The notes below the pieces were generated by a model. It saw only the letters and a list, made by a program, of their open reading frames with translations. It was not told the origin of the DNA and searched no databases. From Coffea arabica (lineage: Eukaryota; Streptophyta; Magnoliopsida; Gentianales; Rubiaceae), in the NCBI RefSeq assembly GCF_036785885.1, contig NC_092322.1, forward strand, positions 11,616,466 through 11,680,465: a DNA stretch of 64,000 nucleotides, in the 5' to 3' direction. The translations under genes and the position numbers were made by a program. Every line of letters begins with the position of its first letter. The first letter of the stretch is position 1. Below, piece after piece: positions 1 to 64,000 of this stretch.

Positions 1-505
1 TTCTATGATTTTATTACCCAAACTTGACTGCTAAACCAGCTTGGGGATATATGGTCTGATTTCCGATTTGTGAATATTCTTAGACTAGCATAAATACAAT
101 TAATATACGCACTATTTGCACCGGCTTTCACGACACAAACAGAAGTGACAATCTTTTTTAAGCCCACTCAGATTGGCAATTGGCAAAGCTGGCATGTTGA
201 CAACCAAAAAAAATTCTCCGTTCTAGTGAGCAAATAGTGGCTAATCAGAGGAGGGAAATAAGTTCGAACCTAATGGTTTGGCTTGACCATGGTTCAACTT
301 TGTGATAAAAGTTGAACGTTCTGCAAACGAAAGATCCTGAAAATTTTCTTATCTCATAATCCATACATTCAAAACCTATAAACTAGATAACTAATCACTC
401 ACGAACCACAGATGTTCCTCCACAAAGTACAGGACACAAATTGTGGAGGAACATAGAGAGAGCTATTGGTCCTAATTATTAAAACTTTCAGTTGCATGCA
501 AATAG
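1..505. other. 3' flank of the DUF4057 gene
   Basis: No reading frame here looks coding. The stretch is AT-rich and follows the stop codon of the minus-strand DUF4057 gene, so its right part is presumably 3' UTR. The words GTGGAGGAACAT and ATGTTCCTCCAC near 411-453 form a short inverted repeat able to make a hairpin of about 12 bp. Nothing else was recognised. Confidence 0.4.
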
Positions 506-3500
506 TTAGACCAAGGCAATGCTGCTCTCACCACCAGGGGGTTTGCGGACTCCACCCAAGAAGTCTCTAGCTTTAACCTTGCCATCAGCAAAAATATTGT
601 TGCCACTCATTTCTTTCAGCTTGGCCGTGCTCAGATGCTTTTCAGCAGAGCCTGGAGGAACATCTCCTTTGAAAATGTCATTGCCAGTCAACTCTGCAAA
701 TTTCTGGTCATGTAGTTTCTTTGAAGTCTTGACAACTGGTTCTTCACCAAACAAGATGTTACTTTGACCGCCAGCAGGCTACAAAAGTTCAAACAAGACC
801 ATAAAAATTCCAGCATTTTGGACAACCAGTCCGAAAAGAATAGACTTTAGGTAATAGGTTGCAAAGAAACTGTCAAAAAATTTTCCCTAAATATAACAGA
901 TCCAAAAGCTGATATAGACATCATAATGACAATACAAATGCACTTCAAAATGCAAATGCAAAATGCTATCCTAAAACATTCAACACACACAGAGACAGAG
1001 AGAGAGAGAGTGAATCTGTGTGTGTGTGGCTGTTTGTTTGTACATGTGCATTATCAGCAGGCCATACGGGGTACAAGAATGAGAGATAAAGAGGAGAAAA
1101 TGGAAGTTAATCTAACAGATGAGTCCCACGAGTTAACTTACATTAGAAACCTTGACTGATGTTCGTAGATTTCGCGGTGCAGGTTCTCCCATGTCCTTGA
1201 TTTCTTTTGCTTCCATAGAGCGCACAGCAGCCAATGATCTGGGAGGAACTTCAGGAGGAGGGCCAAAGATATCATTACCGCTTAGTTCCTTGCTCTTCGC
1301 ATCTGACAGCTGCTTCTTCATCTTACTATCAGCTTCGCTTTCCAGTGTTCCACTTAACTCCCGCTGCTTTGCAACCTCAGTAAGAGTTGTCGGCTTCTTT
1401 GGAGAAATCCTTTCTTCAGTACTAAAGGAGATCTGGCTGATTCCATTTGCAGCTTGCTAACAACAATCAAGAGCAATTGCATTCGCAGTCAAAAGACATG
1501 TTATGGGCATCATGGTTTATAGAAGAATATGGCTGTATGGGCTTCATTCAGCCAATGGAAGGGATTCAGGCATGCTGAGAATACAGAGTTACTACAATTA
1601 CATCTACAGATACCTGAACCATACGCACAGATGTCCTATTATTAGAAGAGACATGACCATTTCCAGATTCTGATGCACCATCTTCAGTCTCTCCAGAAAA
1701 TATTTTGCTTCCAGTAATCTCCTTCAACTTATATCCTGAGCATGGTTTCCTGAACACACGAACAAACCGCAGCAAATAAGAGCTCAAATGCTAAGAATCA
1801 AGGTTCCAAATTGCACTATGCAACGATGCTAAATCAATCATGAGAGTCTGGCACATTTTAACAATTTACTTTTGAATATACTACATTTTAGTATGCAAAA
1901 GATGAAAATGCTTGTAAAGAAACGGTCCAGATGATGTTTCCACAAGCCTAATGACATGCTCAAATTGTCTGTTCTAAACTGACTGCCATAAAATTAAACG
2001 AAATTTCACCTTTAGAAACTCAAGCTTTACAAACATCTTGACAGGAAGACTTTGACCTTTCATGTTTCTACATGGCAACAGAACCTAATCACATGCAGTT
2101 TTTAAGAGTTCGAGCGGCTCCTATAGCACCTTGGAAAGACTTATACACAAAAATGAAAAAAAGCAGGGATTATGGTGATTGGTTAGCATTAATATATAGT
2201 GACATCACATTGACCAGTAAAGGCAACTTATTACGTATGTCACTTGGATATACATCAGCAACAAAAGCCAAGACCTATGCTTATATTGACATGCAAAAAT
2301 ATTACCTTTGCAGAAACAATTACCTAAACATCTTATCTTGCTATTGTAAAGCATGATTCTTGACGGGTGTTAAAGAGTCTAGCCATACACACATATTCAC
2401 GCAAGTAAAACACCAGCATCTCCCTGATTGCTACAATGCAACATTCAGATAGACATAGGATACTAGCAATCAAGAACATTCAGCCAGCTTAGCTTTTGGT
2501 CAAAACTTGGCATTCCAATTATAAGCATCATTTTTTAAATCGAAAAACCACAGATTCCAGAACCACTTGCCATTGACCTCTTGAATGGGAAATGTTATTT
2601 GCACTCTATTTTTTGTTATTTGCACCCCACCATTTGTTTTATCATATAGTCTAATAAATGAAAACTATATGATTAAAATGATACTGGAAGTGTGATTAAC
2701 AAAAATGGGAGTGCAAATAACATTTTCCAAAATTGTACTCCAGTTGTTAATCAAATAATCGAAAAGCTGACAAAAGTTACCCCATACGTATAGCTGTATT
2801 TAAGCAAAATATCTTCCAAAGTACGAAGTGAGCTAAATTAATTCCAGATAAAGAAAAAGTCATAGGTTATATCAAAGTGAAAAAGTAAATTAGGTAGCAG
2901 GATTCAGAAAACATGTAAGTTCAACCAAATATGTAATCTTTTTCTTTTTATATTCTACTCATAAACCAATATTACCCAAAATATTTCCCAAAAAGGAAAG
3001 GCATCGGAGAAAAAAATAAATCTTTAAACTAGATGCATGATACAAATAATTTCACTGCTGAAACAGTAATTATCTACTAAATAAACATAAAAAATTAAGC
3101 ATGGACTCACAGATCCATTATACTATCATCCAACTTCTAGTAAATTAATACAGGAAAAAATGCAAATAAGAAACAAAAAAGAAATAGGGGTCTAGATTCT
3201 TGACAATGCAAGTAAAGTTTCAAACTTGACAACTTAATTTGCATCTCAGTGCAACTTCTCCTGAATTAAACAAGCAAAAAAAAAAAAAAGAAAAAAGAAA
3301 AAAGATATGCATCTGATTACAATAACCTTCTATTGAGACTTTCAGCTTCCTCATCAGTGATCTGTCCTCCAAACAGCACCTTACCAATCCCATCTGCTGG
3401 CTACAATAATTTCAACCAGAAAAAAAAGAAAAAGAAAAAACATTAAAAAGAGTACAATACTAAATCTCCGGCTACAATGCAGTGCATTTTAAAGTTGCTA

Positions 3501-3670
3501 GTTAAACAAGAAAGTGTCCGGAAAATGAGGTGTACCTGCTGGGGACGAGTGGCAGAGCGGGAGACATTGGCGGAGGCCGAGGTGGAGGAGTCGGACGGAG
3601 GCGCCTCCGACCATGTCAGCAAGTCGGCCGTGGAAGTATGGGGCTTCCGGGCAGGCGTTACTCTCTCCAT
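506..3670 (-). CDS. DUF4057 family protein, five exons, complete
   Basis: Spliced plant gene; exons on the minus strand are 3670-3536, 3400-3327, 1749-1614, 1456-1142 and 778-506. All introns are GT-AG and the frame stays open across every junction, giving 933 nt or 310 residues, the usual size for this family. The N-terminus starts MERVTPARKPHTSTADLL and the C-terminus ends KPPGGESSIALV, both hallmarks of the plant-specific DUF4057 family (known family, function not established). The protein contains a recurring motif of the form E-[ILM]-[ST]-G-x-x-IF at least four times (EITGSKIF, ELSGNDIF, ELTGNDIF, EMSGNNIF), alternating with short glycine-rich segments such as KVLFGG and SNILFGEE. No membrane segment or signal peptide is visible. 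The start is the first ATG after a purine-rich 5' leader. The third intron side (1750-3326, about 1.6 kb) is long and holds a MITE. No lesion is seen; this is probably an active host gene. Confidence 0.92.
2587..2728. mobile_element. MITE inside DUF4057 intron 2
   Basis: About 142 bp bounded by near-perfect terminal inverted repeats. The left end reads GGGAAATGTTATTTGCACTC and the right end is its complement GAGTGCAAATAACATTTTCC with one or two mismatches. The interior is AT-rich and non-coding, and the left terminal repeat word recurs once just inside the left end (GTTATTTGCACCCC). No clear target duplication was found, so the superfamily is not assigned. It lies in the 1.6-kb intron between exons 2 and 3. 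Confidence 0.7.
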
Positions 3671-4509
3671 TTCTTTTTCTTTTTCTTTTAGTCCCTTTCG
3701 TCTCTCTCCTTCTTCTGTGCTTTTTTTTTTTTTTTTGAACTGAAAGTCTGAAAGGCTTAGTTGAAAATATCCGGAGAGCTGTTGTAGACTGTGGTCCGTG
3801 GACACTACAGAGAAAGAATATCTGAATCTATCATTATCACAGTCTTAAAATCTAACTTAACACGTGTACTACTTAGGTCTCACCATTTAAGATTCCTCAT
3901 TTTCATTTTCATTTTCATTTTTTTCGTTTTATTTATGAATCAAATAATATTGGCAAAAAGTCATGGTTTGGGAAGTTCATTTTCTGCGAAGAGTTCACTT
4001 AAACTATGCGGCTTTAAAAATACTATAGGTATGTCTTTTATAGATACATGTAATCGATTCGTAATTACATTTTAATTTTAGGACAAAAAATTTCAGCAGC
4101 TATGAAACTATTACTAGCATTGACTTTTGACCATCAAATAAGTTTTCATCATAAATTAACTACTAAACTAACTAATCATCAGAGTTGTGGTCATAATTTG
4201 TAAAATTCATTAAAACTTCGAAGACAATTCAAATTCAAAATAAGCTTGAAATGCATGCCAAAAATTTCTAGTCAAAAGCTTAACCTAATATCTAATATAC
4301 ATGCCAATCCAAAGAATATAAAACAAAAAAAATCTCAATATAAAGGTAATGCTAGGTAAATAAATAGCCTGGCCAAGTAACCAGGCGCTCAGGCTGCTAC
4401 CAGACTCAGCCACTCAGTTAGCACCCCACCACTCCTCCCATTGTTGGTACATGCAGATGTGTCTATGGAGGCCACAATCACCTGTAAACTAACGCATATC
4501 TTCTTCTTT
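3671..4509. other. Intergenic region, DUF4057 promoter side
   Basis: Contains the 5' leader and promoter of the minus-strand DUF4057 gene (purine-rich on that strand next to the ATG) and then AT-rich DNA. The ATTTTC word repeats around 3898-3922. No coding frame supported by composition or homology was found. Confidence 0.4.
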
Positions 4510-4515
4510 GCATTT

Positions 4516-4787
4516 GACACGTGGCGAAGACTAGTAGCATCATCAAACTTGATCAAAATCTTTCCATACCAACAATTTAATGGACTACTAATTCTCCTTT
4601 CCATACATGTACTTCACACTATAAAATTCACCTCCCGCGCGCGCGCTCTCGCACTACACAAAGACGACACCCCCCTCTCTGTCATTTTCTTTCTGCACTC
4701 TCTCTCTACTGTAAATCCGTTTCTCCCTCCACACGCGCAGTATACAACTTCATTCCTTCTCTCCTCTGCCACTCGAACGCAGCAGCA
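4516..4787 (+). promoter_or_regulatory. Candidate promoter with G-box/ABRE and TATA box
   Basis: A G-box/ABRE core (GACACGTGGC) lies at 4516-4525 and a TATA box (TATAAAA) at 4620-4626. They are followed by a pyrimidine-rich leader with many CTCTCT words up to an ATG at 4788. This spacing is typical of a plant core promoter, and G-boxes of this form are bound by bZIP factors in abscisic acid or light responses (family knowledge). The gene it served is cut 60 bp later by retrotransposon insertion. Confidence 0.55.
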
Positions 4788-4846
4788 ATGGCAGACGTTC
4801 CTCGGTACATACATATTATATACTTCCATAAATTAAAGATGGTATC
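4788..4846 (+). pseudogene. Orphan first exon of an unidentified gene, cut by a retrotransposon
   Basis: ATG GCA GAC GTT CCT CG followed by GTACAT could be a 17-nt first exon (MADVPR) ending in a 5' splice site at 4805. It sits at the right distance from the TATA box at 4620. Forty bases later the sequence breaks at the left target duplication (GTATC, 4842-4846) of Tat element 1. After removal of the element the sequence would continue at 14473, where no further plus-strand exon is visible. The call rests on promoter-like context and a short ATG exon only; it could be a chance ATG. The product cannot be named. Confidence 0.35.
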
Positions 4847-5427
4847 TGAAGAGGTGATTTTTGGTGGGTAGATAGACCGACCTAAATCAGTCCTCTCTGA
4901 GATGAGGTGAGGTATCTTTGTTTGTCCGAAGTGGATGGCGGGGCTTCTCCCCTGGGATCACTCCGACGATCAAGTTAGTATGAGAACGAGAAAAATAGTA
5001 ATATATGAGAATGAACAGTGTGCTTACTTGTTAAGAGTGCCTGGGGAGTATTTATAGAGTGGGAGTAAAAGGTAGGACGGGAGCTCATGCTGGTGGGACC
5101 CACATCCTGGTATTACGGCTCTGTTCCCTGTCAGGAGGTCTGACTCTGACACTGTAGCCGCCTGGGCAGGGTGACGGGGAGCCTTACGTAGTAGCCATTA
5201 AAAGCATCCGGTACTTTTCAGATAAAGCACTGGCTCTGGACGATGTCAAAGGTGTTGACATCATTAGCGTGCAGCTGAGGTGGAAACTTGCTGAGCAGAG
5301 ACTGCCTACGTGGTAGACTAGAGACCCGGCCGAGTTCAGGGGTCGTGCTCAGGTCATGATTATGCTCTGATGAGAGAAGAAATGGGTTCACCTCGGCTTT
5401 GCGGGGTGACCGAGGTGAGCATCCTCA
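4847..5427 (-). repeat. 3' LTR of Tat element 1
   Basis: 581 bp, TGAAGAGG...CATCCTCA on the plus strand (TGAGGATG...CCTCTTCA in element sense). It contains a minus-strand TATA box (TATAAATA, inside GGAGTATTTATAGAG). Immediately to the right, 5428-5450 reads as a purine-rich tract on the minus strand, the expected polypurine tract. Confidence 0.93.
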
Positions 5428-5715
5428 ATAAGCCCCCCAAGCCCCGGGAGTTCCGGGCCAGGGAGGTACCGAGGCTTCCTTGTGCCGAAGTCATCAAAGG
5501 CCGGGGTCCTGAAACTGCTCCGGAAGATGCGGGGGCATAACACGTAGGCGAGTCAGTTGATAAGACGTGGAAAGAAGAGGGGGTGTCAGTCGAAAGGACG
5601 GGCCATTAATGAAGAGAGAGAGGGACACGGCGTTTTGAATTCGAACGTGGCCGCCTTTTCGCATTCTGGCCGCCTTTTCCCATTCTGGCTGCCTCTTCGG
5701 ATTCCCCCAAAACCC

Positions 5716-5723
5716 TATAAATA
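5716..5723 (+). promoter_or_regulatory. TATA box for the antisense gene of element 1
   Basis: TATAAATA inside CCCTATAAATAGGGGG, 184 bp upstream of the antisense ATG at 5900. The same sequence context, CTATAAATAGGGG, occurs upstream of the antisense gene of the unrelated-in-sequence element 2 (36586-36593, minus strand). That conservation suggests an internal promoter that drives a transcript opposite to gag-pol. Confidence 0.65.
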
Positions 5724-5899
5724 GGGGGTCTTTTTCATCGCATGGCCCATCACTTTTGTTTAGTTTCGCCTGAGTCTTGCAAAATTCGTGAGTGTTGCCG
5801 AGGTCAGTACTGTCAGCCGAGATCACAGCCGAAGTTATCAGCTCCGCCTTATTCCGTAGTCAAGAGTAAGTATCTTTCTCTTCATCTCATCTTTCACAC

Positions 5900-8182
5900 A
5901 TGGCCAAAACGGCTAAAACCCATAAGGAGACCGTGAGACCGAGCTACCAGACCGAGGAGGAGCCAGAAGAAATGACTTCGTCCAACTCAGAGGGGTTGAC
6001 GTCTAGTGCTGCGGAGGAATCAGCAGAGGAGGTCACCGGGACAGCCTCGGGGTCGGATTCATCCGCGATGAGCGAGGATGGTTCCGAGGTTGAATATAAT
6101 ACCGACCTCGGAACTTCAATACCCCAAGATGAGGGCGTACTGGAGCCAGTTGCCCCAAAGGATGTCACCAAGATTGACTTCGGCCAGATATCGAAGTTTA
6201 GAAGTCGCATAGGAAGAGACAGGGCCGAAAAGATGATAAAGAAATACCCCTTCAAGTCGGGGTATCTCGTAACGTCACCTGGGTCGAATGACTCGGCCGA
6301 TAAGCCCCCGATGGGTACTGTGGCTATCTACCTCCAACAGTTGGAGGCAGGGCTGAGAATGCCGACGTCGAGATTCCTCAGGGACGTCCTCCGTCACTTC
6401 GCCTTGAGGATTACTCAGCTCACCCCGAACGCGGTTCGCATCTTGGTGGGATTCGAGATGTTGTGTCGACATCAAGAGGTGACTCCAACTGTGGATCTCT
6501 TTCGCCGATGCTACACTGTCAAGGCACACGGAACGGATAAGGGGTGGTTCTACATTTGCAATCGAAACAACACCATCCCGAAGCTCGTGGTCGGTGCTCC
6601 CTCTTCGATAAAGAACTGGAAGCGTGACTTCGTTTTCGTTCCAGCCGTGGACTTCCCTTGAGGTTTTTGGTGGAGGCCCATTAAATCAAAGGCCGACCCC
6701 TCAGCGGGGGACCACGAAGAGGAGTCCTTCCAGAAGTTGATGGGGTCTGGACTTCGGCTGTTCAGCTATGACTACCCCGAAGCCGTGCTGGTTGATGGGG
6801 GAATTAGCCGAGCCTTACTCAATCCCGACAAGCCTCTCTTCATTTCCACTAAACTTACGAAACCTTGTAATTTTTCTTTCATGGCTTTCTTTTCACTTCA
6901 ATTGTGGCAAATAATAATGTTTGTTTTTTGTGCAGTGGCGAAACTATCCGACATCATCACATCGGGCTCGGCTGAGGTGGCCAAGAGGTCAAAGAGGAAG
7001 AGCTCTGGCGAGACCTCAACGCCCCCGCCGAAAAAAAAGACACAAGGGCAGTTGTCCAAAACTTCGGCTGCTACAATCACTCCAGCCACGGCCGCCCAGA
7101 GCAGCTCGACCGCCGCAGCCACGGGATCCACCTCTTCTGTGCCGGAAGGGGTGCCCCTCGGAGTTACTGCGGCACTTCCGCATCCTCACGACCGAGGTAA
7201 ACAATTGAATGCTCCGGTCAATGCGGTCACGGGGACTTCCCTGTGGAACCGCTTTCACAGCCCCCCTGTGCTTCCCGGAAAAGATAAGACCCACTTCGGC
7301 ATTCATTGGTGTCCGGAGTGAAAGCTTTCGGTCAATGACAGGTGTACCCACCCTCGGGTAGCACAAGAGCTGGTGATGCAGTCAAGTCTGCCGAGGGACG
7401 TGGAGTTCACAAGGAAACTCACTCCGGCCGAAGTGATTCAAAGCGTGATGGTGACCACCGCCTCCAATACAGCCTTTATGGCCGAGATGGCGCACCGATA
7501 CTGTGCCCTATTCGAGGAATAGGACGCCGGCAAGTTGCAAAATCAGATCTCCAAGTTGGAGAAAAAACTGGTAGTGTCTGAGTCCGAGAAGGCGGAGCTT
7601 CAAAGACGACTTCAACAAGCCGAGGCGAAGGAGGAGGAGGCCGAAACTACCATCAATAGTCTCAGGTCGGCTCTCGAGGAAGAGCAGAAGAGGGGGGACG
7701 AGGTGAAAAAGTCCCATGAACAAGCCCTCGATAGCGCCGGAGCCTCGGCAGTGGAGGCTTTCCGGAAGTCCGAAACCTTCACCAAGGACCTCGGCCAACT
7801 AATCACGCCGAACTTTATGTTTGACTTTACATCAGCCATAGACGAGGCCGCAACCCACCTTTCCTCCGAAGCTTTGGAGTCTTTGAGGAACCATGCCAAT
7901 TACAACAAGGACTCCAAGGAGTTGTGCGATCGGATGGCCGAAGGTCTCCAAGCTGGAAGGAACTTGGCCGAAGTCCGGGATGAGTTCAACAAGTGGCTGT
8001 CCGAGCTCGACGGGGTGTTCGAGGAGGATGAAGGAGAAAAAGCTGGGGGAGATGTTGGCGAGAAGGTCGGCGAAGAGCACGGAGGAGGGGAAGAAGAGCT
8101 TCACCCCGACGGGGAAGAGACCGGCGAGCAGGCTGCCCAGGAGGGAGCCGAAATGGGGGAGGGAGTCGAGACGGGGGTCTAG
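5900..8182 (+). pseudogene. Antisense gene of Tat element 1 (gypsy-type plant transposon protein, coiled coil), with stops
   Basis: Runs opposite to gag-pol. Exon A 5900-6866 and exon B 6936-8182 are joined by a 69-nt GT-AG intron (phase 1); both then share one reading frame of about 735 codons. The N-terminus is acidic (residues ~10-85). A conserved globular region follows (MGTVAIYLQQLEAGLRMP, then LRHFALRITQLTPNAVRI), matching the domain called 'putative plant transposon/gypsy type' in plant proteins. Exon B encodes a basic nuclear-like patch (PPPKKK), a long coiled coil (~7535-7730) and an acidic tail rich in EEG and GEE. Three in-frame stops break it: TGA 6659, TGA 7319 and TAG 7520. It is convergent with the 3' end of pol, which ends about 350 bp away. 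Antisense extra genes are known in the Tat lineage; their role is not known. Confidence 0.75.
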
Positions 8183-8528
8183 GCTCGTAAGTGTTTAGGT
8201 AGAATGCCGAGGTGGCAGGTGCTTAATAGCACTCCCGATCTCAGTTTTGTAATCATGTAATGCCTCTTTTTATTAAATGAAATTTCTATTTCTTCTCATC
8301 TCGGCACTTTTAATTTCTTACTTCGACCCCTGCTTGTCCCCTTTATTTTTTAATAACGGACGTGTTGAAAAATAACAAAACAGCTGAAGTCATAACTTGA
8401 TGAAATGTTCAAGCATAATACAATCTGAGGTTCTCGGCGTGCCAAGTTCTCGGCACTAGAGAGCCATCTCGGTAGCTCAGTTTACAATATTCACTAAGAC
8501 TAGACTCTACAACTCTGTAAGGGCCTTC
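8183..8528. other. Spacer between antisense gene and pol end
   Basis: AT-rich spacer where the antisense transcript (plus) and the gag-pol transcript (minus) converge. AATGAAATTTCT and similar words near 8275 could serve as a polyadenylation region for the plus-strand gene. No coding frame was seen. Confidence 0.4.
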
Positions 8529-11500
8529 CTATTTTGGGCACAATTTCCCTTGTGGCTCAGCTCGGCTGACTGAGTTTTTCCTGAGAACCAAGTCTCCTGG
8601 CTGGAATCGATGGTGTTTGACGCGGGCATTGTAATAGTGGGCAAGAGTGTTCTTGTAGGAGGCTATCCTAGTTGAGGCGATGTCCCTTTTCTCGTCGACG
8701 AGGTCGAGATCGAGCTGTCTCTTTTCTTCGTTCACCTCGGCTGCATAAGCCATTAGCCGAGAGCTGGGTGTGAAGATTTCGGCAGGGATGACAGCCTCGA
8801 TCCCGTAGGTCAAGGAGAAGAGGGTCTCCTGCGTGGCTGACCTCGGCGTGGTCCAATAAAACCACAAGAGACTGGGGGTTCTTCCACCCAAGATGATCCA
8901 GTTCGTGTAGTCGGGTCTTGAGGCCATGCAAGAGAGTTCGGTTGAAATTTTCGGCTTGACCGTTGGTTTGGGAGTGGCCCACCGAAGTGAAGTGTTGTTT
9001 GATGCCGAGGTTTTTACACCAGTTCTTAAATGGGTTCTCGGCAAACTGCCTCCCATTATCTGAAATGATAACTTGGGGTATGCCGAAGCGGCAAACGACG
9101 CATTTCCAAAAGAATTTTTTAAATGCCAGTCCGGTGATGGTCCTTAGAGGCTCGGCCTCAACCCACTTGGTGAAGTAATCCACAACGGTTACCAGGAAAG
9201 TATAGCTCCCGACGGCCTTGGGGAAGGGACCTAAGATGTCTGTCCTCCATTGTTCAAATGGCCAGGGTGAAGTGATATGAACCATAAAGTTTGAGGGCTG
9301 GTGGTGCTCGGGGGCGTGGACCTGGCAGGAAGGGCAGCCGAGAACAAGGTCTTGGGTATCTTGTCTGACGGAAGGCCAGAAATATTCGAGAAGCAAAGTC
9401 TTCTTGGCTAACATCCTGTGCCCGACGTGAGCTCCACACAAGTTTTCGTGTATCTCATGGAGAACCTGGCATCCTTCCTCGGGCATAACGCACCTCAGCC
9501 ACGGGCCAAGGTAGGAGCGCTTATACAGCTCCCCATCGCGGAGGGCTTACCGAGCAGTTTTGCGTTGTATCTTTCTTGCCTCGACTCGGTTCTCGGGGAG
9601 GACTCCCTGACCTAGGAAGAGGATGAACGGGCTCATCCAAATATCTCCAGAGTGGACGGGATAGGCCACTTCTTCCGGGTATCCCGGCTCGGTTAACACT
9701 TCCACAAAGACGGTCTTGTTGAGGTCAGAGAATGATATGGAAGCCAGCCGGGACAGAGCGTCGGCTCGCCTATTCTAGGAGCGGGGAATTTTTTGGATTT
9801 CAAAAGACTGGAAGAACGCGGTAAGTTGGTGAACTTTGGTGAGATACCGTTGCATGGTCTCATCCTTGGCCTCATATTCACCAAGAACTTGGTACACTAC
9901 GGTTGGGAGTCACTGCGGACGTGGATTCGCTGGGCACCGAATTTGCGGGCCAGTTGGAGTCCAGCGATCAAGGCCTAGTACTCGGCTGCATTATTGGTGG
10001 CCGGGAAGTCAAAGCGGAGAGCATACGAGCACACTTCCCCATGGGGGCCCTCCAGGAGCAGTCCTGCTCCACTGCCGTCCCCATTAGAGGATCCGTCTAC
10101 ATACAACGTCCACAGGTGTGGAGTGGACACCTCAGCAATGGCGGATGTGGATTGTCGACCTTCCGTGAAGGTGAGCTCGGCTAGGAAGTCTGCCAAAGCT
10201 TGAGTCTTTATGGCAGTACGTGGTTCATATGACAGATCATATTCTCCCAACTCGACAGCCCACTTGGTGAGGCGTCCGGAAGTCTCGGGACACACCAATA
10301 TCTGCCGAATAGGCTGGTCTGTTCTAACGGAAATGAGATGAGCCAGGAAGTAGGGCTTCAGCCGCCGAGCTACGTGGACTAGCCCTAGTACGAGTTTTTC
10401 GACCTGGGTGTACTGAGTCTCCGGCCCGCGGAGAACTCGGCTGACATAGTAGACCGGCACTTGAGTGCCCTCATCTCAGATGAGCACAGCACTGACAGTC
10501 TCGTCGGCTGCGGATAGGTAGAGGTAAAGCTTCTCTCCGGACCGAGGTGAAGCAAGAGTGGGTAGGTGGTGCAGGTACTGTTTCAACTTGTTGAAGGCAG
10601 CCTGGCACTCTTCAGTCCAGGCAAACTGATCAACTTTTTTCAGCATCTTAAAGAAGGGCAGAGTTTTCTTAGCAGATTGGGACAGGAAGCGGTTCAGTGC
10701 GGCCAGGCGTCCATTTAGCCTCTGGACTTCTCGGAGCTTCTGAGGTGGGGACATGTCCTGAATTGCCTTGACCTTGTCGGGATTGGCCTCGATTCCCTGG
10801 CGGGAAACCAAATATCCCAAGAATTTTCCTGAAGTGACGCCGAAGACGCATTTCTTGGGATTTAACTTCATCCTCGAGTCCCGTAGGACGCCGAAAACCT
10901 CCCTCACATCCGACAGAAAGGCCGAAGTGATTAAACTTTTGACGAGAATGTCGTTCACATAGGCCTCCACATTGCGGCCGATCTAATCTTTGAAGAGTCG
11001 GTTGATTAGCCTTTGATAGGTGGCCCCGGCGTTTTTCAACCCGAACGACATGGTAGTGTAGCAATAGACACCTTGGTCGGTGTAGAACGCCGTCTTCTCT
11101 TGGTTCTCTTCACTCATTCCTATTTGATGATATCCTTTGAAGGCATCTAGGAAACAGAGGATCTCATGTTCTATCGCCGAGTCAACGAGGGCATCTATTC
11201 TCGGCAGAGGGTAGCAGTGTTTGGGGCAGGCCTTGTTGAGATCGGTGAAATCCACGCACATTCTCTATCCACCGGTGTCCTTTTTGACCATGATTGGATT
11301 AGACAGCCAGGTGGGGTATTGGACCTCGTGAATCATTTTGGCGGGCAAGAGTTTGTCGACCTCATCGGATATGGCCTTGCTGCGTTCGGGGCCGAAGTGC
11401 CTTCGTTTCTGCCTCACAGGGCGGGCTTGTGGATTAACGTTGAGCTGGTGAATCATGAGTTCGGGTGGCATTCTGACCACTTCATCAGCGGACCACGCGA

Positions 11501-11760
11501 AGATGTCTCGGTGGTCCTTGATCAGGTGGATCATTTCTTCCTTCAGGGGCGAGGGGAGTCCGGCCCCCACTTGGACCACTTGGTCAGGTCTTGACTCATC
11601 CAAGACCACTTACTCCACCTCATCCCCGGGCTCAAACCTGCTAGGCTCTCCTCCCTTCCGAGGATCGATACTGTCTATGGAGAGGACCGCTGGCCTCTTT
11701 TCTTCACCCCTTGATGCGATCCGTGGGGTGACCGCGGCCTGGATGGTGGCGAGGTAGCAT
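8529..11760 (-). pseudogene. Decayed pol of Tat element 1: reverse transcriptase, RNase H (two), integrase
   Basis: Read leftward: reverse transcriptase (about 11610-10480, with RMCVDFTDLNKACPK and FGLKNAGATYQRL), RT-linked RNase H (about 10460-10210), a second RNase H of the archaeal type (around 10110-9975, LYVDGSSNGDGSGAG), and integrase (9486-8529, with its zinc-binding H-H-C-C region, SDNGRQFAENPF and NGQAENFNRT). Damage: stops near 11590, 11265, 10983, 10476 and 9975, and a frameshift near 8860 in the integrase. The catalytic YVDD of reverse transcriptase reads YVND. Most stops look like CAG or CGA to TAG or TGA, or TGG to TAG, the mark of methyl-cytosine deamination. The product cannot be functional. 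Confidence 0.88.
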
Positions 11761-11762
11761 TC

Positions 11763-13865
11763 TCAGGCGGCGTTCGCATCGCTGATCACCTCGGCCACCC
11801 CCGCAGGTGTCGGGAATTTGAAACTCAGGTAGTAGGTGGAGTAAACAGCTCTCAAAGCGTTAAGCGTGGGCCGGCCTATCAGCATGTTATAGGGAGAGTC
11901 TGCTTTGACCATCGTAACGCTGACAGGCACAGTTCGGCAACGGGGATGACACCCGACAGTCACCATCAGGGTCACCACGCCCTCCGGGTGGACGATGTGT
12001 CCCCCAAATCCGACAAGGGGGGTTCTGACAGGAGTGAGTTGCTCTCTGGTCAGTTTTAAACTTTCGAAAGTTCGGTAGTACAAGACGTCTATCGAGCTTC
12101 CGGGATCGACATAGACCTTTTTTACTATGTAGTTATTAGTGAGGACTTCAATCACGAGAGTTTCGTGATTGCTGGAGGCGGCAGGGACAGGGTCGTTGGG
12201 ACCGTAGGTGATCACTACGGATAATCGAGAACTTGGCTCGGCCGCTTCCATGCCGTCCTGGCGGTATGTCCGTTTTCGGGAGTTCTGACTGTCTTCTCCC
12301 GTTGGGCCACCTGCTATCGTGTTGATCACCCCGACAATGTTAGGGCCGTAACCCGGTGATCTGTCGCGCGGTGGGCGCTGATCCTCCCTGCGGTCTTCGG
12401 GTTCTCGGCAATGGATCTTGGTGTTCCGCCTGTCTTCTAGGCGAGGGCCCCGACTCTTCCGGTGGGAGGCGCTTCGGTTGTAAGCTCCATCCTTGCGGAC
12501 GAATTGCTTCAAGTGTCCTTGGCGGATCAGGTTCTCGATTTCTCGCTTCAGATCGTTGCAGTATTCGGTCTCGTGTCCGACATCTCGGTGGTAGGCACAA
12601 TAAAGGTTGGAGTTCCTCCTATCCCTCCTCCTCGGGATCTCAGGAGGGGTCCGACCGAGGTGATTTTGCCTCATCACCGCCAAGACGTGAGACCGGCTAG
12701 AATTGAGCGGGGTCAGCTCGGCGTCCGAGGTGGACGATCTGCCTTTCACGATCCGGTCGAAAACACTCCGGCGGTCTCGGAATTGGTTCGATGAGCCACT
12801 TGGGTCTGGTTCACCTCGGCCGGTGTCTTTTTTCCTCTGGAGGTTTTGCCCCGTACGAGCTGCCTGGGCTTCTCGCTTCATGCGATTTAAGTCCTAATTT
12901 CGGATTCCCTGGTCTACTCGTTCCCAGAGTTCCCGAAGTGTGCGGAGGTAATTCCGATGTATCTCAGTATTGAAGATCCCCGCAATCAACCCGTTGGTGA
13001 AGTCAGCTATAGTTACCTGCTCATTCTGATCAGGTATCTGCACATTTTCCTCATTGAACCTCTGCACGTACGAGCGCAGTGACTCGCCGGGACCCTGCTG
13101 CAGGTTCAAGAGATAAGCTAAAGTCTTCGTAATTGAGCGAGACGATACAAAGCGGTGAATGAACCGGTCTATCAACTCGTCCAGCGAGAAAATGCTCCTT
13201 GGCTCCAAGCCCCAGAACCATTTTCGGGCTTTCCCTTGTAAGAAGATAGGAAAAGCTCGGCAAATCACGGCGTTGGGGACGCAGTAGAGTCGAAATGCCA
13301 AGATGAAGGCGCGGAGGTGATCCTCGGGATCACCTCAGCCATCGTAGGAGTACAAGTTTGGGAGTTTAAAATTTGGGGGCATCATTTCCCCGTTGATGTC
13401 ATCAGTGAAGGGCGGAGCCCTCATGTAGTCGGCCGCTAAGCCTCCAGGACGCCGAGGTGGGTCCTCAGCTCGTTTTTCAAGTTGGTTCCGGAAAAATGCC
13501 CGGGAGACAGAAGCAATTTTGGAGGTCGCCTTAGAAGAGGTACGCCTGGAAGTACTCCGAGAGAGGCGCCCCTCATCGGAGTCCTCACCTGAAGGCACTT
13601 CAGGGGATTTCGTCGGCCTCCTCTTGGAAGATTCGGCCTTTTCTTTCCCCTGCCTTTTAAGGTACCACCCAAGTTTCTCAAAAATGTTGGAGTTGTCTGA
13701 TACGAACTCGGCCATCTTGGCGATGGCGTCCTCGTTGGGCTGGGTCCTTTGGGACCCTTGTTCTTCAGAGATGCGATGTTGCTGGGCTCCCGAGGTCTGC
13801 CCAGCCCCGGTCGAGGGAACTCTTCCGCTTCTGGAGTGCGTGGATCTAATTTTAGCAATACTCTC
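11763..13865 (-). pseudogene. Decayed gag-protease of Tat element 1
   Basis: The gag core is recognisable from PIFLQGKARKWFWGLEP and LAYLLNLQQGPGESLRSY, followed by a zinc-knuckle-like stretch (YCAYHRDVGHETEYC) and an aspartic protease with KVYVDPGSSIDVLYY. Gag C-terminus and protease are in one frame here (12881-11763). Two in-frame stops interrupt gag: TGA at 13335-13337, where arginine is expected before GDPEDH, and TAG at 12894-12896. Both fit C-to-T changes. The first ~150 nt of gag, next to the primer-binding site, are poorly defined. Confidence 0.85.
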
Positions 13866-13884
13866 GTTCCCACAGACGGCGCCA
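13865..13884 (-). other. Primer-binding site of Tat element 1
   Basis: On the minus strand the sequence TGGCGCCGTCTGTGGGAAC starts two bases after the end of the 5' LTR. It begins with TGG, as needed to pair with a tRNA CCA end. Element 2 has the same site at the same spacing. The tRNA species was not determined. Confidence 0.8.
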
Positions 13885-13886
13885 AT

Positions 13887-14467
13887 TGAAGAGGTGATTT
13901 TTGGTGGGTAGATAGACCGACCTAAATCAGTCCTCTCTGAGATGAGGTGAGGTATCTTTATTTGTCTGAAATGGATGGCGAGACTTCTCCCCTGATATCA
14001 CTCCGACGATCAAGTAAGTATGAGAACGAGAAAAATAGTAATATATGAGAATGAACAGTGTGCTTACTTGTTAAGAGTGTCTGGGGAGTATTTATAGAGT
14101 GGGAGTAAAAGGTAGGACGGAGGCTCATGCTGGTGGGAACCACGTCCTGGTATTACGGCTCTGTTCCCTGTCAGGAGCTCTGACTCTGACACTGTAGCCG
14201 CCAGGGCAGGGTGACGGGGAGCCTTACGTAGTAGCCATTAAAAGCATCCGCTACTTTTCAGATAAAGCACTGGCTCTGGACGATGTCAAAGGTGTTGACA
14301 TCATTAGCGTGCAGCTGAGGTGGAAACTTGATGAGCAGAGACTGCCTACGTGGTAGACTAGGGACCCGGTCGAGCTCAGGGGTCGTGCTCAGGTCATGAT
14401 TACGCTCTAATGAGAGAAGAAATGGGTTCACCTCGGCCTTGCGGGGTGACCGAGGTGAGCATCCTTA
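13887..14467 (-). repeat. 5' LTR of Tat element 1 (LTR A of the array)
   Basis: 581 bp; the plus-strand right end reads CATCCTTA instead of CATCCTCA, so the canonical terminal dinucleotide has mutated. It is followed by the right target duplication GTATC (14468-14472). A minus-strand TATA box lies at 14089-14096. This LTR is the left boundary of the gene X array. Confidence 0.92.
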
Positions 14468-14472
14468 GTATC

Positions 14473-15507
14473 AAATGCTGTGGACTCAATATGGAATTAG
14501 CCCTTCCTCAAAAGCTTCAATACTAATAATAATGATAATAATAATAATAATAATACGAGTCATTAATAAATAAAATTGGCACCTTATACAAATTTTCATG
14601 CGAACAATACAAGTCATTGTGCATTTGAAGTGTAAAATTGAAAGAGGTGAATTCTTGATTAGCTTTTAGGGGATGAGAGCTTTTCCGTCTACTACATGCA
14701 TGTGTACATATACATGTGCATGTATGTGATGTGATTACCTCATAAAAAAGCTTATGGGGTAATTTTTGGACAAGAATAATGTTAAAATACCATACGCGTT
14801 TTTAAATTTCTTTTGGTGCTTCTATTCTACAGGGAATATATAATAAAATTATCAAAAATATAAACTTGCCCAATGTACATGTCTATCACAAATATACAAT
14901 TACTAATTGTTGCTGTAAAGGTATCCATGTAATATATATATCCATTTTTGCCGCCAATTGTTTGTTGCGGTAAAATACTCTCTCGCATTTCCTGATTTAA
15001 GTGAATCACCCTTAGCTAAAAAATCATTTATATAAAAACTTGTAAGCTCTTAAATACAAACAAACAAAGAAATGCGAAAATGCTTCTAGCCGAACCCTAG
15101 AATCAAGTATGATGCATCTATCAGATTCTACTCATTCCAACATGAGAAAAAACAAACTGCATCTATCAGATCAAAAAACGAGAAATCAAACAACATTAGT
15201 CCAACGATCACCAAAAGTTGATAAAAGTTTGAAACCGAAAATTCAAGATACGTCCGAGATTGTTTACAAGTAATCAGCTACAAACGACGATCATCCAAGA
15301 TGCCTGAAAATACTGTTGCATTTTCACATCTAATATGCATTACCACCAAAAACACAAAAATTTCCGTAGGTGTAAAGCTCAGAAAATCATCTATCGTTTC
15401 TGGGAAAGAAAAAAAAAAAGAAAAAGTAAAGCTCAGAAAATGAGAAACAAGCTGTTTTCGTATTAATCCCTTCCTCCTCATCCTTGTACCCCCGTTCCTG
15501 CTCCACT
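14473..15507. other. 3' flank of gene X copy 1
   Basis: AT-rich DNA with an (AAT)n microsatellite at about 14525-14553 and an alternating ACATGTGCATGT-type stretch near 14695-14730. It is repeated in every unit of the array (16909-, 19347-, 21785-). Part of it, next to 15507, should be 3' UTR of gene X. No coding frame of its own is supported. Confidence 0.5.
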
Positions 15508-16317
15508 CTATGGCTCCATTTCTTCCTCCTCGTGCTGCTGGATCTCTACGGCTCCACAAGCTGGGACCTCCTCGGCTTCACGTCTTCCTCCTGCAGGAAC
15601 ATCCGCAGCCTCGCCTCGCCCTGCTCCTGCTCCAGCTAATTGAACCTCCCCTCCTCCAACCTCCTGCTGCAACTGCCTGTCCCTGTATCAAGACCAAGAG
15701 CGCTTATTACATAGCACAACACAAGAAAACAATAGATTAGTAAGGTCTATTACATGACGTTGGACCGGAGGCGTCAAGATCCACTGTGCTTCTGGATCAG
15801 CAGCACCATCAGGCCGCATATTACACGCCCCAGTTTTATAGTGTGGACAGTATATCAAACGGCAGCCTTGAAAGTTAACTGGAACTATCCGCTCATCCCC
15901 CTTCGCGAGGCACCTGAAGTAGTATTTTCTACCCCACCCAAAAACCAAGAACAATCCATGCCCAAACTCTACGGCAGCAAACATTAGTGGATATAACACT
16001 GACTTTTCAAACCCATGTTCAGTTTGCTTGGTTATGAAATCAACCAAAGCAAAGCAGACATGAACGCTGCAGAAGCCTATCCCAAGTATCCCGAGAGCGT
16101 CGCCCCACTTAGACCCATCCCCAGCATACCCTACAGGAATGCACTTACACCTTCGTTTAAACTCAACTCCTTCGCTTCGGCCCAGGAGGCGATAGCTAAA
16201 AATCGACCAAGCCCACCCAGCCAAAGCCACTAGAAGGGCAACCAATGCAGGTATCTTCCGATTTTCCCAGTACACGGCGGATACTTCTGCTCCCAGCCCT
16301 AAAATGGCGGGGGCAAG
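15508..16317 (-). CDS. Gene X copy 1: unknown multi-pass membrane protein, lacks first exon
   Basis: Exon 2 is 16317-15754 (188 codons, opening LAPAILGLGAEVSAVYWENR), and exon 3 is probably 15672-15508. There is no first exon: six bases upstream of exon 2 an LTR begins. Exon 2 encodes three clear hydrophobic segments (IPALVALLVALAGWAWSIF; ALGILGIGF.SVHVCFALV; LYPLMFAAVEFGHGLFLVFG) and a Cys-bearing segment (GCRLIYCPHYKTGACNMRP). Copy 1 has Cys where copies 2-4 have Trp in GFWSVHVC. The assumed exon 3 is acidic and here ends EEEEMEP by a TAG not present in the other copies. The exon 2/3 junction is inferred (GTAATA donor, CAG acceptor, ~80-nt intron). No family was recognised. Without exon 1 there is no Met before the third membrane segment, so it may be a pseudogene. 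Confidence 0.6.
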
Positions 16318-16322
16318 CTGAA

Positions 16323-16903
16323 TGAAGAGGTGATTTTTGGTGGGTAGATAGACCGACGTAAATCAGTCCTCTCCGAGATGAGGTGAGGTATCTTTGTTTG
16401 TCCGAAATGGATGGCGGGGCTTCTCCCCTGAGATCACTCCGACGATCAAGTTAGTATGAGAACGAGAAAAATAGTAGTATATGAGAATGAACAGTGTGCT
16501 TACTTGTTAAGAGTGCCTGGGGAGTATTTATAGAGTGTGAGTAAAAGGTAGGACGGGGGCTCATGCTGGTGGGACCCACATCCTGGTATTACGGCTCTGT
16601 TCCCTGTCAGGAGGTCTGACTCTGACACTGTAGCCGCCTGGGCAGGGTGACGGGGAGCCTGACGTAGTAGCCATTAAAAGCATCCGGTACTTTTCAGATA
16701 AAGCACTGGCTCTGGACAATGTCAAAGGTGTTGACATCATTAGCGTGCAGCTGAGGTGGAAACTTGATGAGCAGAGACTGCCTACGTGGTAGACTAGGGA
16801 CCCGGTCGAGCTCAGAGGTCGTGCTCAGGTCATGATTACGCTCTGATGAGAGAAGAAATGGGTTCACCTCGGCCTTGCGGGGTGACCGAGGTGAGCATCC
16901 TCA
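16323..16903 (-). repeat. Internal LTR 1 of the array
   Basis: 581 bp, same family and orientation as the element 1 LTRs. Left neighbour is CTGAA, right neighbour GTATC, so its two flanks do not match each other; each matches a different insertion site. A minus-strand TATA box (plus strand TATTTATA, 16525-16532) lies about 210 bp upstream of gene X copy 1 exon 2. Confidence 0.92.
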
Positions 16904-18014
16904 GTATCAAATGCTGTGGACTCAATATGGAATTAGCCCTTCCTCAAAAGCTTCAATACTAATAATAATGATAATAATAATAATAATAATACGAGTCATT
17001 AATAAATAAAATTGGCACCTTATACAAATTTTCATGCGAACAATACAAGTCATTGTGCATTTGAAGTGTAAAATTGAGAGGGGTGAATTCTTGATTAGCT
17101 TTTAGGGGATGAGAGCTTTTCCGTCTACTACATGCACGTGTACATATACATGTGCATGTATATGATGTGATAACCTCATAAAAAAGCTTATGGGGTAATT
17201 TTTGGACAAGAATAATGTTAAAATACCATACGTGTTTTTAAATTTCTTTTGGTGCTTCTATTCTACAGGGAATATACAATAAAATTATCACAAATATAAA
17301 CTTGCACAATGTACATGTCTATCACAAATATACAATTACTAATTGTTGCGGTAATGGTATCCATGTAATATATATATATCAATTTTTACCGCCAATTGTT
17401 TGTTGCGGTAAAATACTCTCTCGCATTTCCTGATTTAAGTGAATCACCCTTAACTAAAAAATCATTTATATAAAAACTTGTAAGCTCTTAAATACAAACA
17501 AACAAAGAAATGCGAAAATGCTTCTAGCCGAACCCTAGAATCAAGTATGATGCATCTATCAGATTCTACTCATTCCAACATGAGAAAAAACAAACTGCAT
17601 CTATCAAATCAGAAAACGAGAAATCAAACAACATTAGTCCAACGATCACCAAAAGTTGATAAAAGTTTGAAACCGAAAATTCAAGATACGTCCGAGATTG
17701 ATTACAAGTAATCAGCTACAAACGACGATCATCCAAGATGCCTGAAAATACTGTTGTATTTTCACATCTAATATGCATTACCACCAAAAACACAAAAATT
17801 CCCGTAAGTGTAAAGCTCAGAAAATCATCTATCGTTTCTGGGAAAGAAAAAAAAAAAGAAAAAGTAAAGCTCAGAAAATGAGAAACAAGCTGTTTTCGTA
17901 TTAATCCCTTCCTCCACATCCTTGTACCCCTGTTCCTGCTCCACTCTCTGGCTCCATTTCTTCCTCCTCGTGCTGCTGGATCTCTACGGCTCCACAAGCT
18001 GGGACCTCCTCGGC

Positions 18015-18755
18015 TTAACGTCTTCCTCCTGCAGGAACATCCGCAGCCTCGTCTCGCCCTGCTCCTGCTCCAGCTAATTGAACCTTCCCTCCTCCAACCT
18101 CCTGCTGCAACTGCCTGTCCCTGTATCAAGACCAAGAGCGCTTATTACATAGCACAACACATGAAAACAATAGATTAGTAAGGTCTATTACATGACGTTG
18201 GACCGGAGGCGTTAAGATCCACTGTGCTTCTGGATCAGCAGCGCCATCAGGCCGCATATTACACGCCCCAGTTTTATAGTGTGGACAGTATATCAAACGG
18301 CAGCCTTGAAAGTTAACTGGAACTATCCGCTCATCCCCCTTCGCGAGGCACCTGAAGTAGTATTTTCTACCCCACCCAAAAACCAAGAACAATCCATGCC
18401 CAAACTCTACGGCAGCAAACATTAGTGGATATAACACTGACTTTTCAAACCCATGTTCAGTTTGCTTGGTTATGAAATCAACCAAAGCAAAGCAGACATG
18501 AACGCTCCAGAAGCCTATCCCAAGTATCCCGAGAGCGTCGCCCCACTTAGACCCATCCCCAGCATACCCTACAGGAATGCACTTACGCCTTCGTTTAAAC
18601 TCAACTCCTTCGCTTCGGCCCAGGAGGCGATAGCCAAAAATCGACCAAGCCCACCCAGCCAAAGCCACTAGAAGGGCAACCAATGCAGGTATCTTCCGAT
18701 TTTCCCTGTACACGGCGGATACTTCTGCTCCCAGCCCTAAAATGGCGGGGGCAAG
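18015..18755 (-). pseudogene. Gene X copy 2: no first exon, early stop in exon 3
   Basis: Exon 2 at 18755-18192 is fully open and encodes the same 188 residues as the other copies with a few substitutions (FGYRLLG, KRRRKC). Exon 3, taken at 18110-18015, reaches a TAA where the other copies have GAA (acidic frame, after AGGRR). Only 31 residues of the tail would be made. As in copy 1, an LTR (18761-19341) replaces the first exon. If the alternative basic frame of exon 3 is the real one, this stop would not apply; that frame is open in all copies, which makes the splice call uncertain. Confidence 0.55.
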
Positions 18756-18760
18756 CTGAA

Positions 18761-19341
18761 TGAAGAGGTGATTTTTGGTGGGTAGATAGACCGACCTAAA
18801 TCAGTCCTCTCCGAGATGAGGTGAGGTATCTTTGTTTGTCCGAAATGGATGGCGGGGCTTCTCCCCTGAGATCACTCCGACGATCAAGTTAGTATGAGAA
18901 CGAGAAAAATAGTAGTATATGAGAATGAACAGTGTGCTTACTTGTTAAGAGTGCCTGGGGAGTATTTATAGAGTGTGAGTAAAAGGTAGGACGGGGGCTC
19001 ATGCTGGTGGGACCCACATCCTGGTATTACGGCTCTGTTCCCTGTCAGGAGGTCTGACTCTGACACTGTAGCCGCCTGGGCAGGGTGACGGGGAGCCTGA
19101 CGTAGTAGCCATTAAAAGCATCCGGTACTTTTCAGATAAAGCACTGGCTCTGGACAATGTCAAAGGTGTTGACATCATTAGCGTGCAGCTGAGGTGGAAA
19201 CTTGATGAGCAGAGACTGCCTACGTGGTAGACTAGGGACCCGGTCGAGCTCAGAGGTCGTGCTCAGGTCATGATTACGCTCTGATGAGAGAAGAAATGGG
19301 TTCACCTCGGCCTTGCGGGGTGACCGAGGTGAGCATCCTCA
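18761..19341 (-). repeat. Internal LTR 2 of the array
   Basis: 581 bp, almost identical to internal LTRs 1 and 3, flanked by CTGAA and GTATC. It lies directly upstream of gene X copy 2 on the minus strand. Confidence 0.92.
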
Positions 19342-20353
19342 GTATCAAATGCTGTGGACTCAATATGGAATTAGCCCTTCCTCAAAAGCTTCAATACTAA
19401 TAATAATGATAATAATAATAATAATAATACGAGTCATTAATAAATAAAATTGGCACCTTATACAAATTTTCATGCGAACAATACAAGTCATTGTGCATTT
19501 GAAGTGTAAAATTGAGAGGGGTGAATTCTTGATTAGCTTTTAGGGGATGAGAGCTTTTCCGTCTACTACATGCACGTGTACATATACATGTGCATGTATA
19601 TGATGTGATAACCTCATAAAAAAGCTTATGGGGTAATTTTTGGACAAGAATAATGTTAAAATACCATACGTGTTTTTAAATTTCTTTTGGTGCTTCTATT
19701 CTACAGGGAATATACAATAAAATTATCACAAATATAAACTTGCACAATGTACATGTCTATCACAAATATACAATTACTAATTGTTGCGGTAATGGTATCC
19801 ATGTAATATATATATATCAATTTTTACCGCCAATTGTTTGTTGCGGTAAAATACTCTCTCGCATTTCCTGATTTAAGTGAATCACCCTTAACTAAAAAAT
19901 CATTTATATAAAAACTTGTAAGCTCTTAAATACAAACAAACAAAGAAATGCGAAAATGCTTCTAGCCGAACCCTAGAATCAAGTATGATGCATCTATCAG
20001 ATTCTACTCATTCCAACATGAGAAAAAACAAACTGCATCTATCAGATCAGAAAACGAGAAATCAAACAACATTAGTCCAACGATCACCAAAAGTTGATAA
20101 AAGTTTGAAACCGAAAATTCAAGATACGTCCGAGATTGATTACAAGTAATCAGCTACAAACGACGATCATCCAAGATGCCTGAAAATACTGTTGTATTTT
20201 CACATCTAATATGCATTACCACCAAAAACACAAAAATTCCCGTAAGTGTAAAGCTCAGAAAATCATCTATCGTTTCTGGGAAAGAAAAAAAAAAAGAAAA
20301 AGTAAAGCTCAGAAAATGAGAAACAAGCTGTTTTCGTATTAATCCCTTCCTCC

Positions 20354-21193
20354 TCATCCTTGTACCCCCGTTCCTGCTCCACTCTCTGGCTCCATTTCTT
20401 CCTCCTCGTGCTGCTGGATCTCTACGGCTCCACAAGCTGGGACCTCCTCGGCTTCACGTCTTCCTCCTGCAGGAACATCCGCAGTCTCGCCTCGCCCTGC
20501 TCCTGCTCCAGCTAATTGAACCTTCCCTCCTCCAACCTCCTGCTGCAACTGCCTGTCCCTGTATCAAGACCAAGAGCGCTTATTACATAGCACAACACAT
20601 GAAAACAATAGATTAGTAAGGTCTATTACATGACGTTGGACCGGAGGCATTAAGATCCACTGTGCTTCTGGATCAGCAGCGCCATCAGGCCGCATATTAC
20701 ACGCCCCAGTTTTATAGTGTGGACAGTATATCAAACGGCAGCCTTGAAAGTTAACTGGAACTATCCGCTCATCCCCCTTCGCGAGGCACCTGAAGTAGTA
20801 TTTTCTACCCCACCCAAAAACCAAGAACAATCCATGCCCAAACTCTACGGCAGCAAACATTAGTGGATATAACACTGACTTTTCAAACCCATGTTCAGTT
20901 TGCTTGGTTATGAAATCAACCAAAGCAAAGCAGACATGAACGCTCCAGAAGCCTATCCCAAGTATCCCGAGAGCGTCGCCCCACTTAGACCCATCCCCAG
21001 CATACCCTACAGGAATGCACTTACGCCTTCGTTTAAACTCAACTCCTTCGCTTCGGCCCAGGAGGCGATAGCTAAAAATCGACCAAGCCCACCCAGCCAA
21101 AGCCACTAGAAGGGCAACCAATGCAGGTATCTTCCGATTTTCCCAGTACACGGCGGATACTTCTGCTCCCAGCCCTAAAATGGCGGGGGCAAG
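20354..21193 (-). CDS. Gene X copy 3: unknown multi-pass membrane protein, lacks first exon
   Basis: Exon 2 is 21193-20630 and the inferred exon 3 is 20548-20354, an acidic tail (GGRREAEEVPACGAVEIQQH, then a run of Glu) ending GAGTGVQG. All frames match copy 4. It differs from copy 4 by small substitutions (for example LMPPVQ for LTPPVQ). No first exon is present; LTR 21199-21779 adjoins exon 2. The three hydrophobic segments suggest an integral membrane protein, but location and role are unknown. Confidence 0.6.
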
Positions 21194-21198
21194 CTGAA

Positions 21199-21779
21199 TG
21201 AAGAGGTGATTTTTGGTGGGTAGATAGACCGACCTAAATCAGTCCTCTCCGAGATGAGGTGAGGTATCTTTGTTTGTCCGAAATGGATGGCGGGGCTTCT
21301 CCCCTGAGATCACTCCGACGATCAAGTTAGTATGAGAACGAGAAAAATAGTAGTATATGAGAATGAACAGTGTGCTTACTTGTTAAGAGTGCCTGGGGAG
21401 TATTTATAGAGTGTGAGTAAAAGGTAGGACGGGGGCTCATGCTGGTGGGACCCACATCCTGGTATTACGGCTCTGTTCCCTGTCAGGAGGTCTGACTCTG
21501 ACACTGTAGCCGCCTGGGCAGGGTGACGGGGAGCCTGACGTAGTAGCCATTAAAAGCATCCGGTACTTTTCAGATAAAGCACTGGCTCTGGACAATGTCA
21601 AAGGTGTTGACATCATTAGCGTGCAGCTGAGGTGGAAACTTGATGAGCAGAGACTGCCTACGTGGTAGACTAGGGACCCGGTCGAGCTCAGATGTCGTGC
21701 TCAGGTCATGATTACGCTCTGATGAGAGAAGAAATGGGTTCACCTCGGCCTTGCGGGGTGACCGAGGTGAGCATCCTCA
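21199..21779 (-). repeat. Internal LTR 3 of the array
   Basis: 581 bp, near-identical to internal LTRs 1 and 2, flanked by CTGAA and GTATC. It differs by a few bases (for example CAGATGTCG where the others have CAGAGGTCG). Confidence 0.92.
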
Positions 21780-22791
21780 GTATCAAATGCTGTGGACTCA
21801 ATATGGAATTATCCCTTCCTCAAAAGCTTCAATACTAATAATAATGATAATAATAATAATAATAATACGAGTCATTAATAAATAAAATTGGCACCTTATA
21901 CAAATTTTCATGCGAACAATACAAGTCATTGTGCATTTGAAGTGTAAAATTGAGAGGGGTGAATTCTTGATTAGCTTTTAGGGGATGAGATCTTTTCCGT
22001 CTACTACATGCACGTGTACATATACATGTGCATGTATATGATGTGATAACCTCATAAAAAAGCTTATGGGGTAATTTTTGGACAAGAATAATGTTAAAAT
22101 ACCATACGTGTTTTTAAATTTCTTTTGGTGCTTCTATTCTACAGGGAATATACAATAAAATTATCACAAATATAAACTTGCACAATGTACATGTCTATCA
22201 CAAATATACAATTACTAATTGTTGCGGTAATGGTATCCATGTAATATATATATATCAATTTTTACCGCCAATTATTTGTTGCGGTAAAATACTCTCTCGC
22301 ATTTCCTGATTTAAGTGAATCACCCTTAGCTAAAAAATCATTTATATAAAAACTTGTAAGCTCTTAAATACAAACAAACAAAGAAATGCGAAAATGCTTC
22401 TAGCCGAACCCTAGAATCAAGTATGATGCATCTATCAGATTCTACTCATTCCAACATGAGAAAAAACAAACTGCATCTATCAGATCAGAAAACGAGAAAT
22501 CAAACAACATTAGTCCAACGATCACCAAAAGTTGATAAAAGTTTGAAACCGAAAATTCAAGATACGTCCGAGATTGATTACAAGTAATCAGCTACAAACG
22601 ACGATCATCCAAGATGCCTGAAAATACTGTTGCATTTTCACATCTAATATGCATTACCACCAAAAACACAAAAATTCCCGTAGGTGTAAAGCTCAGAAAA
22701 TCATCTATCGTTTCTGGGAAAGAAAAAAAAAAAGAAAAAGTAAAGCTCAGAAAATGAGAAACAAGCTGTTTTCGTATTAATCCCTTCCTCC

Positions 22792-24356
22792 TCATCCTTG
22801 TACCCCCGTTCCTGCTCCACTCTCTGGCTCCATTTCTTCCTCCTCGTGCTGCTGGATCTCTACGGCTCCACAAGTTGGGACCTCCTCGGCTTCACGTCTT
22901 CCTCCTGCAGGAACATCCGCAGCCTCTCCTCGCCCTGCTCCTGTTCCAGCTAATTGAACCTCCCCTCCTCCAACCTCCTGCTGCAACTGCCTGTCCCTGT
23001 ATCAAGACCAAGAGCGCTTATTACATAGCACAACACATGAAAACAATAGATTAGTAAGGTCTATTACATGACGTTGGACCGGAGGCGTCAAGATCCACTG
23101 TGCTTCTGGATCAGCAGCACCATCAGGCCGCATATTACACGCCCCAGTTTTATAGTGTGGACAGTATATCAAACGGCAGCCTTGAAAGTTAACTGGAACT
23201 ATCCGCTCATCCCCCTTCGCGAGGCACCGGAAGTAGTATTTTCTACCCCACCCAAAAACCAAGAACAATCCATGCCCAAACTCTACGGCAGCAAACATTA
23301 GTGGATATAACACTGACTTTTCAAACCCATGTTCAGTTTGCTTGGTTATGAAATCAACCAAAGCAAAGCAGACATGAACGCTCCAGAAGCCTATCCCAAG
23401 TATCCCGAGAGCGTCGCCCCACTTAGACCCATCCCCAGCATACCCTACAGGAATGCACTTACACCTTCGTTTAAACTCAACTCCTTCGCTTCGGCCCAAG
23501 AGGCGATAGCTAAAAATCGACCAAGCCCACCCAGCCAAAGCCACTAGAAGGGCAACCAATGCGGGTATCTTCCGGTTTTCCCAGTACACGGCGGATACTT
23601 CTGCTCCCAGCCCTAAAATGGCGGGGGCAAGCTGAATGAAGAGGTGATTTTTGGTGGGTAGATAGACCGACCTAAATCAGTCCTTTCTGAGATGAGGTGA
23701 GGTATCTTTGTTTGTCCGAAATGGATGGCGGGGCTTCTCCCCTGGGATCACTCCGACGATCAAGTTAGTATGAGAACGGGAAAATAGTAGTATATGAGAA
23801 TGAACAGTGTGCTTACTTGTTAAGAGTGCCTGGAGAGTATTTATAGAGTGGAAGTAAAAGGTAGGACGGGGGCTCATGCTGGTGGGACCCACATCCTGGT
23901 ATTACGGCTCTGTTCCCTGTCAGGAGGTCTGACTCTGACACTGTAGCCGCCTGGGCAGGGTGACGGGGAGCTTTACGTAGTAGCCATTAAAAGCATCCGG
24001 TACTTTTCAGATAAAGCACTGGCTCTGGACGATGTCAAAGGTGTTGACATCATTAGCGTGCAGCTGAGGTGGAAACTTGATGAGCAGAGACTGCCTACGT
24101 GGTAGACTAGGGACCCGGTCGAGCTCAGGGGTCGTGCTCAGGTCATGATTACGCTCTGATGAGAGAAGAAATGGGTTCACCTCGGCCTTGCGGGGTGACC
24201 GAGGTGAGCATCCTCATTGAAAGACGAAGAAGTATATATTCAGCCGATCTTGAAGGAAAACCCAGAAAAAAAAAAGAAGAAAGAAGAAAAAGAACGATGA
24301 TTCATCAAAAGCTTGGAAAACTATACCTGAGGAAGAAACCGCGTCTCACACTTCAT
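22792..24356 (-). CDS. Gene X copy 4: the only copy with an upstream exon; LTR in intron 1
   Basis: Exon 1 is 24356-24327 from the only in-frame ATG (MKCETRFLPQ) to a GTATAG donor. Its frame stays open further upstream to a TAG at 24489-24491, so the exon may be longer or internal. Exon 2 is 23631-23068, exon 3 probably 22986-22792, for a predicted ~262 residues. Hydrophobic segments lie at about residues 32-50, 83-105 and 116-137. A Cys cluster lies at 162-175, and the tail is acidic (QQHEEEEMEPESG). Intron 1 now contains the 580-bp LTR 23637-24216, which ends right at the acceptor: the duplication CTGAA supplies the splice AG, and the LTR end CACCTCTTCA could act as the pyrimidine tract. 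It is divergent from the N-acetyltransferase-like gene at 25701. I do not recognise the family; this is the likeliest functional copy. Confidence 0.62.
23637..24216 (-). repeat. Solo LTR B, right boundary of the array
   Basis: 580 bp, same family and orientation as the element 1 LTRs, with its own variants (TCCTTTCTGAG, GAACGGGAAAATAG). Left flank is CTGAA (23632-23636), right flank is TTGAA (24217-24221), a 4-of-5 match taken as a mutated target duplication. It carries no internal element sequence, so it is a solo LTR. Confidence 0.85.
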
Positions 24357-24525
24357 CGTCAAGAAATGAAGAAAATGTCGTGCCTTGCCTGTAGACCCCC
24401 CAGAATCAGAGATTTGTCTGTTCTGGAAAAGTTGGGTTCTCTTGTATGCTTTCTCAGGCACCTCAAAGCTGGTATTTAATGTCCGGGGCTAGGACACGCG
24501 TCTTACTGTGCTTCGTTCTTTTCTT

Positions 24526-24816
24526 TTTTCTTTTTTTTTTTTTGATAAGGGAAAATCCTTGCATTGCAAATCAGCAATAGCGGCCTCAGTAACCGGCTTG
24601 GGGAAATTTACAAACCAGACCCTACTTCCCTCAAAAGATAACGTTAACTTAGACATGATGTGAGCGGGGACATTATTGGTCCTCCTCACATGACTAACCT
24701 TAACAGAATCAAAAGAATGCAGCATGGTCCTGATGCCTTGGAATAAGTTGCCCATCAATGACAAATCAGGTTCCTTGCTATTAATCTTTTGAACAATATT
24801 TAATGCATCCCCTTCC
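24526..24816 (-). mobile_element. 5'-truncated LINE tail (RNase H end) upstream of gene X exon 1
   Basis: The minus strand encodes the end of an RNase H domain of plant LINEs (SHVRRTNNVPAHIMSKLTLS, then VWFVNFP and ending near DLQCKDF). It is followed by TTATCA and a poly(A) stretch (plus-strand poly(T) at 24530-24543). The word TTCTTTTCTT occurs at both edges (24516-24525 and 24817-24826) and may be the target duplication, although it is low in complexity. Only ~290 bp remain. It sits about 170 bp upstream of gene X exon 1, in the shared divergent promoter interval. Confidence 0.7.
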
Positions 24817-24826
24817 TTCTTTTCTT

Positions 24827-25700
24827 AAATCCATAATTTGTTATGGATTTAAACCATCATGGGTTTGAATTCACCCAATGATAAATAAAGTAAAGTGGTT
24901 GGTTACTGGTGAGGAAAATCCATAATTTTTCAAACCAAGAATAAAGGCCTTGTTTGGCAGACAAGTTTTTTGTTAAGTTTGTTTGTTATAAGTTTTTTAA
25001 AAATTTTAGATACAATAACCTCAAAAATTTTCTCAAAATTTTTAAACTATACATTTCAAAATATTCAAAAATTTACACACTTCAAAAAATTTTTTAAAAA
25101 CTTTTACAGTAAATTACAGTAAAATTTTAGACAAACACTCAAACAACTCACTTGTCAAACGAGACAGATCAATCCAATATACATCTTGGTATTGATAAAA
25201 CCGATTTATATCCAATTTTTAAAAAAATCTTAAAATAGTTTGAGAATAAATATTAAATTTGATTTCTAAATTTCCAATTACTAGCCGAATTATCATCGAA
25301 TTTTATGTTAGATAGGATATTATATACTATTTAATAATATCACATACTGATATTAAATTCATTCTTGAGCCTTAATTTATTTTAAATCAATTTTTTTTAC
25401 TTGCTTCTAGAGTTTTAAGTATTATGGAATTACGGGTTATTCAGTCGAAATTCGATTATTAATATTTAATTTACCGAATTAAACTTTAAACTGTAATTAA
25501 AGAAAACCAAAGATTTTTTTTAAAAAAAAATCGTTATGGATTACTTGGCGATGGGCACTCCTCATTTTCCAATTATTCGTTGCACTCCGCTGGTCTGTAA
25601 CCTTTTTTGTATTGCTCCTTTAGCAGCTGTAGTTGGCGCGAAGGTCAAAGTCAAACCGGAGAAGCGAAACTAATACTACTATTATAGTATTATCATCAGT
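24827..25700. other. Intergenic interval between divergent gene X and the N-acetyltransferase-like gene
   Basis: Very AT-rich, with many AAATTTT words. The right end (about 25550-25700) is less AT-rich and should hold the promoter and leader of the plus-strand gene starting at 25701. No coding frame was seen. Confidence 0.45.
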
Positions 25701-26246
25701 ATGGCATCGGCAGTGGTAACAGTCGCAGTCGACGACGGCGAAGCTACGCCACTACTGCAGAGTGCTTCAGATGACTTTCCGAGGAGGAGAGAATCATCGG
25801 CGATTAGAGGAGGAGGAGGCGGAGGAGGAGAGATCACCGCTTCAGTCTCTGCGGAGGAGCCTGACAGTAACGACGGGTCAACACCACCCGTGGCAACCGC
25901 ACCAAAACAACGCCTTGTGTCTCTCGACGTTTTCCGCCGTCTCACTGTAGCTGTACGTCTCTGCAATTTCACCGCCATTCCACCCTCACCTGCTCACCCT
26001 CTTTAGCTTCTTCTTCGTCTTTTTTTTAAACTTTTTTCCCATTTGTATGGTTTGGATTGCTGATAATTTTGTTGTTAAATATTGTTTTTTTTTTTGGGTT
26101 TTTGGCAGCTGATGATTTTGGTAGACGACGCTGGAAAAGCTTTCCCGTCTATAAATCGCGCGCCTTGGTTTGGAGTGACACTTGCTGACTTTGTTATGCC
26201 GTTTTTCCTCTTTGGAGTTGGTGTTCCTGTTACTCTCGTCTTCAAG
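25701..26246 (+). pseudogene. Heparan-alpha-glucosaminide N-acetyltransferase-like gene, first two exons only
   Basis: Exon 1 is 25701-25952 (84 codons) and exon 2 is 26109-26246 (46 codons), both phase 0 with GT-AG borders. Exon 1 encodes a soluble N-terminus with a dileucine-type word (ATPLLQ) and ends QRLVSLDVFRRLTVA. Exon 2 reads LMILVDDAGKAFPSINRAPW and then DFVMPFFLFGVGVP. These are the first membrane segment and following loop of the DUF1624/HGSNAT-like family, multi-pass proteins related to the lysosomal enzyme that acetylates heparan sulfate; the plant role is not established. The family motif normally reads FRGLTVA; here the Gly is Arg. No third exon occurs before Tat element 2 (26795) or after it (to about 38200), so the gene is probably broken, or it has a very long intron. 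Confidence 0.72.
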
Positions 26247-26794
26247 GTGCTCTTCCCCATTCCTTAATTACCAAACTTGAGTGAAGGATCACCTAATGGT
26301 ACTTAATTGGTGTGGAACTTCATAACTTATTTGCTGTGAAACTTTGAAAGAAGCGAAAGTATGATTTGTGTCTGTTTTCTGATTTTACGTGTCTTTTTCA
26401 CATTGAGTGGGTTTCTGAGATATGGAGTAGACAAGAGGGTATTGTGATGATGGGATGGGATGGGGAGGACACGCCAAAGAAGAGGAGGGCCGATAATTAG
26501 ATGAAGAATGGAAAAAGAACAGCAATGTGAGATTTGATTATGGTGGTTGGTTTAGGTCGAGAGAAGAAGATGAAGCCCCTTGGTCTGTTTCTTATAGCAG
26601 AACATCGACTTGCATTGATTTTGAATTTTGCTCATATGCATAAAAATAACAATGTTCTTAAATATGGAAAATATATCAATATTGATTTAATTACGCCTAA
26701 CTACTACACTGTTAAGAAACTAGCTCCATTCTAACAAAATAAAGAAAAAGAAAGAGGAAAGTATCAGCTCTACTGTTGTTGCCTTGTTGTTCTT
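26247..26794. other. Intron or remnant up to Tat element 2
   Basis: Begins with the GT donor after exon 2 and runs to the left target duplication of Tat element 2 (TTCTT, 26790-26794). No exon-like frame with homology to the N-acetyltransferase-like family was found. Confidence 0.5.
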
Positions 26795-27265
26795 TGCAGA
26801 CGCCCCGTTGTGGGCCCGGACACGTGGCAGCCCGGGAGGAACCGAGCTGGGCCTTGGCCCCCAGACTCCTGGGAGCAGCCCTGGGCCGTACCAACTAGGG
26901 CTCCCAGGGGAGGCGGAGGTCCAGCCCGAAGAGGTCGGAGGAAGTCCCCCCGAGTGCGGGGTACTATCTATACCGGGCAAGTCCCGCGTCCTGCGGAGGT
27001 CGGACTCCCTCGCAAGTATAAATAATAGCACACATCCCCTGTACAAGGTACGCTCACTATTGACAATTTACTTTGGACAGTTGCTACTTCCCGTGAACCT
27101 TACTCACCGGAAAACTAACTTGGCCGTCGGAGCGCCCTCGGGGACAACCCTCGGACCCCCTTTGTTAGCTCATCTTCTCTGTTTTGCAGGTCTTGGATCA
27201 GCTCTCCCATCGACACCCCGAGCTGATCAGATCAGCTCTCATCGGGGAAGCTCTGCGCTTCTTCA
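26795..27265 (+). repeat. 5' LTR of Tat element 2
   Basis: 471 bp, TGCAGACGCC...CTTCTTCA. A TATA box (TATAAATA) lies at 27017-27024. It differs from the 3' LTR at five positions by eye. Confidence 0.95.
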
Positions 27266-27267
27266 GT

Positions 27268-27287
27268 TGGCGCCGTCTGTGGGAACC
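27268..27287 (+). other. Primer-binding site of Tat element 2
   Basis: TGGCGCCGTCTGTGGGAACC begins two bases after the 5' LTR, identical in its core to the site of element 1. Confidence 0.85.
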
Positions 27288-27310
27288 GTAAGGTAAGTAA
27301 GATTGCGTCG

Positions 27311-28978
27311 ATGGCCCGGACGCGATCCAAGCGTACGGCAGAGAGCACCGGCCCTGGGGGCGGTGAGGGGTCCCAGCGGAAAGAGGCCGGGGCGTCCCAG
27401 GGCGTCGGTGGCTCGGCCCTTTCAGGGGAACGGAGGCAGCAGATCTTCCAGTTCGTGACGGAGAATCTCCCCATGCTGGAGGATATAATTCGGCAGGCAA
27501 AGGAGGGAGAGGGGGCTGGGGGTGCACAGACCTCCAAGGCCAAGGGAAAGGAGAAGGAGTTACCCCCTGATCCTTCGGAGGATGAGTCGCGCGACCAGCC
27601 CCCTAGGAGAAAGCGACCCCGGACTCCTCCCCGCCCCTGAGCCTCGGTGGTCGGGGACAGCGAGAGATATTCCCGCGACAGGTCCGCAAGGAGCCAACCC
27701 AGAGACCCCTCTCCGAGGAAGCCCACACGGAATGGGTTCGAGCATTCCCCTGCTCGGTCTGTCAAAAGCCGGCCCCGCGATCATCTGGACCCTGCTCGGG
27801 ACGAACTCGAGCAGATCTTGAGGCCCCGGCTATACGAAAACAACTATGTAACCTCGCCCTTTACCCGGGAGATAGAGGACTACCCCTTACCCCGGAGGTT
27901 CAAGATTCCGAGCATCGAGATGTACGATGCCTCTACAGACCCGGAAGACCACCTCTCGGTATTCCTGACGCATATGCGCCTGCAAACCGCCGCGGATGAG
28001 GTTCGCTGCAAGACCTTCCCTATGTTTCTAAAGGGGAAGGCGCGGCTCTGGTTCCAGGGACTGAAACCGGGATCTATACGGAGCTTTCCCGAGCTGGCCC
28101 GGCAGTTTGCAGCCCAATTCGTCTCCTCGAATGTTTACGCGAGGAACGCAACCCACCTGATGTCCATCAGGCAAAGGCCCGACGAGTCGCTGAGGAATTT
28201 CATGACCCGCTTCAACGCGGAGAGCTTGCAGGTCAGGGACAAGGACGAAAAAGTGGTGATGGCCGCCTTCACAAACGGGCTCAGGGTGGAGGAGCTTTTC
28301 TACGATCTGGCCAAGAATCCTCCCGTAAACCTGGAAGAGCTCCTACGCAGGGCTCACGAGGCTGCCAACGCGGAGGAGGCGGGTCGCCTAAAGAAAGAGT
28401 CAGATCGGGAGATCGGAGATCGTAAAGGCCGGACCAACCCCCTGGAGGTGAAGGAGGCCCCGGCCAAGAAAAATGTCTTTGATCGGCTCTCGAAGGAGAA
28501 GACCCCTGCTCTGCCACCACTCTCAGAGAAGACCTACACCCCTCTAACACGGCCCAGAGCTCAGATCTTGGCCGTCATGGAGGCGGAAGGGCTGGGAGAT
28601 CGGCCGCCCAAGATGGGGACGCCCCGGAACAAAAGGAACCAGGACCAATATTGCGCCTTTCACCGTGACGTCGGACACGACACGGAGGGGTGCTGGGCCC
28701 TGCGTAAGGAGATTGAAGACCTGATCCAACGTGGCTTTCTAGGTCGGTTCGTACGCCGACCAGGTCAGGAGTTCGGGCGCAACCATTACGGGGATAGGCG
28801 TGAGGGACAGCGTCGCGACCGTCCAGAGCGGCGGGAGGCTCCTCGGAACCACTCTCCCGACCAGGATACCCAGAACCTGGTGGGAGTGATAAACACCATT
28901 GCGGGAGGTCCCACGGGGGGGGACAGTCACGCAGCCCGGAAGAATAAGCGGCCACCCCCGAAGGGGACGACTCCTTGA
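27311..28978 (+). pseudogene. gag of Tat element 2, one in-frame stop
   Basis: One frame from ATG 27311 (MARTRSKRTAES) to TGA 28976-28978, about 555 codons, interrupted only by TGA at 27638-27640. The N-terminal part is basic and proline-rich. The core carries the retrotransposon gag domain (YDASTDPEDHLSVFL; FPMFLKGKARLWFQGL; MSIRQRPDESLRNFMTRF). The C-terminal part has a zinc-knuckle-like stretch (YCAFHRDVGHDTEGC) and a conserved GVINTIAGGPTGG close to the end. In element 1 that motif continues into protease in the same frame, whereas here the frame ends shortly after a run of eight Gs (about 28913-28920). This suggests a one-base indel, though programmed frameshifting cannot be excluded. 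Confidence 0.88.
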
Positions 28979-31900
28979 AGCGTCTGCGCATGGACGAGAA
29001 GATTACCTTCGGACCCAGGGATGCGGTTCCCTTGGCTTCCGGGAACCATGAAGCTATTGTGATAGACATTGTCACCAATAACTATCGGGTGAAAAAGGTG
29101 TATGTCGACCAGGGTAGCGCGGTTGACATCATGTTCTATCGCGTGTTCAAGGAGTTCGGGTTAAGGGATGACCAGCTGACCCCGGTCCGGACGCCTTTGG
29201 TGGGTTTCACCGGACCACCCATCAGCTCGGAAGGGATGATCACCCTGATGGTCACAGTAGGTCAGGCTCCCAAGTGTCGGATCGTTCCCGTTAATTTCGT
29301 GGTGGTCAAGCAGTCGTCCCCGTACAATGTGTTCTTGGGGAGACCTGCCTTGAACGCCCTCCGGGCTATTCCCTCTACCTTTCACCTCAGCGTCAAGTTC
29401 CCCACCCCTGGGGGGATAGCCGAGGTGCGCGGCGACCCAGAGGTAGCCAGGGCTTGCTACCTGGCCACTCTCCGGGGGCAGGAGAAGGTGGTCGCCCAGA
29501 CAACCTGTTTGGAGCCCTACATCCCAGGGGATGAGGCCCAACAGCTGGGCACCCAGGATGAGATTGAGGAGTTCCCCTTGAGGAAGGAACGTCCCGACCA
29601 GGTCATCCGCATTGGGGCATTGCTGCCAGCGAACGAGAAGGAAGGCTTGAAGGCCTTATTGAGGGAGTACTCCCAGGTCTTCGCATGGACGGTGGATGAC
29701 ATGCCCGGGATCCCTACGGACCTGGCCGTCCATCACCTCGACGTGGACCCTCACTTCAAGCCAGTAAACCAAAAGAAAAGGAGTTTCGCCCCCGAGAGAA
29801 ATGAAGTGATCAGGGCGGAGGTCGGCAAGTTGTTGGAGTCCAAGATCATCCTGGAGGTCTACTACCCGACCTGGCTGGCCAACCCCGTCCTGGTCAAGAA
29901 GGAGGATCTGACCTGGAGGATGTGTGTAGACTTCACAGACCTTAACAAAGCCTGCCCAAAGGACTGCTTTCCCCTGCCTCGAATTGACAGGTTAGTAGAC
30001 TCTACTGTGGGTTTTGACGTTTTATGCTTTCTGGATGCCTTTAAGGGATATCACCAGATAGAGATGGCCGAGGAGGACCGGGACAAGACCTCCTTCATCA
30101 CCGAGGAGGGAACCTACTGCTACAGGACCATGCCCTTCGGATTGAAGAACGCGGGAGCAACTTACTAGCGCCTGGTGAACAAGTTATTCCAAAACCAGGT
30201 CGGCAGGAGCATGGAGGTTTATGTGGACGACATGATCGTCAAAAGTCGAACTGACCAGCGCCTCATACCCGACCTGCGGGAGGTCCTGGACATCCTACTG
30301 AAGAGCCGGATGCGCCTAAATCCGACGAAGTGCACTTTTGGGGTCAGATCGGGAAGGTTTCTCGGTTTCCTGGTGTCCCGAGACGGAATCCGGGCCAACC
30401 CGGACAAACTCCAGGCCATCATGGACATGGCCCCTCCGAGGAGCGTGAAGGAGGTCCAACGGCTAACAGGAAGGATGGCCGCCCTGAATAGGTTTCTCTC
30501 GCGCTCCGCGGTCCGGGGGCTGCCCTTCTTCCGAGTACTGAAAGCGCCGAAGGACTTCCACTGGACTGAGGAGTGCCAGAAGGCCTTCATCGACCTAAAA
30601 ACTTACTTGGCCGAGCTACCATCTCTGACAGCCCCAGAGCCGGGGGAGACCTTATTCCTATACCTATCCGCCTGCAACGAGGCCGTCAGCGCGGTCCTGG
30701 TGCGGGAGGATGAGGGGGCTCAGAGGTCGGTGTATTACGTAAGCCGAGCTCTACAGGGGCCAGAGACACGATACTCGCCAGCCGAGAAGTTGGTCCTTGC
30801 CTTGGTACATGCGGCACGCAAGCTCCGCCCTTACTTTCAGGCTCACGGCATTGTAGTCCTGACTGACCAACCCTTGCGTCAGATACTCACCAAGCCAGAG
30901 GTCTCGGGCAGAATGACCAAATGGGCTGTCGAGCTATCCGAGCACGACATCGGCTATCAACCCCGCAAAGCCATCAAGGCCCAGGCCTTAGCGGATTTCC
31001 TTGCTGAGGGGGCTAGCTTGAGTCTAACTGAGCTAAGCCCCCAACACGAGGAGCGGCTGCCGAAGGAGCCCTGGGTGTTGTTCGTGGACGGGGCCTCCAG
31101 CAAGGAAGGAAGCGGGGCGGGTCTGCTACTCATTTCACCTACCGGGGAAGAACTGACCTACGCCCTCCGATTGGACTTCCCCGCGTCCAACAACGAGGCC
31201 GAGTACGAGGCCCTGCTCACAGGATTGCGGATAGCCCACCAGATGGGAATAACCGCGATCCAGGTCAGGAGCAACTCACAGCTCGTCGTCCTTCAAGTCC
31301 TTGGGGAGTACGAAGCCAAGGACGAGGTTATGAAGAAGTACCTGGCCAAAGTACGAGAGGCCGTGGCCTTGTTCGAAACGTTCGAAATCGAGCGGGTGCC
31401 AAGGTCCCAGAACAAGCGAGCAGACGCCCTCTCAAAGTTGGCGTCCTCCTCATTTGCCCACCTGAGCAAAGAGGTATTGGTGGAGGTGCTAAAGCAGAAA
31501 AGTATCGATCAGGTCCAGGTCCTGGCTATAGACAGCTCGGCCACCTGGATGACGCCCCTCGTTGACTTCCTCAACTCGGGTGACCTCCCCGAAAACAAAG
31601 CCGAGACCCGACGCATCCAGCTCCGAACTGCCAAGTACGCCTACGCCGGGGGAACCCTCTACAGGAGGTCGTACTTGTCCCCCTGGCTAAAGTGCGTGAC
31701 GCCCGAGGAAGGTGATTACGTCCTGCGCGAAGTCCATGAAGGAATATGTGCGGCCCATGTGGGGTCCCGAGTGCTGGCTAAGAAGTGCCTCCTTTTGGGC
31801 TACTATTGGCCCTCCGTCTTCCGAGACGCAGCAGATCTGGTCCAGAAATGCCGAGCCTGCCAGGTGCACGCTTCGCTGCGCCATCAGCCAGCTCGGGAGA

Positions 31901-32778
31901 TGGTCCCCATCCACAGTCCTTGGCCCTTCGCTCAATGGGGGATAGACCTCCTGGGTCCCTTTCCCCGAGCCCCGGGAAGATATGAGCACCTCGTGGTAGC
32001 CATAGACTACTTCACAAAATGGGTGGAAGCGGAGCCCCTGGTCTCTATCTCGGGGAAGGCAATTCAAAAATTCTTTTGGAAGAGCATAGTTTGCCGGTTT
32101 GGGATTCCGCATGCCCTGATATCCGACAACGGCCGCCAGTTCGCAGAGAACCCTTTCCGCAGCTGGTGCGCCGAGCTCGGAATCAACCAACACTTCACGT
32201 CGGTTGGTCACCCCCAGGCCAATGGCCAGGTGGAGAACGCCAACCGAACTGTCCTGCAAGGGTTGAAGACTAGACTGGAGTCCGCCCAATCGAGATGGCT
32301 GGATGAGCTCCCAAGTGTCCTCTGGGCCTACCGCACTACGCCCCGGGCGGCAACCCAAGAGACCCCGTTCTCCCTAACTTATGGAGTAGAGGCCGTGGTG
32401 CCCGCGGAGGTCGGCCTTCCTTCACCCAGAACGCAGAACTACGTGGCAACCTCCAACGAGGAGGAGCTCAGGTGCAACTTGGACTTGCTCGAAGCCAGGC
32501 GGGAGGAAGCGGCTGTTCGGATGGCTAAGTACAAAAGCCAACTCGCGCGCTATCACAACGCCAAAGTGAGGACTATGCAGTACCAGCCAGGAGACCTCGT
32601 CCTGAGGAAGAACTTGATAAGCCGAGTACACGGCTCCAACAAGCTCGACCCAAATTGGGAGGGCCCCTACAAGGTCCTTGAGGCGAGCCGAGCTGGCTAT
32701 TGCAAGCTCGCCAAGATGGATGGATCTGAAGTACCTCGGACTTGGCACTTCTCCAATTTGCGGTTGTTTGTAGCGTAG
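28975..32778 (+). pseudogene. pol of Tat element 2: protease, RT, two RNase H, integrase; one stop
   Basis: A single frame of ~1,268 codons broken only by TAG at 30166-30168. At that position the aligned residue of element 1 is Gln (ATYQRL), so CAG-to-TAG is likely. Domains in order: protease (KKVYVDQGSAVDIMFY), reverse transcriptase (RMCVDFTDLNKACPKDC; catalytic YVDD at 30220-30231), RT-linked RNase H (VYYVSRALQGPETRYSPAEK), a second, archaeal-type RNase H (LFVDGASSKEGSGAG; NNEAEYEALL), and integrase. The integrase has its H-H-C-C zinc region (HEGICAAHVGSRVLAKK; CRACQVH) and catalytic D-D-E (GIDLLGPFP; SDNGRQF; GQVENANRT), then a C-terminal YQPGDLVLRK segment. The dual RNase H is diagnostic for the Tat lineage. 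No ATG is needed at the start, since it would be read as a gag-pol fusion. Confidence 0.93.
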
Positions 32779-32959
32779 GTTAAACCAGGGTGTTCAGTGG
32801 CCTGTTCTCTGGAATCCGAATTTTTGTTTTCTCATTCAATCACAGCTCGTTTTAATTTTCACTTGTACTTGTTTCATTTTTACAATTTTCAAACCTGCAC
32901 CTTACACTAGCACATTCAGCATTCCCTCGCTCAACGTCCTAGTGGGGGGCTAGGGGTAG
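32779..32959. other. Spacer after pol of Tat element 2
   Basis: T-rich non-coding spacer between the pol stop and the tandem-repeat block. Confidence 0.5.
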
Positions 32960-33530
32960 TGGGTGAAGTGCGAAGTGTTCGACCCAGGAGGTCGGCACGA
33001 ACGCACTTAATGAAGTGTGAAGTGTTCGACCCAGGAGGTCGGCACGAACGCGCTTAATGAAGTGTGAAGTGTTCGACCCAGGAGGTCGGCAAGAACGCAC
33101 TTAATGCTTAAAATATTCTGAAGTGTGAAGTGTTCGACCCAGGAGGTCGGCACGAACGCGCTTAATGAAGTGTGAATTGTTCGACCCAGGAAACGCTTAA
33201 TGAAGTGTGAAGTGTTCGACCCAGGAGGTCGGCACGAACGCGCTTAATGAAGTGTGAAGTGTTCGACCCAGGAGGTCGGCAAGAACGCACTTAATGCTTA
33301 AAATATTCTGAAGTGTGAAGTGTTCGACCCAGGAGGTCGGCACGAACGCGCTTAATGGAGTGTGAAGTGTTCGGCCCAGGAGGTCGGCAAGAACGCACTT
33401 AATGCTTAAAGTACTCGGTCGGAAGTGCGAATTGTTCGACCTAGGAGGTCGGCAAGGACGCGCTTAATATTTAAAGCACTCAGCCCCAAGGGGTGAGGGG
33501 TGAGGTGTTCGACCCCGGAGGTCGGCACAT
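32960..33530 (+). repeat. Tandem repeats (about 47 bp) downstream of pol in Tat element 2
   Basis: About eleven head-to-tail copies of a ~47-bp unit of the form GAAGTGTGAAGTGTTCGACC + CAGGAGGTCGGCA + CGAACGCGCTTAAT. Some units carry a 14-bp extension (GCTTAAAATATTCT). One unit is internally deleted (near 33187). A higher-order pattern is visible: the block of extended and short units at 33060-33180 recurs at 33240-33360. Each unit contains the near-palindrome CGACC..GGAGGTCG. Similar variable tandem blocks 3' of pol are known in Tat elements and can seed satellites. Confidence 0.9.
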
Positions 33531-34027
33531 AGCATTGCGAGTGGGCAAGGAAAGAAGAAAATAACTCTTCGAAATTTTGTATACATTGCAAACCTATCTA
33601 TTACAAAACTTCCGAGCTGCCTATCTATTACAAAGCGCCCTGCCCCTCTACCGCAAAATTTCCGAGCTGGTAATCTCCTTCAATGTCTGTTCTACCTACT
33701 GGTGGCCCAACCGGGGTGAAAGTTGAAAGTACACCTTAAGCATGTTGAGAGGCGTATGGTGAAGGCTATTTAGGAGCCCGGAAGCAGGAAACCCCTTCCG
33801 TCCTGGATGGACCTCCAAGAGCATTTTCAACTGGAGCATGGTCACATCCATACAAGAAGACAGAAAGGGTTTCTGGGGTGGCCACCGCCCTAGGCCACCG
33901 GCTCTTTCCCGGCAGCTCTACCAGGAGACCCGTCCTCCTCCAGGGGAACCTCCTCCAGCTCTGCTCCTACGTCGGTTCGGCGGACCAGGCTCTCCAGGGC
34001 ATGCCCCTTCCGGTACCCATCAAAGAG
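33531..34027. other. Spacer between tandem repeats and antisense gene
   Basis: Non-coding by composition; part of it should be the 3' end of the minus-strand antisense transcript. No separate gene is supported. Confidence 0.4.
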
Positions 34028-36352
34028 TCAGTCCAGCCTATCCTCGGCCGTAGGATCGTAGTCCTTGAAGTCTGCCACGTTGAAGCCGGGGAGGTTGAGG
34101 CCCTGCACCTGGGTCAGGGCCCGCGTAGAGCCAACCTGGAGGATGGGCTGGTTGAGGAGGGCGATGTCCACCTCGAACTGATCGGAGGAGATGAACTCCC
34201 GAACAGCCTTCTTCCGCTCCCGGCTGATGGTGCCAGAAAGCTCGAGGGCATGCTCCTCCTTCAGCTTGGCCACACCAGCCTTCTCCTGGTCGAGCTCCGA
34301 CCTGGTGGAGGCGAGCTGGACCTGAGCCGTGTCCAGCTCCTTCTCGGCCTTTCCCAACTTGGCCTTAAGGGAGTCCGCCTCCTTCAGGGCCTGGGAGAGC
34401 CTCTTCTCCGTCTCTTGGTTCTTCTTCCGCAGCTTCTCCAAATCGGGAGACAGCTCGGAGAAGCGGGTTGCCAGGGCAGCACCGGCGGCGTTGGCCTGCG
34501 GCAGGGAAAAAACAGGTCAGCACGACGCTATTCCCAACTAAGACGAGTACGAAACTAACCCCTGAGCTCGAGAACTTACTTGGGCCTGGGCGATGAAGTA
34601 CATGTCTTGGAGCTCAGCTGGGGCGGCGAGCTCCATCCACCTCTTGTCCCGCGGAAGGACTGAGCCCACCACCAGCTCCCGAGCCGCCTCAGGAAACTGG
34701 GCCCGGTCATTGATGGACAGCCCCCAGGGCGGGCAGAAGTGGCGGGGGTCGTGCATGATGGGGGCTTGGCCTGGCTTCAGGAGAGCTATGTGGCGGTAGT
34801 GCCACAAGCTCGGGGGAGTCGACTCCTGGACCTGCTCCTCGGCAGAGCCCACGCCCAGGTGGACTGGTCCCCCGGAGACCCGCGCAAGAGGAGGAGGCTG
34901 TGCGGAGACCAGGGCGAGCCTCTTCTGCCCAGCCTGAGAGGGCTCGTCCCCTCTGCCCCTCTTCTGTCCGGCCGCCTTCTTTTTGCTGGCGGCCTGCTTG
35001 GAGGGGGAGGGTTGTGATGTCTCCTTCTGGGGGGCTGAGCCGCCCCCCGGGGTGGAAGCCCCACCTGGGGCCCCCCGAGCAGCTCCGGGCTGGGGGTCGG
35101 GAGTGACCTCCTCGAGGGGTGCGCCCAGCAGCTGGGAGAGCTTACTCACTGAAATGAACACCAGGTCAGCCAAACGAAAGACAGTAAAAGGCAAAAAAGG
35201 GAAAATCTATACGCTATGAATAAAGACAGGGACAGAGCCAGCGTTATAGGTGTCGAGTTTGGGCTGGGGGGTCGCCACTTCCCCAGAGGATCCGGACAAC
35301 GTCCCCATCAGCCCTGCTGCGGAGATCTGCTCGGTAGAGATCCTGGTAACATCGAGCTTCACCTTGGAGCCCAACAGCGGGCCGAGGGTCTCGTAGTCCA
35401 GGTCCTTCGGGTAGGGGTCGGCCTTGACCCCCCCAACCTTCCACACATTGGGGGGAAAATGTGTGGATCTGACAAAGAAGAAATCTTCCTTCCAATCCTT
35501 AACGGAGGAGGGGAGGCCGAAGAACAACTCCTGGGCCCCTTTCCCTCCCTTGGTCTGGGGGCCACGGCGGGAGAAGTAGTACCACCCCGGGAGGGCGGAC
35601 TTAAGAATGAAGGCGGCTCGGAAAAGGGAGAGAGAGTAGGGGATGTCGCAGAGAAGGTAGTAAATCAGGAATCCGGTGATGATCCTGATGGAGGTAGGGT
35701 GAAGTTGGGTGATTCTGAGCCCCCAGTAGGTCAGAATATTGGTCAGAGCTGGATGAATGGGGAGACGGAGCCCTGCGACGAGCTGCTCCCTGTAGATGGC
35801 CACGAAGCCTGGGGGAGGTCGGCAGGCTCGGTCGTCGGGCCCGGCCGCCCTCGGCTCGAAGGCCGGAGGGATGGAGTACGACTCGGCCAGCTCGGCCACG
35901 TCCTGGGGCAATAGGGTGGCCTCCTGTAGGTCTGGGTAACCATAGGAGAATTCGGGATCCTCCCCCTGCTCCGAGGTAGGGGTCCCCTCAGAGGGATCCC
36001 TGTCCTCCCCAGCTCCGCCCTGGGCCCCGCCAGGGGAATCATGGGGGGACTGGGGAGAGGAGGTGGTTGCGGCCTCTCGCTCGAGGTAGGCGTCGAGCTC
36101 AGCCGTTTCCTCTAGAGCGCGGGCAGAAAAAGGATGGGATGAAGGAGACTGGGGTGAAGGAGAGCTCATGGTGTCAGTAGACTCGGGCAGGTCTGAGGTG
36201 TGGAAGCTGGGACTAGAAGCAGAAGAGGGGGAAAGAGGAGGAGGAGAAGATGGAGACGAAGATGAGGGTGAAGGCGAGGAAAGAACGATGATTCGGGGAG
36301 CTCTGCGGCGGATTGATACTACAGCAACAGAGGAGGAGGAATGATCCGACAT
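34028..36352 (-). CDS. Antisense gene of Tat element 2 (gypsy-type plant transposon protein, coiled coil)
   Basis: Opposite to gag-pol. Exon 1 runs from ATG 36352 to near 35210; exon 2 is 35148-34580; exon 3 is 34495-34028. The intron between exons 2 and 3 is GT-AG and keeps the frame (ACAAGTAAGT-type donor, CCGCAG acceptor). The exon 2 acceptor (TTTCAG then TGAGTAAGCTC) matches the homologous acceptor in element 1, but the exon 1 donor could not be placed in phase. The protein has a Ser/Pro-rich N-terminus, an acidic part, and the globular domain PPPGFVAIYREQLVAGLRLP and LTYWGLRITQLHPTSIRI, which aligns with element 1. It then has a basic KKKAAGQKRGRGDE patch (exon 2) and a C-terminal coiled coil (exon 3, EKLRKKNQETEKRLSQALKE). 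No stop interrupts these exons. It is read from a TATA box at 36586-36593. Function unknown. Confidence 0.75.
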
Positions 36353-36585
36353 AAAAAGTAGGAGGTAGCAGAGGGCAAAAGAGACACTGCAAAGAGGGAA
36401 GATGAGTCGCAAAAAGGACTTACTGATGACGGCAGAAGCAGGACTGAAGGCTCGCCGGAATCTGGGCACAGGACGCCGGAGGTTGCTGGAAAATGGAAAT
36501 GTGGGTGCACAGGGAGAGTGATAGCTTGAAATGCACAAGAAGAAGCGGAAATGGCAAATGGGACAGATAAGTATTTGGCATCCCC

Positions 36586-36593
36586 TATTTATA
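36586..36593 (-). promoter_or_regulatory. TATA box for the antisense gene of element 2
   Basis: On the minus strand CCCCTATAAATAGGGG, about 235 bp upstream of ATG 36352. It has the same core and flanks as the box in element 1 (5716-5723). Confidence 0.65.
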
Positions 36594-36828
36594 GGGGGAA
36601 GAGTGGAGGGAAAACGGTTGCGTGAATTTGAACCAACCCCCATGAGAACGCATTTAATGCGGGCACGAAAACCGAAGAGGCGGGACAGTTGAAAGGACGT
36701 GGGAGCAGCGTCCCTGTGACAGCACTGTACCAGAGGTGACCTCGGCAGGGTAGTGCGCGGTTCTGGCCTCCCACGTGGCAGAGATAGATTAGGTCTGCCT
36801 GACAGTCCCACCTAATCTAGGGGGCTAG

Positions 36829-37299
36829 TGCAGAGGCCCCGTTCTGGGCCCGGACACGTGGCAGCCCGGGAGGAACCGAGCTGGGCCTTGGCCCCCAGAC
36901 TCCTGGGAGCAGCCCTGGGCCGTACCAACTAGGGCTCCCAGGGGAGGCGGAGGTCCAGCCCGAAGAGGTCGGAGGAAGTCCCCCCGAGTGCGGGGTACTA
37001 TCTATACCGGGCAAGTCCCGCGTCCTGCGGAGGTCGGACTCCCTCGCAAGTATAAATAATAGCACACATCCCCTGTACAAGGTACGCTCACTATTGACAA
37101 TTTACTCTGGACAGTTGCTACTTCCCGTGAACCTTACTCACCGGAAAACTAACTTGGCCGTCGGAGCGCCCTCGGGGACAACCCTCGGGCCCCCTTTGTT
37201 AGCTCATCTTCTCTGTTTTGCAGGTCTTGGATCAGCTCTCCCATCGACACCCCGAGCTGATCAGATCAGCTCTCCTCGGGGAAGCTCTGCGCTTCTTCA
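36829..37299 (+). repeat. 3' LTR of Tat element 2
   Basis: 471 bp, TGCAGAGGCC...CTTCTTCA, followed by the target duplication TTCTT (37300-37304). It differs from the 5' LTR at five positions. Confidence 0.95.
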
Positions 37300-37304
37300 T
37301 TCTT

Positions 37305-38654
37305 GAATACTGATGTGCTGAAATGATCACAGTTGTACTAATTAGTTAATTTGGTAACTAATTTGTAACGAAAAATTATTTGATGGTCAAAAGTCGGCAC
37401 AAGTAGTAATTTAATTGCTACTTTTTTGCCCTTCATTTTATTAATCAATTTTGTATTTCACATATATCAAATGATTAAGAAAAATTTGAAATATTATTCT
37501 GAACAAATACTCCAAATATATATATATATATATATATACATACATACACATACACTCGAATAAAGGAAGTTTCTTCTGTGATGACCACCGAGCCTTCTAC
37601 TTGCCAGAATGTTAGTTTTTTTTTGGAAAGAAGGTGTAAAATTTTTCATTTTCAGAAAAAACTTTTGCTCTACCACTAACATCAACTTTAGAAAAGGTAA
37701 ACTTTTCATGTTCAGAAAAAATACTTCTACTCCAGTAATAACATAAGGTAAATTAATTTCACTTTGAAAAAACTACTCTTTGAATTGCCAAAGTGGCACA
37801 ATCTTAATTACTGTCTATCAACCATGGACATATATAACAACTAGACAATATCAACGTGCTTGAATCAGCCTGCATTAAGTGTACAAGTGAAGTGCAAAAA
37901 TGTGCTCATATGGAGAATCTAGTATAGTTTCAATAAAACTATTTCTTTTGTAAAAAAATCAAAGGTAATTTGTCTTTATATGTTTAAGGTGTAAATTAAT
38001 TATTTGACTAAGGAGAGCCCTTGGAAGAGCCAACTGGGCTACTTTACAGGGTGGGCTCAAGAATGCGCCGTGGATAATGTTAGCCCAACATGGCAACTTT
38101 GAAATTGAACATGAAAATTAAAACTTGATCACAAGTAGGGTACAAACAATCGAATCGAATCGAGCGTCCTAGTGTTCAAACTTGTTTGTTTGTTTTAACG
38201 AACTTGAAATTTTTGCCGAATTTGAATGAGTTTTTCTTAATCAAGTTTGAATGTTGTTGAGTATACAACGCCATTCAAATTTGACTACACTAATTGACGA
38301 ACCAAACTAAATTCGAATATCGAGTAATTTGGTTTATCTTTCAACCATAATCACAAGAACATATGGGGAAAAAAATTGTAAACTCTTGTTTACAACAAAT
38401 CTAGGAACCAAAAAGATAGAAATTTTTTCTTAAAAAGAAAGGTAATTTGGGTTGAGGCTCACAAAAGTTAGACTTGATCAGACTGTTTAGTTGTTTTGAT
38501 AAAATTGACATTTTCATGGTTTTTAGCTTTTTTTGAGTTATTTTTCTATCATTTTTCATTTACGATCAGCATTTTTTCTGTCACTTTTCATTTACAATTT
38601 ATTTGAATGATGCTCCTTGACTGCGTAGATTTAAGCTTGCATTTCTGAAATAGA
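37305..38654. other. AT-rich intergenic DNA right of element 2
   Basis: Contains an (AT)n/(AC)n stretch at about 37516-37555. No exon continuing the broken N-acetyltransferase-like gene was found and no other coding frame is supported. Confidence 0.45.
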
Positions 38655-39217
38655 TAATGTTAAGTGATAAAAGGAAAACAATAGAATTTGTGGGGACATT
38701 TGACTTTCATTGAATTTTTGGATGGAAAAAATTTGTGAGTCTGATAGTTTTCTGTCAAGCAGCGAGTATCTAGGGTTGTTCATTTTTCTTAAATGGATTT
38801 AGATGGATTATGTGGATTACCTACTTAAAATCATCAAACCAATTGGATTTACATCAATGTCCATCTAAATTTCTTTAGTAATCCAAAACCATTTAAATGA
38901 GGTGGATAGAGATGGTTAAATGGATATGAATTAAAATTGCCACCTCTAATTACTTGCATAAATCTAAATTTCTTTAGCAATCCAAAACCATTTGAATGAG
39001 GTGGATATGTATGAAAAAAATTGCCACCTCTAATTACTCACATAAATGTTGCAAAATCTGGATGAGAATTACTAGGAATATAGAATGGATACTTATTTTA
39101 TATTTTTGTTACTCTTTACAATTTTTTTTCCAAAATTTTAATGTTTTTCATCAAATTTCTATGCCATTTCATTGTTGTGAAAAATTGTATAATTGTAAAA
39201 TCTCTATCCAGCATTAC
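38655..39217 (+). repeat. Left arm of a ~0.5-kb inverted repeat around the F-box gene
   Basis: AT-rich, non-coding. The plus strand here matches the minus strand of about 45085-45560 over most of its length. Examples: TTGCAAAATCTGGATGAGAA here against TTCTCATCCAGATTTTGCAA there, and ATGCCATTTCATTGTTG here against CAACAATGAAATGGCAT there. The arms lie about 6 kb apart. They are probably two insertions of one repeat family in opposite orientation. Confidence 0.75.
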
Positions 39218-39224
39218 AAACTAA

Positions 39225-39500
39225 CTAGTGGGAATACCCGTGCTACGCACGGTGCTGACATTATTAAAAAAAATAAAAATAAAAGGGTGAACAAATAAAG
39301 GTGAAAAAATTGTTCCAACAAAATTAAAATGTAATATCTGTTTAACAATAGTTTGAAATATAATAGAATGTGTATACTACTACTATGTGGAAACACAGCA
39401 TCAAGCGGTTTGCCCTTCCTCATACACACTCTTCCAGCACATGATTCCATTTCAGCTTCCACTATTTGGTCCCTTGTTCTTTTTTTTTCGTTATATTGAC
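39225..39500 (-). mobile_element. Helitron, 3' end identified
   Basis: On the minus strand the end reads a perfect hairpin CCGTGC-GTA-GCACGG, eight bases, then CTAG followed by T (39228-39225, T at 39224). This matches the Helitron 3' terminus (hairpin, CTRR, insertion before T). The same terminus occurs at 51994, and both copies share the far side as well (CACTCTTCCAGYACATGATT, CCACTATTTGGTCC) before diverging. The 5' TC end was not located, and no Rep/helicase is present, so it is a non-autonomous copy. Confidence 0.6.
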
Positions 39501-41284
39501 TTTACCAAAATGAAGTATGATTAACATCTAAAAGTATTAAGAAGTATGGGTCTCTCTATACGCAAATAAAAACACATAAATATTGACCCATCAGAACTCA
39601 TATTCCCTAATGCACGAAGGTATGGGATGACTACATCCTAAGTGGCAGGACTCGAAATAACACATTGCACTGGAGAGGGTAATTTAAGTTTTAGAAATAT
39701 GCTTTAACAGTAGACATCAAAGTGGAGTAGCATCTTTGCAAGGGAATAGAGGCTTATCAAAATTGTGTCATATTTGTCCTTATAACATGCGTCATTAAAT
39801 GTCAAATAATGTCCATGGAATCACTACCTGACAAAAAGGTTTTAATCAACTGAGAAGAATAAAAATACAAAAAAAAAAAAAAAAATCGAAGTAACCGCTG
39901 TGATGATAATGAAGAAGGCCTAGTAGCGTAGAAGTCTTGGATGCATCAAACATATCATAAAGTAACATGCATTAAGTTGGCAAGAGAGAGAAACTCTTTT
40001 ATCTGGGAAATTCTTAAAAAAAAACATATATAAAGCTAGTACCTGGCAAACTAGTTCCATCCTTTCGTATTGCAATATATGGAATTTAAAGTACAGGAAC
40101 TCATTAGACTGTAGTTAATTAACAAAATTTTAAAGCAGGTCTAAGCTAGCTCGTTTTGGCGTGGTAAAGGAAGCAATTGAATGTGAAATTTCTCCCAGAA
40201 CTCTATAGTTGAATAAGGCCAACTAACTAAATTGTAGGACTGAAAAGGCATCAATTGGACTGTAGGAGTTGATAGTGGCATTTCATATACGGAGTGACAC
40301 AAATAAACTAGAAATACTAAGGACTGAAACAAGTGAACTAGGTAAACAGTGCAGATATGAGTGGGAATTCAACAACAAACAAAGACATACAATGGTAACA
40401 GTGCAGATATCTCAAGAGGAGTGGATAGAGTACAGTGAAGCATACAAAGATTCGGAGAAGATGAGCACAGAAGAAATAGCAGCTAACCTAACTCAGAGGA
40501 CAGAAGTGGAGGATGCAGAGTTGATTAAAGTGAGTATTGCTACTCATAGGAGACCGAATACTAATGCGGTTGGCATAGGTGTGACTGCTATGATCGAAGG
40601 GGATATCATAGATACAAACTCAAACATTTATAATAGATACAAGTTATGACTTTTCTCCCCAATTCATATCATAGAGTAGGCTTTTGATTTTCTAAAATTT
40701 AAAGTTCTTAACTTTAAAAAAAGCATCAAGGTTTTAACTTGATAACTATTAACTACTTTTTAAGTTAGAATATATAATTATTTTTTATTTAATATAATTT
40801 TATTAAGAAAAATAGAAACAAGAATAATATTTTTTTGTAGAAAAGGAACTAATTTGTTTTTTTCTTTAAAGCTTTAGTAACAATTAGTTAAATGCAAGAA
40901 AAAAAATAAATTATTAAAGGCACTAATTGGCTTTTTCCTTAAAGCTTTAGTAACAATTAGCTAAATGTTAAAAAATTATTATATAGTAAAAAAAAAAGAA
41001 ATTTTTTATGTAAGGAAATGTTAGTCGGAAACAATTCTAATTTTTAATGAATTCTTCAACCATCCAAACAAAGAATTTGGAATTCCAAATGAATTCTGTA
41101 TCAATTCTATGCATTTCCCAAACAAAAGAATTCCAATGTTTTAGAATTCCAATTCATAGAATTCTAATTCTATAGAATTCCAATTCCAATTCTGTGGATA
41201 TTTCACGATTCACATCAAACGCATTCAACCAAACTTCTCATTAATCCTACTTATCCAATAATAATAATAATAATAAAAGCCTCG
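39501..41284. other. Intergenic DNA
   Basis: A 126-codon open frame at 40269-40649 (plus) ends with RRPNTNAVGIGVTA, faintly like the start of a retroelement RNase H, but no firm homology can be given. The stretch 41040-41200 is crowded with GAATTCC and CCAATTC words. Nothing else was recognised. Confidence 0.35.
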
Positions 41285-41460
41285 TTGAATCACAGACACA
41301 CGATCCCAAAATATAATTCAAAGCTGATTGTTCTCCAAGAATGGTTTCTAAAGAGTATAAATCCCAACTTTGTAGCTTACTAGTGCATTTCCTTCTGTTA
41401 CTGCTTTCACCTAACACAAGATCTTGCGCTTTAAAAAATGAAGAAGAATATGCTTGACAT
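41285..41460 (-). pseudogene. F-box-associated domain remnant
   Basis: On the minus strand, about 41390-41290 encodes VSYKVGIYTL. After a one-base frameshift and a TAG, it continues in similarity to the intact F-box gene 2.4 kb away (the region of that gene encoding VSYKVGIYTLRNLSWKTITF, near 43806-43865). Nucleotide similarity extends over at least 75 bp. The rest of the F-box gene is missing, so this is a broken paralogue in opposite orientation. Confidence 0.65.
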
Positions 41461-41626
41461 AGAGGGACGAACCAGGAATTCCAATTTTTGGGGTCGATTT
41501 CCAATTTTGATATATTTGGTAATAACAATTGTAAAAGCATCTACTATATTAGCAAAGAATCTTGTTTCTTTCCTTTGCTTCACTTAATCTTGTTTAATCT
41601 AACATGGTTCTTTGTGTTACCACACT

Positions 41627-42390
41627 TAGACATGTCAATGGATAGGATTTGGATTGATCCTTTGATCCAAATTCAGACCCATTAAATTTAGTTAAGCTCA
41701 GATACAAACCCAGATCCTTATGGATTTGAAAATTAGGTTGAAACCTAGACGCTCCTGGATCTAGCTATCCAATGTGTATCCATTATATTTTTGTAAACAT
41801 ACTAAAATAAAAATATATAGATTTAAAAAATATATCTATATAAACACCATCCAATTTTTATTTTCAAATAATAAAATTAATATTCAAAAAATTGAATGCA
41901 ATATTATAGACTCAAAAAACTAATTACTATCGACTTCTTCTATTTATTTTTGAAAATTTTATTGTATCTACATCAAATCTTTCATTTATTTACCTTTATT
42001 TTTTCTCCTTTTTCTGAAAAAATTTGTGCTAATTACAATGACAACTAGAATTAGGTTGAAAAAAGAAACAATCATGAAGTCTTATTGTATTTAATCCAAT
42101 AACCATAGAATATTAGAATATTTTATAAATTTACTAATATATATACATACACGCACATACATATATAATTTAATTATATATACATGGGTCTGGGTAGAGT
42201 CTGATATGAATTTTAATTTGGATATGGATCATAAAAAATCAGATCCTATTGAAATCCATGATTTTTTTACAGGATCTGAGTTTGGGCACGATCTAGGTTT
42301 CAGAAATTAAATTCAAATCTTACCCAAATAAATTAGATCTGCATTGGATTTGAGTAAGATTTGATTCATTGACATGCCTAGGCGTAATGG
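41627..42390. mobile_element. Possible non-autonomous hAT-like element
   Basis: The ends are imperfect inverted repeats: AGACATGTCAATGGATAGGA at the left and the complement of AGGCATGTCAATGAATCAAA at the right. The interior is AT-rich and non-coding. The G-x-CATGTCAATG form of terminus is common in hAT-type MITEs. No 8-bp target duplication was found, so the call is tentative. Confidence 0.4.
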
Positions 42391-43229
42391 TGTGTCTTTC
42401 CACGTCATGCACTCGCGCAAAGCACACTAGCACCTCATCCACAGCTCTTCTCCCTCAAAATTTAAAAAAAAAAAAAAAATCATGTTTTTCCAGCAGTCAA
42501 TTGAACTATTGAGCCCTTGACAAAATGAAAATGTTGGCCATAGTATGGATAGTAAATTTGCAAGCGTTTCGACTGAATTGTGCGATCCTCAATGTTGGTC
42601 TTGGTCTCATTTTTTTACAATTTTTTTTTTTTTTTTTTACTTCTTTTGGAGAGTCATCACTCTGTAAGGTGTATTTTGTCACTGTATGTTTGATTTCTTC
42701 CTGTCAAAACCTCAACTGATTTTGTCACTGTATGCACTGGGATTGATCACCCACCCGTCTAAAAACTCAAAGATATATATTGGCTTTGTGTTTTAGCACG
42801 CTCAAACTAATTTCTTGAATGCCCCGGTAAATGTGAACCCAAGCCAAAACCTCGCACGGCACTAGAAGCGGAGCAGCCAGAGAAGGAACCATAATAAATT
42901 GCTGACGTCTTCTTAATGGTCTAATACTTCCAACTAAAACAAATTTTGCTGCTCTCTCCCATCCCGCCCGCTCTCCCTCTCTCGCAATCAATCTTGGCCA
43001 TTTTTATTTCCTTGAAATACGCAGAAGATCATCAACTTCAACATTAATGGCAGCAGCAACCTCGCTGTACTAATCCTATGCGACAACAAAAGCAGATCGA
43101 CTATTGCTGTTAATTTGTTGATCCATATGCTTACGTCATCTTTTGCCCCCCTTATCGCTTCGATATCTCAGAGTATAACATCAAGAGTCAAAGATTTAAT
43201 TTTAAGTTATAATTCTGGGATCAGCAAAG
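42391..43229. other. Upstream region of the F-box gene
   Basis: Contains homopolymer runs (A at 42463-42479, T at 42617-42638) and the likely promoter and leader of the F-box gene. A CT-rich stretch lies near 42955-42985. No distinct TATA box could be chosen with confidence. Confidence 0.35.
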
Positions 43230-44546
43230 ATGGAGGCCGATGAACCTTCAAATCCAAGTATCTTGCATTCGTTACCAGATGACATCATCAGTTTTTGTAT
43301 CTTGACTTGTCTACCAGTGAAGACCCTCATAAGACTGACTTGCGTCTGTAAGGCATGGCGGAATCTCATAAACTCAGATCCAGAATTCATCAAGTCTCAT
43401 CTGCAACAATCTCTCCAAAACAAGGCACCCCGCAAAATCTACATGCGCAATTGGATCACCTGTTGCCCCTGCCATCCAACCATGCCTAATTTGGACGCTC
43501 CAAGATTCGCGAATCCTGATAATCAACGGACAATTATTCATCAACGCGACGAATTCATGTATCTTGGGATTCAAATGTACGTCGTAGGCAGCTCTAATGG
43601 GCTGCTATGTATTCTCCAGGATTGCTGTTGTAGCAGGGACTCGATACTATATCTTTGGAACCGGGCTTTAGGGCAATTCAAGTTGTTACCCAGAAGCATA
43701 TGCACAGGTTATTGGACTATTGCTGTAGGCTTTGGCTACGACCCAGGAACGGACGATTATATAGTGGCAAAAGCATGCAGGCTGAAAGTAGTACCAGAAG
43801 GGTATGTCAGCTACAAGGTTGGGATCTATACCCTAAGAAACCTTTCCTGGAAAACTATAACCTTTGATACTGTTCCCGGAGCGCCCAGACGGATTGAGCG
43901 TTATGATCGTGTAGGTGTGATTCATGAAGGATTCCTTTATTGGATAAGCGGGACTGACGAGGAAGGGTGCATTTGGTTGAACGCGTTTGATATGAAACGA
44001 GAAATATTTCAAGTGATTACGGTTCCAAGTTACGTTCCCGTTAACTCATACCGGAGGCTTAGATTGTTTAGGGGGTGTGTTTCCGTAAGTGGTTTCACAT
44101 CAGGAGAATTTGAGCTTTGGGCAATGAAAGAAGAAGGTTCTTGGGTAAAACAATTTGTGATCACAAGAAACTCGGATATGGTTATCTGGCCTCATCTTAG
44201 CACAACTGATGTCACATCAGGTGGGAAGATTCTGGCATTTCAAGCACATCATACAGCAGCAATACGTAAAGAATCAGGACGTCTGGTTTTGTATGATCCA
44301 GATAGCCAAATGATTGAGGATGCCATCAGTGGGGTGGCTTATCATGATATCAAACCTTCTTGGCTTTGGTTCAAGTACTTTGTAGTGGATAATTATGTGG
44401 AGAGTTTAGTTCGTGTTATACCAGATGGTGAACGGAAAATTTCTAAAGAGTCCCAAGAGATCATTGATTCCTATGCCAACGGAGAAGAAGAAAAGACCAA
44501 GAAGAATTCAAGAAAATTATTCGGCTGCTTCGTGTGTAGGGATTAG
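43230..44546 (+). CDS. F-box protein with F-box-associated (FBA) domain
   Basis: Intronless, 438 codons. The F-box is at residues ~13-52 (HSLPDDIISFCILTCLPVKT then LIRLTCVCKAWRNLINSDPE), the part that binds SKP1 to form an SCF ubiquitin ligase (family knowledge). The rest matches the FBA type of domain: GSSNGLLCI, LYLWNRALGQFKLLP, VGFGYDPGTDDYIVAK, YKVGIYTLRNLSWKTI and FLYWISG. This part would bind the substrate, which is unknown. The tail is lysine-rich and ends KLFGCFVCRD, with two cysteines near the end. The start is the first ATG, just ahead of the F-box, and the length is normal for this class (CPR30-like/FBA proteins). A broken antisense relative lies at 41285-41460. The gene is complete and probably functional. 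Confidence 0.92.
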   Translation: MEADEPSNPSILHSLPDDIISFCILTCLPVKTLIRLTCVCKAWRNLINSDPEFIKSHLQQSLQNKAPRKIYMRNWITCCPCHPTMPNLDAPRFANPDNQRTIIHQRDEFMYLGIQMYVVGSSNGLLCILQDCCCSRDSILYLWNRALGQFKLLPRSICTGYWTIAVGFGYDPGTDDYIVAKACRLKVVPEGYVSYKVGIYTLRNLSWKTITFDTVPGAPRRIERYDRVGVIHEGFLYWISGTDEEGCIWLNAFDMKREIFQVITVPSYVPVNSYRRLRLFRGCVSVSGFTSGEFELWAMKEEGSWVKQFVITRNSDMVIWPHLSTTDVTSGGKILAFQAHHTAAIRKESGRLVLYDPDSQMIEDAISGVAYHDIKPSWLWFKYFVVDNYVESLVRVIPDGERKISKESQEIIDSYANGEEEKTKKNSRKLFGCFVCRD

Positions 44547-45084
44547 ATAATTACAAAATTATGTGTTGCAACAAGTGGTTGTTATGATATTTAGCTTCCT
44601 TGCATTATATATTCACCGTTGTTCATAGCGAAGGTCTAGATTTTAATTATCACCGGTTTAATTATATGGCACAATGAAACTGTTGACTACTTGATTGTTT
44701 ATTTTGCCCAATCCAAGAAGCAGCTTCTTCTGTTGCTTCCGGTCCATGCCATGACTCGACAATCTTGATCTATATAACAACACGATCTTGACCTGTATTT
44801 TTTGACGGGTAGAAAGCTCTTTTTTAGGTTATTGGAGATTGGAAATCAGTATGGTTTTCAATTCTTGGGTTGAGTTCTTTGGTATATAATAGCGTTATGT
44901 TAAATAACGTATTCAACTTAGTAGGGAAAATACAATATTATTTCCCAATATTTTTGGACTGTGGACTGACTTGGTCCTTAATATATCAGTTCAAATAAAT
45001 GTAGTCACCAAAGTATTAATTTTGATAAAGCTGGTCTCCAATATTTTGATCAAACAAGCGTAGTTTAATTCAGCCAAATTAGTT
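44547..45084. other. 3' flank of the F-box gene
   Basis: AT-rich, with the 3' UTR at its left. No second gene is supported. Confidence 0.4.
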
Positions 45085-45560
45085 TGTATAGATTTTACGA
45101 TTATACAATTACTCGCAACAATGAAATGGCATAGAAATTTGATGAAAAGCGTTAAAATTTTAGGAAAAAAAAATTGTAAAGAGTAACAAAATTATAAAAT
45201 AAGTATCCATTCTGTATTCCTAGTAATTCTCATCCAGATTTTGCAACATTTATGCGAGTAATTAGAGGTGACAATTTTCATCCATATCCATTTAACCATC
45301 CATATCCGTCTCTCATTCAAATGGTTTTGGATTACTAAAGAAATTTAGATAAATATTGATGAACATCTGCGTAAAACCAATTGGTTTGATGGTTTCAAGT
45401 GGATAATCCATCTAAATCCATTTAAGAAAGTAATAAAACAAATCCAGGTACTCGTTGCTCGCCAGAAAACTATCTCAATCACAAATTTTTCCCATCCAAG
45501 AATTCAATGAAAGTCAAATATCTCAATAGATTCCGTCTTTCTTCCTTTTTATCACTGAAC
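45085..45560 (-). repeat. Right arm of the inverted repeat around the F-box gene
   Basis: Reverse complement of most of 38655-39217 with scattered differences and indels. It begins near TAGATTTTACGATTATACAA and runs beyond the word TTGAATTCTTGGATGGG (on the minus strand CCCATCCAAGAATTCAA). Confidence 0.72.
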
Positions 45561-47239
45561 ATTCTCTGGTTCTGAGCCGCGTAGGCAATCTAGCCCAACA
45601 CCAACATGATTTTAGATTGCCATTGGAAGAATAAATTCTTCTGTTCACTTTGTCCGGCTCTTCGGAGTTACCTCCATTTTCGCTCCTGCATAATTTTCTT
45701 TTCTTTTTCTTTTTTGAAAAAAAAGTTTAAATTTTGGCATTTTCTTCACAAAATCCTTCTTAATTTTTCCTAAAATTATCAAATTTAAAGATTATTTTCT
45801 TACTAAAATGGAAAGGAGAAGGAGAATTTTGTTCAAATTTAAGGATTAGATACTCTACAAGCTTTAATTCCTCTTTCTTCAGCCAAAAGAGAAAAAGATA
45901 GGCAAGAAATAGAAATCAAAAAATAGAGAAAAAATAGAAAAATGAAATGATAGAATTAGTTATGTATTAGTTAAATGGATTTTAATGGACAATTGGATCT
46001 CTATTATCCATTTGGATCCAATCCACATACACCATTTATTTTATGGATTTAAGAGGATTGAATCATTGAATCCATGATCCATTTATATGAAATCAATTAT
46101 GATCCATATATCCATTTTTTATACCTCTACGAGTAATCATTTAGTTCTCTATATTTATCATTCAATGTCCTTGTCACAATATTTTTTAGTAATTCACATC
46201 CACATTTTCGCGACAATTATGCAAATGATTTTTTAAGTCTCATTATCATTTTGTCTTAAGTCGATGCAAGCAATATTTGCCTTTCTCGTGATAAAAAGTC
46301 ATAATTAAGTTGCAACCAAAAATGAAGAGAAACGAAAAGGAAAGCTTAACATGGACCCTATTCAACTAATTTCTTCTCTTGAACTACATTGTTAGATTTA
46401 GGCCTTATTTGATAATTCAATTTAACATTTAAATCTAATGAGTTAAGATCTTAACATATTCAAATGCATTTAATAATCAAGAGTAAAATATCTGAGTTAA
46501 TTAAGTGGCACTGAATTTTTTAGACAAAACTCGCTTCAAAAAATAAGTGATAAGTTATTTACTTATCACTTAATGTGATGATATACAGTCAAATGTATCA
46601 GATTTGATACTTAACAATTCAGTAAATCAATAAATTCATATTTCAAATTTTAGATTTTAGATTTCAGATTTTAATTTTTAAATTTCAATTTTATCAAATA
46701 CACCCTTAGAATCTGCAGCAGCAAACACACAAAATCGCAGAAAGTAAAAGAAAGGAGAAAACATAGTGCCTACGAAGCTAGTATTAACATTTGAGACAGT
46801 CAGGCCACAAGGCAGCTGCCTATTGGAATATAGATCAGTCCATATCTATAAATTCGTTCACCAAGATTTGGCTTTGCAGCCAAGTAACACCAAGAATACC
46901 AAAAAGATTTATTTTTAAATCTTTATGTAACCTTTGCACTATACAGTAGTTCTATGTAATTCGTGTTTTAAGTGATGAACAAGTAGGCAAGAAATAATTT
47001 TCAGAGTGCTTATCAATGATAGCGAGAGAACATATAAACTACAACAAACTAAACATGTAAGCCTTGAAATTGATGCAAGTAATGGAGAGATCCTCATTAA
47101 ACAGTACGTACTAGCTTTCTCTTTTGTTACTTTTTGCAAATGCTGTTTTCTTTAAGCAGGATGACTAAGCAGAACCATTCACCTAATTAAGCTAATCTAA
47201 ATTAATTAAGCACCTTATTAGTGCTTTACAACCCCTAAT
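45561..47239. other. Intergenic DNA; from about 46200 the start of C2-locus duplication unit 1
   Basis: From about 46200 the sequence recurs elsewhere: GGAAAGCTTAACATGGACC (46341) again at 63340, and ACTAATTTCTTCTCTTGAAC (46366) again at 51278. GAAGCTAGTATTAACATTTG (46776) recurs at 51662. This is the downstream flank of C2 gene 1 and shows that whole blocks, not just genes, were duplicated. Confidence 0.6.
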
Positions 47240-47848
47240 CTACAAGGCCTCCAGAGCAAATCCAAGTGCAAACAAGTCATAATCAAGAGATTGACATCCA
47301 CCTTCTTTGCAACCACATGAATAATCCCACCTCCTCCTCCTCAACCTGTCATTATTTTGACTCCATTCGTTAGTCATCTCTGGAACTCCAATTTTCACCT
47401 CTACCGGCACTGAGGGGGGCTTGACATCTTGATGCAAGCGTGGATTCTTTGAATTCATCCTAGCCCATGTCTCGACTTCAATGTTTGGTGATTCGAAAAC
47501 ATTTTCCAATGGAATTTCAGCTCTCCCCATGATTTTTGATCCACCAGTAAGTCTTTCAAGAACTGATTTAATGCTTCTCAACTCAAAGACAATACTGCCT
47601 TGCCTTAATGAGTTGATGGCATCTTCAGTTCCTAGGCACTCTAACGAAAAGAATTCATCCCAAAACAAATCAGATTCGGATGAGATTTTTTTGCTATTGA
47701 GTTGGACTCTTCTTGTGTTGTTTCCTGTTGGAAGACAGCATCTGACAAACCAGTCTCCTGAAGACTTGAACTCAAAATTTTTGGCTCTTATGATGCTTAC
47801 TTCACACACAAGACTTGAGAGACATTGAGAAGAAGCATCCATTTTCAC
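47240..47848 (-). CDS. Small C2-domain protein, copy 1
   Basis: Intronless, 202 codons from MKMDASSQC (a second Met two codons later is an equally good start). A C2-like beta-sandwich is suggested for residues ~10-130: VCEVSIIRAKNFEFKSSGDW, NNTRRVQLNSKKIS, DLFWDEFFSLECLG, FELRSIKSVL and MGRAEIPLENVFES. C2 domains often bind membranes and calcium; the acidic calcium ligands are not evident, so calcium binding is doubtful. The C-terminus has a Cys-rich CGCKEGGC followed by DYDLFALGFALEAL. A TATA box (plus-strand TATTTATA, 47941-47948) lies about 95 bp upstream of the ATG. Two relatives lie at 49815 and 57986 on the same strand. Confidence 0.8.
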   Translation of the reverse strand: MKMDASSQCLSSLVCEVSIIRAKNFEFKSSGDWFVRCCLPTGNNTRRVQLNSKKISSESDLFWDEFFSLECLGTEDAINSLRQGSIVFELRSIKSVLERLTGGSKIMGRAEIPLENVFESPNIEVETWARMNSKNPRLHQDVKPPSVPVEVKIGVPEMTNEWSQNNDRLRRRRWDYSCGCKEGGCQSLDYDLFALGFALEAL

Positions 47849-47940
47849 GGTGAGAACTGTATGAGAAGGACAGAGACTGGGTTAGACGATAATGATTAAG
47901 GAGTGATGTTTTGATGAAGAGAAGCTTTGGTTTGGTGAAC

Positions 47941-47948
47941 TATTTATA
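47941..47948 (-). promoter_or_regulatory. TATA box of C2 gene copy 1
   Basis: TATAAATA on the minus strand, ~95 bp upstream of the ATG. The same box is found upstream of copy 3 (58694-58701), and a variant (CATAAATA, 50495-50502) upstream of copy 2. Confidence 0.65.
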
Positions 47949-49814
47949 GCTCCCATCATGATTCATGCATGAACTTCATTTCATTATTGGGAGAGGAGAA
48001 GGATGGTGGCATGACTTTTTCCTTTTTTTTTTTTTTTTTGTTAAATGTGGTATAAATTTTTTTTTTTTTTAATGAAATTACAACTTGCTTTATCCTCAAT
48101 AATCGAGAAAGATAGCCACGGGCCCAATAAGATTTAGTTGCAACAAGCAATATGAAGAAATCTGGTGTGTTATTAGATGGCATCAAGTGAATCTACACGT
48201 GATTTGGTGAAAGATTAACTGTTGGATTAAATATAAGCTCTTCAGATTCTTGAAAGGCTATATGTTTTTCTCCTCCCATAAACGACTGTTGGATGAAGAT
48301 TGAGTTAAAACACTTAGATAAATCAATTTAGTGGGTTGATCACTTGACCATTCAGATTTCAGTCCATGCATTAAACATATAAAATATTATTTTAAAAAAT
48401 GACTTAGAATAATATTATAGTATTTTTTATGATATGATGTATGTGAAATTAAAAAAATAATTAAAAAAAAACTGTGTTTATGATACAAGTAAGATAATAT
48501 TTGTGATTTTTTTTCCTCAAAATAGACTGTCCAAACGGATCCACTCAACAAACCAGTGCCTCCGAACCTAGGATTAAGATTTGAGACAGTCGGGCCAAAA
48601 AGCAACTTATTGGAATATAGATCAGTGCATATCTACGACAAAGAATCCCAACAAACAAACTAGTTCACTAAGATTTGGCTTTACAGCTAAGTACCCACGG
48701 GAAACTATAAAGTTTCCTTTTTTAATCTTTATATATGTACCCCCCATTTGTACACTAGAATATATATAGTTCTATAGTTTGTGTCTTTTAAAGTGATGAA
48801 CAAGTTGGCAGGAAATAATTTTCAGAGTGATAGCTAGAGAACTTATAAAATAGGACAAATTGAACATGCAAGTCTTGAAAACAATGCCCAGTGGAGAGAT
48901 CCTCATCCAGAAAAAGAATCAGTTTTATACGTTAAGCATTTCAACTGTGCCCAATATAATGCTTATCTGAACTATATATAAGCCTGAGATTAAAGGAATC
49001 CCACCACGTACAATTTAAGTATATTTTAGCTCAAAAAATTCAAATATATGTTAATATGTACGTAGGTTTTCCCTTTTGTTAATTTTTGTAAATGCTGTGT
49101 TCATTCAGCTTAGAAACTCTTTCCTTCATATCAAATAAGAGTACTAATACTTCCCATTAAATCAGGAAAAAACTTTTAATTAACTACTATATTGTACTGC
49201 AATGAATCCTTTATTTATTTATTTATTTTTTTTTTTGCAGCCAAGTTTGATTCACTTATCCTCTTGCTGGTTGTTGAGCCTACATCTCCAGAGCACTACT
49301 GATCTAGTTGTCGAGAATTTGAAACAAAATAGTTATTGCGAGTCTTTTTTTTTTTTTTTTGTGCTGTTTTCCATGTAATTTAATTACTAAAAGTGCCTCC
49401 AGCTAATATGTAAATTTTTTTTTTTTCATTTTCTACCAAACAAAATGGAACTATATTACGAGTTCTCCAACTATAAACGCTTCTCAGGTCTCGCACCCTT
49501 CTTTAGTTTGGCTTGTACTATGGGGATAATTATGAACTTCCACGTTAGTAGATATACCAATCGGAAATAATAATTTAGAAGGGGAAAAAATGGAAAAGGA
49601 AAAAAAAAGTAGGGACTAGAACAATTGAAGAAAAGTTGGATTCACAATTTCTTCAAAACGACTTACAAAAGCTGCCTACTGAAAACATACAATTGTCAGC
49701 AAAACTCCTGTGCTAAGTAAGTGCACATATTAGTATTATGAATGACTACGTAGAACTAATCCATTAAGCTAATCTAAAATTAATTAAGCACCTTAGTGCT
49801 TTACAGCCGTTAAT
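47949..49814. other. Upstream of C2 gene 1 and duplication unit 2
   Basis: The left part is the C2 gene 1 promoter region. From about 48540 (AGTGCCTCCGAACC) the sequence is a second copy of the downstream flank of a C2 gene, and this copy also recurs nearly unchanged at 63630-64000. The block 48380-48535, with AATATTATAGTATTTTTTAT and AGACTGTCCAAACGGATCC, matches 63490-63620 and may be a small mobile element. Confidence 0.55.
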
Positions 49815-50402
49815 CTACAAGGCCTCTAGAGCAAATCCAAGTGCAAAGTAGTCATAATCAACATAATCAAGAGATTGACATCCACCGTCTTTGCAACCAC
49901 ATGAATGATCCCACCTCCTTTCGTTAGTCATCTCTGGGACTCCAACTTTCACCTTGACCTGCACTGAGGGGGGCTTGACATCTTGATGCAAGCATGGATT
50001 CTTTGAATTCATCCGAACCCATGTCTCAATTTCCATGTTTGGTGATTCAAAAACATTTTTCCAGGGAATTTCAGCTCTTCCCAAGATTTTTGATCCACCG
50101 ATAAGTCTTCCAAGAATTGGTTTAGTGCTTCTCCATCTCAACTCAAAGGCAACGTTCCCTTGCCTCAAGGAGTTGATGGCATCTTCAGTTCCTTGGCACT
50201 GCAGTGAAAAAAATTCATCCCAAAACAAATCAGATTTGGATGAGATTTCTTTGGTATTGAGTTGGACTCTTGTGTTGTTTCCTGCTGAAAGATAGCATCT
50301 CACAAACAAGTGTCCTGAAGACTTGAACTCAATATTTTTAGCTCTTATGATGCTTAACTCGCATTTAAGGCTAGAGGAACATTGAAAAGAAGCATCCATC
50401 AT
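49815..50402 (-). CDS. Small C2-domain protein, copy 2
   Basis: Intronless, 195 codons from MMDASFQC. It aligns with copy 1 throughout (CELSIIRAKNIEFKSSGHLF; DLFWDEFFSLQCQG; LGRAEIPWKNVFES) and ends DYDYFALGFALEAL. It lacks a short segment rich in Asn/Arg found in copy 1 (SQNNDRLRRR) and has a few extra residues near DYVDYDYF. It keeps the CGCKDGGC motif. The frame is intact and most changes are substitutions spread along the gene, so it is a functional paralogue by sequence. Its TATA box is slightly altered (CATAAATA). Same strand and ~2.6 kb from copy 1. Confidence 0.8.
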   Translation of the reverse strand: MMDASFQCSSSLKCELSIIRAKNIEFKSSGHLFVRCYLSAGNNTRVQLNTKEISSKSDLFWDEFFSLQCQGTEDAINSLRQGNVAFELRWRSTKPILGRLIGGSKILGRAEIPWKNVFESPNMEIETWVRMNSKNPCLHQDVKPPSVQVKVKVGVPEMTNERRWDHSCGCKDGGCQSLDYVDYDYFALGFALEAL

Positions 50403-51277
50403 CAGTGTGTGTAGTATGTGTGAGTGACAAAGACAACAAGAGACAAAAATTGAGGATTAAATCTTCGATGAGGAGAAGCAATGTTTTGGTGGGCTATTTA
50501 TGGTTGCATCATGCATGGACTTTCTTGATCTGGACGGTAGGGTGAACAAGGGAAAGTGATAGATAACCTTTCGATGGAATAATAGAGAAATGTTTCCACA
50601 GGCCAATAAGATTTAGTTGCCATAGGCATTATCAAATTTGTTGTATTATATATATGCATGAACCGAATCTACATGTGATTCTGTGAAAGATTAATTAAAT
50701 ATAAGCTCTTCAGATTCTTGAAAGGCTATGTACATATCCTATAAGCGACTAGTGGATGAAGATTGAGTTTGAAATGCTTGGACGGTACAATTTAAAGTAC
50801 CTACTTGCTAAACCATTTCCATCCCTGCTATCTCACAGGCAGATCCTTTCAAGGAAAAGATACTAATAAAGTAAGAGATGCATTCATAATGCAAGAGATT
50901 GGGTCGATCAACAACCCAAAGAAATTCAAGACAAACAATCTGTCTAGAGGTCTAAAATATGCAACAGCTGTAGAACTGTGTGTGTGCATGTCTGTAATGT
51001 CCACGTAGATGAGTGTGCCTGGTGGCTACTTGTTTAACTAAGAAAAGTAGCCTAGTTCCTTCAATCAGGCTCAATCTGGAACACTTTTCACGCCTTGCAA
51101 CCAAAATACAAGAAGATAACTGAGGTTCACGACTCGAGACCAATGGTAACAATCGAAAACTAAAGTATTTCATAGCTAAAATAAAAAAATTAAAGAAATT
51201 GGCAAATAGATGACACTTATCTTCCCCATTACTTATATTGATAGGGGCTCATCAAAATGATTAGTCGTCAAATTCAA
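50403..51277. other. Upstream region of C2 gene copy 2
   Basis: The left part is homologous to the upstream region of copy 1 (for example AATATAAGCTCTTCAGATTCTTGAAAGGCTAT at 50698 and 48229, quoted here as words AAGCTCTTCAGATTC and TTGAAAGGCTAT). The right part (50800-51270) is unique in the window and has no supported gene. Confidence 0.5.
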
Positions 51278-51993
51278 CTAATTTCTTCTCTTGAACTACG
51301 TTAGTAGATTTAGGCCTTATTTTATAATTTAATTCAACATTTAAGTCTAATAAGTTAAGATCTTAACATATTCAAATGCGTTTAATAATCAAGAGTAAAA
51401 TATCTGAATTAATTAAGTGGTACTAAATTTTTTAACCAAAACTCGTTTCAAAAATTAAGTGATAAGTTATTCACTTATCATTTAATGTGATATACAGTCA
51501 AATATATCAGATTAGTGCTTAACAATTCAGTAAATCAATAGATTCAAATTTTAAATTTTAATTTTTAAATTTTAATTTTATCAAATACACCCTTAGAATC
51601 TGCAGCAGCAAACACACAGAATCGCAAAAAGGAAATGAAAGGAGAAAACATAGTGCCTACGAAGCTAGTATTAACATTTGAGACAGTCAGGCCAAAAGGC
51701 AGCTGCCTATTGGAATATAGATCAGCCCATATCTATAAATTCGTTCACTAAGATTTGGCTTTGCAGCCAAGTAACACCAAGATAAATCTTTCTGTAACCT
51801 TTGCACTATACAATAGTTCTATTCAATTCGTGTTTAAAGGGATAAACAAGTAGGCAGGAAACAATTTTCAGAGTGCTTATCAATGATAGCGAGAGAACAT
51901 ATAAACTGCAACAAATTAAACATGTATGCCTTGAAATTGATGCAAGTAATGGAGCGATCCTCATCTAGAAAAAGAATTAGTTTTACATGTTAA
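51278..51993. repeat. C2-locus duplication unit 3, left part
   Basis: Closely matches 46366-47110, the downstream flank of C2 gene 1. It is interrupted at 51993 by a Helitron end. The homologous sequence appears to resume at about 55240 and to lead to the C2 pseudogene at 57986, so this unit was split by later insertions. Confidence 0.7.
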
Positions 51994-52700
51994 CTAGTGG
52001 GAATACCCGTGCTACGCACGGTGCTGGCATTATTGAAAAAAATAAAAATAAAATAATGAACAAATACATTTGTCCTATATTTCGGGGCACTTTCACTATA
52101 AATAAAATGTAGTAAGCCCTATATTTGTACTTATTTGTTTGAGAGTACATGACATTAGGCTTTAGGCTTCCCGTTTAATTAGGAAAAAATAATATAGTAA
52201 GTTGATTAGAACGGGCATTATGCATGCCAAAAACAAATGTACCGTAAGATGCTTTAGGTCCCATTTTGGGCCTACGGTGTTTTTACTAAAGAAGGACAAA
52301 GCCAATCTAATGTGTTTGGTGAACAACATTTTTTGAATTTATTAGGAGTAGAGTTTTTAGCCAATAAAACATTTATAGAATAAACTCAAGATTAGTGTTT
52401 TTAGAGCAATTTTTGTGTTGCAATAAATAAAAATTGAAATTTATAAATTATCAAATAAAAAATACTCATATAAGTGTACACCCAAACAATATGATAAATA
52501 ATTAATAAATACTTGTGATGAAATTTGTATTAATTAAATATTTTTTAATAAAGTACAGCAACCTTAAACGGTCCTTAGCATGCAAGTAGTTGATAGGTGT
52601 TTGGCCTACCTACCGGGCTTTCACATGCACACTCTTCCAGTACATGATTCCATTTCAGTTTCCACTATTTGGTCCTTGTTCTTTTTTTCGTTATCTATAT
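51994..52700 (-). mobile_element. Helitron, second copy
   Basis: Same 3' end as at 39225: minus-strand hairpin CCGTGC-GTA-GCACGG, then CTAG at 51997-51994 followed by T. The distal shared sequence (CACTCTTCCAGTACATGATT; CCACTATTTGGTCC) ends near 52690. This copy is longer inside (about 700 bp against 270 bp), so the copy at 39225 is internally deleted or the two are family variants. Confidence 0.6.
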
Positions 52701-55239
<2,539 letters not shown>

Positions 55240-56018
55240 TGGATTATTTCAAGTGGAACCCAACAATTATCTGAACTATAATCTTCAGACTAAAGGAAGC
55301 CCAGGTAGTCAGGTACAATATAAGATCTTAGTACGTACTAGCTTTCTCTTTTGTTACTTTTGCAAATGCTGTTTTCTTTCAGATTGCAAAATCTTTCCTT
55401 CATATCAATAGAAGTACTAATAGTTCACACTTAAAACCAAAAAACACTATAATGAATTATATTAATTGTGCTGCAATGAACCTTTTTTTTTGCAGCCAGG
55501 TTTAATTCGCTTTTTCTTTTGCTAGTTGTTGAGCCCACATCTCCAGAGTCCAGAGTACAATTGTCAAGAATATTAAACAAAATAGTTATTTCAAGTCATT
55601 TTGATTGGCTGTTTTTCACGTAATTTACTAAAAGTGATAGATCGCCTGCCTCCAGCTAATGTATAAAATTTCATTTTCTTAACAAACAAAAGTGCACGAT
55701 CTCATGAGTTCTCCAGCTATAATTAATTCTTAAATCTAGCACCCTTTACTTGGTTTCTATTATTGGGATAATTAGGAACTTCCAATATAGCAATTTGATA
55801 CGTAATTTGCAAGGGTAAAAGAAAAGAAAAGTAGCAGTACGGATTAGTACAATTGTTTGTATTCCCAATTTCATTGAAAAGGACTTGAGAAGTTGCCTCC
55901 TAAAAACATACAATACAATTGTTAGCAAAACTCCTGTGCCAAGTGCACATATTAGTAATACCAGTTTAGCCATAATTTTAAGAAGAATGACTAAGCAGAA
56001 CCAGTCACCTAAGCTAAT
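55240..56018. other. C2-locus duplication unit 3, continued
   Basis: Homologous to 48940-49770 (for example GTACTAATAGTTCACA-like and AAACTCCTGTGC words and TTTGTTACTTTTGCAAATGCTG). It ends at the target duplication CTAAT of the solo LTR. Confidence 0.55.
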
Positions 56019-57937
56019 TGATAAGAGTATATTTTACGTATTTTTAGTATGCTTTATTGGTTAGTTTTGGTGTGTTTTATTTAGTTTTATAAATAATTAA
56101 TTAAAATTCTAGTGAAAATATGTATTTTGTGATTAAAATGTGAAAAATGCATTTCTATAAATTTTTATGGTAAAAATTTCATATTTTACAGGTTTAATGA
56201 TTCAATCATCAAATGGAGACCATTGAGAAGATATTTGGATGATTGATGATGATTTAGAGTGATGAAAATAAAATATGAAGTGTAAAACGAGAGATGCAAT
56301 TTGAGGACAAAAGAATCAAACAAAAGTCAGCTTTGGTATCTGTTGGTATTTTAACTATATCTTGGGTTACATATATTGGATTGAGATGATCTTTATACCA
56401 TTTTGAAGCTAAGAGACGTATCTACATTTGGTATGGAGATGTCAAAGTCCAATTCAACCGTTTTCGTAGTCCAAAAGTTGAAATACCGAAATTCAATTCA
56501 GCTGTCCAAAGTTGAAAACAAAGCTCTGACCAGTCTTTAGTATTTTGGTCATATCTTGGTTTAGAGAGCCCTAAATGGGATGATTCTTGAGGCATTGGAA
56601 AGCTAACTCAAAGGGGTACAACTTCTATGTTTTACACAAGAGCTAGTTCGGCTTTTATCATCAAGTAAATAGCAGTTGAAATAATATTAAATGCACAGAA
56701 GCGAAAACGTGGCTCAGTGAAAACGTGGCATGAAGCCGCGTTGCCTCAAGTCGCGTATTCCTTAATTGCGGCTGCAACTTGCTCAGAAATTGTGTTTTAT
56801 TCGCACAAACTTTTTGGTCCATTTTTCCTGCAAGAATATCGATGGAAACAGCCCAAGACAGTTGCAAAAGAAGCTTTACAACTCATTCTAGCTTGTTTAT
56901 GGGCTCAGGACATGATTTAACACCTTGTTTCTTGCAAGAAATTTCTCTATAAATAGCTGCCCTGGAGAACCATTTTGATAACTTTGGAAGGCTAGAAAGA
57001 ACTCCACAAAAATGTAGTCTTCACTAGTTTTTCTTGATTCATTAGTATAGTATAGGTAGAGCAGTTTTTTCTTCTTGCATTTGTATCTAGATTTGGATGA
57101 AAATTGAAGGAGCAAATATGGAGAGTTAGAGGTCATGTGACAAGGGTGACATCTTTCCTATCACTTTTTCTTTTGTATTTGATTTCATGATTAGCTATAA
57201 TACAAGTTTGGCTTTGTTTTTTCTTCATGTTTTTCTAAAGTTCATGCCTAGAGTATGGATGAACTTTAATTTCTATATCTTGTTTATGATGTTTACTTAG
57301 TTATTTAGTGATATTATTTTGAACAAGTTATTTATCACTTTTGCTTTTTTAATCATGATTAACTGACCATTAGTTGTGATTATCTAAAGGTGTTAAGTTT
57401 GCAATGAAAATTGGAATTTAACACTAGTTCAAAGAAGTGATAAACCTAGGAAGTACACTCACGAGAATAGAGGTACACCTATATGGCTTTAGTGACTTAT
57501 TTCATGTAATTTTATAGAAGAAATAAGCTTGTAATTAATTTACAACCACGAGAGTAGGTATGATTTAGTTACAAGTATAGTTGATTCACTACGAGAGTAG
57601 GTTTCACATACATAAGGAAATTACGCCATAACTAGCAAAGATAATAGCATTCATTTAACCAGTAATCTCATTTGTAAGAGTTGCGAGAAATTCCATATCT
57701 CTAGGATCTTTCTAGTGTTAATTTTCATTACTTTTATATTTATGGTAGTTTAGATAATAAAGGAGTTTGAAAATCACCGGCAATTGCAATATTCCTTGTG
57801 GGGTCGACCCTTAATACTCTATACTCGATCACGATTCGTATATTTGCTATAAATCGCGTGTGGGGTATTTAGGAGTTTATAAATGTAAAACTTGATTATG
57901 AATGAACTAATTGTATATGTATACCCCGTGCACGTCA
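56019..57937 (+). mobile_element. Solo LTR, 1,919 bp
   Basis: It begins TGATAAGAGTATATTTTACG and ends CCCCGTGCACGTCA. It is flanked by a perfect 5-bp duplication CTAAT (56014-56018 and 57938-57942). The stretch GCAATATTCCTTGTGGGGTCGACCC near 57785 (read as words TTCCTTGTGGGG and TCGACCC) is typical of the 3' part of long plant gypsy LTRs. A TATA box occurs at ~56947 (CTATAAATAG). No internal element remains. Removing it restores the sequence CTAAGCTAATCTAAATTAAT found next to C2 genes 1 and 2. Confidence 0.88.
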
Positions 57938-57985
57938 CTAATCTAAATTAATTAAGCACCTTATTAATGCTTTACAACCCCTAAT

Positions 57986-58601
57986 CTACAAGGCCTCCAG
58001 AGCAAATCCAAGTGCAAACAAGTCGTAATCAACATAATCAAGAGATTGACATCCACCTTCTTTGCAACCACATGAATAATATCACCTTCTCCTCCTCAAC
58101 CTGTCATTATTTTGACTCCATTCGTTAATCATCTCTAGAACTCCAATTTTCACCTTTACCTGCACTGAGGGGGCCTGACATCTTGATGCAAGCGTGGATT
58201 CTTTGAATTCATCCTAACCCATGTCTCGACTTCCATCTCTGGTGATTCGAAAACATTTTCCTATGGAATTTCAGCTCTCCCCATAATTTTTGGTCCTCCA
58301 GTAAGTCTTTCAAGAACTGATTTAATGCTTCTCAACTCAAAGACAATACTGCCTTGCCTTAATGAGTTGATGGCATCTTCAGTTCCTAGGCACTCTAATG
58401 AAAAGAATTCATCCCAAAACAAATCAGATTCGGATGAAATTTTTTGCTATTCAGTTGGACTCTTCTTGTGTTGTTTCCTGCTGGAAGATAGCATCTGACA
58501 AACAAGTCTCCTAAAGACTTGAACTCTATAATTTTGGCTCTTATGATGCTTACTTCACACACAAGACTTGAGAAACATTGAGAAGAAGCATCCATTTTCA
58601 T
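57986..58601 (-). pseudogene. C2-domain gene copy 3, frameshifted
   Basis: The minus strand starts MKMDASSQCFSSLVCEVSII and matches copy 1 along its whole length to FALGFALEAL. One T is missing in the T-run after the DE codons near 58436-58446, which shifts the frame after NSKK. One base is missing in the G-run near 58166-58172. Both lesions are absent from copies 1 and 2. Promoter TATA box at 58694-58701 is kept. The coding sequence is a recent pseudogene, more similar to copy 1 than to copy 2. Confidence 0.85.
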
Positions 58602-59830
58602 TGTGAGAACTGTATGAGAGAGACAGAGACTGGATTAGACGATAATAATTAAGGAGTGATGTTTTGATGAAGAGAAGCTTTGGTTCGGTGAACTATTTAT
58701 AGTTCCCATCATGCATGAACTTCATTTCATTATTGGGAGAGGAGAAGGATGGTGACATAACTTTTTCCTTTTTTTTTTGTTAAATGTGGTATATATTTTT
58801 TTATGAAATTACAACTTGCTTTATCTTCAATAATCGAGAAAGATAGCCACAGGCCCAATAAGATTTAGTTGCAACAAGCAATATGAAATTTGGGGTGTTA
58901 TTATATGGCATCAAGTGAATCTACACGTGCTTTTGTGAAAGATTACCTGTTAGATTAAATATAAACTCTTCAAATTCTTGAAAGGCTTTGTTTATCTCCT
59001 CCTATAAATGACTGTTGGATGAAGATTGAGTTAAAACACTTAGATAAAACAATTTAGTGGGTTGATCACTTGACCATTCAGATTTCAGTCCATGCATTAA
59101 ACATATAAAATATGCACTTTTTCATGGGGTTATTTTTCAAAAAAACAAAAAAATTCATGGTTTGTTGCTTGCTTTCCTATCTTTACTCTTTAGTAGTTAC
59201 TGTGGTACAAGACACACATGTCCCCTGATAATTGGAGCTCATTTAATTGTTTGATTCTCGCACCTTAATCTTATTGCCTGCCTTGGTACATCGGGAATGA
59301 TTGGAGGGATTAAAAATTAAAGCAAGAATTCCTCTTCACCACTTTTCTTTCTCTTTTTTCTTTTCATCTCAAGATCATAATAGCTAGATTGACAGGATAT
59401 ACCATGATCGTTCAAAGCAGCAATTCACTGTAAATAAATTAATTAATTGCACAGAAGAGAAGAATCAGATTAAGAAACTATAGAACCATGCAAGTATAGG
59501 TTATAGATAGTCCCGTTTCACTTGAGAAGAACTTTTGCTAGGAGTTGGGGAGTGGGGGGATATTTGTCGAGGAACGAGAATTTTGATTTCTTGTTAAAGC
59601 ACTTCACCTGGGCTGAATATTTTGTTTTCTACTTGCTACGCGACAAAATTAGTTAAATTTCACTTTAGACCCTTCAACAATAGACATACTTTTACTTTGG
59701 TCCTTTAATTTTATTGTTTAGACACTTTTTTCCCTAGAGAATATTAGCTGCATGCCATTGTAATTTCAAGCTTACTTTAATACACATTGCCCACATACCA
59801 TGGAATATATATATATAAATAAATAAATAA

Positions 59831-59865
<35 letters not shown>

Positions 59866-61220
59866 CAAACACATAGAGGTTTCTTGTGATACCTTTTTTT
59901 TAATATAAAACAAGTCAAATTTGAAGACAATTTAAAAAATACAAAAAAAAAAAGAAAATTCTTGAGATAAGAAAATTGCCATTAGCACTAATAGTCTCCA
60001 ATAATTAGCAATTAGTAAACCACTTAGTACACTAGGGGACAAAGAAACAGGTTAAAAAAAAAAAGTCACTTCGAAACTCATGCAAACGTCGCGAATCCTA
60101 TCTTTCCTTTTGTCGAACATATGTTCTACTAGATGTTATGATCAAAACTAGAAGGGGAATGCCTACGTATCGTGCGGGTGTTTGGTGCCTGTGGTTAAAA
60201 AAGATTTTACGGTAGTTCAAGTGAATATCAAAAAACTCACGCACATTGAATAACACAATGAAATAATAAAAATATCTAATATATACTGGGAGATGGAGAA
60301 CGAAATCATGCATGCTATCTTGCTCAATTCATATATTTTGAAATAAACACTTGTATATGAGCTTTTCATTAACAAGACTAAACGAACTTTAAATAGATAC
60401 CCAAACGATTCAGATAATGGCAATAAATAAAGTGATTATCCATTTAAAGATGAATCTACACAACATTCTTGTTGATGAAAGTAGCCAACTATGGTGGAGG
60501 CTTTTTTATCATAGTAGCCAACATTCTTGTTGATCGAAACCTATTCCAACAAAACCACACCATTTAAATTATATAGAACAACCAACTTTGTGGGGAAACA
60601 ATAATATCAACATTAAATTGTGCTAACAGAGTATCCAATTTTGGAATGAAAGCATTTAGCTAACAATAGAAATTGCGATTTTACAAAGCAAATCACACCA
60701 TTAAAAAAAAGAATGAAACCTCACCTCAAGTTCGACCACCAAGAATAACTTCACCAGAGAACCATATTGAAATCCAGAGTACAATGGCAATACAAATAAG
60801 TATTTACCAGAAGACAAAAGGAACATAACAGAAGAATGTGAAGGGGCAGACATTTGAAAAATTGAAGTTGAAATTAATGCTCAATCATAAATTCCTTAAT
60901 AAACCAAATTGTCCTTGCTTTAATTGAGATGAAAATGACGTTTGAAGTTCTTCAAGTTATAATAGCAAAGTAATAGTAATAATTGATACAAACTAAAATG
61001 AATGTCTTTACAAGGACATTTAAGTAATTACACCAATAAAGAAGCTATTATGGGTTGTATCCATTATAGAAAAGATGATCAAATAATCTCACATTCCCAA
61101 ACTATCCAAACATTTGAACAAATCATCACTACATCGTTTACAATACAAGGACATTTCAGTAAACACAATAATACACATGCTATCTAAAGTAGTACCCAAT
61201 ATTATAACTATTTTCAAAAC
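58602..61220. other. Upstream of the C2 pseudogene and intergenic DNA
   Basis: To about 59110 the sequence is homologous to the upstream region of C2 gene 1 (for example GATCACTTGACCATTCAGAT). A (TA)n/(TAAA)n microsatellite lies at about 59805-59855. At about 60148 the minus strand shows ACGTAGGCATTCCCCTTCTAG then T, with a decayed hairpin upstream, possibly a third Helitron end. No gene is supported. Confidence 0.45.
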
Positions 61221-61233
61221 AACCTCACAATCC

Positions 61234-62798
61234 GGCACCCCGCACCCGAATCAAGCTCCGTTTCCTGCTCTGCTGCCTGCTAGTTGCAAGCGTATGCTTG
61301 GGGTCCGGTTGACGATGGAGCAATGGTTAAAGTGGGATCTCTCTAGGGGAGAGGTGGCTTTTTGGTGGGACAACTGGAGTGGTTTGGGTCCTTTGGCATG
61401 GCGGTATCCTGATTTGGCGTCAAATGCGATGGTTTCGGATTTTTTAAAGGACAATGGGAATCCTTGGCTTTAGCGGGGTTTCCCTCGGAGATTATAGAGG
61501 CGGTACAGGGGTCTTTCTTTTGTTTTGGATCAGATCCGGATGCTTTGGTCTGGAGCTTGGATCCCTCAGGGGTTTTTACCTTGAGGTCTGCTTATCAGCT
61601 TGTTCGTCCGGCTCGGGCTCGCTCCTGGGTGTGTTCGTATATTTGGCAATCGTCCGTTCCACGGAAATTTTCCTTCTTCATGTGGCGTTTACTAAATGGC
61701 CATCTGCCAGTGAATGATGTGCTGCAGAAATTCCAGATTCATGGTCCATCTAAGTGTCAATGTTGCTTGCCGGCCCAAGGTGAAACGTTGCAACATGTGT
61801 TCTCTACTGGTCTCTTGGCGGGTGAGACTTGGAGGTTCTTTGAGCGCTCCTTAGGAGTGTCTGTATGAGGTGTGTCTGTTAGGTCTCGATGTTCTGATTG
61901 GTGGATGTTCCCTGTTAAAGGGAGGGCGCTCCGCTGGGTGTCCCGGATTCTTCCAGTCCTTATTCTATGGTTCTTATGGCGTGCCAGGAATGCATCCAGG
62001 TTTGAAGGTGCAAGGTTTCTGGGGTGTAGGTTCGGGTGTCTATCTGTTCCGAATTGTAAAGTTTAGCTCAAATCCACTTTCCAGGGATGGCGCGTTTGCC
62101 TTGCCAGTGGGAGGGGTTCCTAGAGGGCTTTTCATTGGCCAGAAGGGTGTTAGTAGCTAAGGTGGTGAGGTGTACTTTCCCTGTGGAGGGTTTTTTTAAG
62201 CTTAACACTGACGGTTGTTCTACGGTCGGTGGCAGTGGGGGCGGTGGGGTGATTAGGGATTCGAGGGGAAAACTCATTATTGCTTTTGCGGATTCTTTTG
62301 GCTCTCTGAATTCCCTGCAGGCTGAGGCTCGGGCTCTCTTGTTAGGGCTTCAGCTGGGGTGCAGCTTAGGGATTTCGCAGATGTTGGTTGAATCTGATTG
62401 CTTGGTCTTAGTCAATTGTTTAAAGGGGGTTTGGGGGGTTCCTGCGGTGATTCGGCCAGTTGTTCGTGCTGTTCGTCTGCTTGCTTCTGCTGGCCATCAG
62501 TTTGGTCATTGCTTCCGGGAGGGGAACATGGTGGCGGACTCGTTTGCAACGTTTGGGGTGGAGTGTGGCTCTCGATCTATTTTCACGTCAGCGTCTCAGT
62601 TGCCCCTGCGCTCCAGGGGGCTCTTAGCTCTGGACATGCAGAATTTCTATAGTTTTCGTTTTTCTCTTAGGATGTAGGGCTCTGGATGATTCCTTGGCGT
62701 TGTGTTCTGGTTTCTTTTTTTGATGAATAAAACAGATTATTACTAAAAAAAAAACAAATAATATACTGGCCATTCCTACTATTAAAAAAAAAAAAAAA
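61234..62798 (+). mobile_element. 5'-truncated LINE with perfect target duplication
   Basis: About 1,565 bp flanked by the 13-bp duplication AACCTCACAATCC (61221-61233 and 62799-62811). It encodes, with frameshifts, the end of a plant L1-type polyprotein. First comes the region before and including the zinc-binding reverse transcriptase C-terminal domain (FWWDNWSGLGPLAW; SVPRKFSFFMWRLLNGHLPV; CQCCLPAQGETLQHVF). Then comes RNase H (KLNTDGCSTVGGSGGGGVIR; SLQAEARALLLGLQLG; VESDCLVLVNCL; FREGNMVADSFAT). RNase H is a clean 196-codon frame at 62087-62677. The 3' end has TTTGATGAATAAAACAG and a first A-run at 62745-62754. About 30 bp of unrelated sequence follow, then a second A-run to the duplication. 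It is dead because of truncation and frameshifts. Confidence 0.9.
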
Positions 62799-62811
62799 AA
62801 CCTCACAATCC

Positions 62812-63229
62812 CAAAAAACCCTACTCTTGCGGTTGAAATTCAAATCCATTCTTTGATCCAAACTCATTCTTATATAGTATAAGGATGTCATTGCTGCTTA
62901 TAAGATTAGTTTATGATCCATTTTCAAATATTTATGCTCTGCTGAATATGTCGCACTCCCCATTTAATGTGCCTTGACATCCTTTGTAGTTTGTACAATT
63001 TCAATATATCTACAAAAATCGATTAACCCCTGTCAGACTTACTTCCATTGTCCCTATCACACCATTTTGTTGCAATTCTCCCAAGTACTTTGCACAATTA
63101 GGATGCTTCAATCAAAGTTATTTGATACTTCTTTCTCAATCCCTTTGCCACCATCACACTTCTTCCATGGCCCTTGTCTCTCTCTCTCTCTCACACACAC
63201 ACACATATATATATATACAGGTAATTTCA
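62812..63229. other. Intergenic DNA with microsatellite
   Basis: A compound (CT)n(CA)n(TA)n microsatellite lies at about 63178-63220. No gene supported. Confidence 0.45.
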
Positions 63230-64000
63230 CCAATATTTCGCGACAATTATGTGAATAACTTTTTTGAAGTTTCTAAATCGATGCAAGTTTCTAAGGATAA
63301 AAATCCAAAATTGCGACCAAGAAAGAAGTGAAACAAGAAGGAAAGCTTAACATGGACCACATGTAAACTAATTTTTTCTCAAGAACTGCATTGCTAGACC
63401 TGGAATTTGCAGTAGCACCACACAAAATCACAGAAAATCAAAATAATAGTAGTACTTTTTGTGATGTGATATTATTTGAAAAAAATATTTAGAAAAATAT
63501 TATAGTATTTTTTATGATATGATGTATGTGAAATTAAAAAATAGTTAAAAAATTGTGTTTATGATACAAATAAGATAATATTTGTAATTTTTTTTCTCAA
63601 AATATACTGTCCAAACGGACCCAACAAACTAGTGCCTCCGAACCTAGTACTAAGATTTGAGACAGTCGGGCCAAAAAGCAACTTATTGGAATATAAATCA
63701 GTGCATATCTACGACAAAGAATCCCAACAAACTACTTCACTGAGATTTGGCTTTACAGCTAAGTACCCACAGGAAACTGTAAAGTTTCCTTCTTTAATCT
63801 TTATATATGTACCCCCATTTGTACACTAGAATATAGTTCTATAGTTTGTCTTTTAAAGTGATGAACAAGTTGGCAGGAAATAATTTCAGACTGATAGCGA
63901 GAGAACTTATAAAATAGGACAAATTGAACAAGCAAGTCTTGAAAACAATGCCCAATGGAGAGATCCTCATCCAGAAAAAGAATCAGGGGCTGCTTGGTTA
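63230..64000. repeat. C2-locus duplication unit 4, cut by the window end
   Basis: Matches the flank of C2 gene 1 from 46213 (GCGACAATTATG; GGAAAGCTTAACATGGACC), then matches 48380-48915 closely (CAAACTAGTGCCTCCGAACC; GAGATCCTCATCCAGAAAAA). In unit 2 the corresponding position lies about 0.9 kb before the C2 gene stop codon. Another C2 copy is therefore expected just beyond the window. Confidence 0.7.

Follow-up and report, generated by a model that had tools for sequence, protein, structure and literature searches.

A tandem array with legible LTR junctions in Coffea arabica, probably formed by exchange between two neighbouring retrotransposons and multiplying a predicted 3′ portion of a gene

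In yeast, exchange between LTRs flanking GAP1 gives rise to tandem copies of the gene, with a hybrid LTR detected in some of them; in the passages that deal with it, this route accounts for 38 of 177 events (PMC11790251). For EPSPS in Kochia, a mobile element is located between the repeats, and the model presented in the relevant passages comprises two flanking insertions, unequal crossing over and further rounds (PMC6808082). Here we describe a tandem array in Coffea arabica that can be compared with both systems. As with GAP1 in the passages on it, same-orientation LTRs flank the amplified DNA, and the copies are arranged in tandem. Unlike the GAP1 case, which concerns a whole gene in evolving laboratory populations, the coffee array is apparently old, is found in a plant and seems to contain only part of a gene (PMC11790251). 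With the EPSPS case it shares the plant host, the presence of mobile-element DNA between repeat units and a model based on two insertions. The EPSPS element differs, however, in having an FHY3/FAR1-like gene and is not termed an LTR element in the passages concerned, and the EPSPS units measure tens of kb and hold EPSPS, leading to herbicide resistance (PMC6808082).

Two further systems are related in part. For tandem retrotransposons with one common LTR, exchange between the LTRs of two elements is likewise invoked in a review, but the interior that is repeated in that case belongs to the element itself, whereas here it is host DNA located between two elements (PMC12628747). The CUP1 arrays of yeast are also natural tandem gene arrays studied via their repeat structure; in contrast to repeat-repeat exchange, the title of that report names unequal nonhomologous recombination (PMC4232551). 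A plant case with the same layout of LTRs and target-site duplications (TSDs) was not found in our literature search, which is no proof of absence. The mechanism is already known, and the array is a well-preserved further example in which the junctions are still legible, not a categorically new one.

The analyzed window comprises 64,000 nucleotides (assembly GCF_036785885.1, contig NC_092322.1, positions 11,616,466 to 11,680,465), and positions are given within it. Comparison of the window with itself by self-BLAST revealed a tandem array at 13887-24216 with a period of 2436-2438 bp. According to self-BLAST and the junction tables, five LTRs of 580-581 bp in the same orientation alternate with four segments of 1855-1857 bp, confirming the alternation of LTRs and ~1.86-kb segments that was noticed in a first-pass annotation of the sequence. 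All these features are assigned to the minus strand. The segments are S1 (14468..16322; 1855 bp), S2 (16904..18760; 1857 bp), S3 (19342..21198; 1857 bp) and S4 (21780..23636; 1857 bp). Each of them starts with GTATC and ends with CTGAA (4/4 at both ends in the junction tables), exactly as that annotation had read them. The array is bounded on the left by an LTR of element 1 (13887..14467; 581 bp) and on the right by a solo LTR named B (23637..24216; 580 bp). The three internal LTRs I1 (16323..16903), I2 (18761..19341) and I3 (21199..21779), each of 581 bp, have hybrid flanks (left CTGAA, right GTATC; 3/3), and the partner halves are found on the outer LTRs: element 1 has GTATC on both sides, and TTGAA follows the last LTR on its right. 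The mismatched internal flanks and both outer flanks had been described correctly. With equal base frequencies, five bases are calculated to agree exactly by chance in ~0.1% of cases, and at 4 or more of the 5 positions in ~1.6%. The repeated unit is bounded at either end by homologous, same-orientation LTRs, and at each internal LTR a flank from one parental LTR is combined with a flank from the other (3/3), as is characteristic of an array generated by LTR-mediated non-allelic homologous recombination. Separate insertions at one site were considered as a source of the LTRs and rejected, because two distinct target sites are combined at every internal LTR (3/3).

Element 1 (4847..14467, minus strand; 9621 bp) is a degraded Gypsy-type LTR retrotransposon, recognized by its LTR pair and by Pfam domains. 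On its minus strand, rve, Integrase_H2C2 and RT_RNaseH_2 scored above the Pfam cut-off, and RVT_1 scored below its cut-off. It thus combines an LTR pair with TSD, TG...CA ends and reverse transcriptase, RNase H and integrase domains, the RVT_1 match being a sub-cut-off one; on the plus strand, the end of its right LTR reads TTA and not TCA. The sequence ATTGGCGCC, a PBS-like site, adjoins the LTR at 13887 on the minus strand. This PBS-like sequence and the minus-strand Pfam domains indicate a leftward reading direction for element 1 and for every LTR of the array. Consequently, the LTR at 13887..14467 is the 5′ LTR of element 1, in agreement with its initial assignment, and the left LTR (4847..5427, minus strand) is its 3′ LTR. 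An antisense frame near the 3′ LTR presumably fits the Tat lineage, a name that stems from the first-pass annotation; a literature search on antisense frames yielded no match.

At the right border, LTR B has CTGAA to its left and TTGAA to its right, a target-site match at 4 of 5 positions. When these flanks are abutted, they form an intron with a pyrimidine tract and a TTTCAG acceptor, and an open frame follows immediately. Because the joined flanks restore both intron and acceptor, they support a true insertion of LTR B beyond the evidence of the target duplication alone. On the gene strand, the segment begins with TTCAG, and the open frame comes directly after it. This minus-strand frame of 209 codons opens right at the right edge of the segment and is uninterrupted in all four copies (in S1 at 15688..16317, 209 codons plus stop; the same length in S2-S4). 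The plain reading is a gene, referred to here as gene X, with a predicted exon 1 (24327..24356, minus strand; 10 codons, donor CAG/GTATAG, in phase) and a predicted intron 1, with LTR B inserted exactly at the acceptor. The predicted remainder of intron 1 (24217..24326, minus strand; 110 nt, GTATAG...TTTCAA) is pyrimidine-rich and, like exon 1, is present as a single copy in the window. On the same reading, the target duplication of LTR B would be TTCAG on the gene strand and would correspond to the acceptor itself, the outer copy having since changed to TTCAA. Exon 1 and the splice sites were read by eye and are a prediction; intron 2 and exon 3 of gene X were guessed by eye and excluded from the conclusions. 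The exon 2 frame of S1 matched no Pfam family at E 0.01. Among 1669 database candidates, one relative of gene X was found, P0001, a product of 115 residues from a 739-base contig that is 93% identical over 55% of the query.

With LTR B at the acceptor, as predicted, the amplified unit would lack exon 1 and everything upstream of it. This affects the view, expressed in the first-pass annotation, that a host gene was amplified fourfold: the four copies are there, but predicted exon 1 and the DNA upstream of it are found just once in the window, to the right of LTR B and beyond the array. By the predicted exon model, the units therefore do not each contain a promoter and a complete coding region, and what was multiplied would be a promoterless 3′ portion of gene X, from exon 2 onwards, not the whole gene.

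The copies differ from each other by 9-33 substitutions per pair, with S2 and S3 (9 mismatches) at the lower end and S2 and S4 showing 24 mismatches of 1857; S1 additionally has a 2-bp deletion. The K2P distances of S1 to S2, S3 and S4 are 1.8, 1.5 and 1.6%, respectively, and those between the other copies are 1.3% (S2-S4), 1.0% (S3-S4) and 0.5% (S2-S3). The 45 substitution sites show five patterns that agree, with no conflict, with one tree in which S2 groups with S3: 19 substitutions are private to S1, 10 to S4, 7 to S2 and 2 to S3, and 7 are common to S2 and S3. Thirteen of the 19 private substitutions of S1 are clustered inside 311 bp (alignment columns 177-487, corresponding to window 14642-14950), a density matched by 1 of 100,000 random placements. 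At the 29 sites that differ between S1 and S4, S2 and S3 are S4-like on the left (17/20) and S1-like on the right (7/9; permutation P 0.009), with the best break between alignment columns 1047 and 1098. This mosaic is suggestive of a later crossover inside the segments, but the signal is gone (P 0.33) once the S1 cluster, which contributes 13 S4-like sites, is counted as one event. At one residue, P0001 has arginine as in S2 and S3, and S1 and S4 have cysteine, suggesting that S1 and S4 may not be ancestral at this residue.

The two LTRs of one element are presumably identical at insertion. Those of element 1 now differ by 24 mismatches (K2P 4.3%). The right LTR is the most diverged of the six, with 21-24 mismatches in every comparison with another LTR. 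The left LTR shows 14 mismatches to LTR B and 15-16 to the internal LTRs, and is thus closer to them than to its own partner. Either the right LTR has changed most, or it derives from another haplotype. The internal LTRs have at most 2 mismatches of 581 (K2P 0.2-0.35%) and share five changes that are absent from the other three LTRs. Inside them, where the model predicts chimerism, only two sites are informative, and their order is wrong for a single crossover: site 109 is like the right LTR of element 1, and site 155 is like LTR B. It is only from their flanks that the internal LTRs can be recognized as hybrids. They are also more alike than the adjoining segments, which is not explained by a simple history; some homogenisation or entry of a circle multimer may have been responsible.

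The best reading of the junctions is the one proposed at first sight, namely recombination between the 5′ LTR of element 1 and solo LTR B, followed by expansion. All four segments carry the right TSD of element 1 on the left and the left TSD of LTR B on the right, and all three internal LTRs have hybrid flanks. Because of this, we consider it quite probable that the array arose by ectopic recombination between the right LTR of element 1 and LTR B and by further unequal exchange, with S4 left as the working copy. Reconstructed from the junctions, flanks, copy differences and single exon 1 region observed in the window, the order of events and the gene structure would be as follows. Two retrotransposons of the same family, the full-length element 1 and a second element, would have been located ~1.86 kb apart in the same orientation. 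After the loss of the second element's interior, solo LTR B would have remained at the intron 1 acceptor of gene X on the minus strand. A misaligned exchange between the right LTR of element 1 and LTR B would then have duplicated one LTR together with the segment containing gene X from exon 2 onwards. This would have produced the order LTR-segment-LTR-segment-LTR, in which CTGAA is found to the left of the new LTR and GTATC to its right, and later unequal exchanges between repeated units would have led to four copies. The graded divergence is compatible with this order, decreasing from the LTRs of element 1 through S1 versus the other segments, S2-S4, S3-S4 and S2-S3 to the internal LTRs.

Identical junctions would also be expected if intrachromatid LTR-LTR recombination had excised a circle consisting of one LTR and the segment, which was perhaps amplified and re-entered at an LTR or segment of an intact chromosome. 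Gene-carrying LTR-LTR circles are described for yeast GAP1 in the passages concerned (PMC11790251), and the very similar internal LTRs would fit the entry of a multimer. However, re-entry requires an extra step, and with S3 and S4 1.0% and S1 and S4 1.6% apart, a single recent entry does not account for all copies, so we regard this route as unlikely. The same divergence speaks against an assembly artefact in which one segment or two haplotypes were laid out repeatedly. Because the segment pairs are 9-33 substitutions apart, the array is not one contig copied; moreover, each copy has private changes, and if haplotypes had been duplicated, identical LTR junctions bounding all copies would not be expected, making an artefact highly improbable. 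Finally, the segments might be internal regions of a tandemly repeated non-autonomous LTR element (LTR-interior-LTR-interior), given that LTR exchange has been proposed to yield tandem elements with one common LTR (PMC12628747). But the segments start with the host target duplication GTATC, and their frame abuts the predicted splice site. They also lack the PBS-like ATTGGCGCC beside the LTR, in contrast to element 1; with no such site adjoining, the segment was rejected as an element interior, and we find this alternative scarcely credible.

On the preferred origin by exchange between element 1 and LTR B, only S4, which is located beside LTR B and adjoins predicted exon 1, could still splice to exon 1, since the acceptor came with the target duplication. 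The private changes in exon 2 are in line with this. Their ratio of nonsynonymous to synonymous changes is 0:4 in S4 and 4:1 in S1-S3 together (Fisher P 0.048, post hoc and based on nine changes). With a neutral nonsynonymous fraction of 0.72 for exon 2, four synonymous private changes in a row in S4 have P 0.006 under neutrality. The test was chosen after the fact, and three changes common to S2 and S3 (1 nonsynonymous, 2 synonymous) were left out. In pairwise comparisons of exon 2, the corresponding ratios are 4:3 (S1-S2), 3:3 (S1-S3), 1:5 (S1-S4), 3:0 (S2-S3), 3:6 (S2-S4) and 2:6 (S3-S4). The purely synonymous private changes of S4 point in the direction that would be predicted were S4 the only copy still functioning. 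The most likely reading is that S4 remains the working gene, with predicted splicing over LTR B, and that S1-S3 are by-products without exon 1 and not a selected increase in dosage.

The LTRs are in sense with gene X, and TATAAATA is found at offset 371 in all six of them. The solo LTR might have taken over both splice site and promoter. Each unit would then have an LTR promoter directed in sense into exon 2 and give a C-terminal protein of 98 residues, with the outermost copy, S4, being joined to its exon 1 by splicing across LTR B and remaining under constraint. In that case, the array would represent a set of truncated genes under LTR control that arose next to their parent gene by a small number of steps. 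In a transcript from I1 into S1, the first in-frame ATG does give 98 residues, but four out-of-frame ATGs precede it, and the signal scan detected AATAAA-like signals in only one of the six LTRs, so a transcript may well run on through the next LTR. Both observations weaken this possibility, and we think it rather improbable.

Taken as the probable product of exchange between element 1 and LTR B, the array documents, in a form that can still be read, how a tandem array can develop in nature from the DNA separating two adjacent retrotransposons, both parents being marked by their target duplications. It is not necessarily a functional gene that is multiplied in this manner. The boundary of the unit is set by the landing sites of the LTRs, here apparently a splice site, and copy number and gene dosage can therefore part ways.

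A second Gypsy-type element was delineated on the plus strand at 26795-37299 by its LTR pair, its flanks and its gag and pol frames. The two LTRs (471 bp each) share 98.9% identity, TTCTT flanks the element on the left and on the right, and the gag and pol frames are long. Its integrase region was compared with that of element 1, the degraded Gypsy-type LTR retrotransposon at 4847-14467 (minus strand), showing 67% identity across 193 residues. Self-BLAST of the window also detected tandem repeats within the second element at 32964-33468, downstream of its integrase frame.

Close to the 3' LTR, each of the two elements has a frame that runs antisense to pol, at 5900-6661 (plus strand) in element 1 and at 35207-36811 (minus strand) in the second element. 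The two frames both matched Pfam Transposase_28 above the cut-off, and they share 36% identity across 156 aligned columns.

Within the array, S1, the segment next to the right LTR of element 1 (the most diverged LTR), has 13 of its private substitutions clustered at 14642-14950, together with a 2-bp deletion. This cluster is possibly a conversion tract or derived from another haplotype.

In the right part of the window (46360-63986), self-BLAST revealed several diverged direct repeats, mostly of 74-92% identity, and no matches to the LTRs of the array. The region includes two similar frames (47240-47848 and 49815-50402); a Pfam scan of the first gave a sub-threshold C2_GRDP match (E 9.1e-5). 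These repeats are perhaps an older tandem gene cluster.

Left of element 1, the minus strand holds a DUF4057 gene (509-1456), with two exon frames that each matched at E ~1e-49. Left of the second element, plus-strand frames at 25701-26267 resemble the initial exons of plant genes of the heparan-glucosaminide acetyltransferase-like type; the only domain match, for one of two frames, was a sub-threshold one to DUF5009 (E 0.022). This candidate gene would stand head to head with gene X, the predicted minus-strand gene of the array, and the second element would lie inside or beside it.
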